Source of the DNA: Costus lasius | Taxonomy: Eukaryota; Streptophyta; Magnoliopsida; Zingiberales; Costaceae | Assembly (NCBI GenBank): GCA_027563935.2 | Contig: CM050454.1 | Span: forward strand, 49,938,596 to 50,002,595 | DNA: 64,000 nucleotides | Direction: 5' to 3' | Shown: piece after piece, positions 1 to 64,000 of the stretch | Layout of the letters: each line of letters starts with the position of its first letter | Position numbering within the stretch: the stretch's first letter is position 1 | The notes under the pieces: generated by a model | What the model saw: only the letters and a program-made list of their open reading frames with translations | Database searches by the model: none | Told to the model about the DNA's origin: nothing | Made by a program: the position numbers and the translations under genes

Positions 1-2
1 TC

Positions 3-2030
3 TGGGGTTTTGCACTTGAGACAACTTCTCTCATACTGAATAACGTTCCATCTAAGAGTGTCTCCAAGATACCATATGAGGTATGGAGTGGGAGACACCC
101 TAACCTCTCTTTTATCAAAATCTGGGGATGTGGGCTTATGTAAAACATCAGGATTCTAGCAAGCTAGAGCCCATATCTGATAAATGTTTGTTTGTAGGGT
201 ATCATAAGGAAATTAAAGGATACTACTTCTATGTTCCCACCGAGAACAAATTTTTTGTTGCTCGGGGTGCTGTCTTTCTAGAGAAAGAATTTATCATGAA
301 AGAAGTTAATGGGAGGAGGTTTGACTTGGACAAGGTCCAAGTACAACCACAAGACACAGAGATGGAATCTGAGCCACCTGCACCGGTTGTTGGGCAACCT
401 GAGGCTCAGACACAGGCCCCACGTAGGTCTGGGAGGATTCATCGTGCGCCTGAGAGGTATGGGTCGCTGCCGACTCAACACAACGGGATCTTCATCATTG
501 AGGATGAACCCAGGAACTATGATGAGGCGGTCAGTGGACCAGACTCCGAGAGATGGATTGAGGCCATGCGATCCAAGATGGATTCCATGTCAACTAACCA
601 AGTATGGGATTTGGTTGAGCTACCTGATGGGGTAAAACCCATAGGGTGTAAATGGGTCTTCAAGAGGAAGAGTGACATGGATGGCAATATAGTTACCTAT
701 AAAGGAAGACTTGTGGCTAAAGGATTCAAACAGGTCCACGGGGTGGACTATGATGAATCTTTTTCGCTAGTTGCCATGATCAAATCCATTCAGATTCTAC
801 TTGCTATAGCTGCATATCATGATTATGAGATATGGCAGATGGATGTTAAGATAGCATTCCTTAATGGGAAACTGACTAAGGATGTGTACATGACACAACC
901 TGATGGCTTCATCCATCCTACAGATGCCAATAAGGTCTGTAGGCTAAAGAGATCCATTTATGGATTAAAGGAAGCATCTCGATGTTGGAATCTTCGATTT
1001 GATGAAGGTGTGAGAGACTATGGCTTTATCAAAAGTGAAGATGACGCCTGTGTGTACAGAAAATTCAGTGGGAGCTTGGTGATTTTTCTGGTCTTGTATG
1101 TCGATGACATACTACTCATGGGAAACAACATCCCTAGTCTTAACTCTGTAAAGACATGGTTAGGCATAAGGATCTACCGGGATAGATCCAAGAGGCTTTT
1201 GGCCCTTAGTCAAAGTACCTACATTGATAAGGTCCTAGAGAGGTTTAATTTAGAGCAATCCAAGAAAGGATATCTTCCAGTGAGACATGGCCTTACTCTC
1301 TCGAAGAGCCAGTGTCCCACCACACAGGCTAAGAGGGATGACATGAGTCGAGTGCTCTATGCTTGGCAATAGGCAAAATCATGTATGTAATGTTATGTAC
1401 TAGACCAGATGTGGCTTATGCTATGAGCATAACCAGCTGATACCAATCCAATCCAGGTCTGCAGCACTGGGAGGCTGTAAAGAACATCCTGAAGTATCTA
1501 AAAAGAACTAAGGATCTATTCTTGGTCAATGAAGGATAGGAAGAGCTCAATGTTCAGGGCTACACAGATGCATCATTCCAGTCAGACCCAGACGACTTTA
1601 GATCGCAGGCCGGCTATATGTTCAAATTGAATGGAAGAGCTGTTTGCTGGAAAAGCTTCAAGCAATCCACCATAGCAGTCTACGATTGAGGCTGAGTATG
1701 TCGCCACTTCTGAGGCAGCCAAAGAAGCTGTTTGGATAAGGAAGTTCATTTTTGATCTTCAGGTGGTTCCAACTGCTGTGGATCCCATTGAGCTCTATTG
1801 TGATAACAATGGGGCGATTGCATAGGCAAAGGAACTACGGTCTCATCAAAGGTCCAAACACATACTCAGGAGATTTCACCTGATCAGAGAGATCATTAAT
1901 CGAGGTGATGTTAAGATTAGCAGAGTTGACACAGAGAACAATCTGGTAGACCCATTGACCAAGGCTTTGGCGCAGCAGAAGCATGATGGTCACACTAGAG
2001 ATATGGGGTTGAGATTCCTCAACCTCCAGG
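3..2030 (+). pseudogene. pol: Element E pol remnant (integrase C-terminus, RT, RNase H)
   Basis: The reading frame starts in the integrase tail (WGFALET, then the PSKSVSK and PYEVW region) and breaks near 130, where one base is missing relative to the other copia copies. A 414-codon frame from 128 holds the acidic linker, the RT palm (WQMDVKIAFLNG near 835, SIYGLKEASR near 950) and the YVDDIL catalytic motif near 1100. About 54-60 nt is missing near 1155: the conserved CFQMKDLGEAAYVLG block between the YVDD region and IYRDRSKR is absent. One base is lost near 1350, giving a stop, and the RNase H part (GYTDASFQSD near 1560, EAEYVATSEAAKEAVW near 1690) has further stops and a shift. The enzyme cannot be made from this copy. 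Confidence 0.9.
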
Positions 2031-2050
2031 TCTTAGTGCAAGTGGGAGAT

Positions 2051-3882
2051 TGTTGGTGAATATGCCATAGGACCTAATATTGGTCCATTATTGTACTACT
2101 TAACATTGATATTTATATATCATTTTGGCATTGTCGTTATCATCATTTGTTTAAATCTGTAAATGTGTACTTATGGGATAATGTCCCTAGAGACAGATTG
2201 GATCTGTGCTCAAACTTTTTGTCCCCAGTCAAGTACCTTAGTAGATATGGCACAGCTATGGTATATGAGAGACTGGTATATGGGCTAGTTAGGTATGAAA
2301 TGCTAACGCAAACATATGGGTATATCAGTGGTAGATATACTAGATCGACCCACTGTGAGGCAATGACTTGGTGTCATGAGTTATCCTCACAAGTGACAGG
2401 AGATGTGTTGATCCCTAGACTTAAGGTCATTGACTCTTCTATGTGGTTAGGGACATGCTTTGATACAACCTAACATCTCGCCGTAGTTGGGAGGTCATAA
2501 CGGTTGTCATTGAGTATGTCACGACCCATATGAGAAGATCAATTGACAGATAGAGGATTCGCCCCTTCCAGAGGGAAGCAACGATGCACTGCTAGGTATG
2601 GCCATGCCCAGGTGAGAACCTGATTTCGTCATAACCAAGTGATTGGATTAAAACAAGTGGTGACACACTTGTCCAATTGGATATCAGTTTGGCAAAGGGA
2701 CTAAAATACATTAGTGCCTAGTTGCGATGATAGGGATGTCGATGTAAATATCTATTCCGATGACTTTGGTAGCAACGATGCACTGCTAGGTGCCACTCAC
2801 TGCTTGTGGTGACCTTAGGTCAGCACTGCCAATGTCAAAGGAACCTATAAGGTTGCACACCTTGATGCTCGAGTTTTCGTATTGATCGGATAGCCTTTGG
2901 ATCGAGTTATTTGCTAATTCATATCTATTTGGGAGATTCATCAGCGCCAATGGGCCTAATGAGATGGAAGAAACTTATTAAGGCCAACTTCCATTTTGGC
3001 ATATTAACCAAATTAACCATGGTTAACCTCGTTTGACCTTGGGTTAAATTGGATTGGATCTAATGGGTTGATTAACATACATAATGGACCTTGGGCTAGG
3101 CCCATTATATAGTTGGGCTTACTGATAAGTTATTTGAGCTTAAGGAGAAGAAAAGGCAAGCACATATTTAACCCTAGTTAGACTAGGGTTAGCGCATATG
3201 CCTTAATTAATATCATGTGATTAATTAAAGTTGATTTTGAATTAATCATTTGAGATAAAATAGGGGCTAATTAATTAATTAATTAGAGTCCTATTTTTGT
3301 GAAGATTTAATAGGGCTGATTTTATTTAAATTAATTAGAGTCCTAATTTGATTAGGATTTAATTAATTAATTCCTAAAATCATGCTTTCTTAATTCTTCT
3401 CCAAGCCACACATGACCTCTATTAAAGAGACCCTAGCCCGGCCCTCTGATGGCACTAATTCCTCTTGCAGGCGTGGAGACAAGTGGAGGGGCGAAAGCTT
3501 GGAGTTCTTAGAGATTTTCTCCTGTTCTTCCATCAAGACTAAAGAGTTCTTCCTCTTCTTCCCTTGGCGCTTCCCCACCTTGGTGATTGGCGCAAGTGTT
3601 CAAGAGGAACTCCCTTGGTGTGGATCTTCTTCCCGAGGCTAGCACCTGGCGTAGAAGAAGAAGACTCGAAGCATCCGTGTGTGTGAGATTGCAGAGGGCA
3701 CACACTTGGGCGCCTACATCGACATCGTCTCAAATTGCTTCAAGGTACCTTCTCATCTCATCGTGTCGACTCCCTCACATAACGATCTTCACTGGGTTTT
3801 TGGGACTGGCCTGTTTTGGGGGTCTTTCTTCCGCTGTGCTTTCTATGAAAATCTTTTAAAATATCCCCAGGGTTTCCCAACA
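2051..3882 (+). repeat. Element E 3' LTR (1832 bp)
   Basis: It starts TGTTGGTGAA directly after the purine-rich AGTGGGAGAT and ends CCCAACA, where gypsy element D resumes. The stretch around 2780-2860 aligns by eye with the same part of the other copia LTRs (TGCTAG, CTCACTG, TCAAAGGAA and GCACA landmarks) although the rest is diverged. It contains hairpins TGACC-TTA-GGTCA (2810-2822) and AACCT-ATA-AGGTT (2842-2854) at positions matching hairpins of the other families. The stretch 3150-3390 is AT-rich with repeated TTAATTAA-like words. I see no gene in it. Confidence 0.85.
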
Positions 3883-4390
3883 GGTGGAACATATATAGGT
3901 TCGCACTCTTTCATTTGTGGTTCACTCTCAAGAACATGTTCCTGTAATTCTTGAGTTTTGGCCTCACTCTCACAATGGTCATCCTTAGGCATTTTTGGCT
4001 CGTCAAGCTGTTTACCACTACACGTGGTAATGGCATTACAGTGTTCTCTAAGGTTCATTTCAGGTTGTCCGGGCAATCTTCCCAGTGGTCTTGTGGATGT
4101 ACTGGCTTGCTGGGCTATTTGGTTTTTTAGTATCTTTTGGTGCGTGGTTAAGCCCTTGATTGCTTCTAAGATACTTTCCATTGCCTTTGTTTGCGTTGAC
4201 ACAAAGTTGTCAAAGTGCGACTCTAAGGTTTACTCTTGCGGTATCGTGTTGGTATTCGGTTGGGGTGGCTGGTCGAATTGCTAAAGTTGATACCCGGCAT
4301 TGGGTGGGTGAAATCCAGGAGGTTTCCTATAGTTTGATGGTTGGGCTACATTATTGTTTCTATAGGAAAAGTTGGGATGATTCTTCTACC
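3883..4390 (-). pseudogene. gag: Element D gag C-terminal / gag-protease linker fragment
   Basis: An open frame from 4202 leftwards reads a coiled-coil-like segment (ILEAIKGLTTHQKILKNQIAQ), then NAITTCSGKQL, which matches the conserved NAI[TL]xRSGK motif of Athila/Tat-type gag-pol, then an acidic linker ending ...CEPIYVPP where element E interrupts it. Right of 4202 the minus strand still encodes KNHPNFSYRNNN and PPGFHPPNAGYQ, the usual Asn/Pro-rich stretch after the zinc knuckle, but with stops. Its upstream partner is at 22511-22568 across element B. The Cys in TTCSGK, where Arg is usual, and the stops indicate decay. Confidence 0.8.
4386..4390. repeat. Target-site duplication of element B (CTACC), left copy
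   Basis: CTACC stands directly left of B's left LTR and again at 22506-22510 directly right of its right LTR. Five bases is the usual copia duplication. Joining the flanks restores the gypsy gag reading ...YNNYNPG-x-KNHPNFS, which confirms insertion into D. Confidence 0.9.
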
Positions 4391-5745
4391 TGAAAGTCCC
4401 CTACCACGAGGGGGCGAAACCCTAATAGGCGCATGCAGAGGTTTTAACACAGCGGAAAAGGTTTCTAGATCGATGCATGCAGTATGATCAACTTTAAAAT
4501 TTTGTATACATGAGAATCGATCCTTACCGATGCCATTTCTTGGATGGCGTCTAGGAAGTAGAGAGTCAAACGCTTCTCCTCCAAATGGTGCACACACAAG
4601 GTGATCAATGCGCCTACTCCCTTAGTGCTCCTTGTGCTAGCAAGGTTCCAAGGTCTCCTGATCGAATGGAAGGGAAGGAGATGTTTTTCTTCTTGGCCGA
4701 ATCCTCTCCAAAGCGTCAAGGCGACACACAACGAGTGAACCTCTAGAGAGAGGGGCGAGAGGCGAGAATAAAACTTCTCTTGGCGTGAACGTGAGGCGTG
4801 GCCTCATGGCTTCTAAAAATAGCAAACCACCAACGTTCATGCGACCATGGGTTTACCCGAACGCATTTTGCTCTCCCCTTGAACCATGCGCTCACATGAT
4901 GAGCTGGTTCAATTTCGGTTTGGTTCAAAGACCAATTAAGCCAAGCATCTGGTTTAGATCACAATAAACCCTAAAGGTTCAAGATCCAACCGTTCATCTC
5001 TTGATGCTCTTGATCTCACTGATCTAGCATCAATTCTCTCGATCGAAGCTTACCGATCTCATGCCCTAATCAATCAAACATGATCAGACCAGATCTCACT
5101 TACAATCAGAGATTAAATCCCTTTAAACTGAACCAGAACAATTCAGTCCACATGATCTGACTTAAGTAAGCCATATCATCAAATTGTGCGACCCTAAGGG
5201 TTTCCTTTAAATGTCGGTAATGATAACTTACGTTATCACGATCAGTGAGGTGTATCTAGCAACACATCACTGTCTCCCGATATAAAGGAAAGAGTCTTCC
5301 AAGACTACACCCAAACCACAGCACAAGTGTGAACCCAACTCACTAGGCATATGTGTTTCCTTTGCCACTGGACGTTCTTATTGGACAAGCGTGTCAAGCC
5401 TGTAATTCCAATATGATGAGAATGATTAGATCAGATGATCATAGTCATCTGGGTATGGCCATACACTTTCTCAATCATCTCATCCAGGGGGCCCCTATAG
5501 AACATCACACTCCAATCAAGGAGACGGCAATCCTATATCTATCACTAGTGCCCTAACATGACTCATGCTCATTATCCAAGATAATCTATAACCATTATGT
5601 TTCAAATGATATCGAACTACCTCAAAACAATGTCAATCATCATTTAGAAACACAAGTGATCTCAAGTCAGAGGAAATATGCCACTTGTTTGCATATAAGG
5701 ATTATTCACATTGTGACAAGCAATTGAATATCCTAAGTAGGGTCT

Positions 5746-5750
5746 GTCCA
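5746..5750. repeat. Target-site duplication of element A (GTCCA), left copy
   Basis: GTCCA occurs at 5746-5750 and again at 14806-14810, flanking element A exactly. The uninterrupted site is present in B's other LTR as GGGTCTGTCCAGTACATCC near 22191-22209, a direct empty-site comparison. Confidence 0.97.
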
Positions 5751-7429
5751 TGTTGGGGTATGCCCTTAAGGCTAATGTTTGAGGCCTGTGGGAATGTATC
5801 TGTATCATGTAATAAACTGTTATGTTTATAAAGGCATGGTTATTATTCAGTTGTTTACATTGTCTGCTGCAATATATGTTCTTCTGAATAATGTCTCAAA
5901 GCTGTTCAGCTGGGCTGACATGCTGTTATGTCCTTAGTCGATATATCTTGGTGAACATGAGACAGCCTTGATATGGTTAAGACTAATATGTGTTCTAATC
6001 TTATAGGATGCTTCGAGCATGGAATAAGATGTAGACTCATGGGTACATTGGATGTGCTGGACAGACCCTACTAGGTTATTCAATTGTTTGTCACAATGTG
6101 AATATTCCTTGAATATGACAAGTGGCACATTTCCTCTGACTTGAGATCACTTGTGTTTTCTAAATGATGATTGTCATTGTTTTGAGATAGTTCAATATCA
6201 TTTGAAACATAATGATTATAGACTATCTTGGATGGTGAGCTTGAATCAGGTTAGGGCACTAGTGATAGACATAGGATTGCCGTCTCCTTGTTCAAGGAGT
6301 GTGATGTTCTAAAGGGGCCCCCTGGATGAGATGATTGAGAAAAGAGTATGGCCATACCCAGGTGACAGTGTTCATCTGATCTAATCATGCTCATCATATT
6401 GGAGCTACAAGCTTGACACGCTTGTCCAATAAGAACATCCAGTGGCAAAGGAAATATGCATGCCTTGTGAATTGATTCACACTTGTGCTATGGTTTGGGT
6501 GTAGTCTTGGAAGACTCTTTCCTTTATATCGGGAGACAGTGATGTGTTGCTAGATACCCCTCACTGATCGTGATAATGTGAATTATCGTTACCGACATTT
6601 AAAGGAAACCCTTAGGGTCGCACAATTTGATGATATGGCTTACTTCAGTCAGATCGTGTGGACTGAATTGTTTGGGTTCAGTTTAAAGGGATTTAATCTC
6701 TGATTGTAAGTGAGATCTAGTCTGATCATGTTTGATTGATTAGGGCTTGAGATCGGTAAGCTTCGATCGAGAGAATGATTGCTAGATCGGGCAGATCAGA
6801 AGCATCAAGAGATTAACGGTCAGATCTGGAGCCTTAGGGTTTATTTGAGATCTAGACTAGATCATTGGCTTGATTGGTTCTTAAACCGAACCAATGTGAA
6901 CCGGCTCATGAAATGAGCGCATGGTTCAAGGCTTGGCGACTTGTTCACTTGGCGTGAACATTGGAGCGAGTGGTGTGGCTATTTTTAGTAACCACGATCT
7001 CCACTTGGAGATAACGCTCACGTTCGAATAGCTCTTGCTATTCTCGCCTCTCAAGCGACCTCTCTCTCGACACTCATTGTGTGTGGCGACGCTTGGAAGA
7101 TAGAGGAGGTTTTTGGCCAAAAGAGATAAACACATCTCCATCCCTTTTCACTCGATCAAGGACTCCAAGGAACCTTGCTAGCACAAGGAGCACCAAGGGT
7201 AGGCGCATTGATCATCTTGTGTGTGAAACTTAGGAGAAGGCTCGCTTGCGTCTTTCCTTCCAAAGCTTCATCAAACCGATGGCAATGGTATGAGTTTATC
7301 TTCATCTATTCAAATATTCGAAAGCTAGTTATATGACATATATAGATCCTTTGAAATCCTAATATCCCATGCAAAATTTTTGTTGCGCCACCATTAGGGT
7401 TTCTACCCCTTAGTTAGGGGTTCCCTTCA
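5751..7429 (+). repeat. Element A 5' LTR (1679 bp)
   Basis: It begins TGTTGGGGTATGCCCTTAAG and ends GGGGTTCCCTTCA, with TG...CA ends. The start resembles the barley BARE-1 LTR start (from memory TGTTGGAAATATGCCC). It carries a palindrome AGTCTTGGAAGACT (6503-6516), a TATA-like CCTTTATATC (6521-6530), the GNRA hairpin (6572-6587) and a second short hairpin (6608-6618). Confidence 0.95.
6503..6618 (+). promoter_or_regulatory. Element A LTR: inferred core promoter and start-proximal hairpins
   Basis: A 14-bp palindrome AGTCTTGGAAGACT is followed by the TATA-like CCTTTATATC at 6521. A start site 25-35 bp downstream would fall near 6550. The transcript would then begin shortly before GATAAT-GTGA-ATTATC (6572-6587), a 6-bp stem with a GNRA loop, and ACCC-TTA-GGGT (6608-6618). 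The same order occurs in every BARE-like LTR of the window; TATA-like boxes are at 13897, 5279-5288(-), 21729-21738(-), 29091-29100(-), 36540-36549(-), 43989-43998(-), 53789-53798(-) and 58235-58244. The promoter call is inference; the repeats and hairpins are read directly. Confidence 0.55.
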
Positions 7430-7431
7430 AT

Positions 7432-7443
7432 TGGTATCAAAGC
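7432..7443 (+). other. Element A primer-binding site (initiator Met-tRNA type)
   Basis: TGGTATCAAAGC lies two bases after the 5' LTR. It is complementary to the 3' end of plant initiator tRNA-Met except for one G-to-A change; the other copies in this window have TGGTATCAGAGC. Confidence 0.9.
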
Positions 7444-8280
7444 TAGGGTTATATGTTCATATGATTGCTTTGATTGTGAATCCATATATGCTTAGATCTT
7501 ATATGTGCGAAACTAGTTTATGTTTTTCTTTTTGCGCATCTATGTTGGCGCATGTTGTAGCTTAAGTTTTCTCAAAAGGAAATATCACATGCGCGCTTAA
7601 CATTAGATCTAAGGCCCTGCTATAAACCCTTAGACGGGTTATTAGGGTTGAAATCACCCCCTAGGTCAGATCCAATCAGTCTGATCAGACTATCTGACAG
7701 CCTTGATGGGTCGACTGGATAGCACCTTGGCGCAAGCTTGAGGTGGCTATAGGTCGACTGCAGACAGGCGTGTAGCGATGTCTGATTGAGACGACCCATG
7801 AACGCACCTGAGTTAGGCCCGGGGTCACACCCGCTTGCCAGACCTCAGTGTGGTTGTTCAGCCCTGGCGCATGCATGGTTGACCTTATGGTCGACTCAAG
7901 TCAGTTAGGACTTGGTGCATGCAAGGGCAGAGGATCTGACTAGGTTGGTTGAGTGGATCCCTAGTAATGGACCGTTGTAAGGTTGTAGGGCAAATAAGAA
8001 AAAAATTAAAATTGATCCCATGGGGTTTTTCGAAAAATTTAATTTTTTATGATGGATCACATGATTGCTGATTGGATGCATATGTTTGTCTATTTAGTCT
8101 TATGTGGGCTGCCCATATTAATTGTGTGCTGTGCTGGGGCCTGCGTGCCTGGGATTTAAAATTGTTGTAAATTAATTATTGTGATCTGCGCATCACATTG
8201 CTTTAATTTATAAAATGTTATTGACCTGCGTGTCAATCTTGTCTAGATAGTTAAATTTGTAATTTAATTAGACAAGAGCA

Positions 8281-8360
8281 CAGAGCACACTTGGCAGAGG
8301 CGCATGCAGCAGTGGCTTGACCAGGTGGGAGGTCTAGGGTTCGACCCTAGGACCTGGCGC
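8281..8360 (+). other. tRNA-like module with B-box-like sequence in the leader of A
   Basis: TGGCTTGACCAGG (8313-8325) resembles a pol III A box, and GGTTCGACCCT (8338-8348) resembles the B box GGTTCGANTCC. The latter is the loop of a T-arm-like hairpin CTAGG-GTTCGAC-CCTAG. The same module is in B (about 19880-19970, -) and F (about 49030-49115, -) but missing from the leaders of the dimer and of H. The A-to-B spacing is shorter than in a real tRNA, so this is not a tRNA gene. Confidence 0.5.
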
Positions 8361-8683
8361 ATTTTCCTGGTGGGCGCACCAGAGCTGCAATTGGCGCTTG
8401 GGCCCTGGTATGGGCCAGATGAGCAGCAAAAGACCCATGAAGAGCAAGTGAAGACTTAAACTAGGTTAAGGTCTTCTAGGGCTATGGGCTTTTACCACAT
8501 AAGAACCATGCTTTCTTTTATTGCTTATATAAGTAGAACAGCATGTTTTAATTTATCTTCTGCTATCACCATAGGAATTGTATGATAGTGAAGAAGATAA
8601 AAGACCGTTAAAATCCAACGCTAAAATATCAAGCTCGTAAGCCTTCTGACGCGAAACCTCACTGTTCTGATTATCGTTGGAGC

Positions 8684-8709
8684 CGTGTTGTACCCACTCA
8701 GTGGGCACG
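8684..8709 (+). other. Leader hairpin 1 of element A
   Basis: A lower stem CGTG/CACG, a one-sided bulge TTGTA and an upper stem CCCACT/AGTGGG around a central C. Equivalent structures are at 60513-60538 in H, about 19534-19559(-) in B, and 34290-34315(-) and 41739-41764(-) in the dimer. Confidence 0.65.
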
Positions 8710-8890
8710 TCCATCTATCTTCAGACGGTGTGGGATTACACCTGTGTGTTACAGAGTAGGGATTTATCCCTTCTCGTTGCTCAGCATAGCATATGGTGGT
8801 CCAAGGAGTAGGTCGGGTCAGCTTGACCGTGTAGGCTACATATGTGGCGCATATGGTAGCACATGGAGGCAGCCATCTGTGGGGTCAGAG

Positions 8891-8920
8891 ACTGTGTTGT
8901 ACCAACTCAGTTGGCACAGT
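8891..8920 (+). other. Leader hairpin 2 of element A
   Basis: A lower stem ACTGTG/CACAGT, the same TTGTA bulge and an upper stem CCAACT/AGTTGG around C. Compared with hairpin 1, one C-G pair is replaced by A-T. Equivalents are at 60720-60749, 19324-19353(-), 34079-34108(-) and 41528-41557(-). Confidence 0.7.
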
Positions 8921-9224
8921 CTGCTGGACTGCCCAGATGAAGGGGAATCGCACGGGTTGGCGATCGGCAGGGACTGCCTACCGGAGATTAGTGCTTGTAC
9001 TCTCTGTGTATCTTATCTCGCCTGAGCGGGACGCGGAGACCAAGTATGAAATCCGGATCCCATCTCACTAAAAGAGTGTCTACTCTTTCGGACTGTTTAA
9101 TGGATTTTTCAGTCAGATAAAATAGTGAGAAAAGGAATCTTTCTTAAGTCCTGATTGATTCTTATACATTGATACTGACCTTGCTGTTCTTGCATTGTTG
9201 TAGATACCTGCAGCAACGAACACC

Positions 9225-12200
9225 ATGAACTTCAATGTGCGATCCCTACTGGAAAGGGAGAAGTTTGGTGGGCCGAACTTCTCTGACTGGTTTGGACACC
9301 TTAAGATCGTTCTTAAGGCAGAGAGGAAACTGTATGTCCTCGAGACGGCGATACCGCCGCAGCCCGCTCCGAACGCCGCAAGGGCGGTTCGGGAAGCCTA
9401 TGAAAAGCACGTCAATGATAGCATTGATGTCGCTTGCCTGATGCTAGCGTCTATGACGCCACCGCTGCAGCGTCAGCATGAGGATATGTCTGCTATAGAC
9501 ATGATAGCAAACCTCAAGATGCTGTATGCTGCACAGGCGAGGACAGAGCGCTACAATTTGACGAAGCTCTTCTTTCAGAGCAAACTGGCTGAAGGGAGCC
9601 CAGTGGGAGCTCACGTGCTCAAGATGATTGGGCACAAGGAGGCTCTAGAGAAACTGGGGCATACCATCAACCAGGAGCTTGCTGTGGATATTATTCTACA
9701 GTCTCTCCCGCCTTCATTCGACGCGTTCATTATTAACTTTAATATGAACAAAATCGATTGTACTCCGGCAGAGCTGCTGAATATGCTCCTCACTACTGAG
9801 GAGACTCTGAAGGGAAAGCCTTCGACCTCTGTCTTAATGGTTCCTTCCAGGAACAAGAAGAAGGGGAAGAAGGGCAAGGCCCCTGTCAAGAATTACAGCA
9901 AGGCTTTGAAGCAGAAGGTGAAGCGGTCTAAGGAATACAGGTGTTTCCACTGTGGCCAGCTGGGTCACTGGAAAAAGGACTGTAAAGCGCTCCAAGGAGA
10001 TAAGAGGGGAAGCTTCGCTTCTGGCTCAGGTATATTCGTGACTGAGGTCATGTTTTCTTCTTCTATATCATGGGTGTTGGACACTGCATGTGGAGTTCAC
10101 ATTTGTTCAAATGTACAGGAACTCAAGAGAAGAAGGCAGGTGGGACAGCATGAGGTGGACCTACGAGTTGGAAACGGGGCACGGGTTGCTGCTGTTGCTG
10201 TAGGAGACTACTTCATTTCTTTACCATCTGGACTTGTATTGGAACTAAACAGTTGTTATTTTGTTCCCAGTATTACTAAAAATATTATCTCCATTCCTGC
10301 TCTTGTCAGGAAGGGATTTTCCTTTGAATGCAATATTTCAAAGTGTATTTTGTCTTTTGATAATATTGTTTATGCAACTGGTTCAATTAGCAATGGGTTA
10401 TTCATGTTGGACATGGAATGTTCGATACAGCAAATTGATATTAAGAAAGCCAAGTATGCTGATGACAGCACCTTGCTATGGCATAGTCGTTTAGGCCATA
10501 TAAACGAGAAACGCATTAAGCGGTTGCATGATAAAGGACTGCTGGGATCATTCTCCTATGAGGAGATTGATACATGCAAAGCTTGTTTGATGGGTAAAAT
10601 GACGAAGTCACCTTTTCCTCACAAAGGTCAAAGGGCTTCAGGTTTACTTGACCTTATACACAGTGATGTGTGTGGGCCATTTAGTAAACATGCCAGAGGT
10701 GGCTATCAGTACTTCATTACCTTTACTGATGATTTCAGTAGGTATGGGTATGTCTATCTGATGAGACATAAGAGTGAATCTTTTGACAAGTTCAAAGAGT
10801 TCAAAAATGAAGTACAGAATCAGCTAGGCCGAAATATCAAGGCACTTCGCTCAGATCGAGGTGGTGAATACCTAAGTCATGCGTTTACTGACTATCTAAA
10901 GGAGTGTGGGATTATCTCACAGCTCACTCCGCCAGGAACACCGCAATGGAATGGTGTGTCCGAGAGGAGAAATAGAACCTTACTTGATATGGTTCGTTCT
11001 ATGATGAGTCAGGCTACTCTTCCATACTCCTTTTGGGGTTTTGCACTGGAAACAGCTGCAAAGATACTAAACCGAGTGCCATCCAAGGCAGTTTCAAAGA
11101 CGCCATATGAGTTATGGTATGGGAAACAGCCAAGCTTGACATTTATCAGGATCTGGGGCTGCGAGGCTTATGTCAAAAAGCTCGCCTCTGGGAAACTAGA
11201 GAGCAGATCTGACAAATGTATCTTTGTCGGTTACCCTAAGGAAACTAAGGGTTATTATTTCTACGATCCCAAAGAGAACAAGGTTTTTGTTGCTCGGACG
11301 GCCATATTTCTTGAGAAGGAGTTTCTTCTGCAAGAGGCCAGTGGGAGAGAAATAAAGCTGGATGAGAATCCAGAGGAAGGACAAAGTAGTCAAGCACAGT
11401 TGGATGAGCCTGAGCCGGTAGAACAGGTTATTGAACAACCTGAGGCTCAGATATCACGGGAACCGCGAAGATTGGGAAGGATTCGTCGACAGCCTGAGCG
11501 CTATGACGGAGTCTACATCATTGATCATGATGAACCCCTCACTTATGCGGATGCGGTCAGTGGACCGGAGTCAGCGAGATGGCTTGAAGCTATGCGCGCC
11601 GAGATGGACTCCATGTCAGATAACCAAGTTTGGGATTTGGTTGATCCGCCTCCGGGAGTTATCCCTATAGGCTGTAAGTGGATCTTCAAGAAGAAGATTG
11701 ACATGGATGGTAACGTGGTTACCTATAAAGGCAGGCTAGTTGCGAAAGGTTTCAAACAAATCTACGGGATAGATTATGATGAAACTTTCTCACCTGTAGC
11801 TATGTTTAAGTCTATTCGGATTCTTTTCGCGATAGCTGCATATTATGATTATGAGATCTGGCAGATGGATGTGAAAACAGCTTTCCTTAATGGAAATCTG
11901 GATGAGGATGTGTATATGACACAACCAGAAGGTTTCACTAATCCATCAGATCGTCATAAGATATGCAAGTTAAAGAAGTCTATTTATGGACTTAAGCAAG
12001 CATCTAGAAGCTGGAATATTCGTTTTGATGAATCAATCAGTGAATTTGGTTTCATCAAGAACGAGGATGACCCGTGTGTATATAAGAGGTTTAGTGGGAG
12101 CGTAATAACTTTCCTAGTCCTCTACGTCGATGATATCTTGATCATTGGAAATGACATTCCTGAAATGCATGCTGTGAAGGCATGGCTGAGGAAATGTTTC

Positions 12201-13106
12201 CAAATGAAAGATCTAGGAGAAGCAGCCTATGTGTTAGGTGTGAAGATCTACAGGGATAGATCGAAGAGGCTTCTCGGGCTGTGCCAGAGTACTTACATCG
12301 ATAAAGTCCTGGAGAGATTTCATTTAGAGAATTCTAAACGAGGATATCTTCCAGTCAGACATGGTCTGAATCTTTCGAAGAGTCAGTGTCCACAAACACA
12401 GACTGAGAAAGATGAAATGGACAATACGCCTTATGCTTCGGCTATTGGATCCATTATGTATGCGATGTTGTGTACTCGCCCAGACGTCGCTTACTGGTTA
12501 AGCGTAACCAGTCGTTTCCAAAGTAATCCAGGTATGGCGCACTGGATTGCAGTCAAGAACATTTTAAAATATCTGCGGAGAACCAAAGATATGTTCTTGA
12601 TATATGGTGGTCAGGAAGAACTCAGTATAGAGGGATATACTGACGCTTCGTTCCAGTCAGACCAGGATGATTTCCGATCGCAATCAGGCTATGTTTTTAG
12701 CTTGAATGGAGGTGCAGTGGTGTGGAAGAGTTTCAAACAGTCAACTGTTGCTGATTCCACAACAGAAGCCGAGTATGTTGCAGCCTCGGAAGCATCCAAG
12801 GAGGCAGTGTGGATTCGTAAGTTCGTGAGAGAACTTGGTGTCGTTCCTTCGAGTGCAGATCCTTTGGTTATCTTCTGTGATAACACTGGAGCAATCGCAC
12901 AAGCAAAGGAACCACGGTCGCACTAGAAGTCCAAGCACATACAGAGACGGTTTCATTTGATCAGGGAGATCATAGATCGTGGCGAGATCAAAATCTGCAA
13001 GGTTCATACAGATGACAATCTGGCAGACCCGCTTACCAAGCCTCTGGCGCAGCAGAAGCATGAGAAGCACTGTAATAATATGGGTTTGAGATTTCTCAAC
13101 CATTAG
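9225..13106 (+). pseudogene. gag-pol: Element A gag-pol polyprotein with one premature stop
   Basis: A single frame from ATG 9225 encodes gag (residues 1 to about 270) with a zinc knuckle C240-x2-C243-x4-H248-x4-C253, a protease with the active-site segment LDTACG (D286), integrase with an H/C zinc region (HSRLGH, CKAC) and a D-D-E core (HSDVCGPF, RSDRGGEY, SERRNR), RT (WQMDVKTAFLNG, YVDDIL) and RNase H (GYTDASFQSD, STTEAEY). The similarity in RT and RNase H (SIYGLKQASRSWN, CTRPDVAY) is to BARE/Angela. A TAG at 12924-12926 replaces a Gln codon present in the intact copies (RSHQKSKH), so the last ~60 codons, to 13106, are cut off. I see no other lesion. Confidence 0.95.
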
Positions 13107-13114
13107 ATTAAGTG

Positions 13115-13126
13115 CAAGTGGGAGAT
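13115..13126 (+). other. Element A polypurine tract
   Basis: CAAGTGGGAGAT stands directly before the 3' LTR and is shared by all the copia copies here. It primes plus-strand DNA synthesis in LTR elements. Confidence 0.85.
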
Positions 13127-14805
13127 TGTTGGGGTATGCCCTTAAGGCTAATGTTTGAGGCCTGTGGGAATGTATCTGTATCATGTAATAAACTGTTATG
13201 TTTATAAAGGCATGGTTATTATTCAGTTATTTACATTGTCTGCTGCAATATATGTTCTTCTGAATAATGTCTCAAAGCTGTTCAGCTGGGCTGACATGCT
13301 GTTATGTCCTTAGTCGATATATCTTGGTGAACATGAGACAGCCTTGATATGGTTAAGACTAATATGTGTTCTAATCTTATAGGATGCTTCGAGCATGGAA
13401 TAAGATGTAGACTCATGGGTACATTGGATGTGCTGGACAGACCCTACTAGGTTATTCAATTGTTTGTCACAATGTGAATATTCCTTGAATATGACAAGTG
13501 GCACATTTCCTCTGACTTGAGATCACTTGTGTTTTCTAAATGATGATTGTCATTGTTTTGAGATAGTTCAATATCATTTGAAACATAATGATTATAGACT
13601 ATCTTGGATGGTGAGCTTGAATCAGGTTAGGGCACTAGTGATAGACATAGGATTGCCGTCTCCTTGTTCAAGGAGTGTGATGTTCTAAAGGGGCCCCCTG
13701 GATGAGATGATTGAGAAAAGAGTATGGCCATACCCAGGTGATAGTGTTCATCTGATCTAATCATGCTCATCATATTGGAGCTACAAGCTTGACACGCTTG
13801 TCCAATAAGAACATCCAGTGGCAAAGGAAATATGCATGCCTTGTGAATTGATTCACACTTGTGCTATGGTTTGGGTGTAGTCTTTGAAGACTCTTTCCTT
13901 TATATCGGGAGACAGTGATGTGTTGCTAGATACCCCTCACTGATCGTGATAATGTGAATTATCGTTACCGACATTTAAAGGAAACCCTTAGGGTCGCACA
14001 ATTTGATGATATGGCTTACTTCAGTCAAATCGTGTGGACTAAATTGTTTGGGTTCAGTTTAAAGGGATTTAATCTCTGATTGTAAGTGAGATCTAGTCTG
14101 ATCATGTTTGATTGATTAGGGCTTGAGATCGGTAAGCTTCGATCGAGAGAATGATTGCTAGATCGGGCAGATCAGAAGCATCAAGAGATTAACGGTCAGA
14201 TCTGGAGCCTTAGGGTTTATTTGAGATCTAGACTAGATCATTGGCTTGATTGGTTCTTAAACCGAACCAATGTGAACCGGCTCATGAAATGAGCGCATGG
14301 TTCAAGGCTTGGCGACTTGTTCACTTGGCGTGAACATTGGAGCGAGTGGTGTGGCTATTTTTAGTAACCACGATCTCCACTTGGAGATAACGCTCACGTT
14401 CGAATAGCTCTTGCTATTCTCGCCTCTCAAGCGACCTCTCTCTCGACACTCGTTGTGTGTGGCGACGCTTGGAAGATAGAGGAGGTTTTTGGCCAAAAGA
14501 GATAAACACATCTCCATCCCTTTTCACTCGATCAAGGACTCCAAGGAACCTTGCTAGCACAAGGAGCACCAAGGGTAGGCGCATTGATCATCTTGTGTGT
14601 GAAACTTAGGAGAAGGCTCGCTTGCGTCTTTCCTTCCAAAGCTTCGTCAAACCGATGGCAATGGTATTAGTTTATCTTCATCTATTCAAATATTCGAAAG
14701 CTAGTTATATGACATATATAGATCCTTTGAAATCCTAATATCCCATGCAAAATTTTTGTTGCGCCACCATTAGGGTTTCTACCCCTTAGTTAGGGGTTCC
14801 CTTCA
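13127..14805 (+). repeat. Element A 3' LTR (1679 bp)
   Basis: Same length as the 5' LTR. Differences by eye include GTGACAG/GTGATAG, AGTCTTGG/AGTCTTTG and CTCATTG/CTCGTTG, about 8 in all. The GNRA hairpin is at 13948-13963. It is followed by TSD GTCCA and then the rest of B's 3' LTR. Confidence 0.95.
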
Positions 14806-15135
14806 GTCCAGTACATCCAATGTACCCATGAGTCTACATCTTATTCCATGCTCGAAGCATCCTATAAGATTAGAACACATATTAGTCTTAATCATATCAA
14901 GGCTGTCTCATGTTCACCAAGATATCTCGACTAAGGACAAAACTGCATGTCAGCCAAGCTGAACAGCATTGAGACATTATTCAGAAGTATACATATTGCA
15001 GCAGATGATGTAACAACCTGAATAACAACCATTGCCTTTATAAACGTAGAGTTTAAACATGATACTAAAATAATCCCAAGGCTTCAAACATTAGCCTTAA
15101 GGGCATACCCCAACAATCTCCCACTTGCACTTAAT

Positions 15136-18100
15136 CTAATGGTTGAGAAATCTCAAACCCATATTATTACAGTGCTTCTCATGCTTCTGCTGCGCCAGAG
15201 GCTTAGTAAGCGGGTCAGCTAGATTGTCATCTGTATGAACCTTGCAGATTTTGATCTCGCCACGATTAATGATCTCCCGGATCAAGTGAAACCTTCTCTG
15301 TATGTGCTTGGACTTCTGGTGTGACCGTGGTTCCTTTGCTTGAGCTATAGCTCCAGTGTTATCACAGAAGATAACCAATGGATCTGCACTCGAAGGAACA
15401 ACACCAAGTTCCTGAACGAACTTACGAATCCAGACTGCCTCCTTGGATGCTTCCGAGGCTGCAACATACTCGGCTTCTGTTGTGGAATCAGCAACAATTG
15501 ACTGTTTGAAACTTTTCCACACCACTGCTCCTAAAAACATAGCCTGATTGCGATCGGAAATCATCCTGGTCAGATTGGAACGAAGCGTCAGTATATCCTT
15601 CAATACTGAGTTCTTCCTGACCTCCATAAATCAAGAACATATCTTTGGTCCTCCGAAGATATTTCAAAATGTTCTTGACTGCAATCCAGTGTGCCTTACC
15701 TGGATTACTTTGGAATCGACTGGTTACGCTTAACCCGTAAGCGACGTCTGGGCGAGTACACAACATCGCATACATAATGGACCCAATAGCCGAAGCATAA
15801 GGCGTATTGTCCATTTCATCTTTCTCAGTCTGTGTTTGTGGACACTGACTCTTTGAAAGATTCAGACCATGTCTGACTGGAAGATATCCTCTTTTAGAAT
15901 TCTCTAAATGAAATCTCTCCAGGACTTTATCGATGTAAGTACTCTGGCACAGCCCGAGAAGCCTCTTAGATCTATCTCTGTAGATCTTCACACCTAATAC
16001 ATAGGCTGCTTCTCCTAAATCTTTCATCTGGAAACATTTTCTTAACCATGCTTTGACAGCATGCAGTTCAGGAATATCGTTTCCAATGATCAAGATATCA
16101 TCGACGTTGAGGACTAGGATAGTAATCACCCTCCCACTAAACCTCTTATATACACACAGGTCATCTTCATTCTTGATGAAACCAAACTTACAGATTGATT
16201 CATCAAAATGAATATTCCAGCTTCGCGATGCTTGTTTAAGTCCATAAATGGACTTCTTTAATTTGCATATTTTATGACGATCTGATGGATTAGTGAAACC
16301 TTCAGGTTGTGTCATGTACACATCCTGTTCTAGAGTTCCATTAAGGAAAGCGGTCTTCACATCCATTTGCCAGATCTCATAATCATAATATGCAGCTATC
16401 GCGAGAATAATCCGAATAGACTTGAACATGGCTACAGGAGAGAAAGTTTCATCATAATCTATCCCGTAGATTTGTTTGAAACCTTTCGCAACTAGCCTGC
16501 CTTTATAGGTAACCACGTTACCATCCATGTCAATCTTCTTCTTGAAGATCCACTTACAGCCTATAGGGATTACTCCCGAAGGCGGATCAACCAAATCCCA
16601 GACTTGGTTATCAGACATGGAGTCCATCTCGGCGCGCATAGCTTCAAGCCATCTCGCTGAGTCCGGTCCACTGACCGCATCCGCATAAGTGAGGGGTTCA
16701 TCATCAATGATGTAGACTCCGTCATAGCGCTCAGGCTGTCGACGGATCCTTCCCGATCTTCGCGGTTCCCGTGATATCTGAGCCTCAGGTTGTTCAATAA
16801 CCTGATCTCCTGGCTCAGGCTCATCCAACTGTGCTTGACTACTTTGTCCTGCATCTGGATTCTCATCCAGCTTTATTTCTCTCCCACTGGCCTCTTGCAG
16901 AAGAAATTCCTTCTCAAGAAAAATAGCCGTCCGAGCAACAAATACCTTGTTCTCCTCAGGATTGTAGAAATAATAACCCTTAGTTTCTTTAGGGTAACCG
17001 ACAAAGATACATTTATCAGATCTGCTCTCCAGTTTCCCAGAGGCGAGCTTTTTGACATAAGCCTCGCAACCCCAGATTTTAATAAATGTCAAGCTTGGCT
17101 GTTTCCCATACCATAACTCATATGGAGTCTTAGAAACGGCCTTGGATGGCACTCGGTTTAGTACCTTTGCAGCTGTTTCCAGTGCAAATGCCAAAAGGAG
17201 TAAGGTAGAGTAGCCTAACTCATCATTGAACGAACCATATCAAGTAAGGTTCTATTTCTCCTCTCGGACACACCATTCCATTGCGGTGTTCCTGGCGGAG
17301 TGAGCTGTGAGATAATCCCACACTCCTTCAGATAGTCAGTAAACTCTCGACTCAAGTATTCACCACCTCGATCTGAACGAAGTGCCTTGATATTTCGGCC
17401 TAGCTGATTTTGTACTTCATTTTTGAACTCTTTGAACTTGTCAAAAGATTTACTCTTATGTCTCATTAAATAGACATAACCATACCTACTGAAATCATCA
17501 GTAAAGGTAATGAAGTATGAATAGCCACCTCTGGCATGTTTACTAAATGGCCCACACACATCGCTGTGAATGAGGTCTAGTAAACCTGAAGCCCTTTGAC
17601 CTTTATTAGAAAAAAGGAGACTTTGTCATTTTACCTATTAAACAAGCTTGGCATGTATCAAGCGCCTCATAGGAGAATGATCCCAGCAGTCCATGGTCAT
17701 GCAACCGCTTAATGCGTTTCTTGTTAATATGGCCTAAACGACTATGCCATAGCAAGGTGCTGTCATCAGCATACTTGGCTTTCTTATTATCAATTTGTTG
17801 TACAGAACATTCCATGTCCAACATGAATAACCCATTGTTAATTGAGCCAGTAGCATAAATAATATTATCAAGAGAAATATAACACTTTGAAAATTTGCAT
17901 TCAAAGGAAAACCCTTTCCTGACAAGAGCAGGAATAGAGATAATATTCTTAGTTATGCTTGGTACAAAATAACAATTGTCCAGTTCTAATACAAGACCAG
18001 ATGGTAAAGAGATGTGATATTCTCCAACAGCAACAGCAGCAACCCGTGCCCCGTTTCCAACTCGTAGGTCCACCTCATGCTGTCCCACCTGTCTTCTTCT

Positions 18101-19021
18101 CTTGAGTTCCTGTACATTTGAACAAATGTGAACTCCACATGCAGTGTCCAACACCCATGAAATAGAAGAAGAAGATACCATGACTTCAGTCACGTAAATA
18201 CCTGAGCTAGAAGCGAAAGACTTACTTCCCTTCTTATCTCCTTGGAGCGCTTTACAGTCCTTTTTCCAGTGACCCAACTGGCCACAATGGAAACATCTGT
18301 ATTCCTTCGACCGCTTTATCTTTTGCTTTAGAGCCTTGTTGTAGCTCTTGATAGGGGCTTTGCCCTTCTTCCCCTTCTTCTTGTTCCTAGAAGGAACGAT
18401 TAGGACAGAGGATGAAGGCGTTCCCTTCTCACGAGACTGAGTCTGCTCTGTAGTCAAGAGCATGTTCAGCAACTCTGCCGGCGTACAGTCGATCTTGTTC
18501 ATATTAAAATTAATAATGAATTGATCGAAAGAGGCTGGGAGAGACTGCAGAATAATGTCTACAACAAGCTCCTGATTGATGGTGTGTCCCAGTTTCTCTA
18601 GAGCCTCCTTGTACCCAATCATCTTGAGTACGTGAGCTCCCACTGGACTCCCTTCAGCCAGTTTGCTCTGAAAGAAAAGTTTTGTCAAATTATAGCGTTC
18701 AGTCCTCGCCTGTGCAGCATACAGCAGCTTGAGGTTCGCTATAATATCTATAGCCGATAGATCCTCATGCTGACGCTGCAGCTCTGGTGTCATAGACGCA
18801 AGCATTAGGCAAGCGACATCAATGCTATCATTGACATGCTTTTCATAAGCTTCCCGAACCGCCCTTGCGGCGTTCGGAGTGGGTTGAGGCGGTATAGCCG
18901 TCTCGAGGACACACAGCTTCCTCTCAGCCTTAAGAACAATCTTAAGGTGTCCGTACCAGTCTGAGAAGTTCGGCCCAGCAAACTTCTCCCTTTCTAGTAG
19001 GGATCGCACATTGAAATTTGT
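15136..19021 (-). pseudogene. gag-pol: Element B gag-pol, inactivated
   Basis: Same architecture as A's polyprotein, reading leftwards. The start codon is lost: ACA stands at 19019-19021 where A has ATG. Gag and the protease (zinc knuckle CFHCGQLGHWKKDC, LDTACG) are open to about 17606. There an extra base in a T-run and stops break the integrase zinc region (KSPFF). The integrase core (CGPFSKHARGG, SDRGGEY) is open at 17559-17215 and then meets a TAG (Gln elsewhere) and a one-base loss in the FWGFALE codons near 17195. RT (YVDDIL reads NVDDIL) and part of RNase H are open at 17194-15488. A deletion of about 11 bp near 15530 removes the SLNGG codons and shifts the frame. The tail ends at LRFLNH. 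Not functional. Confidence 0.93.
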
Positions 19022-20840
19022 GGTGTTCGTTGCTGCAGTAATCTACAACAATGCAAGAACAGCAAGGTCAGTATCAATGTTAGAATCAATCCAGGACTTA
19101 AGGAAGATTCTTTTCTCACTATTTTATCTGGCTGAAAAATCCAGCAAAACAGCCCGAAAGAGTAAAACTCTTTTAGTGAGATGGGATCCAGATTTCATAC
19201 TTGGTCTTCGCGTCCCGCTCAGGCGAGATAAGATGCACAGAGAGTACAAGCACTAATCTCTGGTAGGCAATCCCTGCCAATCGCCAACCCGTGCGATTCC
19301 CCTTCATCTGGGCAATCCAGCAGACTGTGCCAACTGAGTTGGTATAACACAGTCTCTGATCCCACAGATGGCTGCCTCCATATGGCTACCATATGCTCAA
19401 TATGTAGCCTACATGGTCAAGCTGACCCGACCTACTCCTTGGACCACCACGTGCTATGCTGAGCAACGAGAAGCGATAAATCCCTTCTCTGTAGCACGCA
19501 GGTGTAATCGCACACCGTCTGAAGATAGATGGGTGTGCCCACTGAGTGGGTACAACACGGCCCCAACGATAGTCAGAACAGTGAGGTTTCGCGTCAGAAG
19601 GCTTACGAGCTTGATATTTCGAGTTGGATTTTAACGGTCTTTTTATCTTCTCAACTATCATGCAAATCCTATGGTGATAGCAGAAGATTAAATCATGCAA
19701 TTCTTAACAATAAATGAAAGCATGATTATCTTATGTGGTAAAAGCCCATTAAGCCTAGGTAAGACCTTAATTTAACTTAAGTCTTCACTTGAGCTCTTCA
19801 TGGGTCTTTTTGCATCTCATCTGGCCCAACCCAGGGCCCAAGCGCCCACCGCAGCTCAGGTGCGCCCACCAGGTAATTGCGCCTATCCCAGAGTCGAACC
19901 CTGGACCTCCCACCTGGTCAAGCCACTGCTGCAAGCGCCTCTGCCAAGTGTGCTCTGTGCTCTCGTCTGATTAAAATACAATTTAATCTATCTAGACAAG
20001 ATTGACACGCAGGTCAATTACACTTTATAAATTAAATAAAATGTGATGCGCAGATCACAATAAATAATTTACATTTATTAACCAGGCACACAGGCCCCAG
20101 CACAGCACACATTAAAACGGGCAGGCCACATAAGATTAAATAAACAATCATCATGGTATACAATCAACATGTGATCCAACAATAAGAAAATAAAATTTTT
20201 GAAAACCCATTGGCATCAATTTTATTTTCCTTATGTGCCCTACTACCTTACAACGGTCCATTAATAGGGATCCACTCATCAGACCTAGTCAGATCCTCTG
20301 CCCTAACATGCACCAAGTCCTAACTGACTTGAGTCGACCTAGTGATCAACAATGCATGCCTTGGGCTGAACGACCTGCATGAGTTCTGGCAAGCGGGCGT
20401 GACCCCGGGCCTAACTCATGTGCGTTCAATGGTTGTCTCAATCAGACATCGCTACACCCCTGTCCGCAGTCGACCTATAGCCACCTCGTGCTTGCGCACA
20501 GGTGCCATCTGGTCAACCCATCTAGGCTGTCAGATAGTCTGATCAGACTGATTGGATCTAGACTCGACTGTGACTTCAACCCTAATAACCCGTCTAAGTT
20601 TTTAAAGTAGGCGCCTCTTAGATCTAAGGTGAGTTGCGCAAGTAATATAGTTTTGAGAAAAACTAATAAGCGCCAACATACATGCGCCAAATAGAAAACA
20701 TATTCATCAAGTTTTCACATGAACAACTTAATATGTAATTTTCGCATGTAGTTTAGATCTAAGCATACAAGCGCAAACATGGATCACAAAAACCTCAAGC
20801 AATCATAAAAACATGCTAATAACTTGGCTCTGATACCAAT
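19022..20840 (-). other. Element B leader and primer-binding site
   Basis: Non-coding leader matching that of A. The primer site GCTCTGATACCA at 20827-20838 is the reverse complement of the perfect TGGTATCAGAGC. The two bulged hairpins lie at 19324-19353 and about 19534-19559, and the tRNA-like module at about 19880-19970 (B-box-like at 19890-19900). No gene seen. Confidence 0.8.
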
Positions 20841-22505
20841 TGAAAGTCCCCTACCACGAGGGGGCGAAACCCTAATAGGCGCATGCAGAGGTTTTAACAC
20901 AGCGGAAAAGGTTTCTAGATCGATGCATGCAGTATGATCAACTTTAAAATTTTGTATACATGAGAATCGATCCTTACCGATGCCATTTCTTGGATGGCGT
21001 CTAGGAAGTAGAGAGTCAAACGCTTCTCCTCCAAATGGTGCGCACACAAGGTGATCAATGCGCCAACTCCCTTAGTGCTCCTTGTGCTAGCAAGGTTCCA
21101 AGGTCTCCTGATCGAATGGAAGGGAAGGAGATGTTTTTCTTCTTGGCCGAATCCTCTCCAAAGCGTCAAGGCGACACACAACGAGTGAACCTCTAGAGAG
21201 AGGGGCGAGAGGCGAGAATAAAACTTCTCTTGGCGTGAACGTGAGGCGTGGCCTCATGGCTTCTAAAAATAGCAAACCACCAACGTTCATGCGACCATGG
21301 GTTTACCCGAACGCATTTTGCTCTCCCCTTGAACCATGCGCTCACATGATGAGCTGGTTCAATTTCGGTTTGGTTCAAAGACCAATTAAGCCAAGCATCT
21401 GGTTCAGATCACAATAAACCCTAAAGGTTCAAGATCCAACTGTTCATCTCTTGATGCTCTTGATCTCACCGATCTAGCATCAATTCTCTCGATCGAAGCT
21501 TACCGATCTCAAGCCCTAATCAATCAAACATGATCAGACCAGATCTCACTTACAATCAGAGATTAAATCCCTTTAAACTGAATCAGAACAATTCAGTCCA
21601 CACGATCTGACTTAAGTAAGCCATATCATCAAATTGTGCGACCCTAAGGGTTTCCTTTAAATGTCGGTAATGATAACTTACGTTATCACGATCAGTGAGG
21701 GGTATCTAGCAACACATCACTGTCTCCCGATATAAAGGAAAGAGTCTTCCAAGACTACACCCAAACCACAGCACAAGTGTGAACCCAACTCACTAGGCAT
21801 ATGTGTTTCCTTTGCCACTGGACGTTCTTATTGGACAAGCGTGTCAAGCCTGTAATTCCAATATGATGAGAATGATTAGATCAGATGATCATAGTCATCT
21901 GGGTATGGCCATACACTTTCTCAATCATCTCATCCAGGGGGCCCCTATAGAACATCACACTCCAATCAAGGAGACGGCAATCCTATATCTATCACTAGTG
22001 CCCTAACATGACTCATGCTCATTATCCAAGATAATCTATAACCATTATATTTCAAATGATATCGAACTACCTCAAAACAATGCCAATAATCATTTAGAAA
22101 CACAAGTGATCTCAAGTCAGAGGAAATATGCCACTTGTTTGCATATAAGGATTATTCACATTGTGACAAGCAATTGAATATCCTAAGTAGGGTCTGTCCA
22201 GTACATCCAATGTACCCATGAGTCTACATCTTATTCCATGCTCGAAGCATCCTATAAGATTAGAACACATATTAGTCTTAATCATATCAAGGCTGTCTCA
22301 TGTTCACCAAGATATCTCGACTAAGGACAAAACTGCATGTCAGCCAAGCTGAACAGCATTGAGACATTATTCAGAAGTATACATATTGCAGCAGATGATG
22401 TAACAACCTGAATAACAACCATTGCCTTTATAAACGTAGAGTTTAAACATGATACTGAAATAATCCCAAGGCTTCAAACATTAGCCTTAAGGGCATACCC
22501 CAACA
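20841..22505 (-). repeat. Element B 5' LTR (1665 bp)
   Basis: On the minus strand it begins TGTTGGGGTATGCCC at 22505 and ends at 20841. The TATA-like box is at 21729-21738 and the GNRA hairpin at 21672-21687. It is followed on the right by TSD CTACC and gypsy D sequence. It preserves the empty site for element A. Confidence 0.94.
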
Positions 22506-22510
22506 CTACC

Positions 22511-22568
22511 CAGGGTTGTAGTTGTTTGAATAGGGATTGTTTTGGGCTCTCGAGTTAAAGTTACCAAC
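22511..22568 (-). pseudogene. gag: Element D gag fragment between B and C
   Basis: On the minus strand these 58 bases read VGNFNSRAQNNPYSNNYNPG, the conserved stretch following the zinc knuckle in Athila/Tat-type gag. It joins 46868 on one side and 4390 on the other, which shows that B and C are inserted in the same gag gene. Confidence 0.8.
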
Positions 22569-24278
22569 TGATGACACCAAAATTCATAGTATATTTTGTG
22601 TCATTTCATTGGTCTTTTTGTGTCATATTTATGCTCTTTTACTTGTTTTTAAGACCTATTTATCAAACATTGCGGAATCTACACCATTTCTTATTTTTTA
22701 TGATTTTTAGGTAAAAAGTGCCATATTTTGATAGATTTTGAAAGATTTAAACACACCAATGGATTCCAGACGTCGAGACAAAGCCGCCTGTCAATTTTCA
22801 TGAAAATCGGAGCAAGTTTGAAAAATTACACCCACGGGTGTAATAAATATTATGGTACCGTAATTTCTGCCCCAGAAAGCACATAAGCAAAATTATGGTA
22901 GTGCCATAATAAATATTACACTACCATAATTTTTATCCAGAAATATACATAAAGAAATTACGGCACTGCCATAATGAAAATTATGGTACTGTAATTGCAA
23001 CCCAGGTTGCCTGATTCTTCCATGAATTTCTTGCGAAGACGATTTTTCGAGCTATAGACCACCAAATTGAGATCCGAAAGAAGCTATAAACTCGTCTCAA
23101 CGAGGAGAAGAGAGGGAGAGTGAAAACCCTAATTTTATCCACTATCTAGAGAGAAATCAAGGGAGGCATCCCTAGGGCACGGCCTTGTGCCGAGAGGCAT
23201 AGAGGCCACCTTAGGCCGCGGTTTTCACAAGAAAGCTTCACCTGGAGGAGGAGACGATATCCCAGAAGTTTCAAAGTGAAAGGAGATCGATCAGAGGAGA
23301 AATCAACGAAAGAAGGGTCGTCTACACTGTTCATCGCGATTCTAGAGCAAAATTACAGGCTGTAATTTTCATTACAGCCCTGTGTAAAGTGTTTTTCCCC
23401 TTTCTCTTCGATTTCTGATCAATCTGAACTATGGTTTATTATAATTTTTCTTCCATGCTAGCTTATACATCTTTTGGGACATGGAGGTGTAATCCCCTTG
23501 ATTTCTAATGACTAGATGATCCTTATTTCGTCATGATATTCTTGTTTTGATAATTCTACTTATGTGAATATTGCCTTTAATTCTCCATAGATTCATATTA
23601 TCTGCATGTTTTAGAGTTTTTGCGATATGGACCGAGAGGTGATTTGTGAAAACTTGGAAACCTAAAATTGAATGTTAGGAACTCATTGTAAGAAATTAGG
23701 TTTGTTCTTATTTCTCAATTTTAGAAGTATATTGCCATGTTGGTAATCTGAACTTAGGATTGAGTTATTGAAATAAACATAATGATATTGTGAGAGATCA
23801 AGTTTCAGATCGTTGGAGAACCATAAGTAGAACCTGTGAAAATTATAGTATGAAAATATGTAGTTTTCACTTGAGATGTTTGACATAGAATTCGGATGCA
23901 TGAGAGTGATCCTTGAGTTCTTTGTCAATGATTTACTTATATCTAACATTGAATAAATCTTGCATGAGAGTGAGGATTTGTTCTTTGTAAATTGTCTGCG
24001 CGAGAACAAGATGATTTCTTTATGAAGTAAATTATGTCTTTATCATAATAAGATTAGATTGACGAACACATATTTATATCTAGTCATGGAAATTAAGGTG
24101 GATAAAACCCTAGTCCCACTTTTTCTCTTAGATATTTTGTGCACTTTCCTATCATTTATTTGCATCATATTCGATTTGCTTAGCTAGTGAGAAAACAACT
24201 ATTTGGTACTTAACACGTAGGTCTCTGTGGTTCGATATCTTTTATTACTTCGAAGTATCCGTACACTTGCGGACTACA
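22569..24278 (+). repeat. Element C 5' LTR (1710 bp)
   Basis: TG...CA ends. It ends in the same TCCGTACACTTGCGGAC(TA)CA sequence as the LTR end of gypsy element G. The stretch 22826-22996 has several imperfect palindromes of the type TTAYGG...CCRTAA, also found in C's 3' region. No credible gene; open frames overlapping 23146-24009 are not supported by any family likeness. Confidence 0.9.
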
Positions 24279-24288
24279 ATAAGTTTTT

Positions 24289-24305
24289 TGCACTGTTGCC
24301 GGGGA
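24289..24305 (+). other. Element C primer-binding site (Asp-tRNA type)
   Basis: TGCACTGTTGCCGGGGA lies 10 bp after the LTR and differs at three positions (two substitutions and a missing base) from the usual Athila/Tat site TGGCGCCGTTGCCGGGGA. It has the same layout as in G (54595-54612). Confidence 0.8.
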
Positions 24306-24542
24306 CCTTGGTTTTGTTAATATCAAAATAGTTGTTAATATGCTAGACTAAGTTTTATTTGTTTTATATTTAACTTTGTTTTTTTTTTGCTTTTGCAGGT
24401 TTTGGATTTTCACACCTGTGACAGAACTGTGATATCTAAAAATTTTAAATTTGCTTGTGTTTTTATTCTGAGAAAATTAAAAAATATATATTTTGATTGA
24501 TTGGTGTTGGATAATCTTTCTGTTATTGATAGATTTGAAGAT

Positions 24543-25580
24543 ATGTCTTTTAATCACAATTCATGGGCAAATAAAAGAGGTGAGGTATACATGCCACAAG
24601 GTAAATATGAAGATGATTCATTGTACACTCTTGAAGATAAATTAGACTCTTATATGCACCCTGTTAGGATATCTTATTCTTCTATTAGGTGTGATATTTG
24701 TGGATGTTTTGATCATTATACCTCTGACTGCCAATTTTTAAATCCCAATTCACCATGGCATCAAGATGATCAATATAATTATAGATGGGAAAATCACCAA
24801 ACTTCTTTTTATGATGATTGCTCAAATCATATTTTTGAACCATGCTTTGAGGACCCTGAAAAAATCTAGCTTAGAGTTGATGTTTAAAAAGTTCATGGAA
24901 CAAAGTGAGGAGTCACATGAGACCTTTAAAGAAATGAATTCTATGATGGATAATATGAGTGCTAATTCTGAAATACTAGAAACCCAGTTAGCACAACAAG
25001 CTTGTTTATTTGAGTTTGATTCGGAAACTGAGAAAATTGATTTAGAAAAGTCCCCCTCTGATTTTGATTGTTTTGAAATTAACTCTTTTGTGAACATTAA
25101 TGAATCTCACTCTGATTTTGATAATTTTGAAATTGATTCATCTGATAAATTATTTGTGAAAAAATTTGAAGAAATTGATTTTGAAAAATCTCTTTTTGAT
25201 TATAGTGATGAAATTGATTCTTTTGATGATATATTATTTGTGGTTAAATCTGATGAAGGATATGAGGGAACTGATTTAAAAAAGTCTTACTCTAATTTTG
25301 TTGATAATTTGAAATTGATAAATTATTTGATTATGGACATAAGGAACTTGAAAAAGATTTGAAAATTACAAATACTCATGAATCTCACTATGATGTTTTA
25401 TCCATACCTATTGTTCAACCTTTTGATTTATTTGAAAAATTATGTTTTATTGAGGAATTTAATGTGAGAGATAAAGACTATTTTGATGATCCAATACTTG
25501 AATCTTTTGATGGAAGTCCTACTCTCATTGCAATTGAAGATATAATTTTGAAGAAAAGGACTAATGATTTTGCTTACTGA
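24543..25580 (+). pseudogene. Element C gag-like remnant with one zinc knuckle
   Basis: From ATG 24543 (MSFNHNSW) the frame reaches a CX2CX4HX4C knuckle (CDICGCFDHYTSDC, about 24690-24730), then an Asn/Trp-rich stretch (NPNSPWHQDDQYNYRWENH) in the place of the NPYSNxYNPGW block of gag in D. It stops at 24869. A second frame continues from just before with a coiled-coil-like helix (FKKFMEQSEESHETFKEM, ETQLAQQ) as in D's gag linker, then a long acidic region with repeated SDFD(C/N)FEI(N/D)S and EEIDFEKS words, ending at 25362. A third short frame runs to 25580. I read this as the C-terminal half of a gypsy gag kept without a capsid or enzyme part. Whether it is translated is unknown. Confidence 0.6.
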
Positions 25581-25920
25581 CAAATTTAAGAAGATCATTG
25601 AATATCCTTTGAGTGGAATTGAAATTTTTTATTTTAGTTTCTGCATATTTGAGAAAGCCACGTCAATTGTAATTTACATGAAATTTTGGATGTTTGGATT
25701 AGTGGCTAAACTTTTTGGATAGCGGAAAAGGAAACAATTATATGCTATTTACTATGGTATTGATCCACCTACTTCGCCATGATGCTTGAGTTTTGGTCAA
25801 GCTATAGACCTAAAAATTAGCGCTTCTTGGGAGGCAACCCAAGCACTCTTACTTAGCTTAGTTTCTTTTATTTTAGTTTATTTTTAGAATTAATTTTTCT
25901 TCTCTTTTTGCAGGGAAAAT
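25581..25920 (+). other. Element C post-coding region with GGGAGGCAACCC hairpin
   Basis: Non-coding. At about 25826-25843 CTTGGG-AGGCAA-CCCAAG forms a 6-bp hairpin. From memory this motif (CTTGGGAGGCAACCCAAG) is common downstream of coding sequence in plant gypsy elements. It marks the start of C's long 3' untranslated part. Confidence 0.5.
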
Positions 25921-25928
25921 CAAACTTT

Positions 25929-26270
25929 GCGCAAAATACGGCACTGCCGTAATCTTTTCCACGGTGCCATAATTTCGGCTGATTTCTTACCCAAGACTTT
26001 TCTGAAGTTTTGTGAAAAATATGGCAGTACCATATTCTTTTTCATGGTATCGTAAGTTTGGCTAATTTTTGACCCAAAAGTTCTTTGACTTTTACGGCAG
26101 GGCCGTAATCATTTTCATGTGCCGTATTTTTGAGTGATTTTTGACCCGAAAGTTTTGAGATTTTTGTGCAAAATATGGCAGTGCCATAACCATTTTTACG
26201 GTGCCGTAATTCCATCATATTTCTGACCCGAGAGTTGTATATATTACGGCACTACCATTAGGAATATTAT
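25929..26270 (+). repeat. Element C ~75-80-bp tandem repeats built on palindromes
   Basis: About four degenerate units, each with a TTTTGTGCAAAA-like lead, one or two inverted repeats and a TTTTTGACCCGAAAGTT-like tail. The inverted repeats include TACGGCA-C-TGCCGTA (25937-25951), ATATGG/CCATAT (26019-26035), TTACGGC/GCCGTAA (26092-26108), TATGGCA-G-TGCCATA (about 26174-26188) and TTACGG/CCGTAA (about 26196-26209). The same words occur in both LTRs of C. Confidence 0.75.
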
Positions 26271-28177
26271 GCCCGTAATGTTAAAACTACATTCTGCTTA
26301 TCTGATTAAGTGTTTTCTCGCTGTGATTTTCAGAAACTGGAATTGTGAAATTTTTGATCTTTGGCACAAACATGAACTGCTCATCTTTGTCTATTTTTTG
26401 GATATTTTTGTTGAATTTTAAAGTCCATGGATCATCCTATAACACATAGCATCTTTTGGTACTTGATTAATTTTTGCAGCAGTTTTTTTTTAACTAATCT
26501 GATTAGCTCTTTTGCTACAGATTTTTAAGATACTTTAATGAGTTGAAACCTTGATCTTTCACTTGAAATTGGAAGAACATGTTTCGTTCTATCTCGTGGA
26601 TTAGTTGTTTTCATTAAAATATTTTCTGACAATTCTAGGAAGCATGGCAACTTTTGGTAACTGATTAACTTCTGCAGCAGTTTTTAATTTAGTAATCTGA
26701 TTTGCCTTCTTTTTGTTAATACCCTAAATTCATGACAGATTTTGATCCTTTAATTTTCATGCGTTTGGAAAGAACAAGTTTTGTTCTTCCGCATGGTTCT
26801 GTCTATTTTCTTTATGGATCATTAAACCTCATTCTTGGGTATAGCTACTTTTCATAAATAAATCAGTGGCTGCTCTATTTGCTTTCAACCTGTTATTGCT
26901 TCTTTTGCCTCTAGATCCAGAAATCTTCAAGAGCAACTGTCTTCCACCTCTTGTGGAGCACCACCAGCAACCTCTTACTTTTTCTGCTGCCTCTGTTTCT
27001 ATTGATTTTGTTTATTTTATTGATTTTATTTATTTATTTTTGCAGCAGAATCTTCATATAGTGACTCTGATTTTTTTAGTTGTGCAGTGTTATCTCTCGC
27101 ACCATCAGCCGACGTCTTCACTTCCATGACTGTAGTCTCCAGCAGGCCACTGGAGATTCTTCATCATCACTCTACTATCGGCACCATCATTGCTAGCAGC
27201 TTTTCAGCTAGCATCTGTTCCACCTCTGCTTCTCACCTACATCAGCTCTTTCCACCGACACCCCCCTTCAGACCTCCAACGATATCTCTGATTACCTCTT
27301 GAGAAAAATTTTATTTTTGCTATGTAAGGGACTATTTTTTGATGTGAGCCTTACGTATTTAAAATTGTGCAGGTAAATTTTCAGAAGGCGCATCTTTGGA
27401 CCTAGCCACATCTGCCCTGACACTACACCCCGGATGACTATTGATATATAGTTTTGTGAGTATTGTTTGCACTTTCTAGTGATCTTATTCGGTATAATTG
27501 TATGGTATTGCTACCTTATTTCTTTTGCTATTTTCTATGATTGTATCACTCACCGAGATTTCTATTCGATGTGGTTGCTTGAATCTATCATTTTACACTT
27601 TTGACTATGATTGTATGAGTTTCATGCTTCACACCTTTTGCATTGATTTTGACATTTTTGATGTTTAAAAATTTTTATGACTTGTATCCATGTGATAAGA
27701 GGTGTGTGGATTTTTCTATGATGATGAATGTTTATGCATGTTAATGAATGAAGATATACCTATTATGCTGAATTTATTTCTTCAATATATATCTACTTGT
27801 TGAAATGCTTCATAGATTGATGCATAAAGTTATGGGTAGGTATGTTGTTTGATGAATGAAATTTAAAAGTGAAACATCTTTCTTGAATAAAATGAGCATA
27901 TGAGTGTAATTTTTGAATTGATGTCAATTGATTAACCTAGTTGATGTTTAGTTTATCTTACTATTTGTTGGGAAAAAGAATCCAAGATCCAAAAATAGAG
28001 AGAGACTCCCCTACTTGGCACTGCGTAAAATTGGTAGTGATACCGAAGATATGGGTTGAAGTCTGTAAAAAAAAAGAGAGAGAGAGAAAAAAAAGAAAAT
28101 GACTCCTCTACTTGACACTGTGTAAAATTGACAGTGGTACCGAAGATAAGAGTTGAAGTCCAAATAAAAAGTGTGTA
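26271..28177 (+). other. Element C long 3' non-coding region
   Basis: AT-rich DNA without a recognisable gene. Stretches near 26450-26500 and 26650-26700 share TTTTGGTA(C/A)(T/C)TGATTAA followed by TGCAGCAG, suggesting a degenerate ~190-bp duplication. Two short frames (26866-27129 and 27087-27302, rich in Ser, Pro, His and Leu) resemble no family I know. A ~65-bp segment (TACTTGGCACTGCGTAAAAT...) at about 28004-28069 is repeated at about 28101-28165, separated by a GA/A-rich run. Confidence 0.6.
28173..28177. repeat. Target-site duplication of the copia dimer (GTGTA), left copy
   Basis: GTGTA occurs directly left of LTR a and again at 44770-44774 directly right of LTR c. No such duplication flanks the middle LTR b. 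The array therefore entered C as one insertion. Confidence 0.92.
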
Positions 28178-29871
28178 TGAAGGAAACCCTAAACATTAGG
28201 GGTTGAAACCCTAAACATGCGCATCTAGCATGCATAGCGGAAAAAGGGCTTCAAGTAGATCGCATATGAACTATATAATCAACATGAAGCTATGAGTTGA
28301 GATCTATACCATAGCCATAAGGTTGGAGGTCGGCTTGGAAGAAGAGAGCAAACTTGATCTCCTCCGAAAGTTCACACACAAAGGTGATGAAGACTCCTCA
28401 CTTGCGCACCTCTTGTGCTAGCAAGAATGCCAAGATGTCTTTGATCGAGTATAGGAAAGAGATGAAGACTTCTTTGCTTGGCCGATCCTTTCTCCAAGAT
28501 GTCGTCTCCTTCACCAATGTCTCGTCACGAGAGCAAGCGAAGGCCGAGAGTGAATGGAGCGTTCACTTGTCATTTGCGTTCAAGGAGACATGCGCTTATG
28601 ACTTTCCAAATTAGGAAAAACATTAAGCCATGCGTTCAAGATCTCTAAACCGATCTTAAACTCCACAAAACGCCTTAAACAATGAACCATGCGTTCAAGC
28701 CCTTGAACCGGTTCAAAGCAAATGTGTTTGGACCAAAAGCCAAACCAAACCGGCCCAAGCCAAATCGGTCTAGATCAACCAAACCCTAAGGTTTCCAATC
28801 TAACCGTTCATCTCATGATGCTCTTGATCTCACCGATCTAGCATCATCTCTCTCGATCGAAGCTTACCGATCTCAAGCCCTAATCAATCAAACATGATCA
28901 GACCAGATCTCACTTACAATCAGAGATTAAATCCCTTTAAACTGAACCGAAACAATTCAGTCCACACGATCTGACTTAAGCAAGCCATATCACCAAATTG
29001 TGCGACCCTAAGGGTTTCCTTTAAATGTCGGTAACGATAACTTTCGTTATCACGACCAGTGAGGGGTATCTAGCAACACATCACTGTCTCCCGATATAAA
29101 GGAAAAAGTCTTCCAAGACTACACCCAAACCATGGCACAAGTGTGACTCAATTCACAAGGCATACATGTGTCCTTTGCCACTGGATGTTCTTATTGGACA
29201 AGCGGGTCAAGCTTGTAACTCCAATACGATGAGCATGATTAGATCAGATGCACATAGTCATCTGGGTATGGCCATACACTTCCTCAATCATCTCATATAA
29301 GGGGGGCCCTTTAGAACATCACACTCCTTGAACAAGGAGACGGCAATCCTTTATCTATCACTAGTGCCCTAACCTGATTCAAGCTCACCATCCAAGATAG
29401 TCTATAATCATTATGTTTCAAATGATATTGAACTATCTCAAGACAATGACAATCATCATTCAGAAACACAAGTGATCTCAAGTCAGAGGACATGTGCCAC
29501 TTGCTGCATACAAGGATCATTCACATTGTGACAAGCAATGGAATATCCCAGTAGGGTCTGTCCAGTACATCCAATGTACCCATGAGTCTACATCTTATTC
29601 CATGCTCGAAGCATCCTATAAGATTAGCACTCATATCAGTCTCAATCATATCAAGGCTGTCTCATGTTCACCAAGATATCTCGACTAAGGACTTATAGCC
29701 TGTCAGCCTAGCTGAACAGCTTTGAGACATTATTCAGAAGTACACTTATTACAGCAGACAAGGTAACAACCTGAATAATAACCATGCCTTTTATAAACAT
29801 AAGAGTTTATTACATGATACTTTTACAATCCCAAAGGCCTCAAACATTAGCCTTAAGGGCATACCCCAACA
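28178..29871 (-). repeat. Dimer LTR a (1694 bp), left end
   Basis: On the minus strand it begins TGTTGGGGTATGCCC at 29871 and ends at 28178. It is the 3' LTR of unit 1. The GNRA hairpin (GATAAC-GAAA-GTTATC on the minus strand) is at 29036-29051 and the TATA-like box at 29091-29100. Confidence 0.95.
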
Positions 29872-29891
29872 ATCTCCCACTTGCACTTAAT

Positions 29892-32800
29892 CTAATGGTT
29901 GAGAAATCTCAAACCCATATTATTACAGTGCTTCTCATGCTTCTGCTGCGCCAGAGGCTTGGTAAGTGGGTCTGCCAGATTGTCATCTGTATGAACCTTG
30001 CATATTTTGATCTCGCCACGATCAATGATCTCCCGGATCAAGTGAAACCGTCTCTGTATGTGCTTGGACTTCTGGTGCGACCGCGGTTCCTTTGCTTGTG
30101 CGATGGCTCCAGTGTTATCACAGAAGATAACCAAAGGATCTGCACTCGAAGGAACGACACCAAGTTCTCTCACGAACTTACGAATCCACACTGCCTCCTT
30201 AGATGCTTCCGAGGCTGCAACATACTCGGCTTCTGTTGTGGAATCAGCAACAGTTGACTGTTTGAAACTCTTCCACACCACTGCTCCACCATTCAAGCTA
30301 AAAACATAGCCTGATTGCGATCGGAAATCATCCTGGTCCGACTGGAACGAAGCGTCAGTATATCCCTCTATACTGAGTTCTTCCTGACCACCATATATCA
30401 AGAACATATCTTTGGTCCTCCGCAGATATTTTAAAATGTTCTTGACCGCAATCCAGTGCGCCAAACCTGGATTACTTTGGAATCGACTGGTTACGCTTAA
30501 CCCGTAAGCGACGTCTGGGCGAGTACATAACATCGCATACATAATGGACCCAATAGCCGAAGCATAAGGCGTATTGTCCATTTCATCTTTCTCAGTCTGT
30601 GTTTGTGGACACTGACTCTTTGAAAGATTCAGACCATGTCTGACTGGAAGATATCCACGTTTAGAATTCTCTAAATGGAATCTCTCCAGGACTTTATCGA
30701 TGTAAGTACTCTGGCACAGCCCGAGAAGCCTCTTAGATCTATCCCGGTAGATCTTCACACCTAGTACATAGGCTGCTTCTCCTAAATCTTTCATCTGGAA
30801 ACATTTTCCTAACCATGCCTTAACAGCATGCAGTTCAGGAATATCATTTCCAATGATTAAGATATCATCGACGTAGAGGATTAGGAATGTAATTACGCTC
30901 CCACTAAACCTCTTATATACACACGGGTCATCCTCGTTCTTGATGAAACCAAACTCAGAGATTGATTCATCAAAACGAATGTTCCAGCTTCTTGATGCTT
31001 GTTTCAGTCCATAAATGGACTTCTTTAACTTGCATATTTTATGACGATCTGCTGGATTAGTGAAACCTTCCGGTTGTGTCATATACACATCCTCATCCAG
31101 ATTTCCATTAAGGAAAGCTGTTTTCACATCCATCTGCCAGATCTCATAATCGTAATATGCTGCTATCGCGAAAAGAATCCGAATAGACTTAAACATGGCT
31201 ACAGGAGAGAAAGTTTCATCATAATCTAACCCGTAGATTTGTTTGAAACCTTTCGCTACTAGCCTGCCTTTATAGGTAACCACGTTACCATCCATGTCAA
31301 TCTTCTTCTTGAAGATCCATTTACAGCCTATAGGGATTACTCCCGGAGGCGGATCAACCAAATCCCAGACCTGGTTATCTGACATGGAGTCCATTTCGGC
31401 TCGCATAGCTTCAAGCCATCTAGCTGACTCCGGTCCACTGACCGCATCCGCATAAGTGAGGGGTTCATCATTATCAATGATGTAGACTCCGTCATAGCGC
31501 TCAGGCTGACGACGGATCCTACCCGATCTTCGCGGTTCCCGTGATATTTGAGCCTCAGGTTGCTCAATAACCTGATCTACCGGCTCAGGCTCATCCAACT
31601 GTGCTTGACTACTTTGTCCTTCCTCTGGATTCTCATCCAGCTTTATTTCTCTCCCACTGGCCTCTTGCAGAAGAAACTCCTTCTCAAGAAATATGGCCGT
31701 CCGAGCAACAAAAACCTTGTTCTCTTTGGGATCGTAGAAATAATAACCCTTAGTTTCCTTAGGGTAACCGACAAAGATACATTTCTCAGATCTGCTCTCT
31801 AGTTTCCCAGAGGCGAGCTTTTTGACATAAGCCTCGCAACCCCAGATCCTGATAAATGTCAAGCTAGGCTGTTTCCCATACCATAACTCATATGGCGTCT
31901 TTAAAACTGCCTTGGATGGCACTCGGTTTAGTACCTTTGCAGCTGTTTCCAGTGCAAAACCCCAAAAGGAGTATGGAAGAGTAGCCTGACTCATCATAGA
32001 ACGAACCATATCAAGCAACGTTCTATTTCTCCTCTCGGACACACCATTCCACTGCGGTGTTCCTGGCGGAGTGAGCTGTGAGATAATCCCACACTCCTTC
32101 AGATAGTCAGTAAACGCATGACTCAGGTATTCACCACCTCGATCAGAACGAAGTGCCTTGATATTTCGGCCTAGCTGATTCTGTACTTCATTTTTGAACT
32201 CTTTGAACTTGTCAAAAGATTCACTTTTATGTCTTATTAAATAGACATATCCATACCTACTGAAATCATCAGTAAAGGTAATGAAGTACTGATAGCCACC
32301 TCTGGCATGTTTACTAAAAGGCCCACACACATCACTGTGTATAAGGTCAAGTAAACCTGAAGTCCTCTGACCTTTGTGAAGAAAAGGAGACTTCGTCATT
32401 TTACCCATCAAACAAGCTTTGCATGTATCAATCTCCTCATAGGAGAATGATCCCAGCAGTCCATGTTCATGCAACCGCTTAATGCGCTTCTCGTTTATAT
32501 GGCCTAAACGACTATGCCATAACAAGGTGCTGTCATCAGCATATTTGGCTTTCTTATTATCAATGTTTTGTATAGAATTTTCCATGTCCAACATGTATAA
32601 CCCATTGTTAATTGAACCAGTTGCATACACAATATTATCATGAGATAAAACACACTTTGAAATCTTGCATTCAAAGGCAAATCCTTTCCTGACAAGAGCA
32701 GGAATAGAGATAATATTCTTTGTGATACTCGGTACAAAATAACAATTGTTCAATTCTAATACAATGCCAGATGGTAAAGAAATGAAATAGTCTCCTACAG

Positions 32801-33776
32801 CAACAGCAGCAACCCGTGCCCCGTTTCCAACTCGTAGGTCTACCTCATGCTGTCCCACCTGCCTTCTTCTCTTGAGTTCCTGTACATTTGAACAAATGTG
32901 AACTCCACATGCAGTGTCCAACACCCATGAAATAGTAGAAGAAGATAACATGACCTCAGTCACATATATACCTGAGCCAGAAGCGATGCTTCCCCTCTTA
33001 TCTCCTTGGAGCGCTTTACAGTCCTTTTTCCAGTGACCCAGCTGGCCACAGTGGAAACACCTGTTATCCTTCGACCGCTTCACCTTCTGTTTCAGGGCCT
33101 TGCTGTAATTCTTGACAGGGGCCTTGCCCTTCTTCCCCTTCTTCTTGTTCCTAAAAGGAACCATTAAGACAGAGGTTGAAGGCTTACCCTTCAGAGTTTC
33201 CTCAGTTGTCAAGAGCATATTCAGCAACTCTGCCGGCGTACAATCGATTTTGTTCATATTAAAGTTAATGATGAACGCATCGAAAGAAGGCGGAAGAGAC
33301 TGCAGAATAATATCTACAGCAAGCTCCTGGTTGATGGTATGCCCCAGTTTCTCCAGAGCCTCCTTGTGCCCAATCATCTTGAGCACGTGAGCTCCCACTG
33401 GGCTCCCCTCAACCAGTTTGCTCTGAAAGAAGAGCTTTGTCAGATTATAGCGTTCTGTCCTCGCCTGTGCAGCATACAGCATCTTGAGGTTCGCTATAAT
33501 TTCTATAGCCGACATATCCTCATGCTGACGCTGCAGCGGTGGCGTCATAGACGCTAGCATCAGGCAAGCGACATCAATGCTATCATTGACGTGCTTTTCG
33601 TAGGCATCCCGAACCGCCCTTGCGGCGTTCGGAGCGGGCTGCGGCGGTATCGCCGTCTCGAGGACATACAGTTTCCTCTCTGCCTTAAGAACGATCTTAA
33701 GGTGTCCAAACCAGTCAGAGAAGTTCGGCCCAGCAAACTTCTCCCTTTCCAGTAGGGATCGCACATTGAAGCTCAT
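29892..33776 (-). CDS. gag-pol: Gag-pol polyprotein, dimer unit 1 (intact, 1294 aa)
   Basis: One uninterrupted frame from the ATG at 33776 to the stop after LRFLNH. Domain order: gag with zinc knuckle CFHCGQLGHWKKDC (about residues 240-253); protease with LDTACG; integrase with HSRLGH/CKAC zinc residues and D-D-E core (HSDVCGPF, RSDRGGEY, SERRNR); RT with WQMDVKTAFLNG and YVDDIL; RNase H with GYTDASFQSD, STTEAEY and FCDNTGA, and a C-terminal RSHQKSKHIQRRFHL. Order and motifs match BARE/Angela copia. The start agrees with A and H (CACCATG). Unlike unit 2 it has Val instead of Ala in the gag segment SKLxEGSP, through A at 33412 on the + strand. Nothing in the frame prevents function. Confidence 0.95.
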   Translation of the reverse strand: MSFNVRSLLEREKFAGPNFSDWFGHLKIVLKAERKLYVLETAIPPQPAPNAARAVRDAYEKHVNDSIDVACLMLASMTPPLQRQHEDMSAIEIIANLKMLYAAQARTERYNLTKLFFQSKLVEGSPVGAHVLKMIGHKEALEKLGHTINQELAVDIILQSLPPSFDAFIINFNMNKIDCTPAELLNMLLTTEETLKGKPSTSVLMVPFRNKKKGKKGKAPVKNYSKALKQKVKRSKDNRCFHCGQLGHWKKDCKALQGDKRGSIASGSGIYVTEVMLSSSTISWVLDTACGVHICSNVQELKRRRQVGQHEVDLRVGNGARVAAVAVGDYFISLPSGIVLELNNCYFVPSITKNIISIPALVRKGFAFECKISKCVLSHDNIVYATGSINNGLYMLDMENSIQNIDNKKAKYADDSTLLWHSRLGHINEKRIKRLHEHGLLGSFSYEEIDTCKACLMGKMTKSPFLHKGQRTSGLLDLIHSDVCGPFSKHARGGYQYFITFTDDFSRYGYVYLIRHKSESFDKFKEFKNEVQNQLGRNIKALRSDRGGEYLSHAFTDYLKECGIISQLTPPGTPQWNGVSERRNRTLLDMVRSMMSQATLPYSFWGFALETAAKVLNRVPSKAVLKTPYELWYGKQPSLTFIRIWGCEAYVKKLASGKLESRSEKCIFVGYPKETKGYYFYDPKENKVFVARTAIFLEKEFLLQEASGREIKLDENPEEGQSSQAQLDEPEPVDQVIEQPEAQISREPRRSGRIRRQPERYDGVYIIDNDEPLTYADAVSGPESARWLEAMRAEMDSMSDNQVWDLVDPPPGVIPIGCKWIFKKKIDMDGNVVTYKGRLVAKGFKQIYGLDYDETFSPVAMFKSIRILFAIAAYYDYEIWQMDVKTAFLNGNLDEDVYMTQPEGFTNPADRHKICKLKKSIYGLKQASRSWNIRFDESISEFGFIKNEDDPCVYKRFSGSVITFLILYVDDILIIGNDIPELHAVKAWLGKCFQMKDLGEAAYVLGVKIYRDRSKRLLGLCQSTYIDKVLERFHLENSKRGYLPVRHGLNLSKSQCPQTQTEKDEMDNTPYASAIGSIMYAMLCTRPDVAYGLSVTSRFQSNPGLAHWIAVKNILKYLRRTKDMFLIYGGQEELSIEGYTDASFQSDQDDFRSQSGYVFSLNGGAVVWKSFKQSTVADSTTEAEYVAASEASKEAVWIRKFVRELGVVPSSADPLVIFCDNTGAIAQAKEPRSHQKSKHIQRRFHLIREIIDRGEIKICKVHTDDNLADPLTKPLAQQKHEKHCNNMGLRFLNH

Positions 33777-35626
33777 GGTGTTCGTTGCTGCAGGAATCTA
33801 CAACAAGCAAGAACATCAAGGTCAGTATCAATGTTTCAGAATCAATCCAGGACTTAAGAAAGATTCTTTTCCCACTATTTTGTCTGACTGAAAAATCCAG
33901 TAAACAGTCCGAAAGAGTAACACTCTTTTAGTGAGATGGGATCCAGATTTCATACTTGGTCTCCGCGTCCCGCTCAGGCGAGATAAGATGCACAGAGATG
34001 ACAAGCACTAGTTTCTGGTAGGCTGTCCCAGCCAATCGCCAACCCGTGCGATTCCCCTTCATCTTGGCAATCCAGCAGACTGTGCCAACTGAGTTGGTAC
34101 AACACAGTCTCTGATCCCAGAGATGGCTGCCTCCATGTGCTACCATATGCGCCACATATGTAGCCTACATGGTCAAGCTTACCCGACCTACTCCCTGGAC
34201 CACCACGTGCTATGCTGAGCAACGAGAGGGGATAAATCCCAACTCTGTAACACGCAGGTGAAATCCAGCACCGTCTGAAGATAGATGGACGTGCCCACTG
34301 AGTGGGTTCAACACGGCTCCAACGATAGTCAGAAAGGTGAGGTTTCGCGTCAGAAGGCTTACGAGCTTGATATTTCAGCGTTGGATTTTAACGGTCTTTT
34401 ATCTTCTTACTATCAGGCATGTCCTATGGCTATAGCAGAAGATAAACATAAATATGCAATTCTAATTATTAGCAATAAGTAGAAAGCATGATCTTATGTG
34501 GTAAAAGCCCATGAACCCTAGTAAGACCTTAAGATTACTTAAGTCTTCACTTGAGCTTCATTGCATCTCATCTGGTCCAACCCAGTGCCCTAGCGCCAAG
34601 AGCACCTCAGGTGCACCACCAGGTGAATGCCCCTCTTGGATGTGTGCCTTTGTTCTTGTCTAATCAAAGTACATTTGATCTATCTAGACAAGGTTGACTC
34701 GCAGGTCAACAACATATTATAAATTAAGTACAATGTGATTCGCAGATCACAAATTAATTTACAATTTTTAAGTCCAGGCACGCAGGCCCCAGCACAGCAC
34801 ACAATTGGGCAACCCACACAAGACTAAATAAACAAGCATATGGTTCAATCAACATGTGATCCAATCATCTTGAAATTAAAAGTTTTGAAAACCCCATGGC
34901 ATCAATTTTAATTTCCTTATGAGCCCTACAACCTTACAATGGTCCATTGATGGGGATCCACTCATCCATCTAGTTAGATCCTTTGCCCTTGCATGCACCG
35001 AGTCCTAACTGACCCGAGTTGACCTAATGGTCAACCATGCATGCGCCAAGGGCTGAACTACCCCCATGAGTTTTGGCAAGCGGGTGTGACCCCGGGCCTA
35101 ACTCAAGTGTGTTCAGTAGTGTCTCAACCAGACCTCGCTACACGCCCTAGATGCAGTCAACCTATAGCCACCTTGTGCTTGCGCATAGGTGCTATCAGGT
35201 TAACCCATCTGAGCTGTCAGATGGTCTGATCAGACTTGGATCTAACCTAGTGGTGACTTCAACCCCATCAACCCATCTAAGGGTTTAATGTAGTGGCACC
35301 TTAGATCTAATCAAGCGCACAAGATGTAAGTTTTAGAAAAACCTTAGAACATGCGCTAACATCAAACAAAGTTGATAACCCTTAGATCTAAGGGGGTCCC
35401 CTTCTAGGGGGAGCGCAAACTTGAGGGGGTCCCCTTCAAGGGGGAGCGCATACATAGCCCATGATACAAGCGCAAGCTGCATGTTAGCATGATACAAGCG
35501 CAATCTACAAGTACATGTAACCATGCATCATGAAAGCAAAGCATCAAGTAAGCGCAACAAGCATGGATCACATAACACTTCTAGCAATCATATAGATCAT
35601 ATGGAGAGCCTTGCTCTGATACCAAT
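33777..35626 (-). other. Dimer unit 1 leader and primer-binding site
   Basis: The primer site GCTCTGATACCA is at 35613-35624 (perfect TGGTATCAGAGC on the minus strand). The bulged hairpins lie at 34079-34108 and 34290-34315. Near 35390-35452 a ~31-bp G/C-rich word (GGGGGTCCCCTTC, GGGGGAGCGCA) is present twice. The tRNA-like module of A, B and F is absent at the equivalent place (about 34560-34680). No gene seen. Confidence 0.8.
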
Positions 35627-37320
35627 TGAAGGAAACCCTAAACATTAGGGGTTGAAACCCTAAACATGCGCATCTAGCATGCATAGCGGAAAAAGGGCTT
35701 CAAGTAGATCGCATATGAACTATATAATCAACATGAAGCTATGAGTTGAGATCTATACCATAGCCATAAGGTTGGAGGTCGGCTTGGAAGAAGAGAGCAA
35801 ACTTGATCTCCTCCGAAAGTTCACACACAAAGGTGATGAAGACTCCTCACTTGCGCACCTCTTGTGCTAGCAAGAATGCCAAGATGTCTTTGATCGAGTA
35901 TAGGAAAGAGATGAAGACTTCTTTGCTTGGCCGATCCTTTCTCCAAGATGTCGTCTCCTTCACCAATGTCTCGTCACGAGAGCAAGCGAAGGCCGAGAGT
36001 GAATGGAGCGTTCACTTGTCATTTGCGTTCAAGGAGACATGCGCTTATGACTTTCCAAATTAGGAAAAACATTAAGCCATGCGTTCAAGATCTCTAAACC
36101 GATCTTAAACTCCACAAAACGCCTTAAACAATGAACCATGCGTTCAAGCCCTTGAACCGGTTCAAAGCAAATGTGTTTGGACCAAAAGCCAAACCAAACC
36201 GGCCCAAGCCAAATCGGTCTAGATCAACCAAACCCTAAGGTTTCCAATCTAACCGTTCATCTCATGATGCTCTTGATCTCACCGATCTAGCATCATCTCT
36301 CTCGATCGAAGCTTACCGATCTCAAGCCCTAATCAATCAAACATGATCAGACCAGATCTCACTTACAATCAGAGATTAAATCCCTTTAAACTGAACCGAA
36401 ACAATTCAGTCCACACGATCTGACTTAAGCAAGCCATATCACCAAATTGTGCGACCCTAAGGGTTTCCTTTAAATGTCGGTAACGATAACTTTCGTTATC
36501 ACGACCAGTGAGGGGTATCTAGCAACACATCACTGTCTCCCGATATAAAGGAAAAAGTCTTCCAAGACTACACCCAAACCATGGCACAAGTGTGACTCAA
36601 TTCACAAGGCATACATGTGTCCTTTGCCACTGGATGTTCTTATTGGACAAGCGGGTCAAGCTTGTAACTCCAATACGATGAGCATGATTAGATCAGATGC
36701 ACATAGTCATCTGGGTATGGCCATACACTTCCTCAATCATCTCATATAAGGGGGGCCCTTTAGAACATCACACTCCTTGAACAAGGAGACGGCAATCCTT
36801 TATCTATCACTAGTGCCCTAACCTGATTCAAGCTCACCATCCAAGATAGTCTATAATCATTATGTTTCAAATGATATTGAACTATCTCAAGACAATGACA
36901 ATCATCATTCAGAAACACAAGTGATCTCAAGTCAGAGGACATGTGCCACTTGCTGCATACAAGGATCATTCACATTGTGACAAGCAATGGAATATCCCAG
37001 TAGGGTCTGTCCAGTACATCCAATGTACCCATGAGTCTACATCTTATTCCATGCTCGAAGCATCCTATAAGATTAGCACTCATATCAGTCTCAATCATAT
37101 CAAGGCTGTCTCATGTTCACCAAGATATCTCGACTAAGGACTTATAGCCTGTCAGCCTAGCTGAACAGCTTTGAGACATTATTCAGAAGTACACTTATTA
37201 CAGCAGACAAGGTAACAACCTGAATAATAACCATGCCTTTTATAAACATAAGAGTTTATTACATGATACTTTTACAATCCCAAAGGCCTCAAACATTAGC
37301 CTTAAGGGCATACCCCAACA
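35627..37320 (-). repeat. Dimer LTR b (1694 bp), shared middle LTR
   Basis: It serves both as 5' LTR of unit 1 and as 3' LTR of unit 2. It has no flanking TSD: its left neighbour is unit 1's primer site and its right neighbour unit 2's polypurine tract. GNRA hairpin at 36485-36500. Confidence 0.95.
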
Positions 37321-37340
37321 ATCTCCCACTTGCACTTAAT

Positions 37341-40300
37341 CTAATGGTTGAGAAATCTCAAACCCATATTATTACAGTGCTTCTCATGCTTCTGCTGCGC
37401 CAGAGGCTTGGTAAGTGGGTCTGCCAGATTGTCATCTGTATGAACCTTGCATATTTTGATTTCGCCACGATCAATGATCTCCCGGATCAAGTGAAATCGT
37501 CTCTGTATGTGCTTGGACTTCTGGTGCGACCGCGGTTCCTTTGCTTGTGCGATGGCTCCAGTGTTATCACAGAAGATAACCAAAGGATCTGCACTCGAAG
37601 GAACGACACCAAATTCTCTCACGAACTTACGAATCCACACTGCCTCCTTAGATGCTTCCGAGGCTGCAACATACTCGGCTTCTGTTGTGGAATCAGCAAC
37701 AGTTGACTGTTTGAAACTCTTCCACACCACTGCTCCACCATTCAAGCTAAAAACATAGCCTGATTGCGATCGGAAATCATCCTGGTCCGACTGGAACGAA
37801 GCGTCAGTATATCCCTCTATACTGAGTTCTTCCTGACCACCATATATCAAGAACATATCTTTGGTCCTCCGCAGATATTTTAAAATGTTCTTGACCGCAA
37901 TCCAGTGCGCCAAACCTGGATTACTTTGGAATCGACTGGTTACGCTTAACCCGTAAGCGACGTCTGGGCGAGTACATAACATCGCATACATAATGGACCC
38001 AATAGCCGAAGCATAAGGCGTATTGTCCATTTCATCTTTCTCAGTCTGTGTTTGTGGACACTGACTCTTTGAAAGATTCAGACCATGTCTGACTGGAAGA
38101 TATCCACGTTTAGAATTCTCTAAATGGAATCTCTCCAGGACTTTATCGATGTAAGTACTCTGGCACAGCCCGAGAAGCCTCTTAGATCTATCCCGGTAGA
38201 TCTTCACACCTAGTACATAGGCTGCTTCTCCTAAATCTTTCATCTGGAAACATTTTCCTAACCATGCCTTAACAGCATGCAGTTCAGGAATATCATTTCC
38301 AATGATTAAGATATCATCGACGTAGAGGATTAGGAATGTAATTACGCTCCCACTAAACCTCTTATATACACACGGGTCATCCTCGTTCTTGATGAAACCA
38401 AACTCAGAGATTGATTCATCAAAACGAATGTTCCAGCTTCTTGATGCTTGTTTCAGTCCATAAATGGACTTCTTTAACTTGCATATTTTATGACGATCTG
38501 CTGGATTAGTGAAACCTTCCGGTTGTGTCATATACACATCCTCATCCAGATTTCCATTAAGGAAAGCTGTTTTCACATCCATCTGCCAGATCTCATAATC
38601 GTAATATGCTGCTATCGCGAAAAGAATCCGAATAAACTTAAACATGGCTACAGGAGAGAAAGTTTCATCATAATCTAACCCGTAGATTTGTTTGAAACCT
38701 TTCGCTACTAGCCTGCCTTTATAGGTAACCACGTTACCATCCATGTCAATCTTCTTCTTGAAGATCCATTTACAGCCTATAGGGATTACTCCCGGAGGCG
38801 GATCAACCAAATCCCAGACCTGGTTATCTGACATGGAGTCCATTTCGGCTCGCATAGCTTCAAGCCATCTAGCTGACTCCGGTCCACTGACCGCATCCGC
38901 ATAAGTGAGGGGTTCATCATTATCAATGATGTAGACTCCGTCATAGCGCTCAGGCTGACGACGGATCCTACCCGATCTTCGCGGTTCCCGTGATATTTGA
39001 GCCTCAGGTTGCTCAATAACCTGATCTACCGGCTCAGGCTCATCCAACTGTGCTTGACTACTTTGTCCTTCCTCTGGATTCTCATCCAGCTTTATTTCTC
39101 TCCCACTGGCCTCTTGCAGAAGAAACTCCTTCTCAAGAAATATGGCCGTCCGAGCAACAAAAACCTTGTTCTCTTTGGGATCGTAGAAATAATAACCCTT
39201 AGTTTCCTTAGGGTAACCGACAAAGATACATTTCTCAGATCTGCTCTCTAGTTTCCCAGAGGCGAGCTTTTTGACATAAGCCTCGCAACCCCAGATCCTG
39301 ATAAATGTCAAGCTAGGCTGTTTCCCATACCATAACTCATATGGCGTCTTTAAAACTGCCTTGGATGGCACTCGGTTTAGTACCTTTGCAGCTGTTTCCA
39401 GTGCAAAACCCCAAAAGGAGTATGGAAGAGTAGCCTGACTCATCATAGAACGAACCATATCAAGCAACGTTCTATTTCTCCTCTCGGACACACCATTCCA
39501 CTGCGGTGTTCCTGGCGGAGTGAGCTGTGAGATAATCCCACACTCCTTCAGATAGTCAGTAAACGCATGACTCAGGTATTCACCACCTCGATCAGAACGA
39601 AGTGCCTTGATATTTCGGCCTAGCTGATTCTGTACTTCATTTTTGAACTCTTTGAACTTGTCAAAAGATTCACTTTTATGTCTTATTAAATAGACATATC
39701 CATACCTACTGAAATCATCAGTAAAGGTAATGAAGTACTGATAGCCACCTCTGGCATGTTTACTAAAAGGCCCACACACATCACTGTGTATAAGGTCAAG
39801 TAAACCTGAAGTCCTCTGACCTTTGTGAAGAAAAGGAGACTTCGTCATTTTACCCATCAAACAAGCTTTGCATGTATCAATCTCCTCATAGGAGAATGAT
39901 CCCAGCAGTCCATGTTCATGCAACCGCTTAATGCGCTTCTCGTTTATATGGCCTAAACGACTATGCCATAACAAGGTGCTGTCATCAGCATATTTGGCTT
40001 TCTTATTATCAATGTTTTGTATAGAATTTTCCATGTCCAACATGTATAACCCATTGTTAATTGAACCAGTTGCATACACAATATTATCATGAGATAAAAC
40101 ACACTTTGAAATCTTGCATTCAAAGGCAAATCCTTTCCTGACAAGAGCAGGAATAGAGATAATATTCTTTGTGATACTCGGTACAAAATAACAATTGTTC
40201 AATTCTAATACAATGCCAGATGGTAAAGAAATGAAATAGTCTCCTACAGCAACAGCAGCAACCCGTGCCCCGTTTCCAACTCGTAGGTCTACCTCATGCT

Positions 40301-41225
40301 GTCCCACCTGCCTTCTTCTCTTGAGTTCCTGTACATTTGAACAAATGTGAACTCCACATGCAGTGTCCAACACCCATGAAATAGTAGAAGAAGATAACAT
40401 GACCTCAGTCACATATATACCTGAGCCAGAAGCGATGCTTCCCCTCTTATCTCCTTGGAGCGCTTTACAGTCCTTTTTCCAGTGACCCAGCTGGCCACAG
40501 TGGAAACACCTGTTATCCTTCGACCGCTTCACCTTCTGTTTCAGGGCCTTGCTGTAATTCTTGACAGGGGCCTTGCCCTTCTTCCCCTTCTTCTTGTTCC
40601 TAAAAGGAACCATTAAGACAGAGGTTGAAGGCTTACCCTTCAGAGTTTCCTCAGTTGTCAAGAGCATATTCAGCAACTCTGCCGGCGTACAATCGATTTT
40701 GTTCATATTAAAGTTAATGATGAACGCATCGAAAGAAGGCGGAAGAGACTGCAGAATAATATCTACAGCAAGCTCCTGGTTGATGGTATGCCCCAGTTTC
40801 TCCAGAGCCTCCTTGTGCCCAATCATCTTGAGCACGTGAGCTCCCACTGGGCTCCCCTCAGCCAGTTTGCTCTGAAAGAAGAGCTTTGTCAGATTATAGC
40901 GTTCTGTCCTCGCCTGTGCAGCATACAGCATCTTGAGGTTCGCTATAATTTCTATAGCCGACATATCCTCATGCTGACGCTGCAGCGGTGGCGTCATAGA
41001 CGCTAGCATCAGGCAAGCGACATCAATGCTATCATTGACGTGCTTTTCGTAGGCATCCCGAACCGCCCTTGCGGCGTTCGGAGCGGGCTGCGGCGGTATC
41101 GCCGTCTCGAGGACATACAGTTTCCTCTCTGCCTTAAGAACGATCTTAAGGTGTCCAAACCAGTCAGAGAAGTTCGGCCCAGCAAACTTCTCCCTTTCCA
41201 GTAGGGATCGCACATTGAAGCTCAT
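37341..41225 (-). CDS. gag-pol: Gag-pol polyprotein, dimer unit 2 (intact, 1294 aa)
   Basis: Same protein as unit 1 with all domains intact: gag zinc knuckle, protease LDTACG, integrase D-D-E, RT YVDDIL, RNase H STTEAEY. It differs at three residues that I can see: Ala instead of Val in gag SKLxEGSP, Phe instead of Ser in the RT segment AMFKxIRIL (+ strand A at 38635), and Phe instead of Leu in the RNase H segment VRExGVV (+ strand A at 37613). The Phe in the RT segment replaces a Ser present in A, B and H and may matter; the other two look mild. Confidence 0.95.
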   Translation of the reverse strand: MSFNVRSLLEREKFAGPNFSDWFGHLKIVLKAERKLYVLETAIPPQPAPNAARAVRDAYEKHVNDSIDVACLMLASMTPPLQRQHEDMSAIEIIANLKMLYAAQARTERYNLTKLFFQSKLAEGSPVGAHVLKMIGHKEALEKLGHTINQELAVDIILQSLPPSFDAFIINFNMNKIDCTPAELLNMLLTTEETLKGKPSTSVLMVPFRNKKKGKKGKAPVKNYSKALKQKVKRSKDNRCFHCGQLGHWKKDCKALQGDKRGSIASGSGIYVTEVMLSSSTISWVLDTACGVHICSNVQELKRRRQVGQHEVDLRVGNGARVAAVAVGDYFISLPSGIVLELNNCYFVPSITKNIISIPALVRKGFAFECKISKCVLSHDNIVYATGSINNGLYMLDMENSIQNIDNKKAKYADDSTLLWHSRLGHINEKRIKRLHEHGLLGSFSYEEIDTCKACLMGKMTKSPFLHKGQRTSGLLDLIHSDVCGPFSKHARGGYQYFITFTDDFSRYGYVYLIRHKSESFDKFKEFKNEVQNQLGRNIKALRSDRGGEYLSHAFTDYLKECGIISQLTPPGTPQWNGVSERRNRTLLDMVRSMMSQATLPYSFWGFALETAAKVLNRVPSKAVLKTPYELWYGKQPSLTFIRIWGCEAYVKKLASGKLESRSEKCIFVGYPKETKGYYFYDPKENKVFVARTAIFLEKEFLLQEASGREIKLDENPEEGQSSQAQLDEPEPVDQVIEQPEAQISREPRRSGRIRRQPERYDGVYIIDNDEPLTYADAVSGPESARWLEAMRAEMDSMSDNQVWDLVDPPPGVIPIGCKWIFKKKIDMDGNVVTYKGRLVAKGFKQIYGLDYDETFSPVAMFKFIRILFAIAAYYDYEIWQMDVKTAFLNGNLDEDVYMTQPEGFTNPADRHKICKLKKSIYGLKQASRSWNIRFDESISEFGFIKNEDDPCVYKRFSGSVITFLILYVDDILIIGNDIPELHAVKAWLGKCFQMKDLGEAAYVLGVKIYRDRSKRLLGLCQSTYIDKVLERFHLENSKRGYLPVRHGLNLSKSQCPQTQTEKDEMDNTPYASAIGSIMYAMLCTRPDVAYGLSVTSRFQSNPGLAHWIAVKNILKYLRRTKDMFLIYGGQEELSIEGYTDASFQSDQDDFRSQSGYVFSLNGGAVVWKSFKQSTVADSTTEAEYVAASEASKEAVWIRKFVREFGVVPSSADPLVIFCDNTGAIAQAKEPRSHQKSKHIQRRFHLIREIIDRGEIKICKVHTDDNLADPLTKPLAQQKHEKHCNNMGLRFLNH

Positions 41226-43075
41226 GGTGTTCGTTGCTGCAGGAATCTACAACAAGCAAGAACATCAAGGTCAGTATCAATGTTTCAGAATCAATCCAGG
41301 ACTTAAGAAAGATTCTTTTCCCACTATTTTGTCTGACTGAAAAATCCAGTAAACAGTCCGAAAGAGTAACACTCTTTTAGTGAGATGGGATCCAGATTTC
41401 ATACTTGGTCTCCGCGTCCCGCTCAGGCGAGATAAGATGCACAGAGATGACAAGCACTAGTTTCTGGTAGGCTGTCCCAGCCAATCGCCAACCCGTGCGA
41501 TTCCCCTTCATCTTGGCAATCCAGCAGACTGTGCCAACTGAGTTGGTACAACACAGTCTCTGATCCCAGAGATGGCTGCCTCCATGTGCTACCATATGCG
41601 CCACATATGTAGCCTACATGGTCAAGCTTACCCGACCTACTCCCTGGACCACCACGTGCTATGCTGAGCAACGAGAGGGGATAAATCCCAACTCTGTAAC
41701 ACGCAGGTGAAATCCAGCACCGTCTGAAGATAGATGGACGTGCCCACTGAGTGGGTTCAACACGGCTCCAACGATAGTCAGAAAGGTGAGGTTTCGCGTC
41801 AGAAGGCTTACGAGCTTGATATTTCAGCGTTGGATTTTAACGGTCTTTTATCTTCTTACTATCAGGCATGTCCTATGGCTATAGCAGAAGATAAACATAA
41901 ATATGCAATTCTAATTATTAGCAATAAGTAGAAAGCATGATCTTATGTGGTAAAAGCCCATGAACCCTAGTAAGACCTTAAGATTACTTAAGTCTTCACT
42001 TGAGCTTCATTGCATCTCATCTGGTCCAACCCAGTGCCCTAGCGCCAAGAGCACCTCAGGTGCACCACCAGGTGAATGCCCCTCTTGGATGTGTGCCTTT
42101 GTTCTTGTCTAATCAAAGTACATTTGATCTATCTAGACAAGGTTGACTCGCAGGTCAACAACATATTATAAATTAAGTACAATGTGATTCGCAGATCACA
42201 AATTAATTTACAATTTTTAAGTCCAGGCACGCAGGCCCCAGCACAGCACACAATTGGGCAACCCACACAAGACTAAATAAACAAGCATATGGTTCAATCA
42301 ACATGTGATCCAATCATCTTGAAATTAAAAGTTTTGAAAACCCCATGGCATCAATTTTAATTTCCTTATGAGCCCTACAACCTTACAATGGTCCATTGAT
42401 GGGGATCCACTCATCCATCTAGTTAGATCCTTTGCCCTTGCATGCACCGAGTCCTAACTGACCCGAGTTGACCTAATGGTCAACCATGCATGCGCCAAGG
42501 GCTGAACTACCCCCATGAGTTTTGGCAAGCGGGTGTGACCCCGGGCCTAACTCAAGTGTGTTCAGTAGTGTCTCAACCAGACCTCGCTACACGCCCTAGA
42601 TGCAGTCAACCTATAGCCACCTTGTGCTTGCGCATAGGTGCTATCAGGTTAACCCATCTGAGCTGTCAGATGGTCTGATCAGACTTGGATCTAACCTAGT
42701 GGTGACTTCAACCCCATCAACCCATCTAAGGGTTTAATGTAGTGGCACCTTAGATCTAATCAAGCGCACAAGATGTAAGTTTTAGAAAAACCTTAGAACA
42801 TGCGCTAACATCAAACAAAGTTGATAACCCTTAGATCTAAGGGGGTCCCCTTCTAGGGGGAGCGCAAACTTGAGGGGATCCCCTTCAAGGGGGAGCGCAT
42901 ACATAGCCCATGATACAAGCGCAAGCTGCATGTTAGCATGATACAAGCGCAATCTACAAGTACATGTAACCATGCATCATGAAAGCAAAGCATCAAGTAA
43001 GCGCAACAAGCATGGATCACATAACACTTCTAGCAATCATATAGATCATATGGAGAGCCTTGCTCTGATACCAAT
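41226..43075 (-). other. Dimer unit 2 leader and primer-binding site
   Basis: Copy of unit 1's leader at +7449. Primer site 43062-43073; bulged hairpins 41528-41557 and 41739-41764. One difference is visible: A at 42878 where unit 1 has G (35429), inside the G-rich duplicated word. Confidence 0.8.
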
Positions 43076-44769
43076 TGAAGGAAACCCTAAACATTAGGGG
43101 TTGAAACCCTAAACATGCGCATCTAGCATGCATAGCGGAAAAAGGGCTTCAAGTAGATCGCATATGAACTATATAATCAACATGAAGCTATGAGTTGAGA
43201 TCTATACCATAGCCATAAGGTTGGAGGTCGGCTTGGAAGAAGAGAGCAAACTTGATCTCCTCCGAAAGTTCACACACAAAGGTGATGAAGACTCCTCACT
43301 TGCGCACCTCTTGTGCTAGCAAGAATGCCAAGATGTCTTTGATCGAGTATAGGAAAGAGATGAAGACTTCTTTGCTTGGCCGATCCTTTCTCCAAGATGT
43401 CGTCTCCTTCACCAATGTCTCGTCACGAGAGCAAGCGAAGGCCGAGAGTGAATGGAGCGTTCACTTGTCATTTGCGTTCAAGGAGACATGCGCTTATGAC
43501 TTTCCAAATTAGGAAAAACATTAAGCCATGCGTTCAAGATCTCTAAACCGATCTTAAACTCCACAAAACGCCTTAAACAATGAACCATGCGTTCAAGCCC
43601 TTGAACCGGTTCAAAGCAAATGTGTTTGGACCAAAAGCCAAACCAAACCGGCCCAAGCCAAATCGGTCTAGATCAACCAAACCCTAAGGTTTCCAATCTA
43701 ACCGTTCATCTCATGATGCTCTTGATCTCACCGATCTAGCATCATCTCTCTCGATCGAAGCTTACCGATCTCAAGCCCTAATCAATCAAACATGATCAGA
43801 CCAGATCTCACTTACAATCAGAGATTAAATCCCTTTAAACTGAACCGAAACAATTCAGTCCACACGATCTGACTTAAGCAAGCCATATCACCAAATTGTG
43901 CGACCCTAAGGGTTTCCTTTAAATGTCGGTAACGATAACTTTCGTTATCACGACCAGTGAGGGGTATCTAGCAACACATCACTGTCTCCCGATATAAAGG
44001 AAAAAGTCTTCCAAGACTACACCCAAACCATGGCACAAGTGTGACTCAATTCACAAGGCATACATGTGTCCTTTGCCACTGGATGTTCTTATTGGACAAG
44101 CGGGTCAAGCTTGTAACTCCAATACGATGAGCATGATTAGATCAGATGCACATAGTCATCTGGGTATGGCCATACACTTCCTCAATCATCTCATATAAGG
44201 GGGGCCCTTTAGAACATCACACTCCTTGAACAAGGAGACGGCAATCCTTTATCTATCACTAGTGCCCTAACCTGATTCAAGCTCACCATCCAAGATAGTC
44301 TATAATCATTATGTTTCAAATGATATTGAACTATCTCAAGACAATGACAATCATCATTCAGAAACACAAGTGATCTCAAGTCAGAGGACATGTGCCACTT
44401 GCTGCATACAAGGATCATTCACATTGTGACAAGCAATGGAATATCCCAGTAGGGTCTGTCCAGTACATCCAATGTACCCATGAGTCTACATCTTATTCCA
44501 TGCTCGAAGCATCCTATAAGATTAGCACTCATATCAGTCTCAATCATATCAAGGCTGTCTCATGTTCACCAAGATATCTCGACTAAGGACTTATAGCCTG
44601 TCAGCCTAGCTGAACAGCTTTGAGACATTATTCAGAAGTACACTTATTACAGCAGACAAGGTAACAACCTGAATAATAACCATGCCTTTTATAAACATAA
44701 GAGTTTATTACATGATACTTTTACAATCCCAAAGGCCTCAAACATTAGCCTTAAGGGCATACCCCAACA
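43076..44769 (-). repeat. Dimer LTR c (1694 bp), right end
   Basis: It is the 5' LTR of unit 2, starting TGTTGGGG at 44769 on the minus strand and followed on the right by TSD GTGTA and then element C. GNRA hairpin at 43934-43949. I saw no difference from LTRs a and b. Confidence 0.95.
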
Positions 44770-45159
44770 GTGTATCTATGTGGGTAAATACCATCAAAAA
44801 ATAAAAATAAAAAAAAGAGAGAGCGAGAGATTTTGAGTGGAAAAAGATTTTGGATATCTTATTCCTATAAACAAAGGTATGATAGATTTAAACTAAAATT
44901 TGGGTGAATACATGAGACTGAGATTCTTTTTATTATGCGAGTTGCGAAATTTTATTTGATTAAAGTTGTGCATCTTAAAGATTAATTTCAGAGGACGATG
45001 TATTTATTTAAAATTTTATGTAATGGTTGGTGGAATATTTCATGAGTGATTATATTTTTAAATTTTATTTTTCATAAAAGAGCATATTTTCCATACTTAG
45101 CATTGTTCTTTATTCTATTTATTTGCTTAAGGACAAACAATGTTTGAGCCTTATGTGTT
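44770..45159 (+). other. Element C 3' end before its 3' LTR
   Basis: AT-rich non-coding DNA continuing C after the dimer. It starts with A/GA-rich simple sequence (about 44798-44830) and ends GCTTAAGGACAAACAATGTT, the usual lead-in to a gypsy polypurine tract. The expected G-run before the LTR is degraded here (GAGCCTTATGTGTT). Confidence 0.65.
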
Positions 45160-46867
45160 TGATGACACCAAAATTCATAGTATATTTTGTGTCATTTCAT
45201 TAGTCTTTTTTTGTCATATTTATGCTCTTTTGCTTATTTTTAAACCCTATTTGTCAAATATTGCGGAATCTACATTATTTCTTGTTTTTGATGAATTTTA
45301 GTAAAAAGTGTCATATTTTGATGGATTTCTAAATATTTGAACACACCAATAGATTCCAAACGTCGAGACGAAGCTGCTTGTCAATTTTCATGCAAATCGG
45401 AGCAAGTTTAAAAAATTACACCCCCGGGTGTAATAAATATTATGGTACCGTAATTTCTGCCCAGAAAGCACAGAAGTAAAATTTTGGTAGTGTAGTAATA
45501 AATATTACACAACCATAATTTCCACCAGAAATATACAGAAAGAAATTATGGCACTGCCGTAACGAAATTATGGTGCCGTAATTTCAACCTAGGTTGCCCG
45601 ATTCTTCCGTGAATTTCTTGCGAAGACGATTTCTCGAGCTATAGACCACCAAATTGAGATCCGAAAGAAGCTATAAACTCGTCGCAACGAGGAAAAGAGA
45701 GGGAGAGTGAAAGCCCTAATTTTTTATCCACTATCCAGAGAGAAATCAAGGGAGGCTTCCCTTTGGCACGACCTCGTGCCGAGAGGCACAGAGGCCACCT
45801 CAGGCCGCAATTTTCACAAGAAAGCTTCGCCTGGAGGAGGAGACGATATCCCAGAAGTTTCAGAGCGAAAGAATATCGATCAGAGGAGAAATCAACGAAA
45901 GAAGGGTCGCTTGCACTGTTCATCGCGATTCTGGAGCAAAATTACGGGCTGTAATTTTCATTGCAGCCTTGTGTAATGTGTTTTTCCCCTTTCTCTTCAA
46001 TTTCTGATCAATCTGAACTATGGTTCATTGTAATTCTTCTTCCATGCTAGCTTAGACATCTTTTGGGACATGGGGGTGTAATCCCCTTGATTTCTAATGA
46101 TTAGATGATCCTTATTTTGTCATGATATTCTTGTTTTGATAATTCTACTTATGTGACGATTGCCTTTAATTCTCCATAGATTCATATTATCTGCATGTTT
46201 TAGAGTTTTTGCGATATGGACTGAGAGGTGATTTGTGAAAACATGGAACCCTAAAATTGAATGTTAGGAACTCATCATAAGAAATTCGGTTTGTTCTTAT
46301 TTCTCGATTTTAGAAGTATATTGTCATATTGATAATCTAAACTTCAGATTGAGTTATTGAAATAAACATGATGATATTGTGAGAGATCAAGTATCAGATC
46401 GTTGGAGAACCATAAGTAGAACCTGTGAAAATTATAGTATGAAAATATGTAGTTTTCACTTAAGATGATTGACTTAGAATTCGGATGCATGAGAGTGATT
46501 CTTGAGTTATTTGTCAATGATTTACTTATATCTAACATTGAATAAATCCTGCATGAGGGTGAGGATTAGTTCTTTGTAAATTGTCTACGCGAGAGCGAGA
46601 TGATTTCTTTATGAAGTAAATTATGTCTTTATCATAATAAAATTAGACTGACGAACACATATTTATATCTAGTCATGGAAATTAAGGTGGACGAAACTCT
46701 AGTCCCAGTTTTTCTCTTAGATATTTCATGCACTTTCCTATCGTTTATTTGCATCATATTTGATTTGCTTAGCTAGTGAGAAAATAACTATTTGGTACTT
46801 AACACGTAGGTCTCTGTGGTTCGATATCTTTTAGTACTTCAAAGTATCCGTGCACTTGCGGACTACA
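45160..46867 (+). repeat. Element C 3' LTR (1708 bp)
   Basis: Matches the 5' LTR along its length with many substitutions and small indels. The palindromic TTAYGG/CCRTAA words recur at about 45430-45580. It ends GCGGACTACA, after which D's gag resumes on the minus strand. Confidence 0.9.
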
Positions 46868-47744
46868 ATGCCTACAGCATTCACTAAAGCGGATGGGGGG
46901 TTTTGCGATACCAAATACCCTAATTGACAGGTGTCAGATAGATGACCTTCTACTCTACAAACTTCACACATAGCTGAGTTAGAAGTAGTAGGACGCATGT
47001 TCATAGAGTCAAGCTTATGAGATAATGAATCTACTTTTGTAGCGAGAGAACTAAGAGCGTCGAGTTCATACTTACCTGCTTGCCGTGATGAAGTACCTCT
47101 CTCGCTCGATCACTGAAGTGATTGAGCGCCATTTCTTCGATTAGATTGTAGGCATCATTGACTCCTTTGTTCATCAAAGCTCCTCTGGCAGTTGCATCAA
47201 CGGTAAGATGAGTGTTATAAAGCAAACCGTTATAAAAAGTGTGTACCAATACCCGTTTCTCGAGGCAGTGGTGAGGGCACATTCGTTGCAATTCCTTGAA
47301 GTGATCCCACGCTTCATAATGATTCACCATCCTTTTGAGAAAAATTTTGGTAATCTGGTTTCTTAATTGCGCGGTTTTGCTCGGAGGAAAATATTTTCTA
47401 AGGAAGGCATGTGAGAGTTGTTCCCATGTGGTAATGGATCCGGACGGTAAAGAATGTAACCAAGCTCGCACCCTATCTCTAAATGAAAATGGTAAAAGTT
47501 GAAGTCGCAGAGCGTCAGTAGTCACACCATTCATTTTAAGAGTGTCACAATATTTAAGAAAAATAGATAAATGCATATTCGGATCCTTAGTAGGGGATGC
47601 ACCAAATTGGTTTTGCTGTAACATCGACAGAAGCAATGGTTTTATCTCAAAGTTATTCGCCTCTATCTGTGGACATGCAATTCTAGAATGAAATCCTTTG
47701 ACATTTGGTGCTGCAAAGTCTCGAAGCGACTTGTTAGCCTCCAT
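46868..47744 (-). pseudogene. gag: Element D gag, N-terminal and zinc-knuckle part
   Basis: From ATG 47744 a 237-codon frame begins MEANKSLRDFAAP and contains the gypsy capsid landmarks QQNQFGASPTKDP, FSFRDRVRAWLHSLP, TTWEQLSHAFLRKYFPP and QRMCPHHCLEKRVLVHTFYNGL. Near 47075 the frame shifts by one base. The other frame continues YELDALSSLATKVDSLSHKLD and then the knuckle CEVCRVEGHLSDTC (CX2CX4HX4C, about 46929-46970). It ends where C is inserted; the next codons are at 22568. It forms the viral-like particle core in intact relatives; this copy is broken. Confidence 0.88.
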
Positions 47745-48019
47745 GATTAATGTTTGTAAATTCTTTTGGGTTGAAGTTTCTGAAGTCTCTTGCGACGCCG
47801 GAATGTTCTTTCAATTTTCGAATTAAATGGTATCAGAGTTTTCGGGCGTGAGGTTCTATGCATAAACTAAAGTCTAACAAATTGTTAAATCAAAAAAGGT
47901 GTAAACTAAAATAAAAGAAAGTATACTAATATAAAGTGAAGCTAAGAATATCTAGTCTAGTAACTCCTAAATCTAGTCAATATTGCCGATATTAGTCCCC
48001 GACAATGGCGCAAAAAACT
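47745..48019 (-). other. Element D 5' untranslated region with Asp-tRNA-type primer site
   Basis: Between gag and the LTR. TCCCCGACAATGGCGCA at 47996-48012 is, on the minus strand, a degenerate TGGCGCCGTTGCCGGGGA primer site. No gene. Confidence 0.75.
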
Positions 48020-48850
48020 TGATAGGGATCCCGCAAGTGTACGGGTCTATCGAAATAGTAAAATATCGATCCCACAGGGACTTATGGGCAAGTACCAACA
48101 GATCTCGAATTTGCTAGCTAGATGACGTCGAAATTGGTGAAGTTTAAATGTTTAACTAATTTAATGAACGAGAATGTAAACAGAGGAATCGTACGAGAGA
48201 AATTTGATGAAAGATGCATGAGGATATGAGTTCACCACTTTGACTTCTTACAATTGAATAATCAAACTCCATTGCCAACATCCAATCTAGTTCAAGGGAT
48301 TCCATCCCTGACGTACAGGTCACTCCCACCGATACCCTCATCCACTTTGATGGACTAGTTACGGGTCTAATCCGTAAGGTTCTGACGTTCGGATGGCCTT
48401 GTGGTCTACCTAAACACGTCTAAGTTCCTAATACTTTCAAGGCGAGCACAGGTTTACCAAAGAGGTCTCCCCCAGAATTCCTGGTTTATGAACCTCCGCC
48501 TACGGAGTACCGGCTCAAGCGCTCCTTTCTGGTGGTGCAAGCAAAGGGCACAGAGACAATCCAACGCGCTGGCAAACTTTTGGTTTACCAGCCGCATCTA
48601 AAATCCTAATACTCACGCCAGGGGAGTATAGTTTGTCAAAGGGTTTCCCCTAGCCCCTGATTTATGAACCTCGTTCAGGAAATTATAGGTTCAAATGCTC
48701 CCTTTCGGGCAATGTAAGCAAAGGGTACAAATGAATTAGATAAACCTTTAACCAAATGGCTCCAATGCGCAGGCGGACTTTTGGTCTTCCCGACACGTCT
48801 AAGATCCTGACAATCCCCCAAGGTGAGTATAGTCCGTTAAGGGGTTTCTA
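48020..48850 (-). repeat. Element D 5' LTR, truncated, with ~180-200-bp internal repeats
   Basis: On the minus strand the LTR ends GGGATCCCTATCA at 48020. Going right, a unit beginning ACACGTCTAAG (48414) recurs as CCGCATCTAAA (about 48592) and ACACGTCTAAG (48793). Each has a GGTTTC(C)-rich segment, and the first two continue into TGGTTTATGAACCTC/TGATTTATGAACCTC. The third unit is cut off near 48850, where copia leader sequence of F begins. No TSD or LTR end is visible there, so the LTR is truncated. Open frames across it have no family likeness. Confidence 0.75.
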
Positions 48851-49436
48851 ATATTTAAACAATAAAAGAAAGCATGGATCTTATGTGGTAAACGCCCATG
48901 AAACCTAAGTAAGACCTTAATTAACTTAAGTCTTCACTTGTTTTTCTTCATGGGTCTTTAGCTGCTCATTTGGCCCAAACCAGGGCCTAACCGCCATCTG
49001 CAGCTCAGGTGCGCCTACCAGGGAAAATGCGCCTGGTCCCAGAGTCGAACCCTGGACCTCCCACCTGGTCAAGCCACTGCTGCATGCGCCTCTGCCAAGT
49101 GTGCTCTGTGCTCTTGTCTGATTAATTTACAAATTAATCTATCTAGACAAGATTGACTCGCAGGTCAATTACATTTTATAAATTAAATAGAAGGTGATAC
49201 GCAGATCACAATTAAAAATAATTTACAAAATAATTCCAGGCACGCAGGCCCCAGCACAGCACACATTAAACATGGGCAGCCCACATAAGACTAAATAAAC
49301 ATACATATGGCATCATACATCATGTGATCCAATCATGAAAAATAAAATTTTTGAAAAACCCCATTGAGATTAATTTTATTTTTCCTTATTAGCCTTACTA
49401 CCTTACAACGGTCCATTACTAGGGATCCACTCATCG
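48851..49436 (-). other. Element F leader, part distal to its LTR
   Basis: Matches B's leader (AAGTCTTCACTTG, AGTCGAACCCTGGACCTCCC near 49042-49061, CACAAGCAGGCCCCAGC-like segment). It contains the tRNA-like module at about 49030-49115. The last five bases CATCG (49432-49436) are the left TSD of J. Confidence 0.8.
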
Positions 49437-50677
49437 TGTAACATCCCGTTATCTTAACCCCAAACAAGCAACACAAGTCATGAAAGATACAGGATGTTAT
49501 CATACAAGATCGACGCACATGCTAGGTAAAAACCAAGTTCAGGAAATCACGATCTGAAAATTTCCAAAATTCATACATACAATCTCCAAGAAACACAATT
49601 TCATAAATGTACCTGCCACCACGCAATCCTTGCACTAGACATATGCAAGGCAACAGTTATATCAAATCCGATGGCATAAATACAATTCGATTCGAAATTC
49701 AAAGCAACGCCACAAAATCGATTTTATAAACTCATACCAAACACCGAAACCAGGCCAAAGCCCGCGGTGACACAAAAATCAAACTCTTAAAACTGCCACA
49801 ACCGGCAACATAATATCACATAGTTTAGCCACACTGGCAACACAAGTTCTCATAATTCACATAGTTCACATAGTTCATATAGTTCATATAATTCGTATGG
49901 TTCGGCCACAACCGGCCCCAGAAACTTAAGCACAAAAATTCTTTAACAGCAAACTAGCATAATATCCACGCCAATACTAACTCAAGAATTGCGCCCCTGC
50001 TCTATGCCTGAAAATAGTGAGGGGTGAGCTACACAGCCCAGTGAGTGGATAGTCTAAATCGACCATCCATAACATACACTCAAAAATATATGCAGATTAT
50101 TTTAAAAACATATAACTTTAAAAACATATAACAGAATATCGTGTCAACATATAACAATAATTAAAGCACAGAACTCAACAAAGTTAAAGAACAGACCTCA
50201 TATAAAACAGTCAGGTGTACACTGTTAAGACATCATTGTCACCATAGGGTAACCAGGGTTCTAGAGCTATACTCTAACCAACTAAACATACCAACCACTT
50301 AATTAACCTAGTTGTCCAGCATATTCAGTAGTGACCATTATGGTCTAACCCGGCTTTGGCCTAAGCACTGGGAGACTGCAAATCACATGCAACATATAGA
50401 TGGACGGTGTGTAGATTCAAGAGGTGGCCCCCGCCAGGTCACGACGTGGCACTTTGCTCTACGATCACCCCATAACACAAAAATCTAAGCGTCTAAGAGT
50501 GATGACATCAAGAGGTGGCCCCTGTCTGACCAAGACATGGCACTTTGCGTCTTATATCACCCGTTCTCCCAAAGGGTTCCTACTGGACAACAATAGACAC
50601 ATCTTATATCTTATTTCACAACGGTGGACTCCTAAGTGTCAACTAGACTCTAGGATAGTCATCACAATAATCACAAC

Positions 50678-50794
50678 AGGCAAGCTGAACAACAACCCCC
50701 TCTTTTATCACAATAATCACATTAGGCAGGCTGAACAACAACCCCCTCTTTTATCACAATAATCACATTAGGCAGGCTGAACAACAACCCCCTC
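50678..50794. repeat. 46-bp tandem repeat, 2.5 copies, in solo LTR J
   Basis: AGGCA(A/G)GCTGAACAACAACC starts at 50678, 50724 and 50770, an exact 46-bp period, each with CCCTCTTTTATCACAATAATCACATT; the third copy is cut short. Confidence 0.95.
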
Positions 50795-50931
50795 ACATAT
50801 CACAATACAGGGCTGAAATTCAAACCCTTAACATATCACATATAGACTATCCTCTTGAGTTTAAGGTAACACTTAGCCTTAGTCCTAACCATTCCATGAC
50901 CACAACACATAACATTCGTGAATCACATAAT

Positions 50932-51039
50932 CACATAATAAAAATCATATAATCACATCACATAATAAAAATCACATAATCACATCACATAATAAAAATT
51001 ACATAATCACATCACATAATAAAAATCACATAATCACAT
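50932..51039. repeat. 27-bp tandem repeat, 4 copies, in solo LTR J
   Basis: CACATAATAAAAATCACATA-type units start at 50932, 50959, 50986 and 51013, with single-base differences. Confidence 0.95.
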
Positions 51040-51250
51040 AGTAGTGTAGTCTTTAGATTTCATGCTGATTAGTTCAGTCTAACTTTGCTATGTTATCACC
51101 CAAATTTCTCCAATAAAAATACATGACCATAAATTATTAGCATTACTGGCAATTATCAGGGCATTCAAACATTTAACATAAGATTAAAATTCAACAGATA
51201 TATATATAGCCCACGGTTTCAAACATAATATCTACTTAAAATATTAACCT

Positions 51251-51387
51251 TAGTTAACAAGATTTTCATGCTACCAAAAATCAATGATTTAATGTTACCA
51301 AATTTCCCTATAAAATACCTAGTTAACAGGAATTTCATACTCAAAAATCAATGATTTAATGCTACCAAAATTCCCTATAAAATACCT
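51251..51387. repeat. 69-bp direct duplication in solo LTR J
   Basis: TAGTTAACA...TTTCATRCT...AATCAATGATTTAATG...CCCTATAAAATACC occurs at 51251 and again from 51320, with scattered differences. Confidence 0.85.
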
Positions 51388-52341
51388 TAAATTTCATGCT
51401 ACAAGTTTCGGTTTTCATGAGATATACACCTATACAAAATTTCGGTTTTCAGGAAGATACATCTTAATTCGGTTTTTAGCATGATAAAGTTTCCAACTTA
51501 AGTTAAACCTTAGTTAACAAGAATCTCATGAAGAAATATCCTAAATTCGGTTTCCATGATAAATATACTTTTGCAACTTTCGTTTTATAACAAGGAGAAG
51601 TCTTGAGTTTTCGGTTTTTAACATGGTAAAATTTCTAATCAATCTAATGCATCAATTAACACAACCAAATTGCTAGAAATCGATTAAGACACCCCACTCA
51701 CCTCTTAACCGTGAACACCAAGGTGAAAATCCTCTACAAAGAAATCGTCTAAAGCCTTTAAACCGCCCAAAGAGTCTCCAAGAACTCGCCAAGGAAGTTT
51801 CTTCACCTCAAGGAAAATTCGCCAAGGGAAGAAGATGGAGAAAATCGCCTCAAGAACTCTTCAAGAATCGCTACTTCTTCTCAAGCCGTCGCCCAAAATT
51901 TCTCCCAAGCCAAAAACACCAATTTCCTACCCTAACCGAGATTACCCATCTAAAATTTCGGTTTATCCAATTTTAAACCCGTTAATCATAATTCAAATAG
52001 GGTTTAACCCATTTAACTAACTAATTCGAATTTTAAATCTAATATCCATCTAATTTAAGTGTAACCCAATAACCCATAGTTTAAGTGAAAATCCAATAAG
52101 GGTTAAACTAACATCCAATAAGCTAGTTAACTAATTAAATTTAACATCCATTAAGCTAATTAACGTCCAACAAAATTAACAACCAATAATCTCTAATTAA
52201 TTAACTATAAATTAACAACCAATACATAGAAAAATATCACAGTCAATAATTTTATTTAAATCATGAACAAAATATCACAGCCAACGAGTTTATTTAAATC
52301 AAAATAATGCTTACCAGGACTTAAGATCCTTGGATCTTACA

Positions 52342-52893
52342 CATCGAACCTAGTCAGATCCTGTGCCCTTACATGCACCAAGTCCTAACTGACTTGAGTC
52401 GACCAAAAGGTCAACAATGCATGCGGCAAGGGCTGAACGACCACAATGAGGTCTGGCAAGCGGGTGTGACCCCGGGCCTAACTCATGTGCGTTCATAGGT
52501 TGTCTCAATCAGACATCGCTACACGCCTGTCTGCAGTCGACCTATAGCCATCTGATGCTTGCGCACAGATGCTATCTGGTCGACCCATCAAGGCTGTCAG
52601 ATAGTCTGATCAGACTGTTGGATCTAACCTAGGGGATGATTTCAACCCTAATAACCCGTCTAAGGGTTTACAGCAGGGCCTTAGATCTAATGTTAGTCGC
52701 GCATGTGATCCATTTTTGAGAAAACAAAGATGCGCCAACATGCCAACATACATGCGCAAATGAAACATAAAATAGGTTTCTACATGAAACATATTAACAT
52801 GATAAAATTACGCATGATATAGATCTAAACATTCATGGAACACAAAATCAAAGCAATCATATAATTACGCATGTAACCTGCTCTGATACCAAT
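52342..52893 (-). other. Element F leader, part next to its LTR, with primer site
   Basis: Resumes after J with TSD CATCG. The primer site GCTCTGATACCA is at 52880-52891 (perfect TGGTATCAGAGC on the minus strand). Sequence matches the leaders of A and B. No gene. Confidence 0.85.
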
Positions 52894-54565
52894 TGTAGGG
52901 AACCCCTTTCATGAGGGGTGCGAAACCCTAAAGTGGCGCAACATGATAGGCAGCGGATTCAAGGGTCGAAGAGCATGCATTATATGATCAACTTTCGAAA
53001 CATGAATAGAGAAGATGCGATTCATACCATAGCCATTTCAAGATGGCGCCTTGGAAGCAAGAGAACAACAAAGGTCTCCTCCAAATCGTCACACACAAGA
53101 TGAGCGACGGCTTGCTTCTTGTCGTCCCTTGTGCTAGCAAGGATCGACCAAGATGTCTTTGATCGAAAGGAAAGGGATGGAGATGTCGATCTCTCTTGGC
53201 CGAATCTTCCTCTATGCTTCAAGTTGTCGCCGCACACCAAAGAGTGTCGAGAGGAATGAGTTTGAGTGACGAGAATAGAGAACCCTCTATTCGAACGTGA
53301 GCCATCTCCAAGTGGAGATCATGGTTACTAAAAATAGCAACCACTCATCGCTCCAATGTTCACGCCAAGTGAACATGTCGCCACGCCTTGAACCATGCGC
53401 TCATTTCATGAGCTGGTTCAATTTGGTTCGGTTTAAGAACCAATCAAGCCAAGCAATCAAGTCTAGATCTCAAATAAACCCTAAGGCTCCAGATCTAACC
53501 GTTGATCTCTTGATGCTTCTGATCTCACCGATCTAGCATCTATTCTCTCGATCGAAGCTTACCGATCTCAAGCCCTAATCAATCAAACATGATCAGACCA
53601 GATCTCACTTACAATCAGAGATCAAATCCCTTTAAACTGAACTTAAACAATTCAGTCCACACGATCTGACTTAAGTAAGCCATATCATCAAATTGTGCGA
53701 CCCTGAGGGTTTCCTTTAAATGTCGGTAACGATAACTCACGTCATCATGATCAGTGAGGGGAATCTAGCAACACATCACTGTCTCCCGATATAAAGGAAA
53801 GAGTCTTCCAAGACTACACCCAAAATACAGCACAAGTGTGAATCAACTTCACTAAGCATACATATTTCCTTTGCCACTGGATGTTCTTATTGGACAAGCG
53901 TGTCAAGCTTGTAATTCCAATATGATGAGCATGATTAGATCAGATGATCACAGTCACCCGGGTATGGCCATACACTTTCTCAATCATCTCATCCAAGGGG
54001 CCCTTTAGAACATCGCACTCCTTAAACAAGGAGACGGCAATCCTATGTCTATCACTAGTGCCCTAACATGACTCAAGCTCACCATCCAAGATAGTCTATA
54101 ATCATTATGTTTCAAATGATATTGAACTACCTCAAAACAATGACAATCATCATTTAGAAAACACAAGTGATCTCAAGTCAGAGGAAATGTGCCACTTGTT
54201 ACAATCAAGGAATATTCACATTGTGACAAGCAACTGAATATCCTAGTAGGGTCTGTCCGGTACATCCAATGTACCCATGAGTCTACATCTTATTCCATGC
54301 TCGAAGCATCCTATAAGATTAGAACACAGATTAGTCTTAACCATATCAAGGCTGTCTCATGTTCACCAAGATACATCGACTAAGGACATAATAGCATGTC
54401 AGCCCAGCTGAACAGCATTGAGACATTATTCAGAAGTACACTTATTACAGCAGACAAGGTAACAAACTGAATAACAACCATGCCTTTATAAACACAAGAG
54501 TTTATTACATGATACTGATACAATCCTTAGGCCTCAAACATTAGCCTTAAGGGCATACCCCAACA
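52894..54565 (-). repeat. Element F 5' LTR (1672 bp)
   Basis: Starts TGTTGGGGTATGCCC at 54565 on the minus strand and ends at 52894 before the primer site. TATA-like box 53789-53798. The GNRA hairpin at 53731-53746 reads GATGAC-GTGA-GTTATC on the minus strand, with a G-U pair in place of A-U. Confidence 0.92.
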
Positions 54566-54594
54566 TCCGTACACTTGCGGACACAATAAGTTTT

Positions 54595-54612
54595 TGGCGC
54601 CATTGCCGGGGA
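54595..54612 (+). other. Element G primer-binding site (Asp-tRNA type)
   Basis: TGGCGCCATTGCCGGGGA lies 9 bp after the LTR end and differs by one base from TGGCGCCGTTGCCGGGGA. Confidence 0.85.
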
Positions 54613-54750
54613 CATTAGTTCATGTTAATATTGAAGATATTGAGAATATTGCTAGACTAGGTTTTATTTATGTTTTACCTTTCTATTCTTTTATGTTTAT
54701 TTGAGTTGTTTGATCCATCTACTTTAGTGTGCATAGAAAATCTAGATCGG

Positions 54751-57465
54751 ATGACAAATCAGAGATCACTAAGGGACTATGCAGCCCCTAAGCCACGAGA
54801 AATACACTTTAGCATTGCCAGACCAACTATTGAAGTAGATAATTTTGAGATCAATCCTACCTTCTTGACCATAATTCAACAGAACCAATTTGGAGGAGAT
54901 CCAATTGAAGATCCATATCAGCATTTACATCTTTTTATTTAATATTGTGATACTATTAAAATTTATGGAGTTTCTGATGATGCACTAAAACTAAGATTGT
55001 TTCCTTTTTCTCTCAGGGACCGAGCGCGATATTGGCTACATCTAGACCAGCTGGTGTTTTCACTACATGGGAACAACTGTCAAATACTTTCCTGATGAAG
55101 TACTTTCCACCAATTAAAACCATCCAATTGAGAAATCAAATAACAAACTTTAAATAGAAGGATGGAGAATCATTCAGCAAAGCATGAGAGCGATTTAATG
55201 ATTTACAACAGAAGTGCCCTCACCATAGCCTTGAAAATTGGGTTTTAATTCATACATTTTATTATGGTCGACTTTATAATACCCGTCTAATCGTTGATGC
55301 TGCTGCAGGAGGAGCCCTCATGGGCAAGACCATTGAAGAAGCTTTCACCCTATTTGAAGAAATTTCCTTAAACCATAACTAATGGAACCCTGAAGAAGAG
55401 CTGCTATATTGTGATGGCAAGGATGAAAGCAACGAATGCCAACCCCTAACTGAAAAGGTAAGTTCTCTTAGTATAGAATCTTTTCTTGATAAGTTTATGA
55501 CAAATCAAAGTCTACTCATGCAAAATCAAAACAAAGAAATTGAAGATATGAAGGAAATGATTAGTCGACTTGCCTCTCAAGTGGAATTCTTAGCTATTCA
55601 CAATAAAACTTTAGAAGATCAAATGCCTGATGAATACTACAATACTATCATGACTAGAAGTGGGAAACAATTAGGAGAACCTAGAAGGAAAGTTGCAAAC
55701 AATGAAAAAGAGCTTGATGATAACCATGAAAGGAAACTAGAGTTAGGAAAATCTTCTTCACATGAGGAGTCCCAAACTTGTTTACAACCTCAAAAGGGTG
55801 ATGAACCAAAAGGTGATGAGCCATGTGTGAGAGATAATCCTAAACCTAATTTGCCTCCTCTTTACAAGCCACCTATACACTTTCCTCAAAGGTTAATGCA
55901 AGAAAAGTTAGACAACCAATTTGGGAGATTTCTTGATGTTTTGAAAAAGCTTTACATTAACATTCCATTTACTGAAGCTTTATCTCAAATGCCCACATAT
56001 GCTAAATTCTTGAAAGAAATACTGTCTAATAAGAGAAAAATAGAGGACTATGGCACTGTGGCTTTAATTGAGGAATGTTGTGCTGTTATCCAAAACAAAA
56101 TGCCACCCAAATTTAAGGATCCAGGTAGTTTTTCTATCCCTTGTTTTATTGGCAGTATGGCTTTTGACCGAGCCTTATGTGATTTCGGGGCTAGTGTGAG
56201 CCTAATGCCATTATCTGTCTGCAGGAGATTGGACATGAGAGAGCTCAAGCTGACTTCTATATCTTTGTAGCTCGCCGATCGCTCAGTGAAGTATCCAATA
56301 GGTATTCTTGAGGATGTTCCTATCCAAGTTCGTAAGTATTTTGTGCCTACTGATTTTGTGGTTCTTGAAATAGAGGAAGATGCGAAAATTCCTATTATCC
56401 TTGGTAGACCATTCTTAGCCACTATTGGAGCACTTTTTGATGTAAAGAATGGTAAACTCACTCTAAATATTGGTGATAATAAAATTGAGTTTGATTTGAA
56501 CAATTCACTAAAAAAACCTACATATGCTAATTCTTGCTGTAGCGTTCGTGCTGTTGATGATGTAGTTTACGATTTTGGTTTTTTGTTTGATTCTTGTTCT
56601 ACTTCTGATTCTTGTGAAAATTCAAATGCTAAAGTTGATGATTCTGACTTTGATGATGATTCTTGTAATGAAACTCATGATATTGTAGACTGTGCCACAT
56701 TGGATGATGAAAAAGAAAAATTCCAAAAGTTGAATTGAAAGCTTTACCTGATAACCTTAGATATGAATTTCTTGGTCCTAACTCCACTTATCCTGTGATT
56801 GTCAATGCACAACTAAATGAAAGGGAAGCTGATCTGCTCTTGAAGGAGCTGGGGGTTCATAGAAAGGTAATTGGGTATACCATTGATGACCTGAAAGGAA
56901 TTAATCCTTCTTTTTGTATGCACAGGATCTTGATGGAAGAGGAACACAGGCCACATGCAGATTTCCAAAGAAGACTGAACCCCTCCATGAAAGAAGTTGT
57001 AAAGAAAGAGGTTCTGAAATTAATTGATGCAGGTATTATCTATCCTATATCTGATAGCGAATGGGTAAGTTTTGTACATTGTGTACCAAAGAAAGGAGGG
57101 GTAACTGTCATGAAAAACAAAGATAATGAATTGATTCCTGTTAGAACTGTTACTAGTTTGCGCATGTTCATAGATTATAGATAACTGAATGCTGCCACTA
57201 GGAAAGACCACTTCCCTTTACCTTTCATTGATCAGATGATTGAAAGATTGGCAAACCACTCTCACTTTTGCTTTTTAGATGGATATTCTGGTTTTTTTCA
57301 AATTCCTATACATCCTGATGATCAAGATAAAACCACTTTCACATGCCCGTATGGAACTTTTGCATATAAGATAATGCCATTTGGTTTATGTAATGCACCT
57401 ACTACATTTCAAAGATGCATGATGGCTATCTTGTCTGATTTTATTGAAGATTTTATGGATGTTTT
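54751..57465 (+). pseudogene. gag-pol: Element G gag-protease-RT, inactivated
   Basis: Gag starts MTNQRSLRDYAAP at 54751 and meets a TAA at 54940-54942. It continues with further stops and shifts through FPFSLRDRARYWLH (near 55005). An open frame at 55497-56270 has a coiled coil (NKEIEDMKEMISRLASQ), the NTIMTRSGKQLGEP motif, the FPQRL linker and the protease active site LCDFGASVSLMP (DFG where DLG is usual). 56286-56738 holds the rest of the protease and an acidic linker; 56735-57184 begins RT (VPKKGG, FIDYR then TAG). The RT fingers and palm (FLDGYSGFFQIPIHPDDQ, YKIMPFGLCNAPTTFQRCM) follow to 57465. The gene is cut after MDVFV, immediately before the expected catalytic Asp pair. Confidence 0.88.
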
Positions 57466-59149
57466 TGTTGGAGTATGCCCTTAAGGCTAATGTTTGAGGC
57501 CTTTGGGATTGTAAAAGTATTATGTAATAAACTCTTATGTTTATGAAAGGCATGGTTATTATTCAGGTTGTTACCTTGTCTGCTGCAATGAGTGTGCTTC
57601 TGAATAATGTCTCAAAGCTGTTCAGCTAGGCTGACAGGCTGTATGTCCTTAGTCGAGATATCTTGGTGAACATGAGACAGCCTTGATATGATGGAGACTA
57701 ATATGAGTGCTAATCTTATAGGATGCTTCGAGCATGGAATAAGATGTAGACTCATGGGTACATTGGATGTACTGGACAGACCCTACTGGGATATTCCATT
57801 GCTTGTCACAATGTGAATGATCCTTGTAAGCAGCAAGTGGCACATGTCCTCTGACTTGAGATCACTTGTGTTTCTAAATGATGATTGTCATTGTCTTGAG
57901 GTAGTTCAATATCATTTGAAACATAATGATTATAGACTATCTTGGATGGTGAGCTTGAGTCAGGTTAGGGCACTTGTGATAGATAAAGGATTGCCGTATC
58001 CTTGTTTAAGGAGTGTGATGTTCTAAAGGGCCCCCTTTATATGAGATGATTGAGGAAGTGTATGGCCATACCCAGATGACTATGTTCATCTGATCTAATC
58101 ATGCTCATCGTGTTGGAGTTACAAGCTTGACATGCTTGTCCAATAAGAACATCCAGTGGCAAAGGATAAATGTATGCCTTGTGAATAGAGTCACACTTGT
58201 GCCTTGGTTTGGGAGTAGTCTTGGAAGACTCTTTCCTTTATATCGGGAGACAGTGATGTGTTGCTAGATACCCCTCACTGATCGTGATAACGTAAGTTAT
58301 CGTTACCGACATTTAGAGGAAACCCTCAGGGTCGCACAATATGATGATATGGCTTACTTGAGTCAGATCGTGTGGACTGAATTCTTTGGGTTCAGTTTAA
58401 GGGGATTTAATCTCTGATTGTAAGTGAGATCTAGCCTGATCATGTTTGATTGATTAGGGCTTGAGATCGGTAAGCTTGGATCGAGAGAGATGATGCTAGA
58501 TCGAAGAGATCAGGGGCATCAGGTGATGAACGGTTAGATCATGAGCCTTGGGGTTCAATATGGTCTAGACCACATGGCTTGAGCCATTTCGGTTTGGTTC
58601 ATGAACCAAAGTCGATTGAAACGGTTTAGCTTGAACCGGTTCACAATTGTGAACGCATGGTTCAATGCTCAAATGCGTTTGAGGTTGGCTTGAGCGCATG
58701 GCATGATGAGCTTCCATTTATGGAAAGTCATCATGGCCAGTTTCACAAAAAACGCCTAAACGCATAAGCGTTTGTGCTCTTCTCTTGAACGCCTTGGACA
58801 ATTTCGTTGAGGTGTGGTTTGACGACGAGAAGGAGAGGCTAGGCAAGTGAAGCTCTCGGCAACAAGGAGATTCATCATCCCCTTCCATTCGACAAGAAGG
58901 CTTGAGGGTCTTGCTAGCACAAGAGATCTCAAGGAAGTGAGCATCTTCATCTTGTGTGTGGGCTTGTGGAGGAGACCTAGTTTGATCTCTTCTTCCAAAC
59001 CGACTTCCAAATCCATGGCGTTGGTATGATTCCTTTTCATAACATAAGTTGATCTTATAGATTCATATGCGATCTTGAAACCCTTTTTCCGCAAAGCTTG
59101 TTAGAATTGCAAGTTTAGGGTTTCTCCCCTATAATTAGGGGTTCCTACA
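57466..59149 (+). repeat. Element H 5' LTR (1684 bp)
   Basis: Begins TGTTGGAGTATGCCCTTAAG and ends GGGGTTCCTACA. TATA-like box 58235-58244; GNRA hairpin GATAAC-GTAA-GTTATC at 58286-58301. Short frames on either strand (for example 57817-58026) are shared with the other LTRs and are not genes. Confidence 0.93.
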
Positions 59150-61051
59150 ATTGGTATCAGAGCTAGGCTCTTGATATGATCTATATGATTGCTTATTTGT
59201 GATCCATACATTCAAGTTGCGCTTACTTTTACTTGAAGCATGCTTTGTTTTCATGAGGTTGCGCATGTATCTTGTTTTCATGAGGTTGCGCATGTATCTT
59301 GCTTTCATGAAGTTGCGCATGATATCATGCTTTAAGTTGCGCTTGTATCATGGCTTTGATAAAGTATGCGCTCCCCCTTGAAGGGGACCCCCTAAAGTAT
59401 GCGCTCCTCCTTGAAGAGGACCCCCTTAGATCTAAGGGTTATATGCAAGCATGTTGTTTGTTTGTATCATTGCGCATGTTCTAAATGTTTTCTAAAACCT
59501 TACATCTTGCGCGCATAATTAGATCTAAGGTGCCACTACATTAAACCCTTAGATGGGTTGATGGGGTTGAAGTCACCACTAGGTTAGATCCAAGTCTGAT
59601 CAGACCATCTGACAGCTCAGATGGGTTGACCCAATGGCACCTATGCGCAAGCACAAGGTGGCTATAGGTTGACTGCATCTAGGGCGTGTAGCGAGGTCTG
59701 GTTGAGACAACTACTGAACACACTTGAGTTAGGCCCGGGGTCACACCCGCTTGCCAAAAACTCATGGGTGGTTCAGCCCTTGGGGCATGCATGGTTGACC
59801 ATTAGGTCAACTCGGGTCAGTTAGGACTCGGTGCATGCAAGGGCAAAGGATCTAACTAGATGGATGAGTGGATCCCTATCAATGGACCATTGTAAGGTTG
59901 TAGGGCTCGTAAGGAAATTAAAATTGATGCCATGGGGTTTTTTCAAAATTTAATTTCTTGATTGGATCACAAGATGATTTGATGCCATGATGCTTGTCTA
60001 TTTAGTCTTATGTGGGTTGCCCTATTGTGTGCTGTGCTGGGGCCTGCGTGCCTGGGTTTAAATTGTAAATTAATTTGTGATCTGCGAATCACATTGTTTT
60101 AATTTATGAAATGTTGTTGACCTGTGTGTCAACCTTGTCTAGATAGATCAAATGTACTTTGATTAGACAAGAGTAAAAATGCACACATCATAAAGGGGCA
60201 TTCAGCTGGTGGCGCACCTGAGGTGCTCTTGGCGCTAGGGCCCTAGGTTGGACCAGATGAGATGCCAAGGAGCTCAAGTGAAGACTTAAGTAAAATTAAG
60301 GTCTTACTAGGGTTCATGGGCTTTTACCACAGAAGATCATGCTTTCTACTTATTGCAAATAATTAGAGTTGCATGTTTATGTTTATCTTCTGCTATAGCC
60401 ATAGGATATGCCTGATAGTAAGAAGATAAAAGACCGCTAAAATCCAACGCTAACATATCAAGCTCGTAAGCCTTCTGACGCGAAACCTCACCTTTCTGAC
60501 TATCGTTGGAGCCGTGTTGAACCCACTCAGTGGGCACGTCCATCTATCTTCAGACGGTGCCGGATTTCACCTGCGTGTTACAGAGTTGGGATTTATCCCC
60601 TCTCGTTGCTCAGCATAGCACGTGGTGGTCCAGGGAGTAGGTCGGGTCAGCTTGACCATGTAGACTACATATGTGGCGCATATGGTAGCACATGGAGGCA
60701 GCCATCTCTGGGATCAGAGACTGTGTTGTACCAACTCAGTTGGCACAGTCTGCTGGATTGCCAAGATGAAGGGGAATCGCACGGGTTGGCGATTGGCTGG
60801 GACAGCCTACCAGAAATTAGTGCTTGTCATCTCTGTGCATCTTATCTCGCCTGAGCGGGACGCGGAGACCAAGTATGAAATCTGGATCCCATCTCACTAA
60901 AAGAGTGTTACTCTTTCGGACTGTTTACTGGATTTTTCAGTCAGACAAAATAGTGAGAAAAAGAATCTTTCTTAAGTCCTAGATTGATTCTGAACATTGA
61001 TACTGACCTTGCTGTTCTTGCTTGTTGTAGATTCCTGCAGCAACGAACACC
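59150..61051 (+). other. Element H leader with perfect Met-tRNA primer site
   Basis: TGGTATCAGAGC at 59152-59163. A 27-bp tandem repeat (59250-59330), a duplicated TATGCGCTCC(C/T)CCTTGAAG word (about 59366-59426) and the bulged hairpins at 60513-60538 and 60720-60749 are present. The tRNA-like module is missing near 60170-60260. No gene. Confidence 0.82.
59250..59330 (+). repeat. 27-bp tandem repeat, 3 copies, in leader of H
   Basis: TTTTCATGAGGTTGCGCATG units start at 59250, 59277 and 59304 (the third as CTTTCATGAAG), each ending GTATCTTG or a variant. Confidence 0.9.
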
Positions 61052-64000
61052 ATGAGCTTCAATGTGCGATCCCTACTGGAAAGGGAGAAGTTTGCTGGGC
61101 CGAACTTCTCTGACTGGTTCGGACACCTTAAGATTGTTCTTAAGGCAGAGAGGAAACTGTATGTCCTCGAGACGGCGATACCGCCGCAGCCCGCTCCGAA
61201 CGCCGCAAGGGCGGTTCGGGATGCCTACGAAAAGCACGTCAATGATAGCATTGATGTCGCTTGCCTGATGCTAGCGTCTATGACGCCACCGCTGCAGCGT
61301 CAGCATGAGGACATGTCGGCTATAGAAATTATAGCGAACCTCAAGATGCTGTATGCTGCACAGGCGAGGACTGAACGCTATAATCTGACGAAGCTCTTCT
61401 TTCAGAGCAAACTGGCTGAGGGGAGCCCAGTGGGAGCTCACGTGCTCAAGATGATTGGGCACAAGGAGGCTCTGGAGAAACTGGGGCATACCATCAACCA
61501 GGAGCTTGCTGTGGACATTATTCTGCAGTCTCTTCCGCCTTCTTTCGATGCGTTCATCATTAACTTTAATATGAACAAGATCGATTGTACGCCGGCAGAG
61601 CTGCTGAATATGCTCTTGACAACTGAGGAAACTCTGAAGGGTAAGCCTTCAACCTCTGTCTTGATGGTTCCTTTTAGGAACAAGAAGAAGGGGAAGAAGG
61701 GCAAGGCCCCTGTCAAGAATTACAGCAAGGCCCTGAAACAGAAGGTGAAGCGGTCGAAGGACAACAGGTGTTTCCACTGTGGCCAGCTGGGTCACTGGAA
61801 AAAGGACTGTAAAGCGCTCCAAGGAGATAAGAGGGGAAGCATCGCTTCTGGCTCAGGTATATATGTGACTGAGGTCATGTTTTCATCTTCTTCTATATCA
61901 TGGGTGTTGGACACTGCATGTGGAGTTCACATTTGTTCAAATGTACAGGAACTCAAGAGAAGAAGGCAGGTGGGACAGCATGAGGTAGACCTACGCGTTG
62001 GAAACGGGGCACGGGTTGCTGCTGTTGCTGTAGGAAACTATTTCATTTCTTTACCATCTGGCATTGTATTAGAATTAAACAATTGTTATTTTGTACCAAG
62101 TATCACAAAGAATATTATCTCTATTCCTGCTCTTGTCAGGAAAGGATTTGCCTTTGAATGCAAGATTTCAAAGTGTGTTTTATCTCGTGATAATATTGTG
62201 TATGCAACTGGTTCAATTAACAATGGGTTATACATGTTGGACATGGACAATTCTATACAAAATATTGATAATAAGAAAGCCAAGTATGCTGATGACAGCA
62301 CCTTGTTATGGCATAGTCGTTTAGGCCATATAAACGAGAAGCGCATTAAGCGGTTGCATGATCATGGACTGCTGGGATCATTCTCCTATGAGGAGATTGA
62401 TACATGCAAAGCTTGTTTGATGGGTAAAATGACGAAGTCTCCTTTTCCTCACAAAGGTCAAAGGGCTTCAGGTTTACTGGACCTAATACACAGTGATGTG
62501 TGTGGGCCTTTTGGTAAACATGCCAGAGGTGGCTATCAGTACTTCATTACCTTTACTGATGATTTCAGTAGGTATGGATATGTCTATTTAATGAGACATA
62601 AAAGTGAATCTTTTGACAAGTTCAAAGAGTTCAAAAATGAAGTACAAAATCAGCTAGGCCGAAATATCAAGGCACTTCGTTCAGATCGAGGTGGTGAATA
62701 CCTGAGTCATGCGTTTACTGACTATCTGAAAGAGTGTGGGATTATCTCACAGCTCACTCCGCCAGGAACACCGCAATGGAATGGTGTGTCCGAGAGGAGA
62801 AATAGAACGTTACTTGATATGGTTCGTTCTATGATGAGTCAGGCTACTCTTCCATACTCCTTTTGGGGTTTTGCACTGGAAACAGCTGCAAAGGTACTAA
62901 ACCGAGTGCCATCCAAGGCAGTTTTAAAGACGCCATATGAGTTATGGTATGGGAAACAGCCTAGCTTGACATTTATCAGGATCTGGGGTTGCGAGGCTTA
63001 TGTCAAAAAGCTCGCCTCTGGGAAACTAGAGAGCAGATCTGACAAATGCATCTTTGTCGGTTACCCTAAGGAAACTAAGGGTTATTATTTCTACGATCCC
63101 AAGGAGAACAAGGTATTTGTTGCTCGGACGGCCGTATTTCTTGAGAAGGAATTTATTCTGCAAGAGGCCAGTGGGAGAGAAATAAAGCTGGATGAGAATC
63201 CAGAGGAAGGACAAAGTAGTCAAGCAGAGTTGGATGTGCCTGAGCCGGTAGAGCAGGTTATTGGACAACCTGAGGCTCAGATATCACGGGAACCGCGAAG
63301 ATCGGGTAGGATCCGTCGACAGCCTGAGCGCTATGACGGAGTCTACATCATTGATAATGATGAACCCCTAACTTATGCGGATGCGGTCAGTGGACCGGAG
63401 TCAGCTAGATGGCTTGATGCTATGCGAGCCGAGATGGACTCCATGTCAGATAACCAAGTCTGGGATTTGGTTGATCCGCCTCCGGGAGTAATCCCTATAG
63501 GCTGTAAATGGATCTTCAAGAAGAAGATTGACATGGATGGTAACGTGGTTACCTATAAAGGCAGGCTAGTTGCGAAAGGTTTCAAACAAATCTACGGGAT
63601 AGATTATGATGAAACTTTCTCACCTGTAGCCATGTTTAAGTCTATTCGGATTCTTTTCGCGATAGCTGCATATTACGATTATGAGATCTGGCAGATGGAT
63701 GTGAAAACAGCTTTCCTTAATGGAAATCTGGATGAGGATGTGTATATGACACAACCGGAAGGTTTCACTAATCCATCAGATCGTCATAAAATATGTAAGT
63801 TAAAGAAGTCCATTTATGGACTGAAACAAGCATCAAGAAGCTGGAATATTCGTTTTGATGAATCAATCTCTGAGTTTGGTTTCATCAAGAACGAGGATGA
63901 CCCGTGTGTATATAAGAGGTTTAGTGGGAGCGTGATTACATTCCTAATCCTCTACGTCGATGATATCTTGATCATTGGAAACGATATTCCTGAACTGCAT
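61052..64000 (+). CDS. gag-pol: Gag-pol polyprotein of element H (open, runs off right edge)
   Basis: From ATG 61052 (CACCATGAGC) the frame is open for 983 codons to the last base. It includes gag with zinc knuckle CFHCGQLGHWKKDC (near 61770-61810), the protease segment LDTACG (near 61907), integrase with HSRLGH, HSDVCGPF, RSDRGGEY and SERRNR, and RT with WQMDVKTAFLNG up to YVDDILIIGN at the window end. RNase H lies outside. It is close to the dimer proteins (MSFNVRSLL start, Ile in FLILYVDD). No lesion seen in the visible part, so this may be an intact gene. Confidence 0.93.
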   Translation, partial: MSFNVRSLLEREKFAGPNFSDWFGHLKIVLKAERKLYVLETAIPPQPAPNAARAVRDAYEKHVNDSIDVACLMLASMTPPLQRQHEDMSAIEIIANLKMLYAAQARTERYNLTKLFFQSKLAEGSPVGAHVLKMIGHKEALEKLGHTINQELAVDIILQSLPPSFDAFIINFNMNKIDCTPAELLNMLLTTEETLKGKPSTSVLMVPFRNKKKGKKGKAPVKNYSKALKQKVKRSKDNRCFHCGQLGHWKKDCKALQGDKRGSIASGSGIYVTEVMFSSSSISWVLDTACGVHICSNVQELKRRRQVGQHEVDLRVGNGARVAAVAVGNYFISLPSGIVLELNNCYFVPSITKNIISIPALVRKGFAFECKISKCVLSRDNIVYATGSINNGLYMLDMDNSIQNIDNKKAKYADDSTLLWHSRLGHINEKRIKRLHDHGLLGSFSYEEIDTCKACLMGKMTKSPFPHKGQRASGLLDLIHSDVCGPFGKHARGGYQYFITFTDDFSRYGYVYLMRHKSESFDKFKEFKNEVQNQLGRNIKALRSDRGGEYLSHAFTDYLKECGIISQLTPPGTPQWNGVSERRNRTLLDMVRSMMSQATLPYSFWGFALETAAKVLNRVPSKAVLKTPYELWYGKQPSLTFIRIWGCEAYVKKLASGKLESRSDKCIFVGYPKETKGYYFYDPKENKVFVARTAVFLEKEFILQEASGREIKLDENPEEGQSSQAELDVPEPVEQVIGQPEAQISREPRRSGRIRRQPERYDGVYIIDNDEPLTYADAVSGPESARWLDAMRAEMDSMSDNQVWDLVDPPPGVIPIGCKWIFKKKIDMDGNVVTYKGRLVAKGFKQIYGIDYDETFSPVAMFKSIRILFAIAAYYDYEIWQMDVKTAFLNGNLDEDVYMTQPEGFTNPSDRHKICKLKKSIYGLKQASRSWNIRFDESISEFGFIKNEDDPCVYKRFSGSVITFLILYVDDILIIGNDIPELH

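Follow-up and report, generated by a model that had tools for sequence, protein, structure and literature searches.

HIV-1 TAR and the poly(A) hairpin are retroviral R/U5 leader hairpins. The hairpin described here is like them in being an LTR-encoded structured RNA of the sense strand kept by compensatory and G.U changes, the likeness being drawn at the level of structure type. For Ty1, likewise a copia-type LTR element, the genomic RNA is reported to contain structured elements that act in cis in dimerization and cyclization (PMC9503155); the structure here is instead found midway along a plant LTR of 1.7 kb, and the two are compared by description. Passages on barley BARE describe a two-promoter LTR, an uncapped, packaged RNA pool separate from the capped, translated pool, and RNA ends, encoded in the LTR, that determine whether an RNA is packaged; the same passages contain no mention of a hairpin or stem-loop (PMC3735527). 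BARE is likewise a plant Ty1/copia element with a long LTR (likened here by description), and by analogy an LTR structure marking the genomic RNA would fit its two RNA pools. Structured RNA within a plant retroelement LTR is also described for retrozymes, which have hammerhead ribozymes in the LTR (PMC4918200). Here we analyse a hairpin in the LTRs of a 64,000-nucleotide stretch of Costus lasius DNA (contig CM050454.1; the window).

A hairpin shared by the LTRs of the window

A search of the window with the pattern GATRAYGNRARTTATC, allowing at most one mismatch, gave nine matches, each with 0 mismatches, while shuffled controls gave a mean of 0.10 matches and none of 100 shuffles reached nine. 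These are the nine hairpins that a sequence-only reading of this DNA had listed, and every one lies exactly where it had been placed. The hairpin under study (P4 below; 6572..6587, plus strand; followed by pattern search, genome counts and tree) is in the 5' LTR of element A (5751..7429, plus strand), and its copy at 13948-13963 (plus) is in the 3' LTR of the same element (13127-14805). LTR H carries another on the plus strand (58286-58301), and the minus-strand copies are found in LTR B (5222-5237 and 21672-21687), the dimer LTRs (29036-29051, 36485-36500 and 43934-43949) and LTR F (53731-53746). The nine hairpins all belong to copies of a single LTR element, with LTR matches 83-100% identical, and hence do not count as independent; the hairpin is found at 819-822 within the LTR.

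A single polyprotein ORF between dimer LTR copies (29892-33776, minus strand) encodes Retrotran_gag_2, zf-CCHC, gag_pre-integrs and rve, then RVT_2, i.e. integrase before reverse transcriptase, the domain order of Ty1/copia elements. 'BARE-like' is the label of the sequence-only reading, and we keep it as putative, its basis here being this domain order.

Among 40 stems listed in a scan for stems kept in all rows of five LTRs, the hairpin (8 bp, including two terminal wobbles) has the most varying pairs (four). One stem is longer: 11 bp at about LTR 914, formed by TGGACTGAATT and GGTTCAGTTTA (6659..6685, plus strand; also in the predicted fold), about 75 nt 3' of the hairpin in the main LTRs. 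The 16-column block of the hairpin has five variable columns and is not unique in this, as three others among 22 blocks also have five. Its short-fold stability is ordinary, with z scores against shuffles of -0.6 (A), -1.6 (H) and down to -3.3 (B). The first two thirds of the window LTRs (columns 1 to about 1050) share about 90% identity between families, and the last third diverges sharply (about 50% in columns 1076-1750).

Genome-wide substitution counts

Counts were taken in the window's own genome, which comprises 269 contigs and 1.279 Gb. In it the H/B form of the hairpin has 29,505 exact copies, and 44,241 places are found when the flanks are fixed and the hairpin is left free. No broken stem occurs among 100 listed places of the latter search; the wobble-keeping variants C6>T, A4>G, A4'>G and C6'>T occur there, as does the compensated combination of T6 with A1'.

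The near-palindromic stem allows a matched test: every stem A has a dyad-equivalent T with identical neighbours. Neutral drift or a dimer-bound DNA palindrome would give A>G and T>C at 1:1, whereas for an RNA hairpin A>G leaves a G.U pair (pair kept) and T>C leaves A.C (pair lost). With flanks fixed and loop free, 43,545 places have unchanged A/T stem sites, 49,764 are found when A>G is allowed and 43,899 when T>C is allowed, that is, 6,219 extra copies for stem A>G against 354 for context-matched T>C (17.6 to 1, in counts of copies that are not independent and that are dominated by amplified subfamilies). The direction of the excess names the element's sense strand as the folded strand. Among the A>G-allowed matches listed, the same A>G is common to both members of five LTR pairs 7.4 kb apart, and because of this sharing the stem A>G changes are taken to be transmitted. 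Across whole LTRs (42 LTR pieces), shared A>G and T>C changes stand at 81 to 53 (1.86-fold per base) and singletons at 36 to 40 (1.09-fold per base). Given the LTR-wide shared bias, a neutral ratio of precisely 1:1 may not hold; the stem ratio exceeds that bias about ninefold.

At the innermost pair, the compensated U-A form is found at 3,896 places genome-wide and the broken C.A form at 46, so that G1'>A is hardly ever seen outside the T6 background (with the caveat that C6>T is a CpG transition). Counted by eye among 100 listed unchanged-site places, this pair is C-G in 84, U.G in 11, U-A in five and C.A in none. A broken stem can be transmitted, since 16 of the 46 C.A places form eight LTR pairs with a spacing of about 7.4 kb.

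On a FastTree tree of the 42 LTR pieces, built with the domain masked, the stem changes are A4>G (three times), A4'>G (three), C6>T (two) and G1'>A (one); all nine keep pairing, in a sample where eight of the 40 loci behind the pieces (L003-L010) had been chosen by the exact hairpin. The six A>G changes alone are not significant under the LTR-wide bias of 1.86. In 49 distinct main pieces (out of 87) all 294 P4 cells are paired, and four of the six pairs vary. The sequence-only reading had claimed compensatory and G.U changes in the stem and had proposed a covariation check. The matched test, the innermost-pair counts and the tree bear the changes out, and the covariation question, asked within this genome, is answered by an excess of pair-keeping over matched pair-breaking changes in P4 of the main copies. 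The pattern of change in P4 is thus strand-specific, wobble-tolerant and compensatory by these counts.

A predicted larger fold around the hairpin

Folding of 201-nt pieces makes the hairpin one arm (P4) of a multibranch domain of ~90 nt, and it is probably one arm of such a larger fold. In element A (plus strand throughout) the predicted closing helix P1 pairs TTCCTTTA (6519..6526), which overlaps the TATA-like box, with TAAAGGAA (6600..6607). Predicted P2 pairs TCGG (6529..6532) with CCGA (6592..6595) and covaries in the E-like LTRs described below. P3 (6535..6569) would pair GACAGTGA (6535-6542) with TCACTG (6561-6566) and TC (6568-6569), and its predicted apical stem consists of GTGTT (6544-6548), the loop GCTA (6549-6552) and GATAC (6553-6557). 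When the 49 distinct main pieces are folded to minimum energy, 48 of them contain P4 and 46 contain the apical stem. Support for P1 in the main copies is mixed: some cells of P1 to P3 are broken, most of them in P1, and in one LTR pair (L003 and L004) P1 is CCTTCA with TGAAGG, a double change that by eye needs a one-base shift.

The sequence-only reading had placed a TATA-like box about 50 nt before the hairpin, and TTTATATC does lie there in the five main-family window LTRs examined, at about LTR 773. It also forms the 5' side of the predicted closing helix (P1/P2), is altered in one piece (L035) and has no counterpart at the aligned position in element E. For these three reasons a transcription start near 6550, with the hairpin in R, is unproven, and the promoter argument of that reading is not supported in the form in which it was made.

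A predicted counterpart domain in E-like LTRs

The LTR of element E (TGTTGG...CCAACA; 2053..3882, plus strand) belongs to a distant family. The stem-loop TGACC-TTA-GGTCA noted earlier is present at 2810-2822, and across a G.G mismatch its stem is lengthened by GTG (2806-2808) opposite CAC (2824-2826). The surrounding sequence (2755..2843, plus strand) is predicted to fold like the main LTR domain with other letters, as indicated by the fold itself and by covariation in E-like pieces. The predicted helices are TTCC (2755-2758) with GGAA (2840-2843), TGAC (2761-2764) with GTCA (2834-2837) and TTGG (2766-2769) with CCAA (2829-2832); the apical stem is GCACT (2780-2784), GCTA, GGTGC (2789-2793), and P4 spans 2806-2826. 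The P3 apical sequence, GCAACGATGCACTGCTAGGT, is repeated in E about 195 nt 5' of the domain (2578-2597).

An E-like query, TGCTAGGTVCCNCTCACTG, has 10,494 places in the genome, and 60 of 100 listed places, together with E of the window, were taken as 61 E-like pieces. In 40 of these the predicted fold combines apical P3 and P4 with a closing helix; in the other 21 it does not, in the frame used. For covariation, 52 distinct pieces were used (L051, whose left half is foreign, was dropped): 95.4% of cells pair (shuffle maximum 95.0%) and there are 23 double-change cells (shuffle maximum 15). One P2 pair is T-A in 32 pieces, C-G in 18, T.G in one and C.A in one. Four pairs have a double change, a number that 71 out of 500 shuffles reach. 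No pair-keeping excess was found in the E-like LTRs, the ratio of keeping to breaking being 12:17 for shared and 8:16 for private changes. P4 occurs in at least three stems in these pieces (UGACC/GGUCA, GUGAUGA/UCAUCAC and AGACC/GGUCU).

The main and E-like domains were also compared directly, L007 against L065, over 19 homologous pairs hand-chosen after folding. Out of the 19, 18 pair in E, with 10 substitutions and four double changes; in a transitions-only permutation the four doubles have p 0.002, while the 18 paired positions alone are not significant (p 0.09). The P3 apical stem shows two double changes and one single change between the main and E forms, with pairing kept. The shared P1-P3 architecture is a prediction with limited covariation behind it. 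Many of the pieces L041-L100 also have strong hairpins, GATCGAGTTAT..ATAACTCgGATC and TTTCATCAG..CTGATGAGAT, about 120-190 nt after TGCTAGG.

The loops had been put forward as conserved GNRA tetraloops, and here the evidence goes the other way. Among 100 listed main copies 94 loops are GNRA and six are outside it (ACAA one, ATAA two, GTTA three), and none of the predicted loops in the 61 E-like pieces is GNRA. The ATAA and GTTA loops are transmitted, as they are present in LTR pairs 7.4 kb apart. The listed U-A copies have GTGA, GAGA and GTAA loops. The GNRA tetraloop is not general to the hairpin.

Interpretation

We consider that the hairpin does form in the sense transcript of this plant Ty1/copia LTR family, which is very abundant, that it is selected at the RNA stage and that it is most likely one arm of the ~90-nt domain (probability about 0.8). 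Selection would maintain the sense-strand fold during the RNA phase of the element, and P4 would be an arm of a multibranch domain in mid-LTR that related LTR families keep with different letters. Whether the inverted repeat could instead act as DNA, its GATAA / TTATC half sites being bound by a protein dimer in the LTR promoter, was weighed against the same counts. In favour of this are the shortness and near-palindromic form of the repeat, the TATA-like box upstream of it and the compensatory C-G to T-A change, which preserves the dyad too; but the halves bound by a dimer are equivalent by dyad, so that A>G should equal T>C where 6,219 against 354 were found, and in E-like LTRs a hairpin is retained although its letters differ, which makes a DNA site very improbable. 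It is improbable, if less strikingly so, that the hairpin has no function and is a chance feature of a conserved LTR stretch, its counts produced by a few amplified subfamilies and strand-biased mutation at the RNA or reverse-transcription stage. The weak short-fold z scores of A and H, the LTR-wide shared A>G bias of 1.86, the relatedness of the copies and the roughly 90% identity of LTR columns 1 to about 1050 as a whole all fit such an origin. Against it stand the roughly ninefold excess of 17.6 to 1 over that bias, the near limitation of G1'>A to the T6 background (3,896 vs 46), the pair-keeping nature of nine out of nine independent stem changes, and the hairpins with other letters at the same place in E-like LTRs.

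The proposal of the sequence-only reading, a cap-proximal or 3'-terminal hairpin in R serving strand transfer, 3' end formation or translation, was weighed as well. If TTTATATC at LTR 773, the sole TATA-like match listed for LTR H, is a TATA box, the start would be near LTR 800-810 and P4 would lie in R; the uncapped, non-polyadenylated RNA pool of BARE, in the passages cited, carries R and is packaged (PMC3735527). But TTTATATC falls within the predicted closing helix, with the alteration in L035 and the absence in E noted above, and a start directed by it would split the larger fold at its 5' end, and we regard the proposal as unlikely. Returning to the selected sense-strand structure, the whole domain would be expected to form in the cell, and, with much less certainty, it may act in cis on the genomic RNA and signal packaging, dimerization or replication. 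A transcription start upstream of the domain would place it near the RNA 5' end; a start downstream would leave it present only via the 3' LTR, near the 3' end.

A wider reading, which we hold as doubtful, is that the LTR centre encodes an old structured RNA domain for packaging, dimerization or definition of the genomic-RNA ends, kept across letter-divergent LTR families and made up of the multibranch fold with an invariant-looking GCUA apical loop, whose CUAG core is self-complementary, and then strong hairpins. If true, no other structured RNA element of the Costus lasius genome would be as abundant. LTR retrotransposons make up much of plant genomes, yet the RNA signals by which their transcripts are sorted into translation or packaging are poorly known. 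With tens of thousands of copies to count within a single genome, a structure of this kind becomes testable, which would allow such signals to be discovered without activity assays. The dyad-matched comparison of A>G with its T>C counterpart distinguishes RNA structure from a palindrome acting as DNA, names the strand, and could be extended to the stems of any high-copy repeat.

Database searches and other features of the window

No description of the hairpin in plant copia LTRs came up among the papers listed by literature searches. Searches of viral contigs, by DNA pattern and by a 245-aa reverse transcriptase piece, found no relatives, and among other genome contigs two bacterial ones matched, with flanks that lack the hairpin; thus no relatives outside this genome were found in the viral and genome contigs searched. 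The domain has no Rfam match with E up to 5, hammerhead included, and a hammerhead ribozyme reading was dropped for want of such a match.

At the gathering threshold, the only Rfam matches in the whole window are two to snoR71 (RF00097), at 55125-55231 (minus strand) and 47263-47361 (plus strand), away from the hairpin; the stretches around them are mutual repeats (68%). Element A is inserted in an LTR of element B (4391-5750 and 14803-15115). Three near-identical LTRs and two internal regions stand in tandem at 28178-44769, with 99.9% identity over 9.1 kb, an arrangement that resembles the outcome of unequal recombination.
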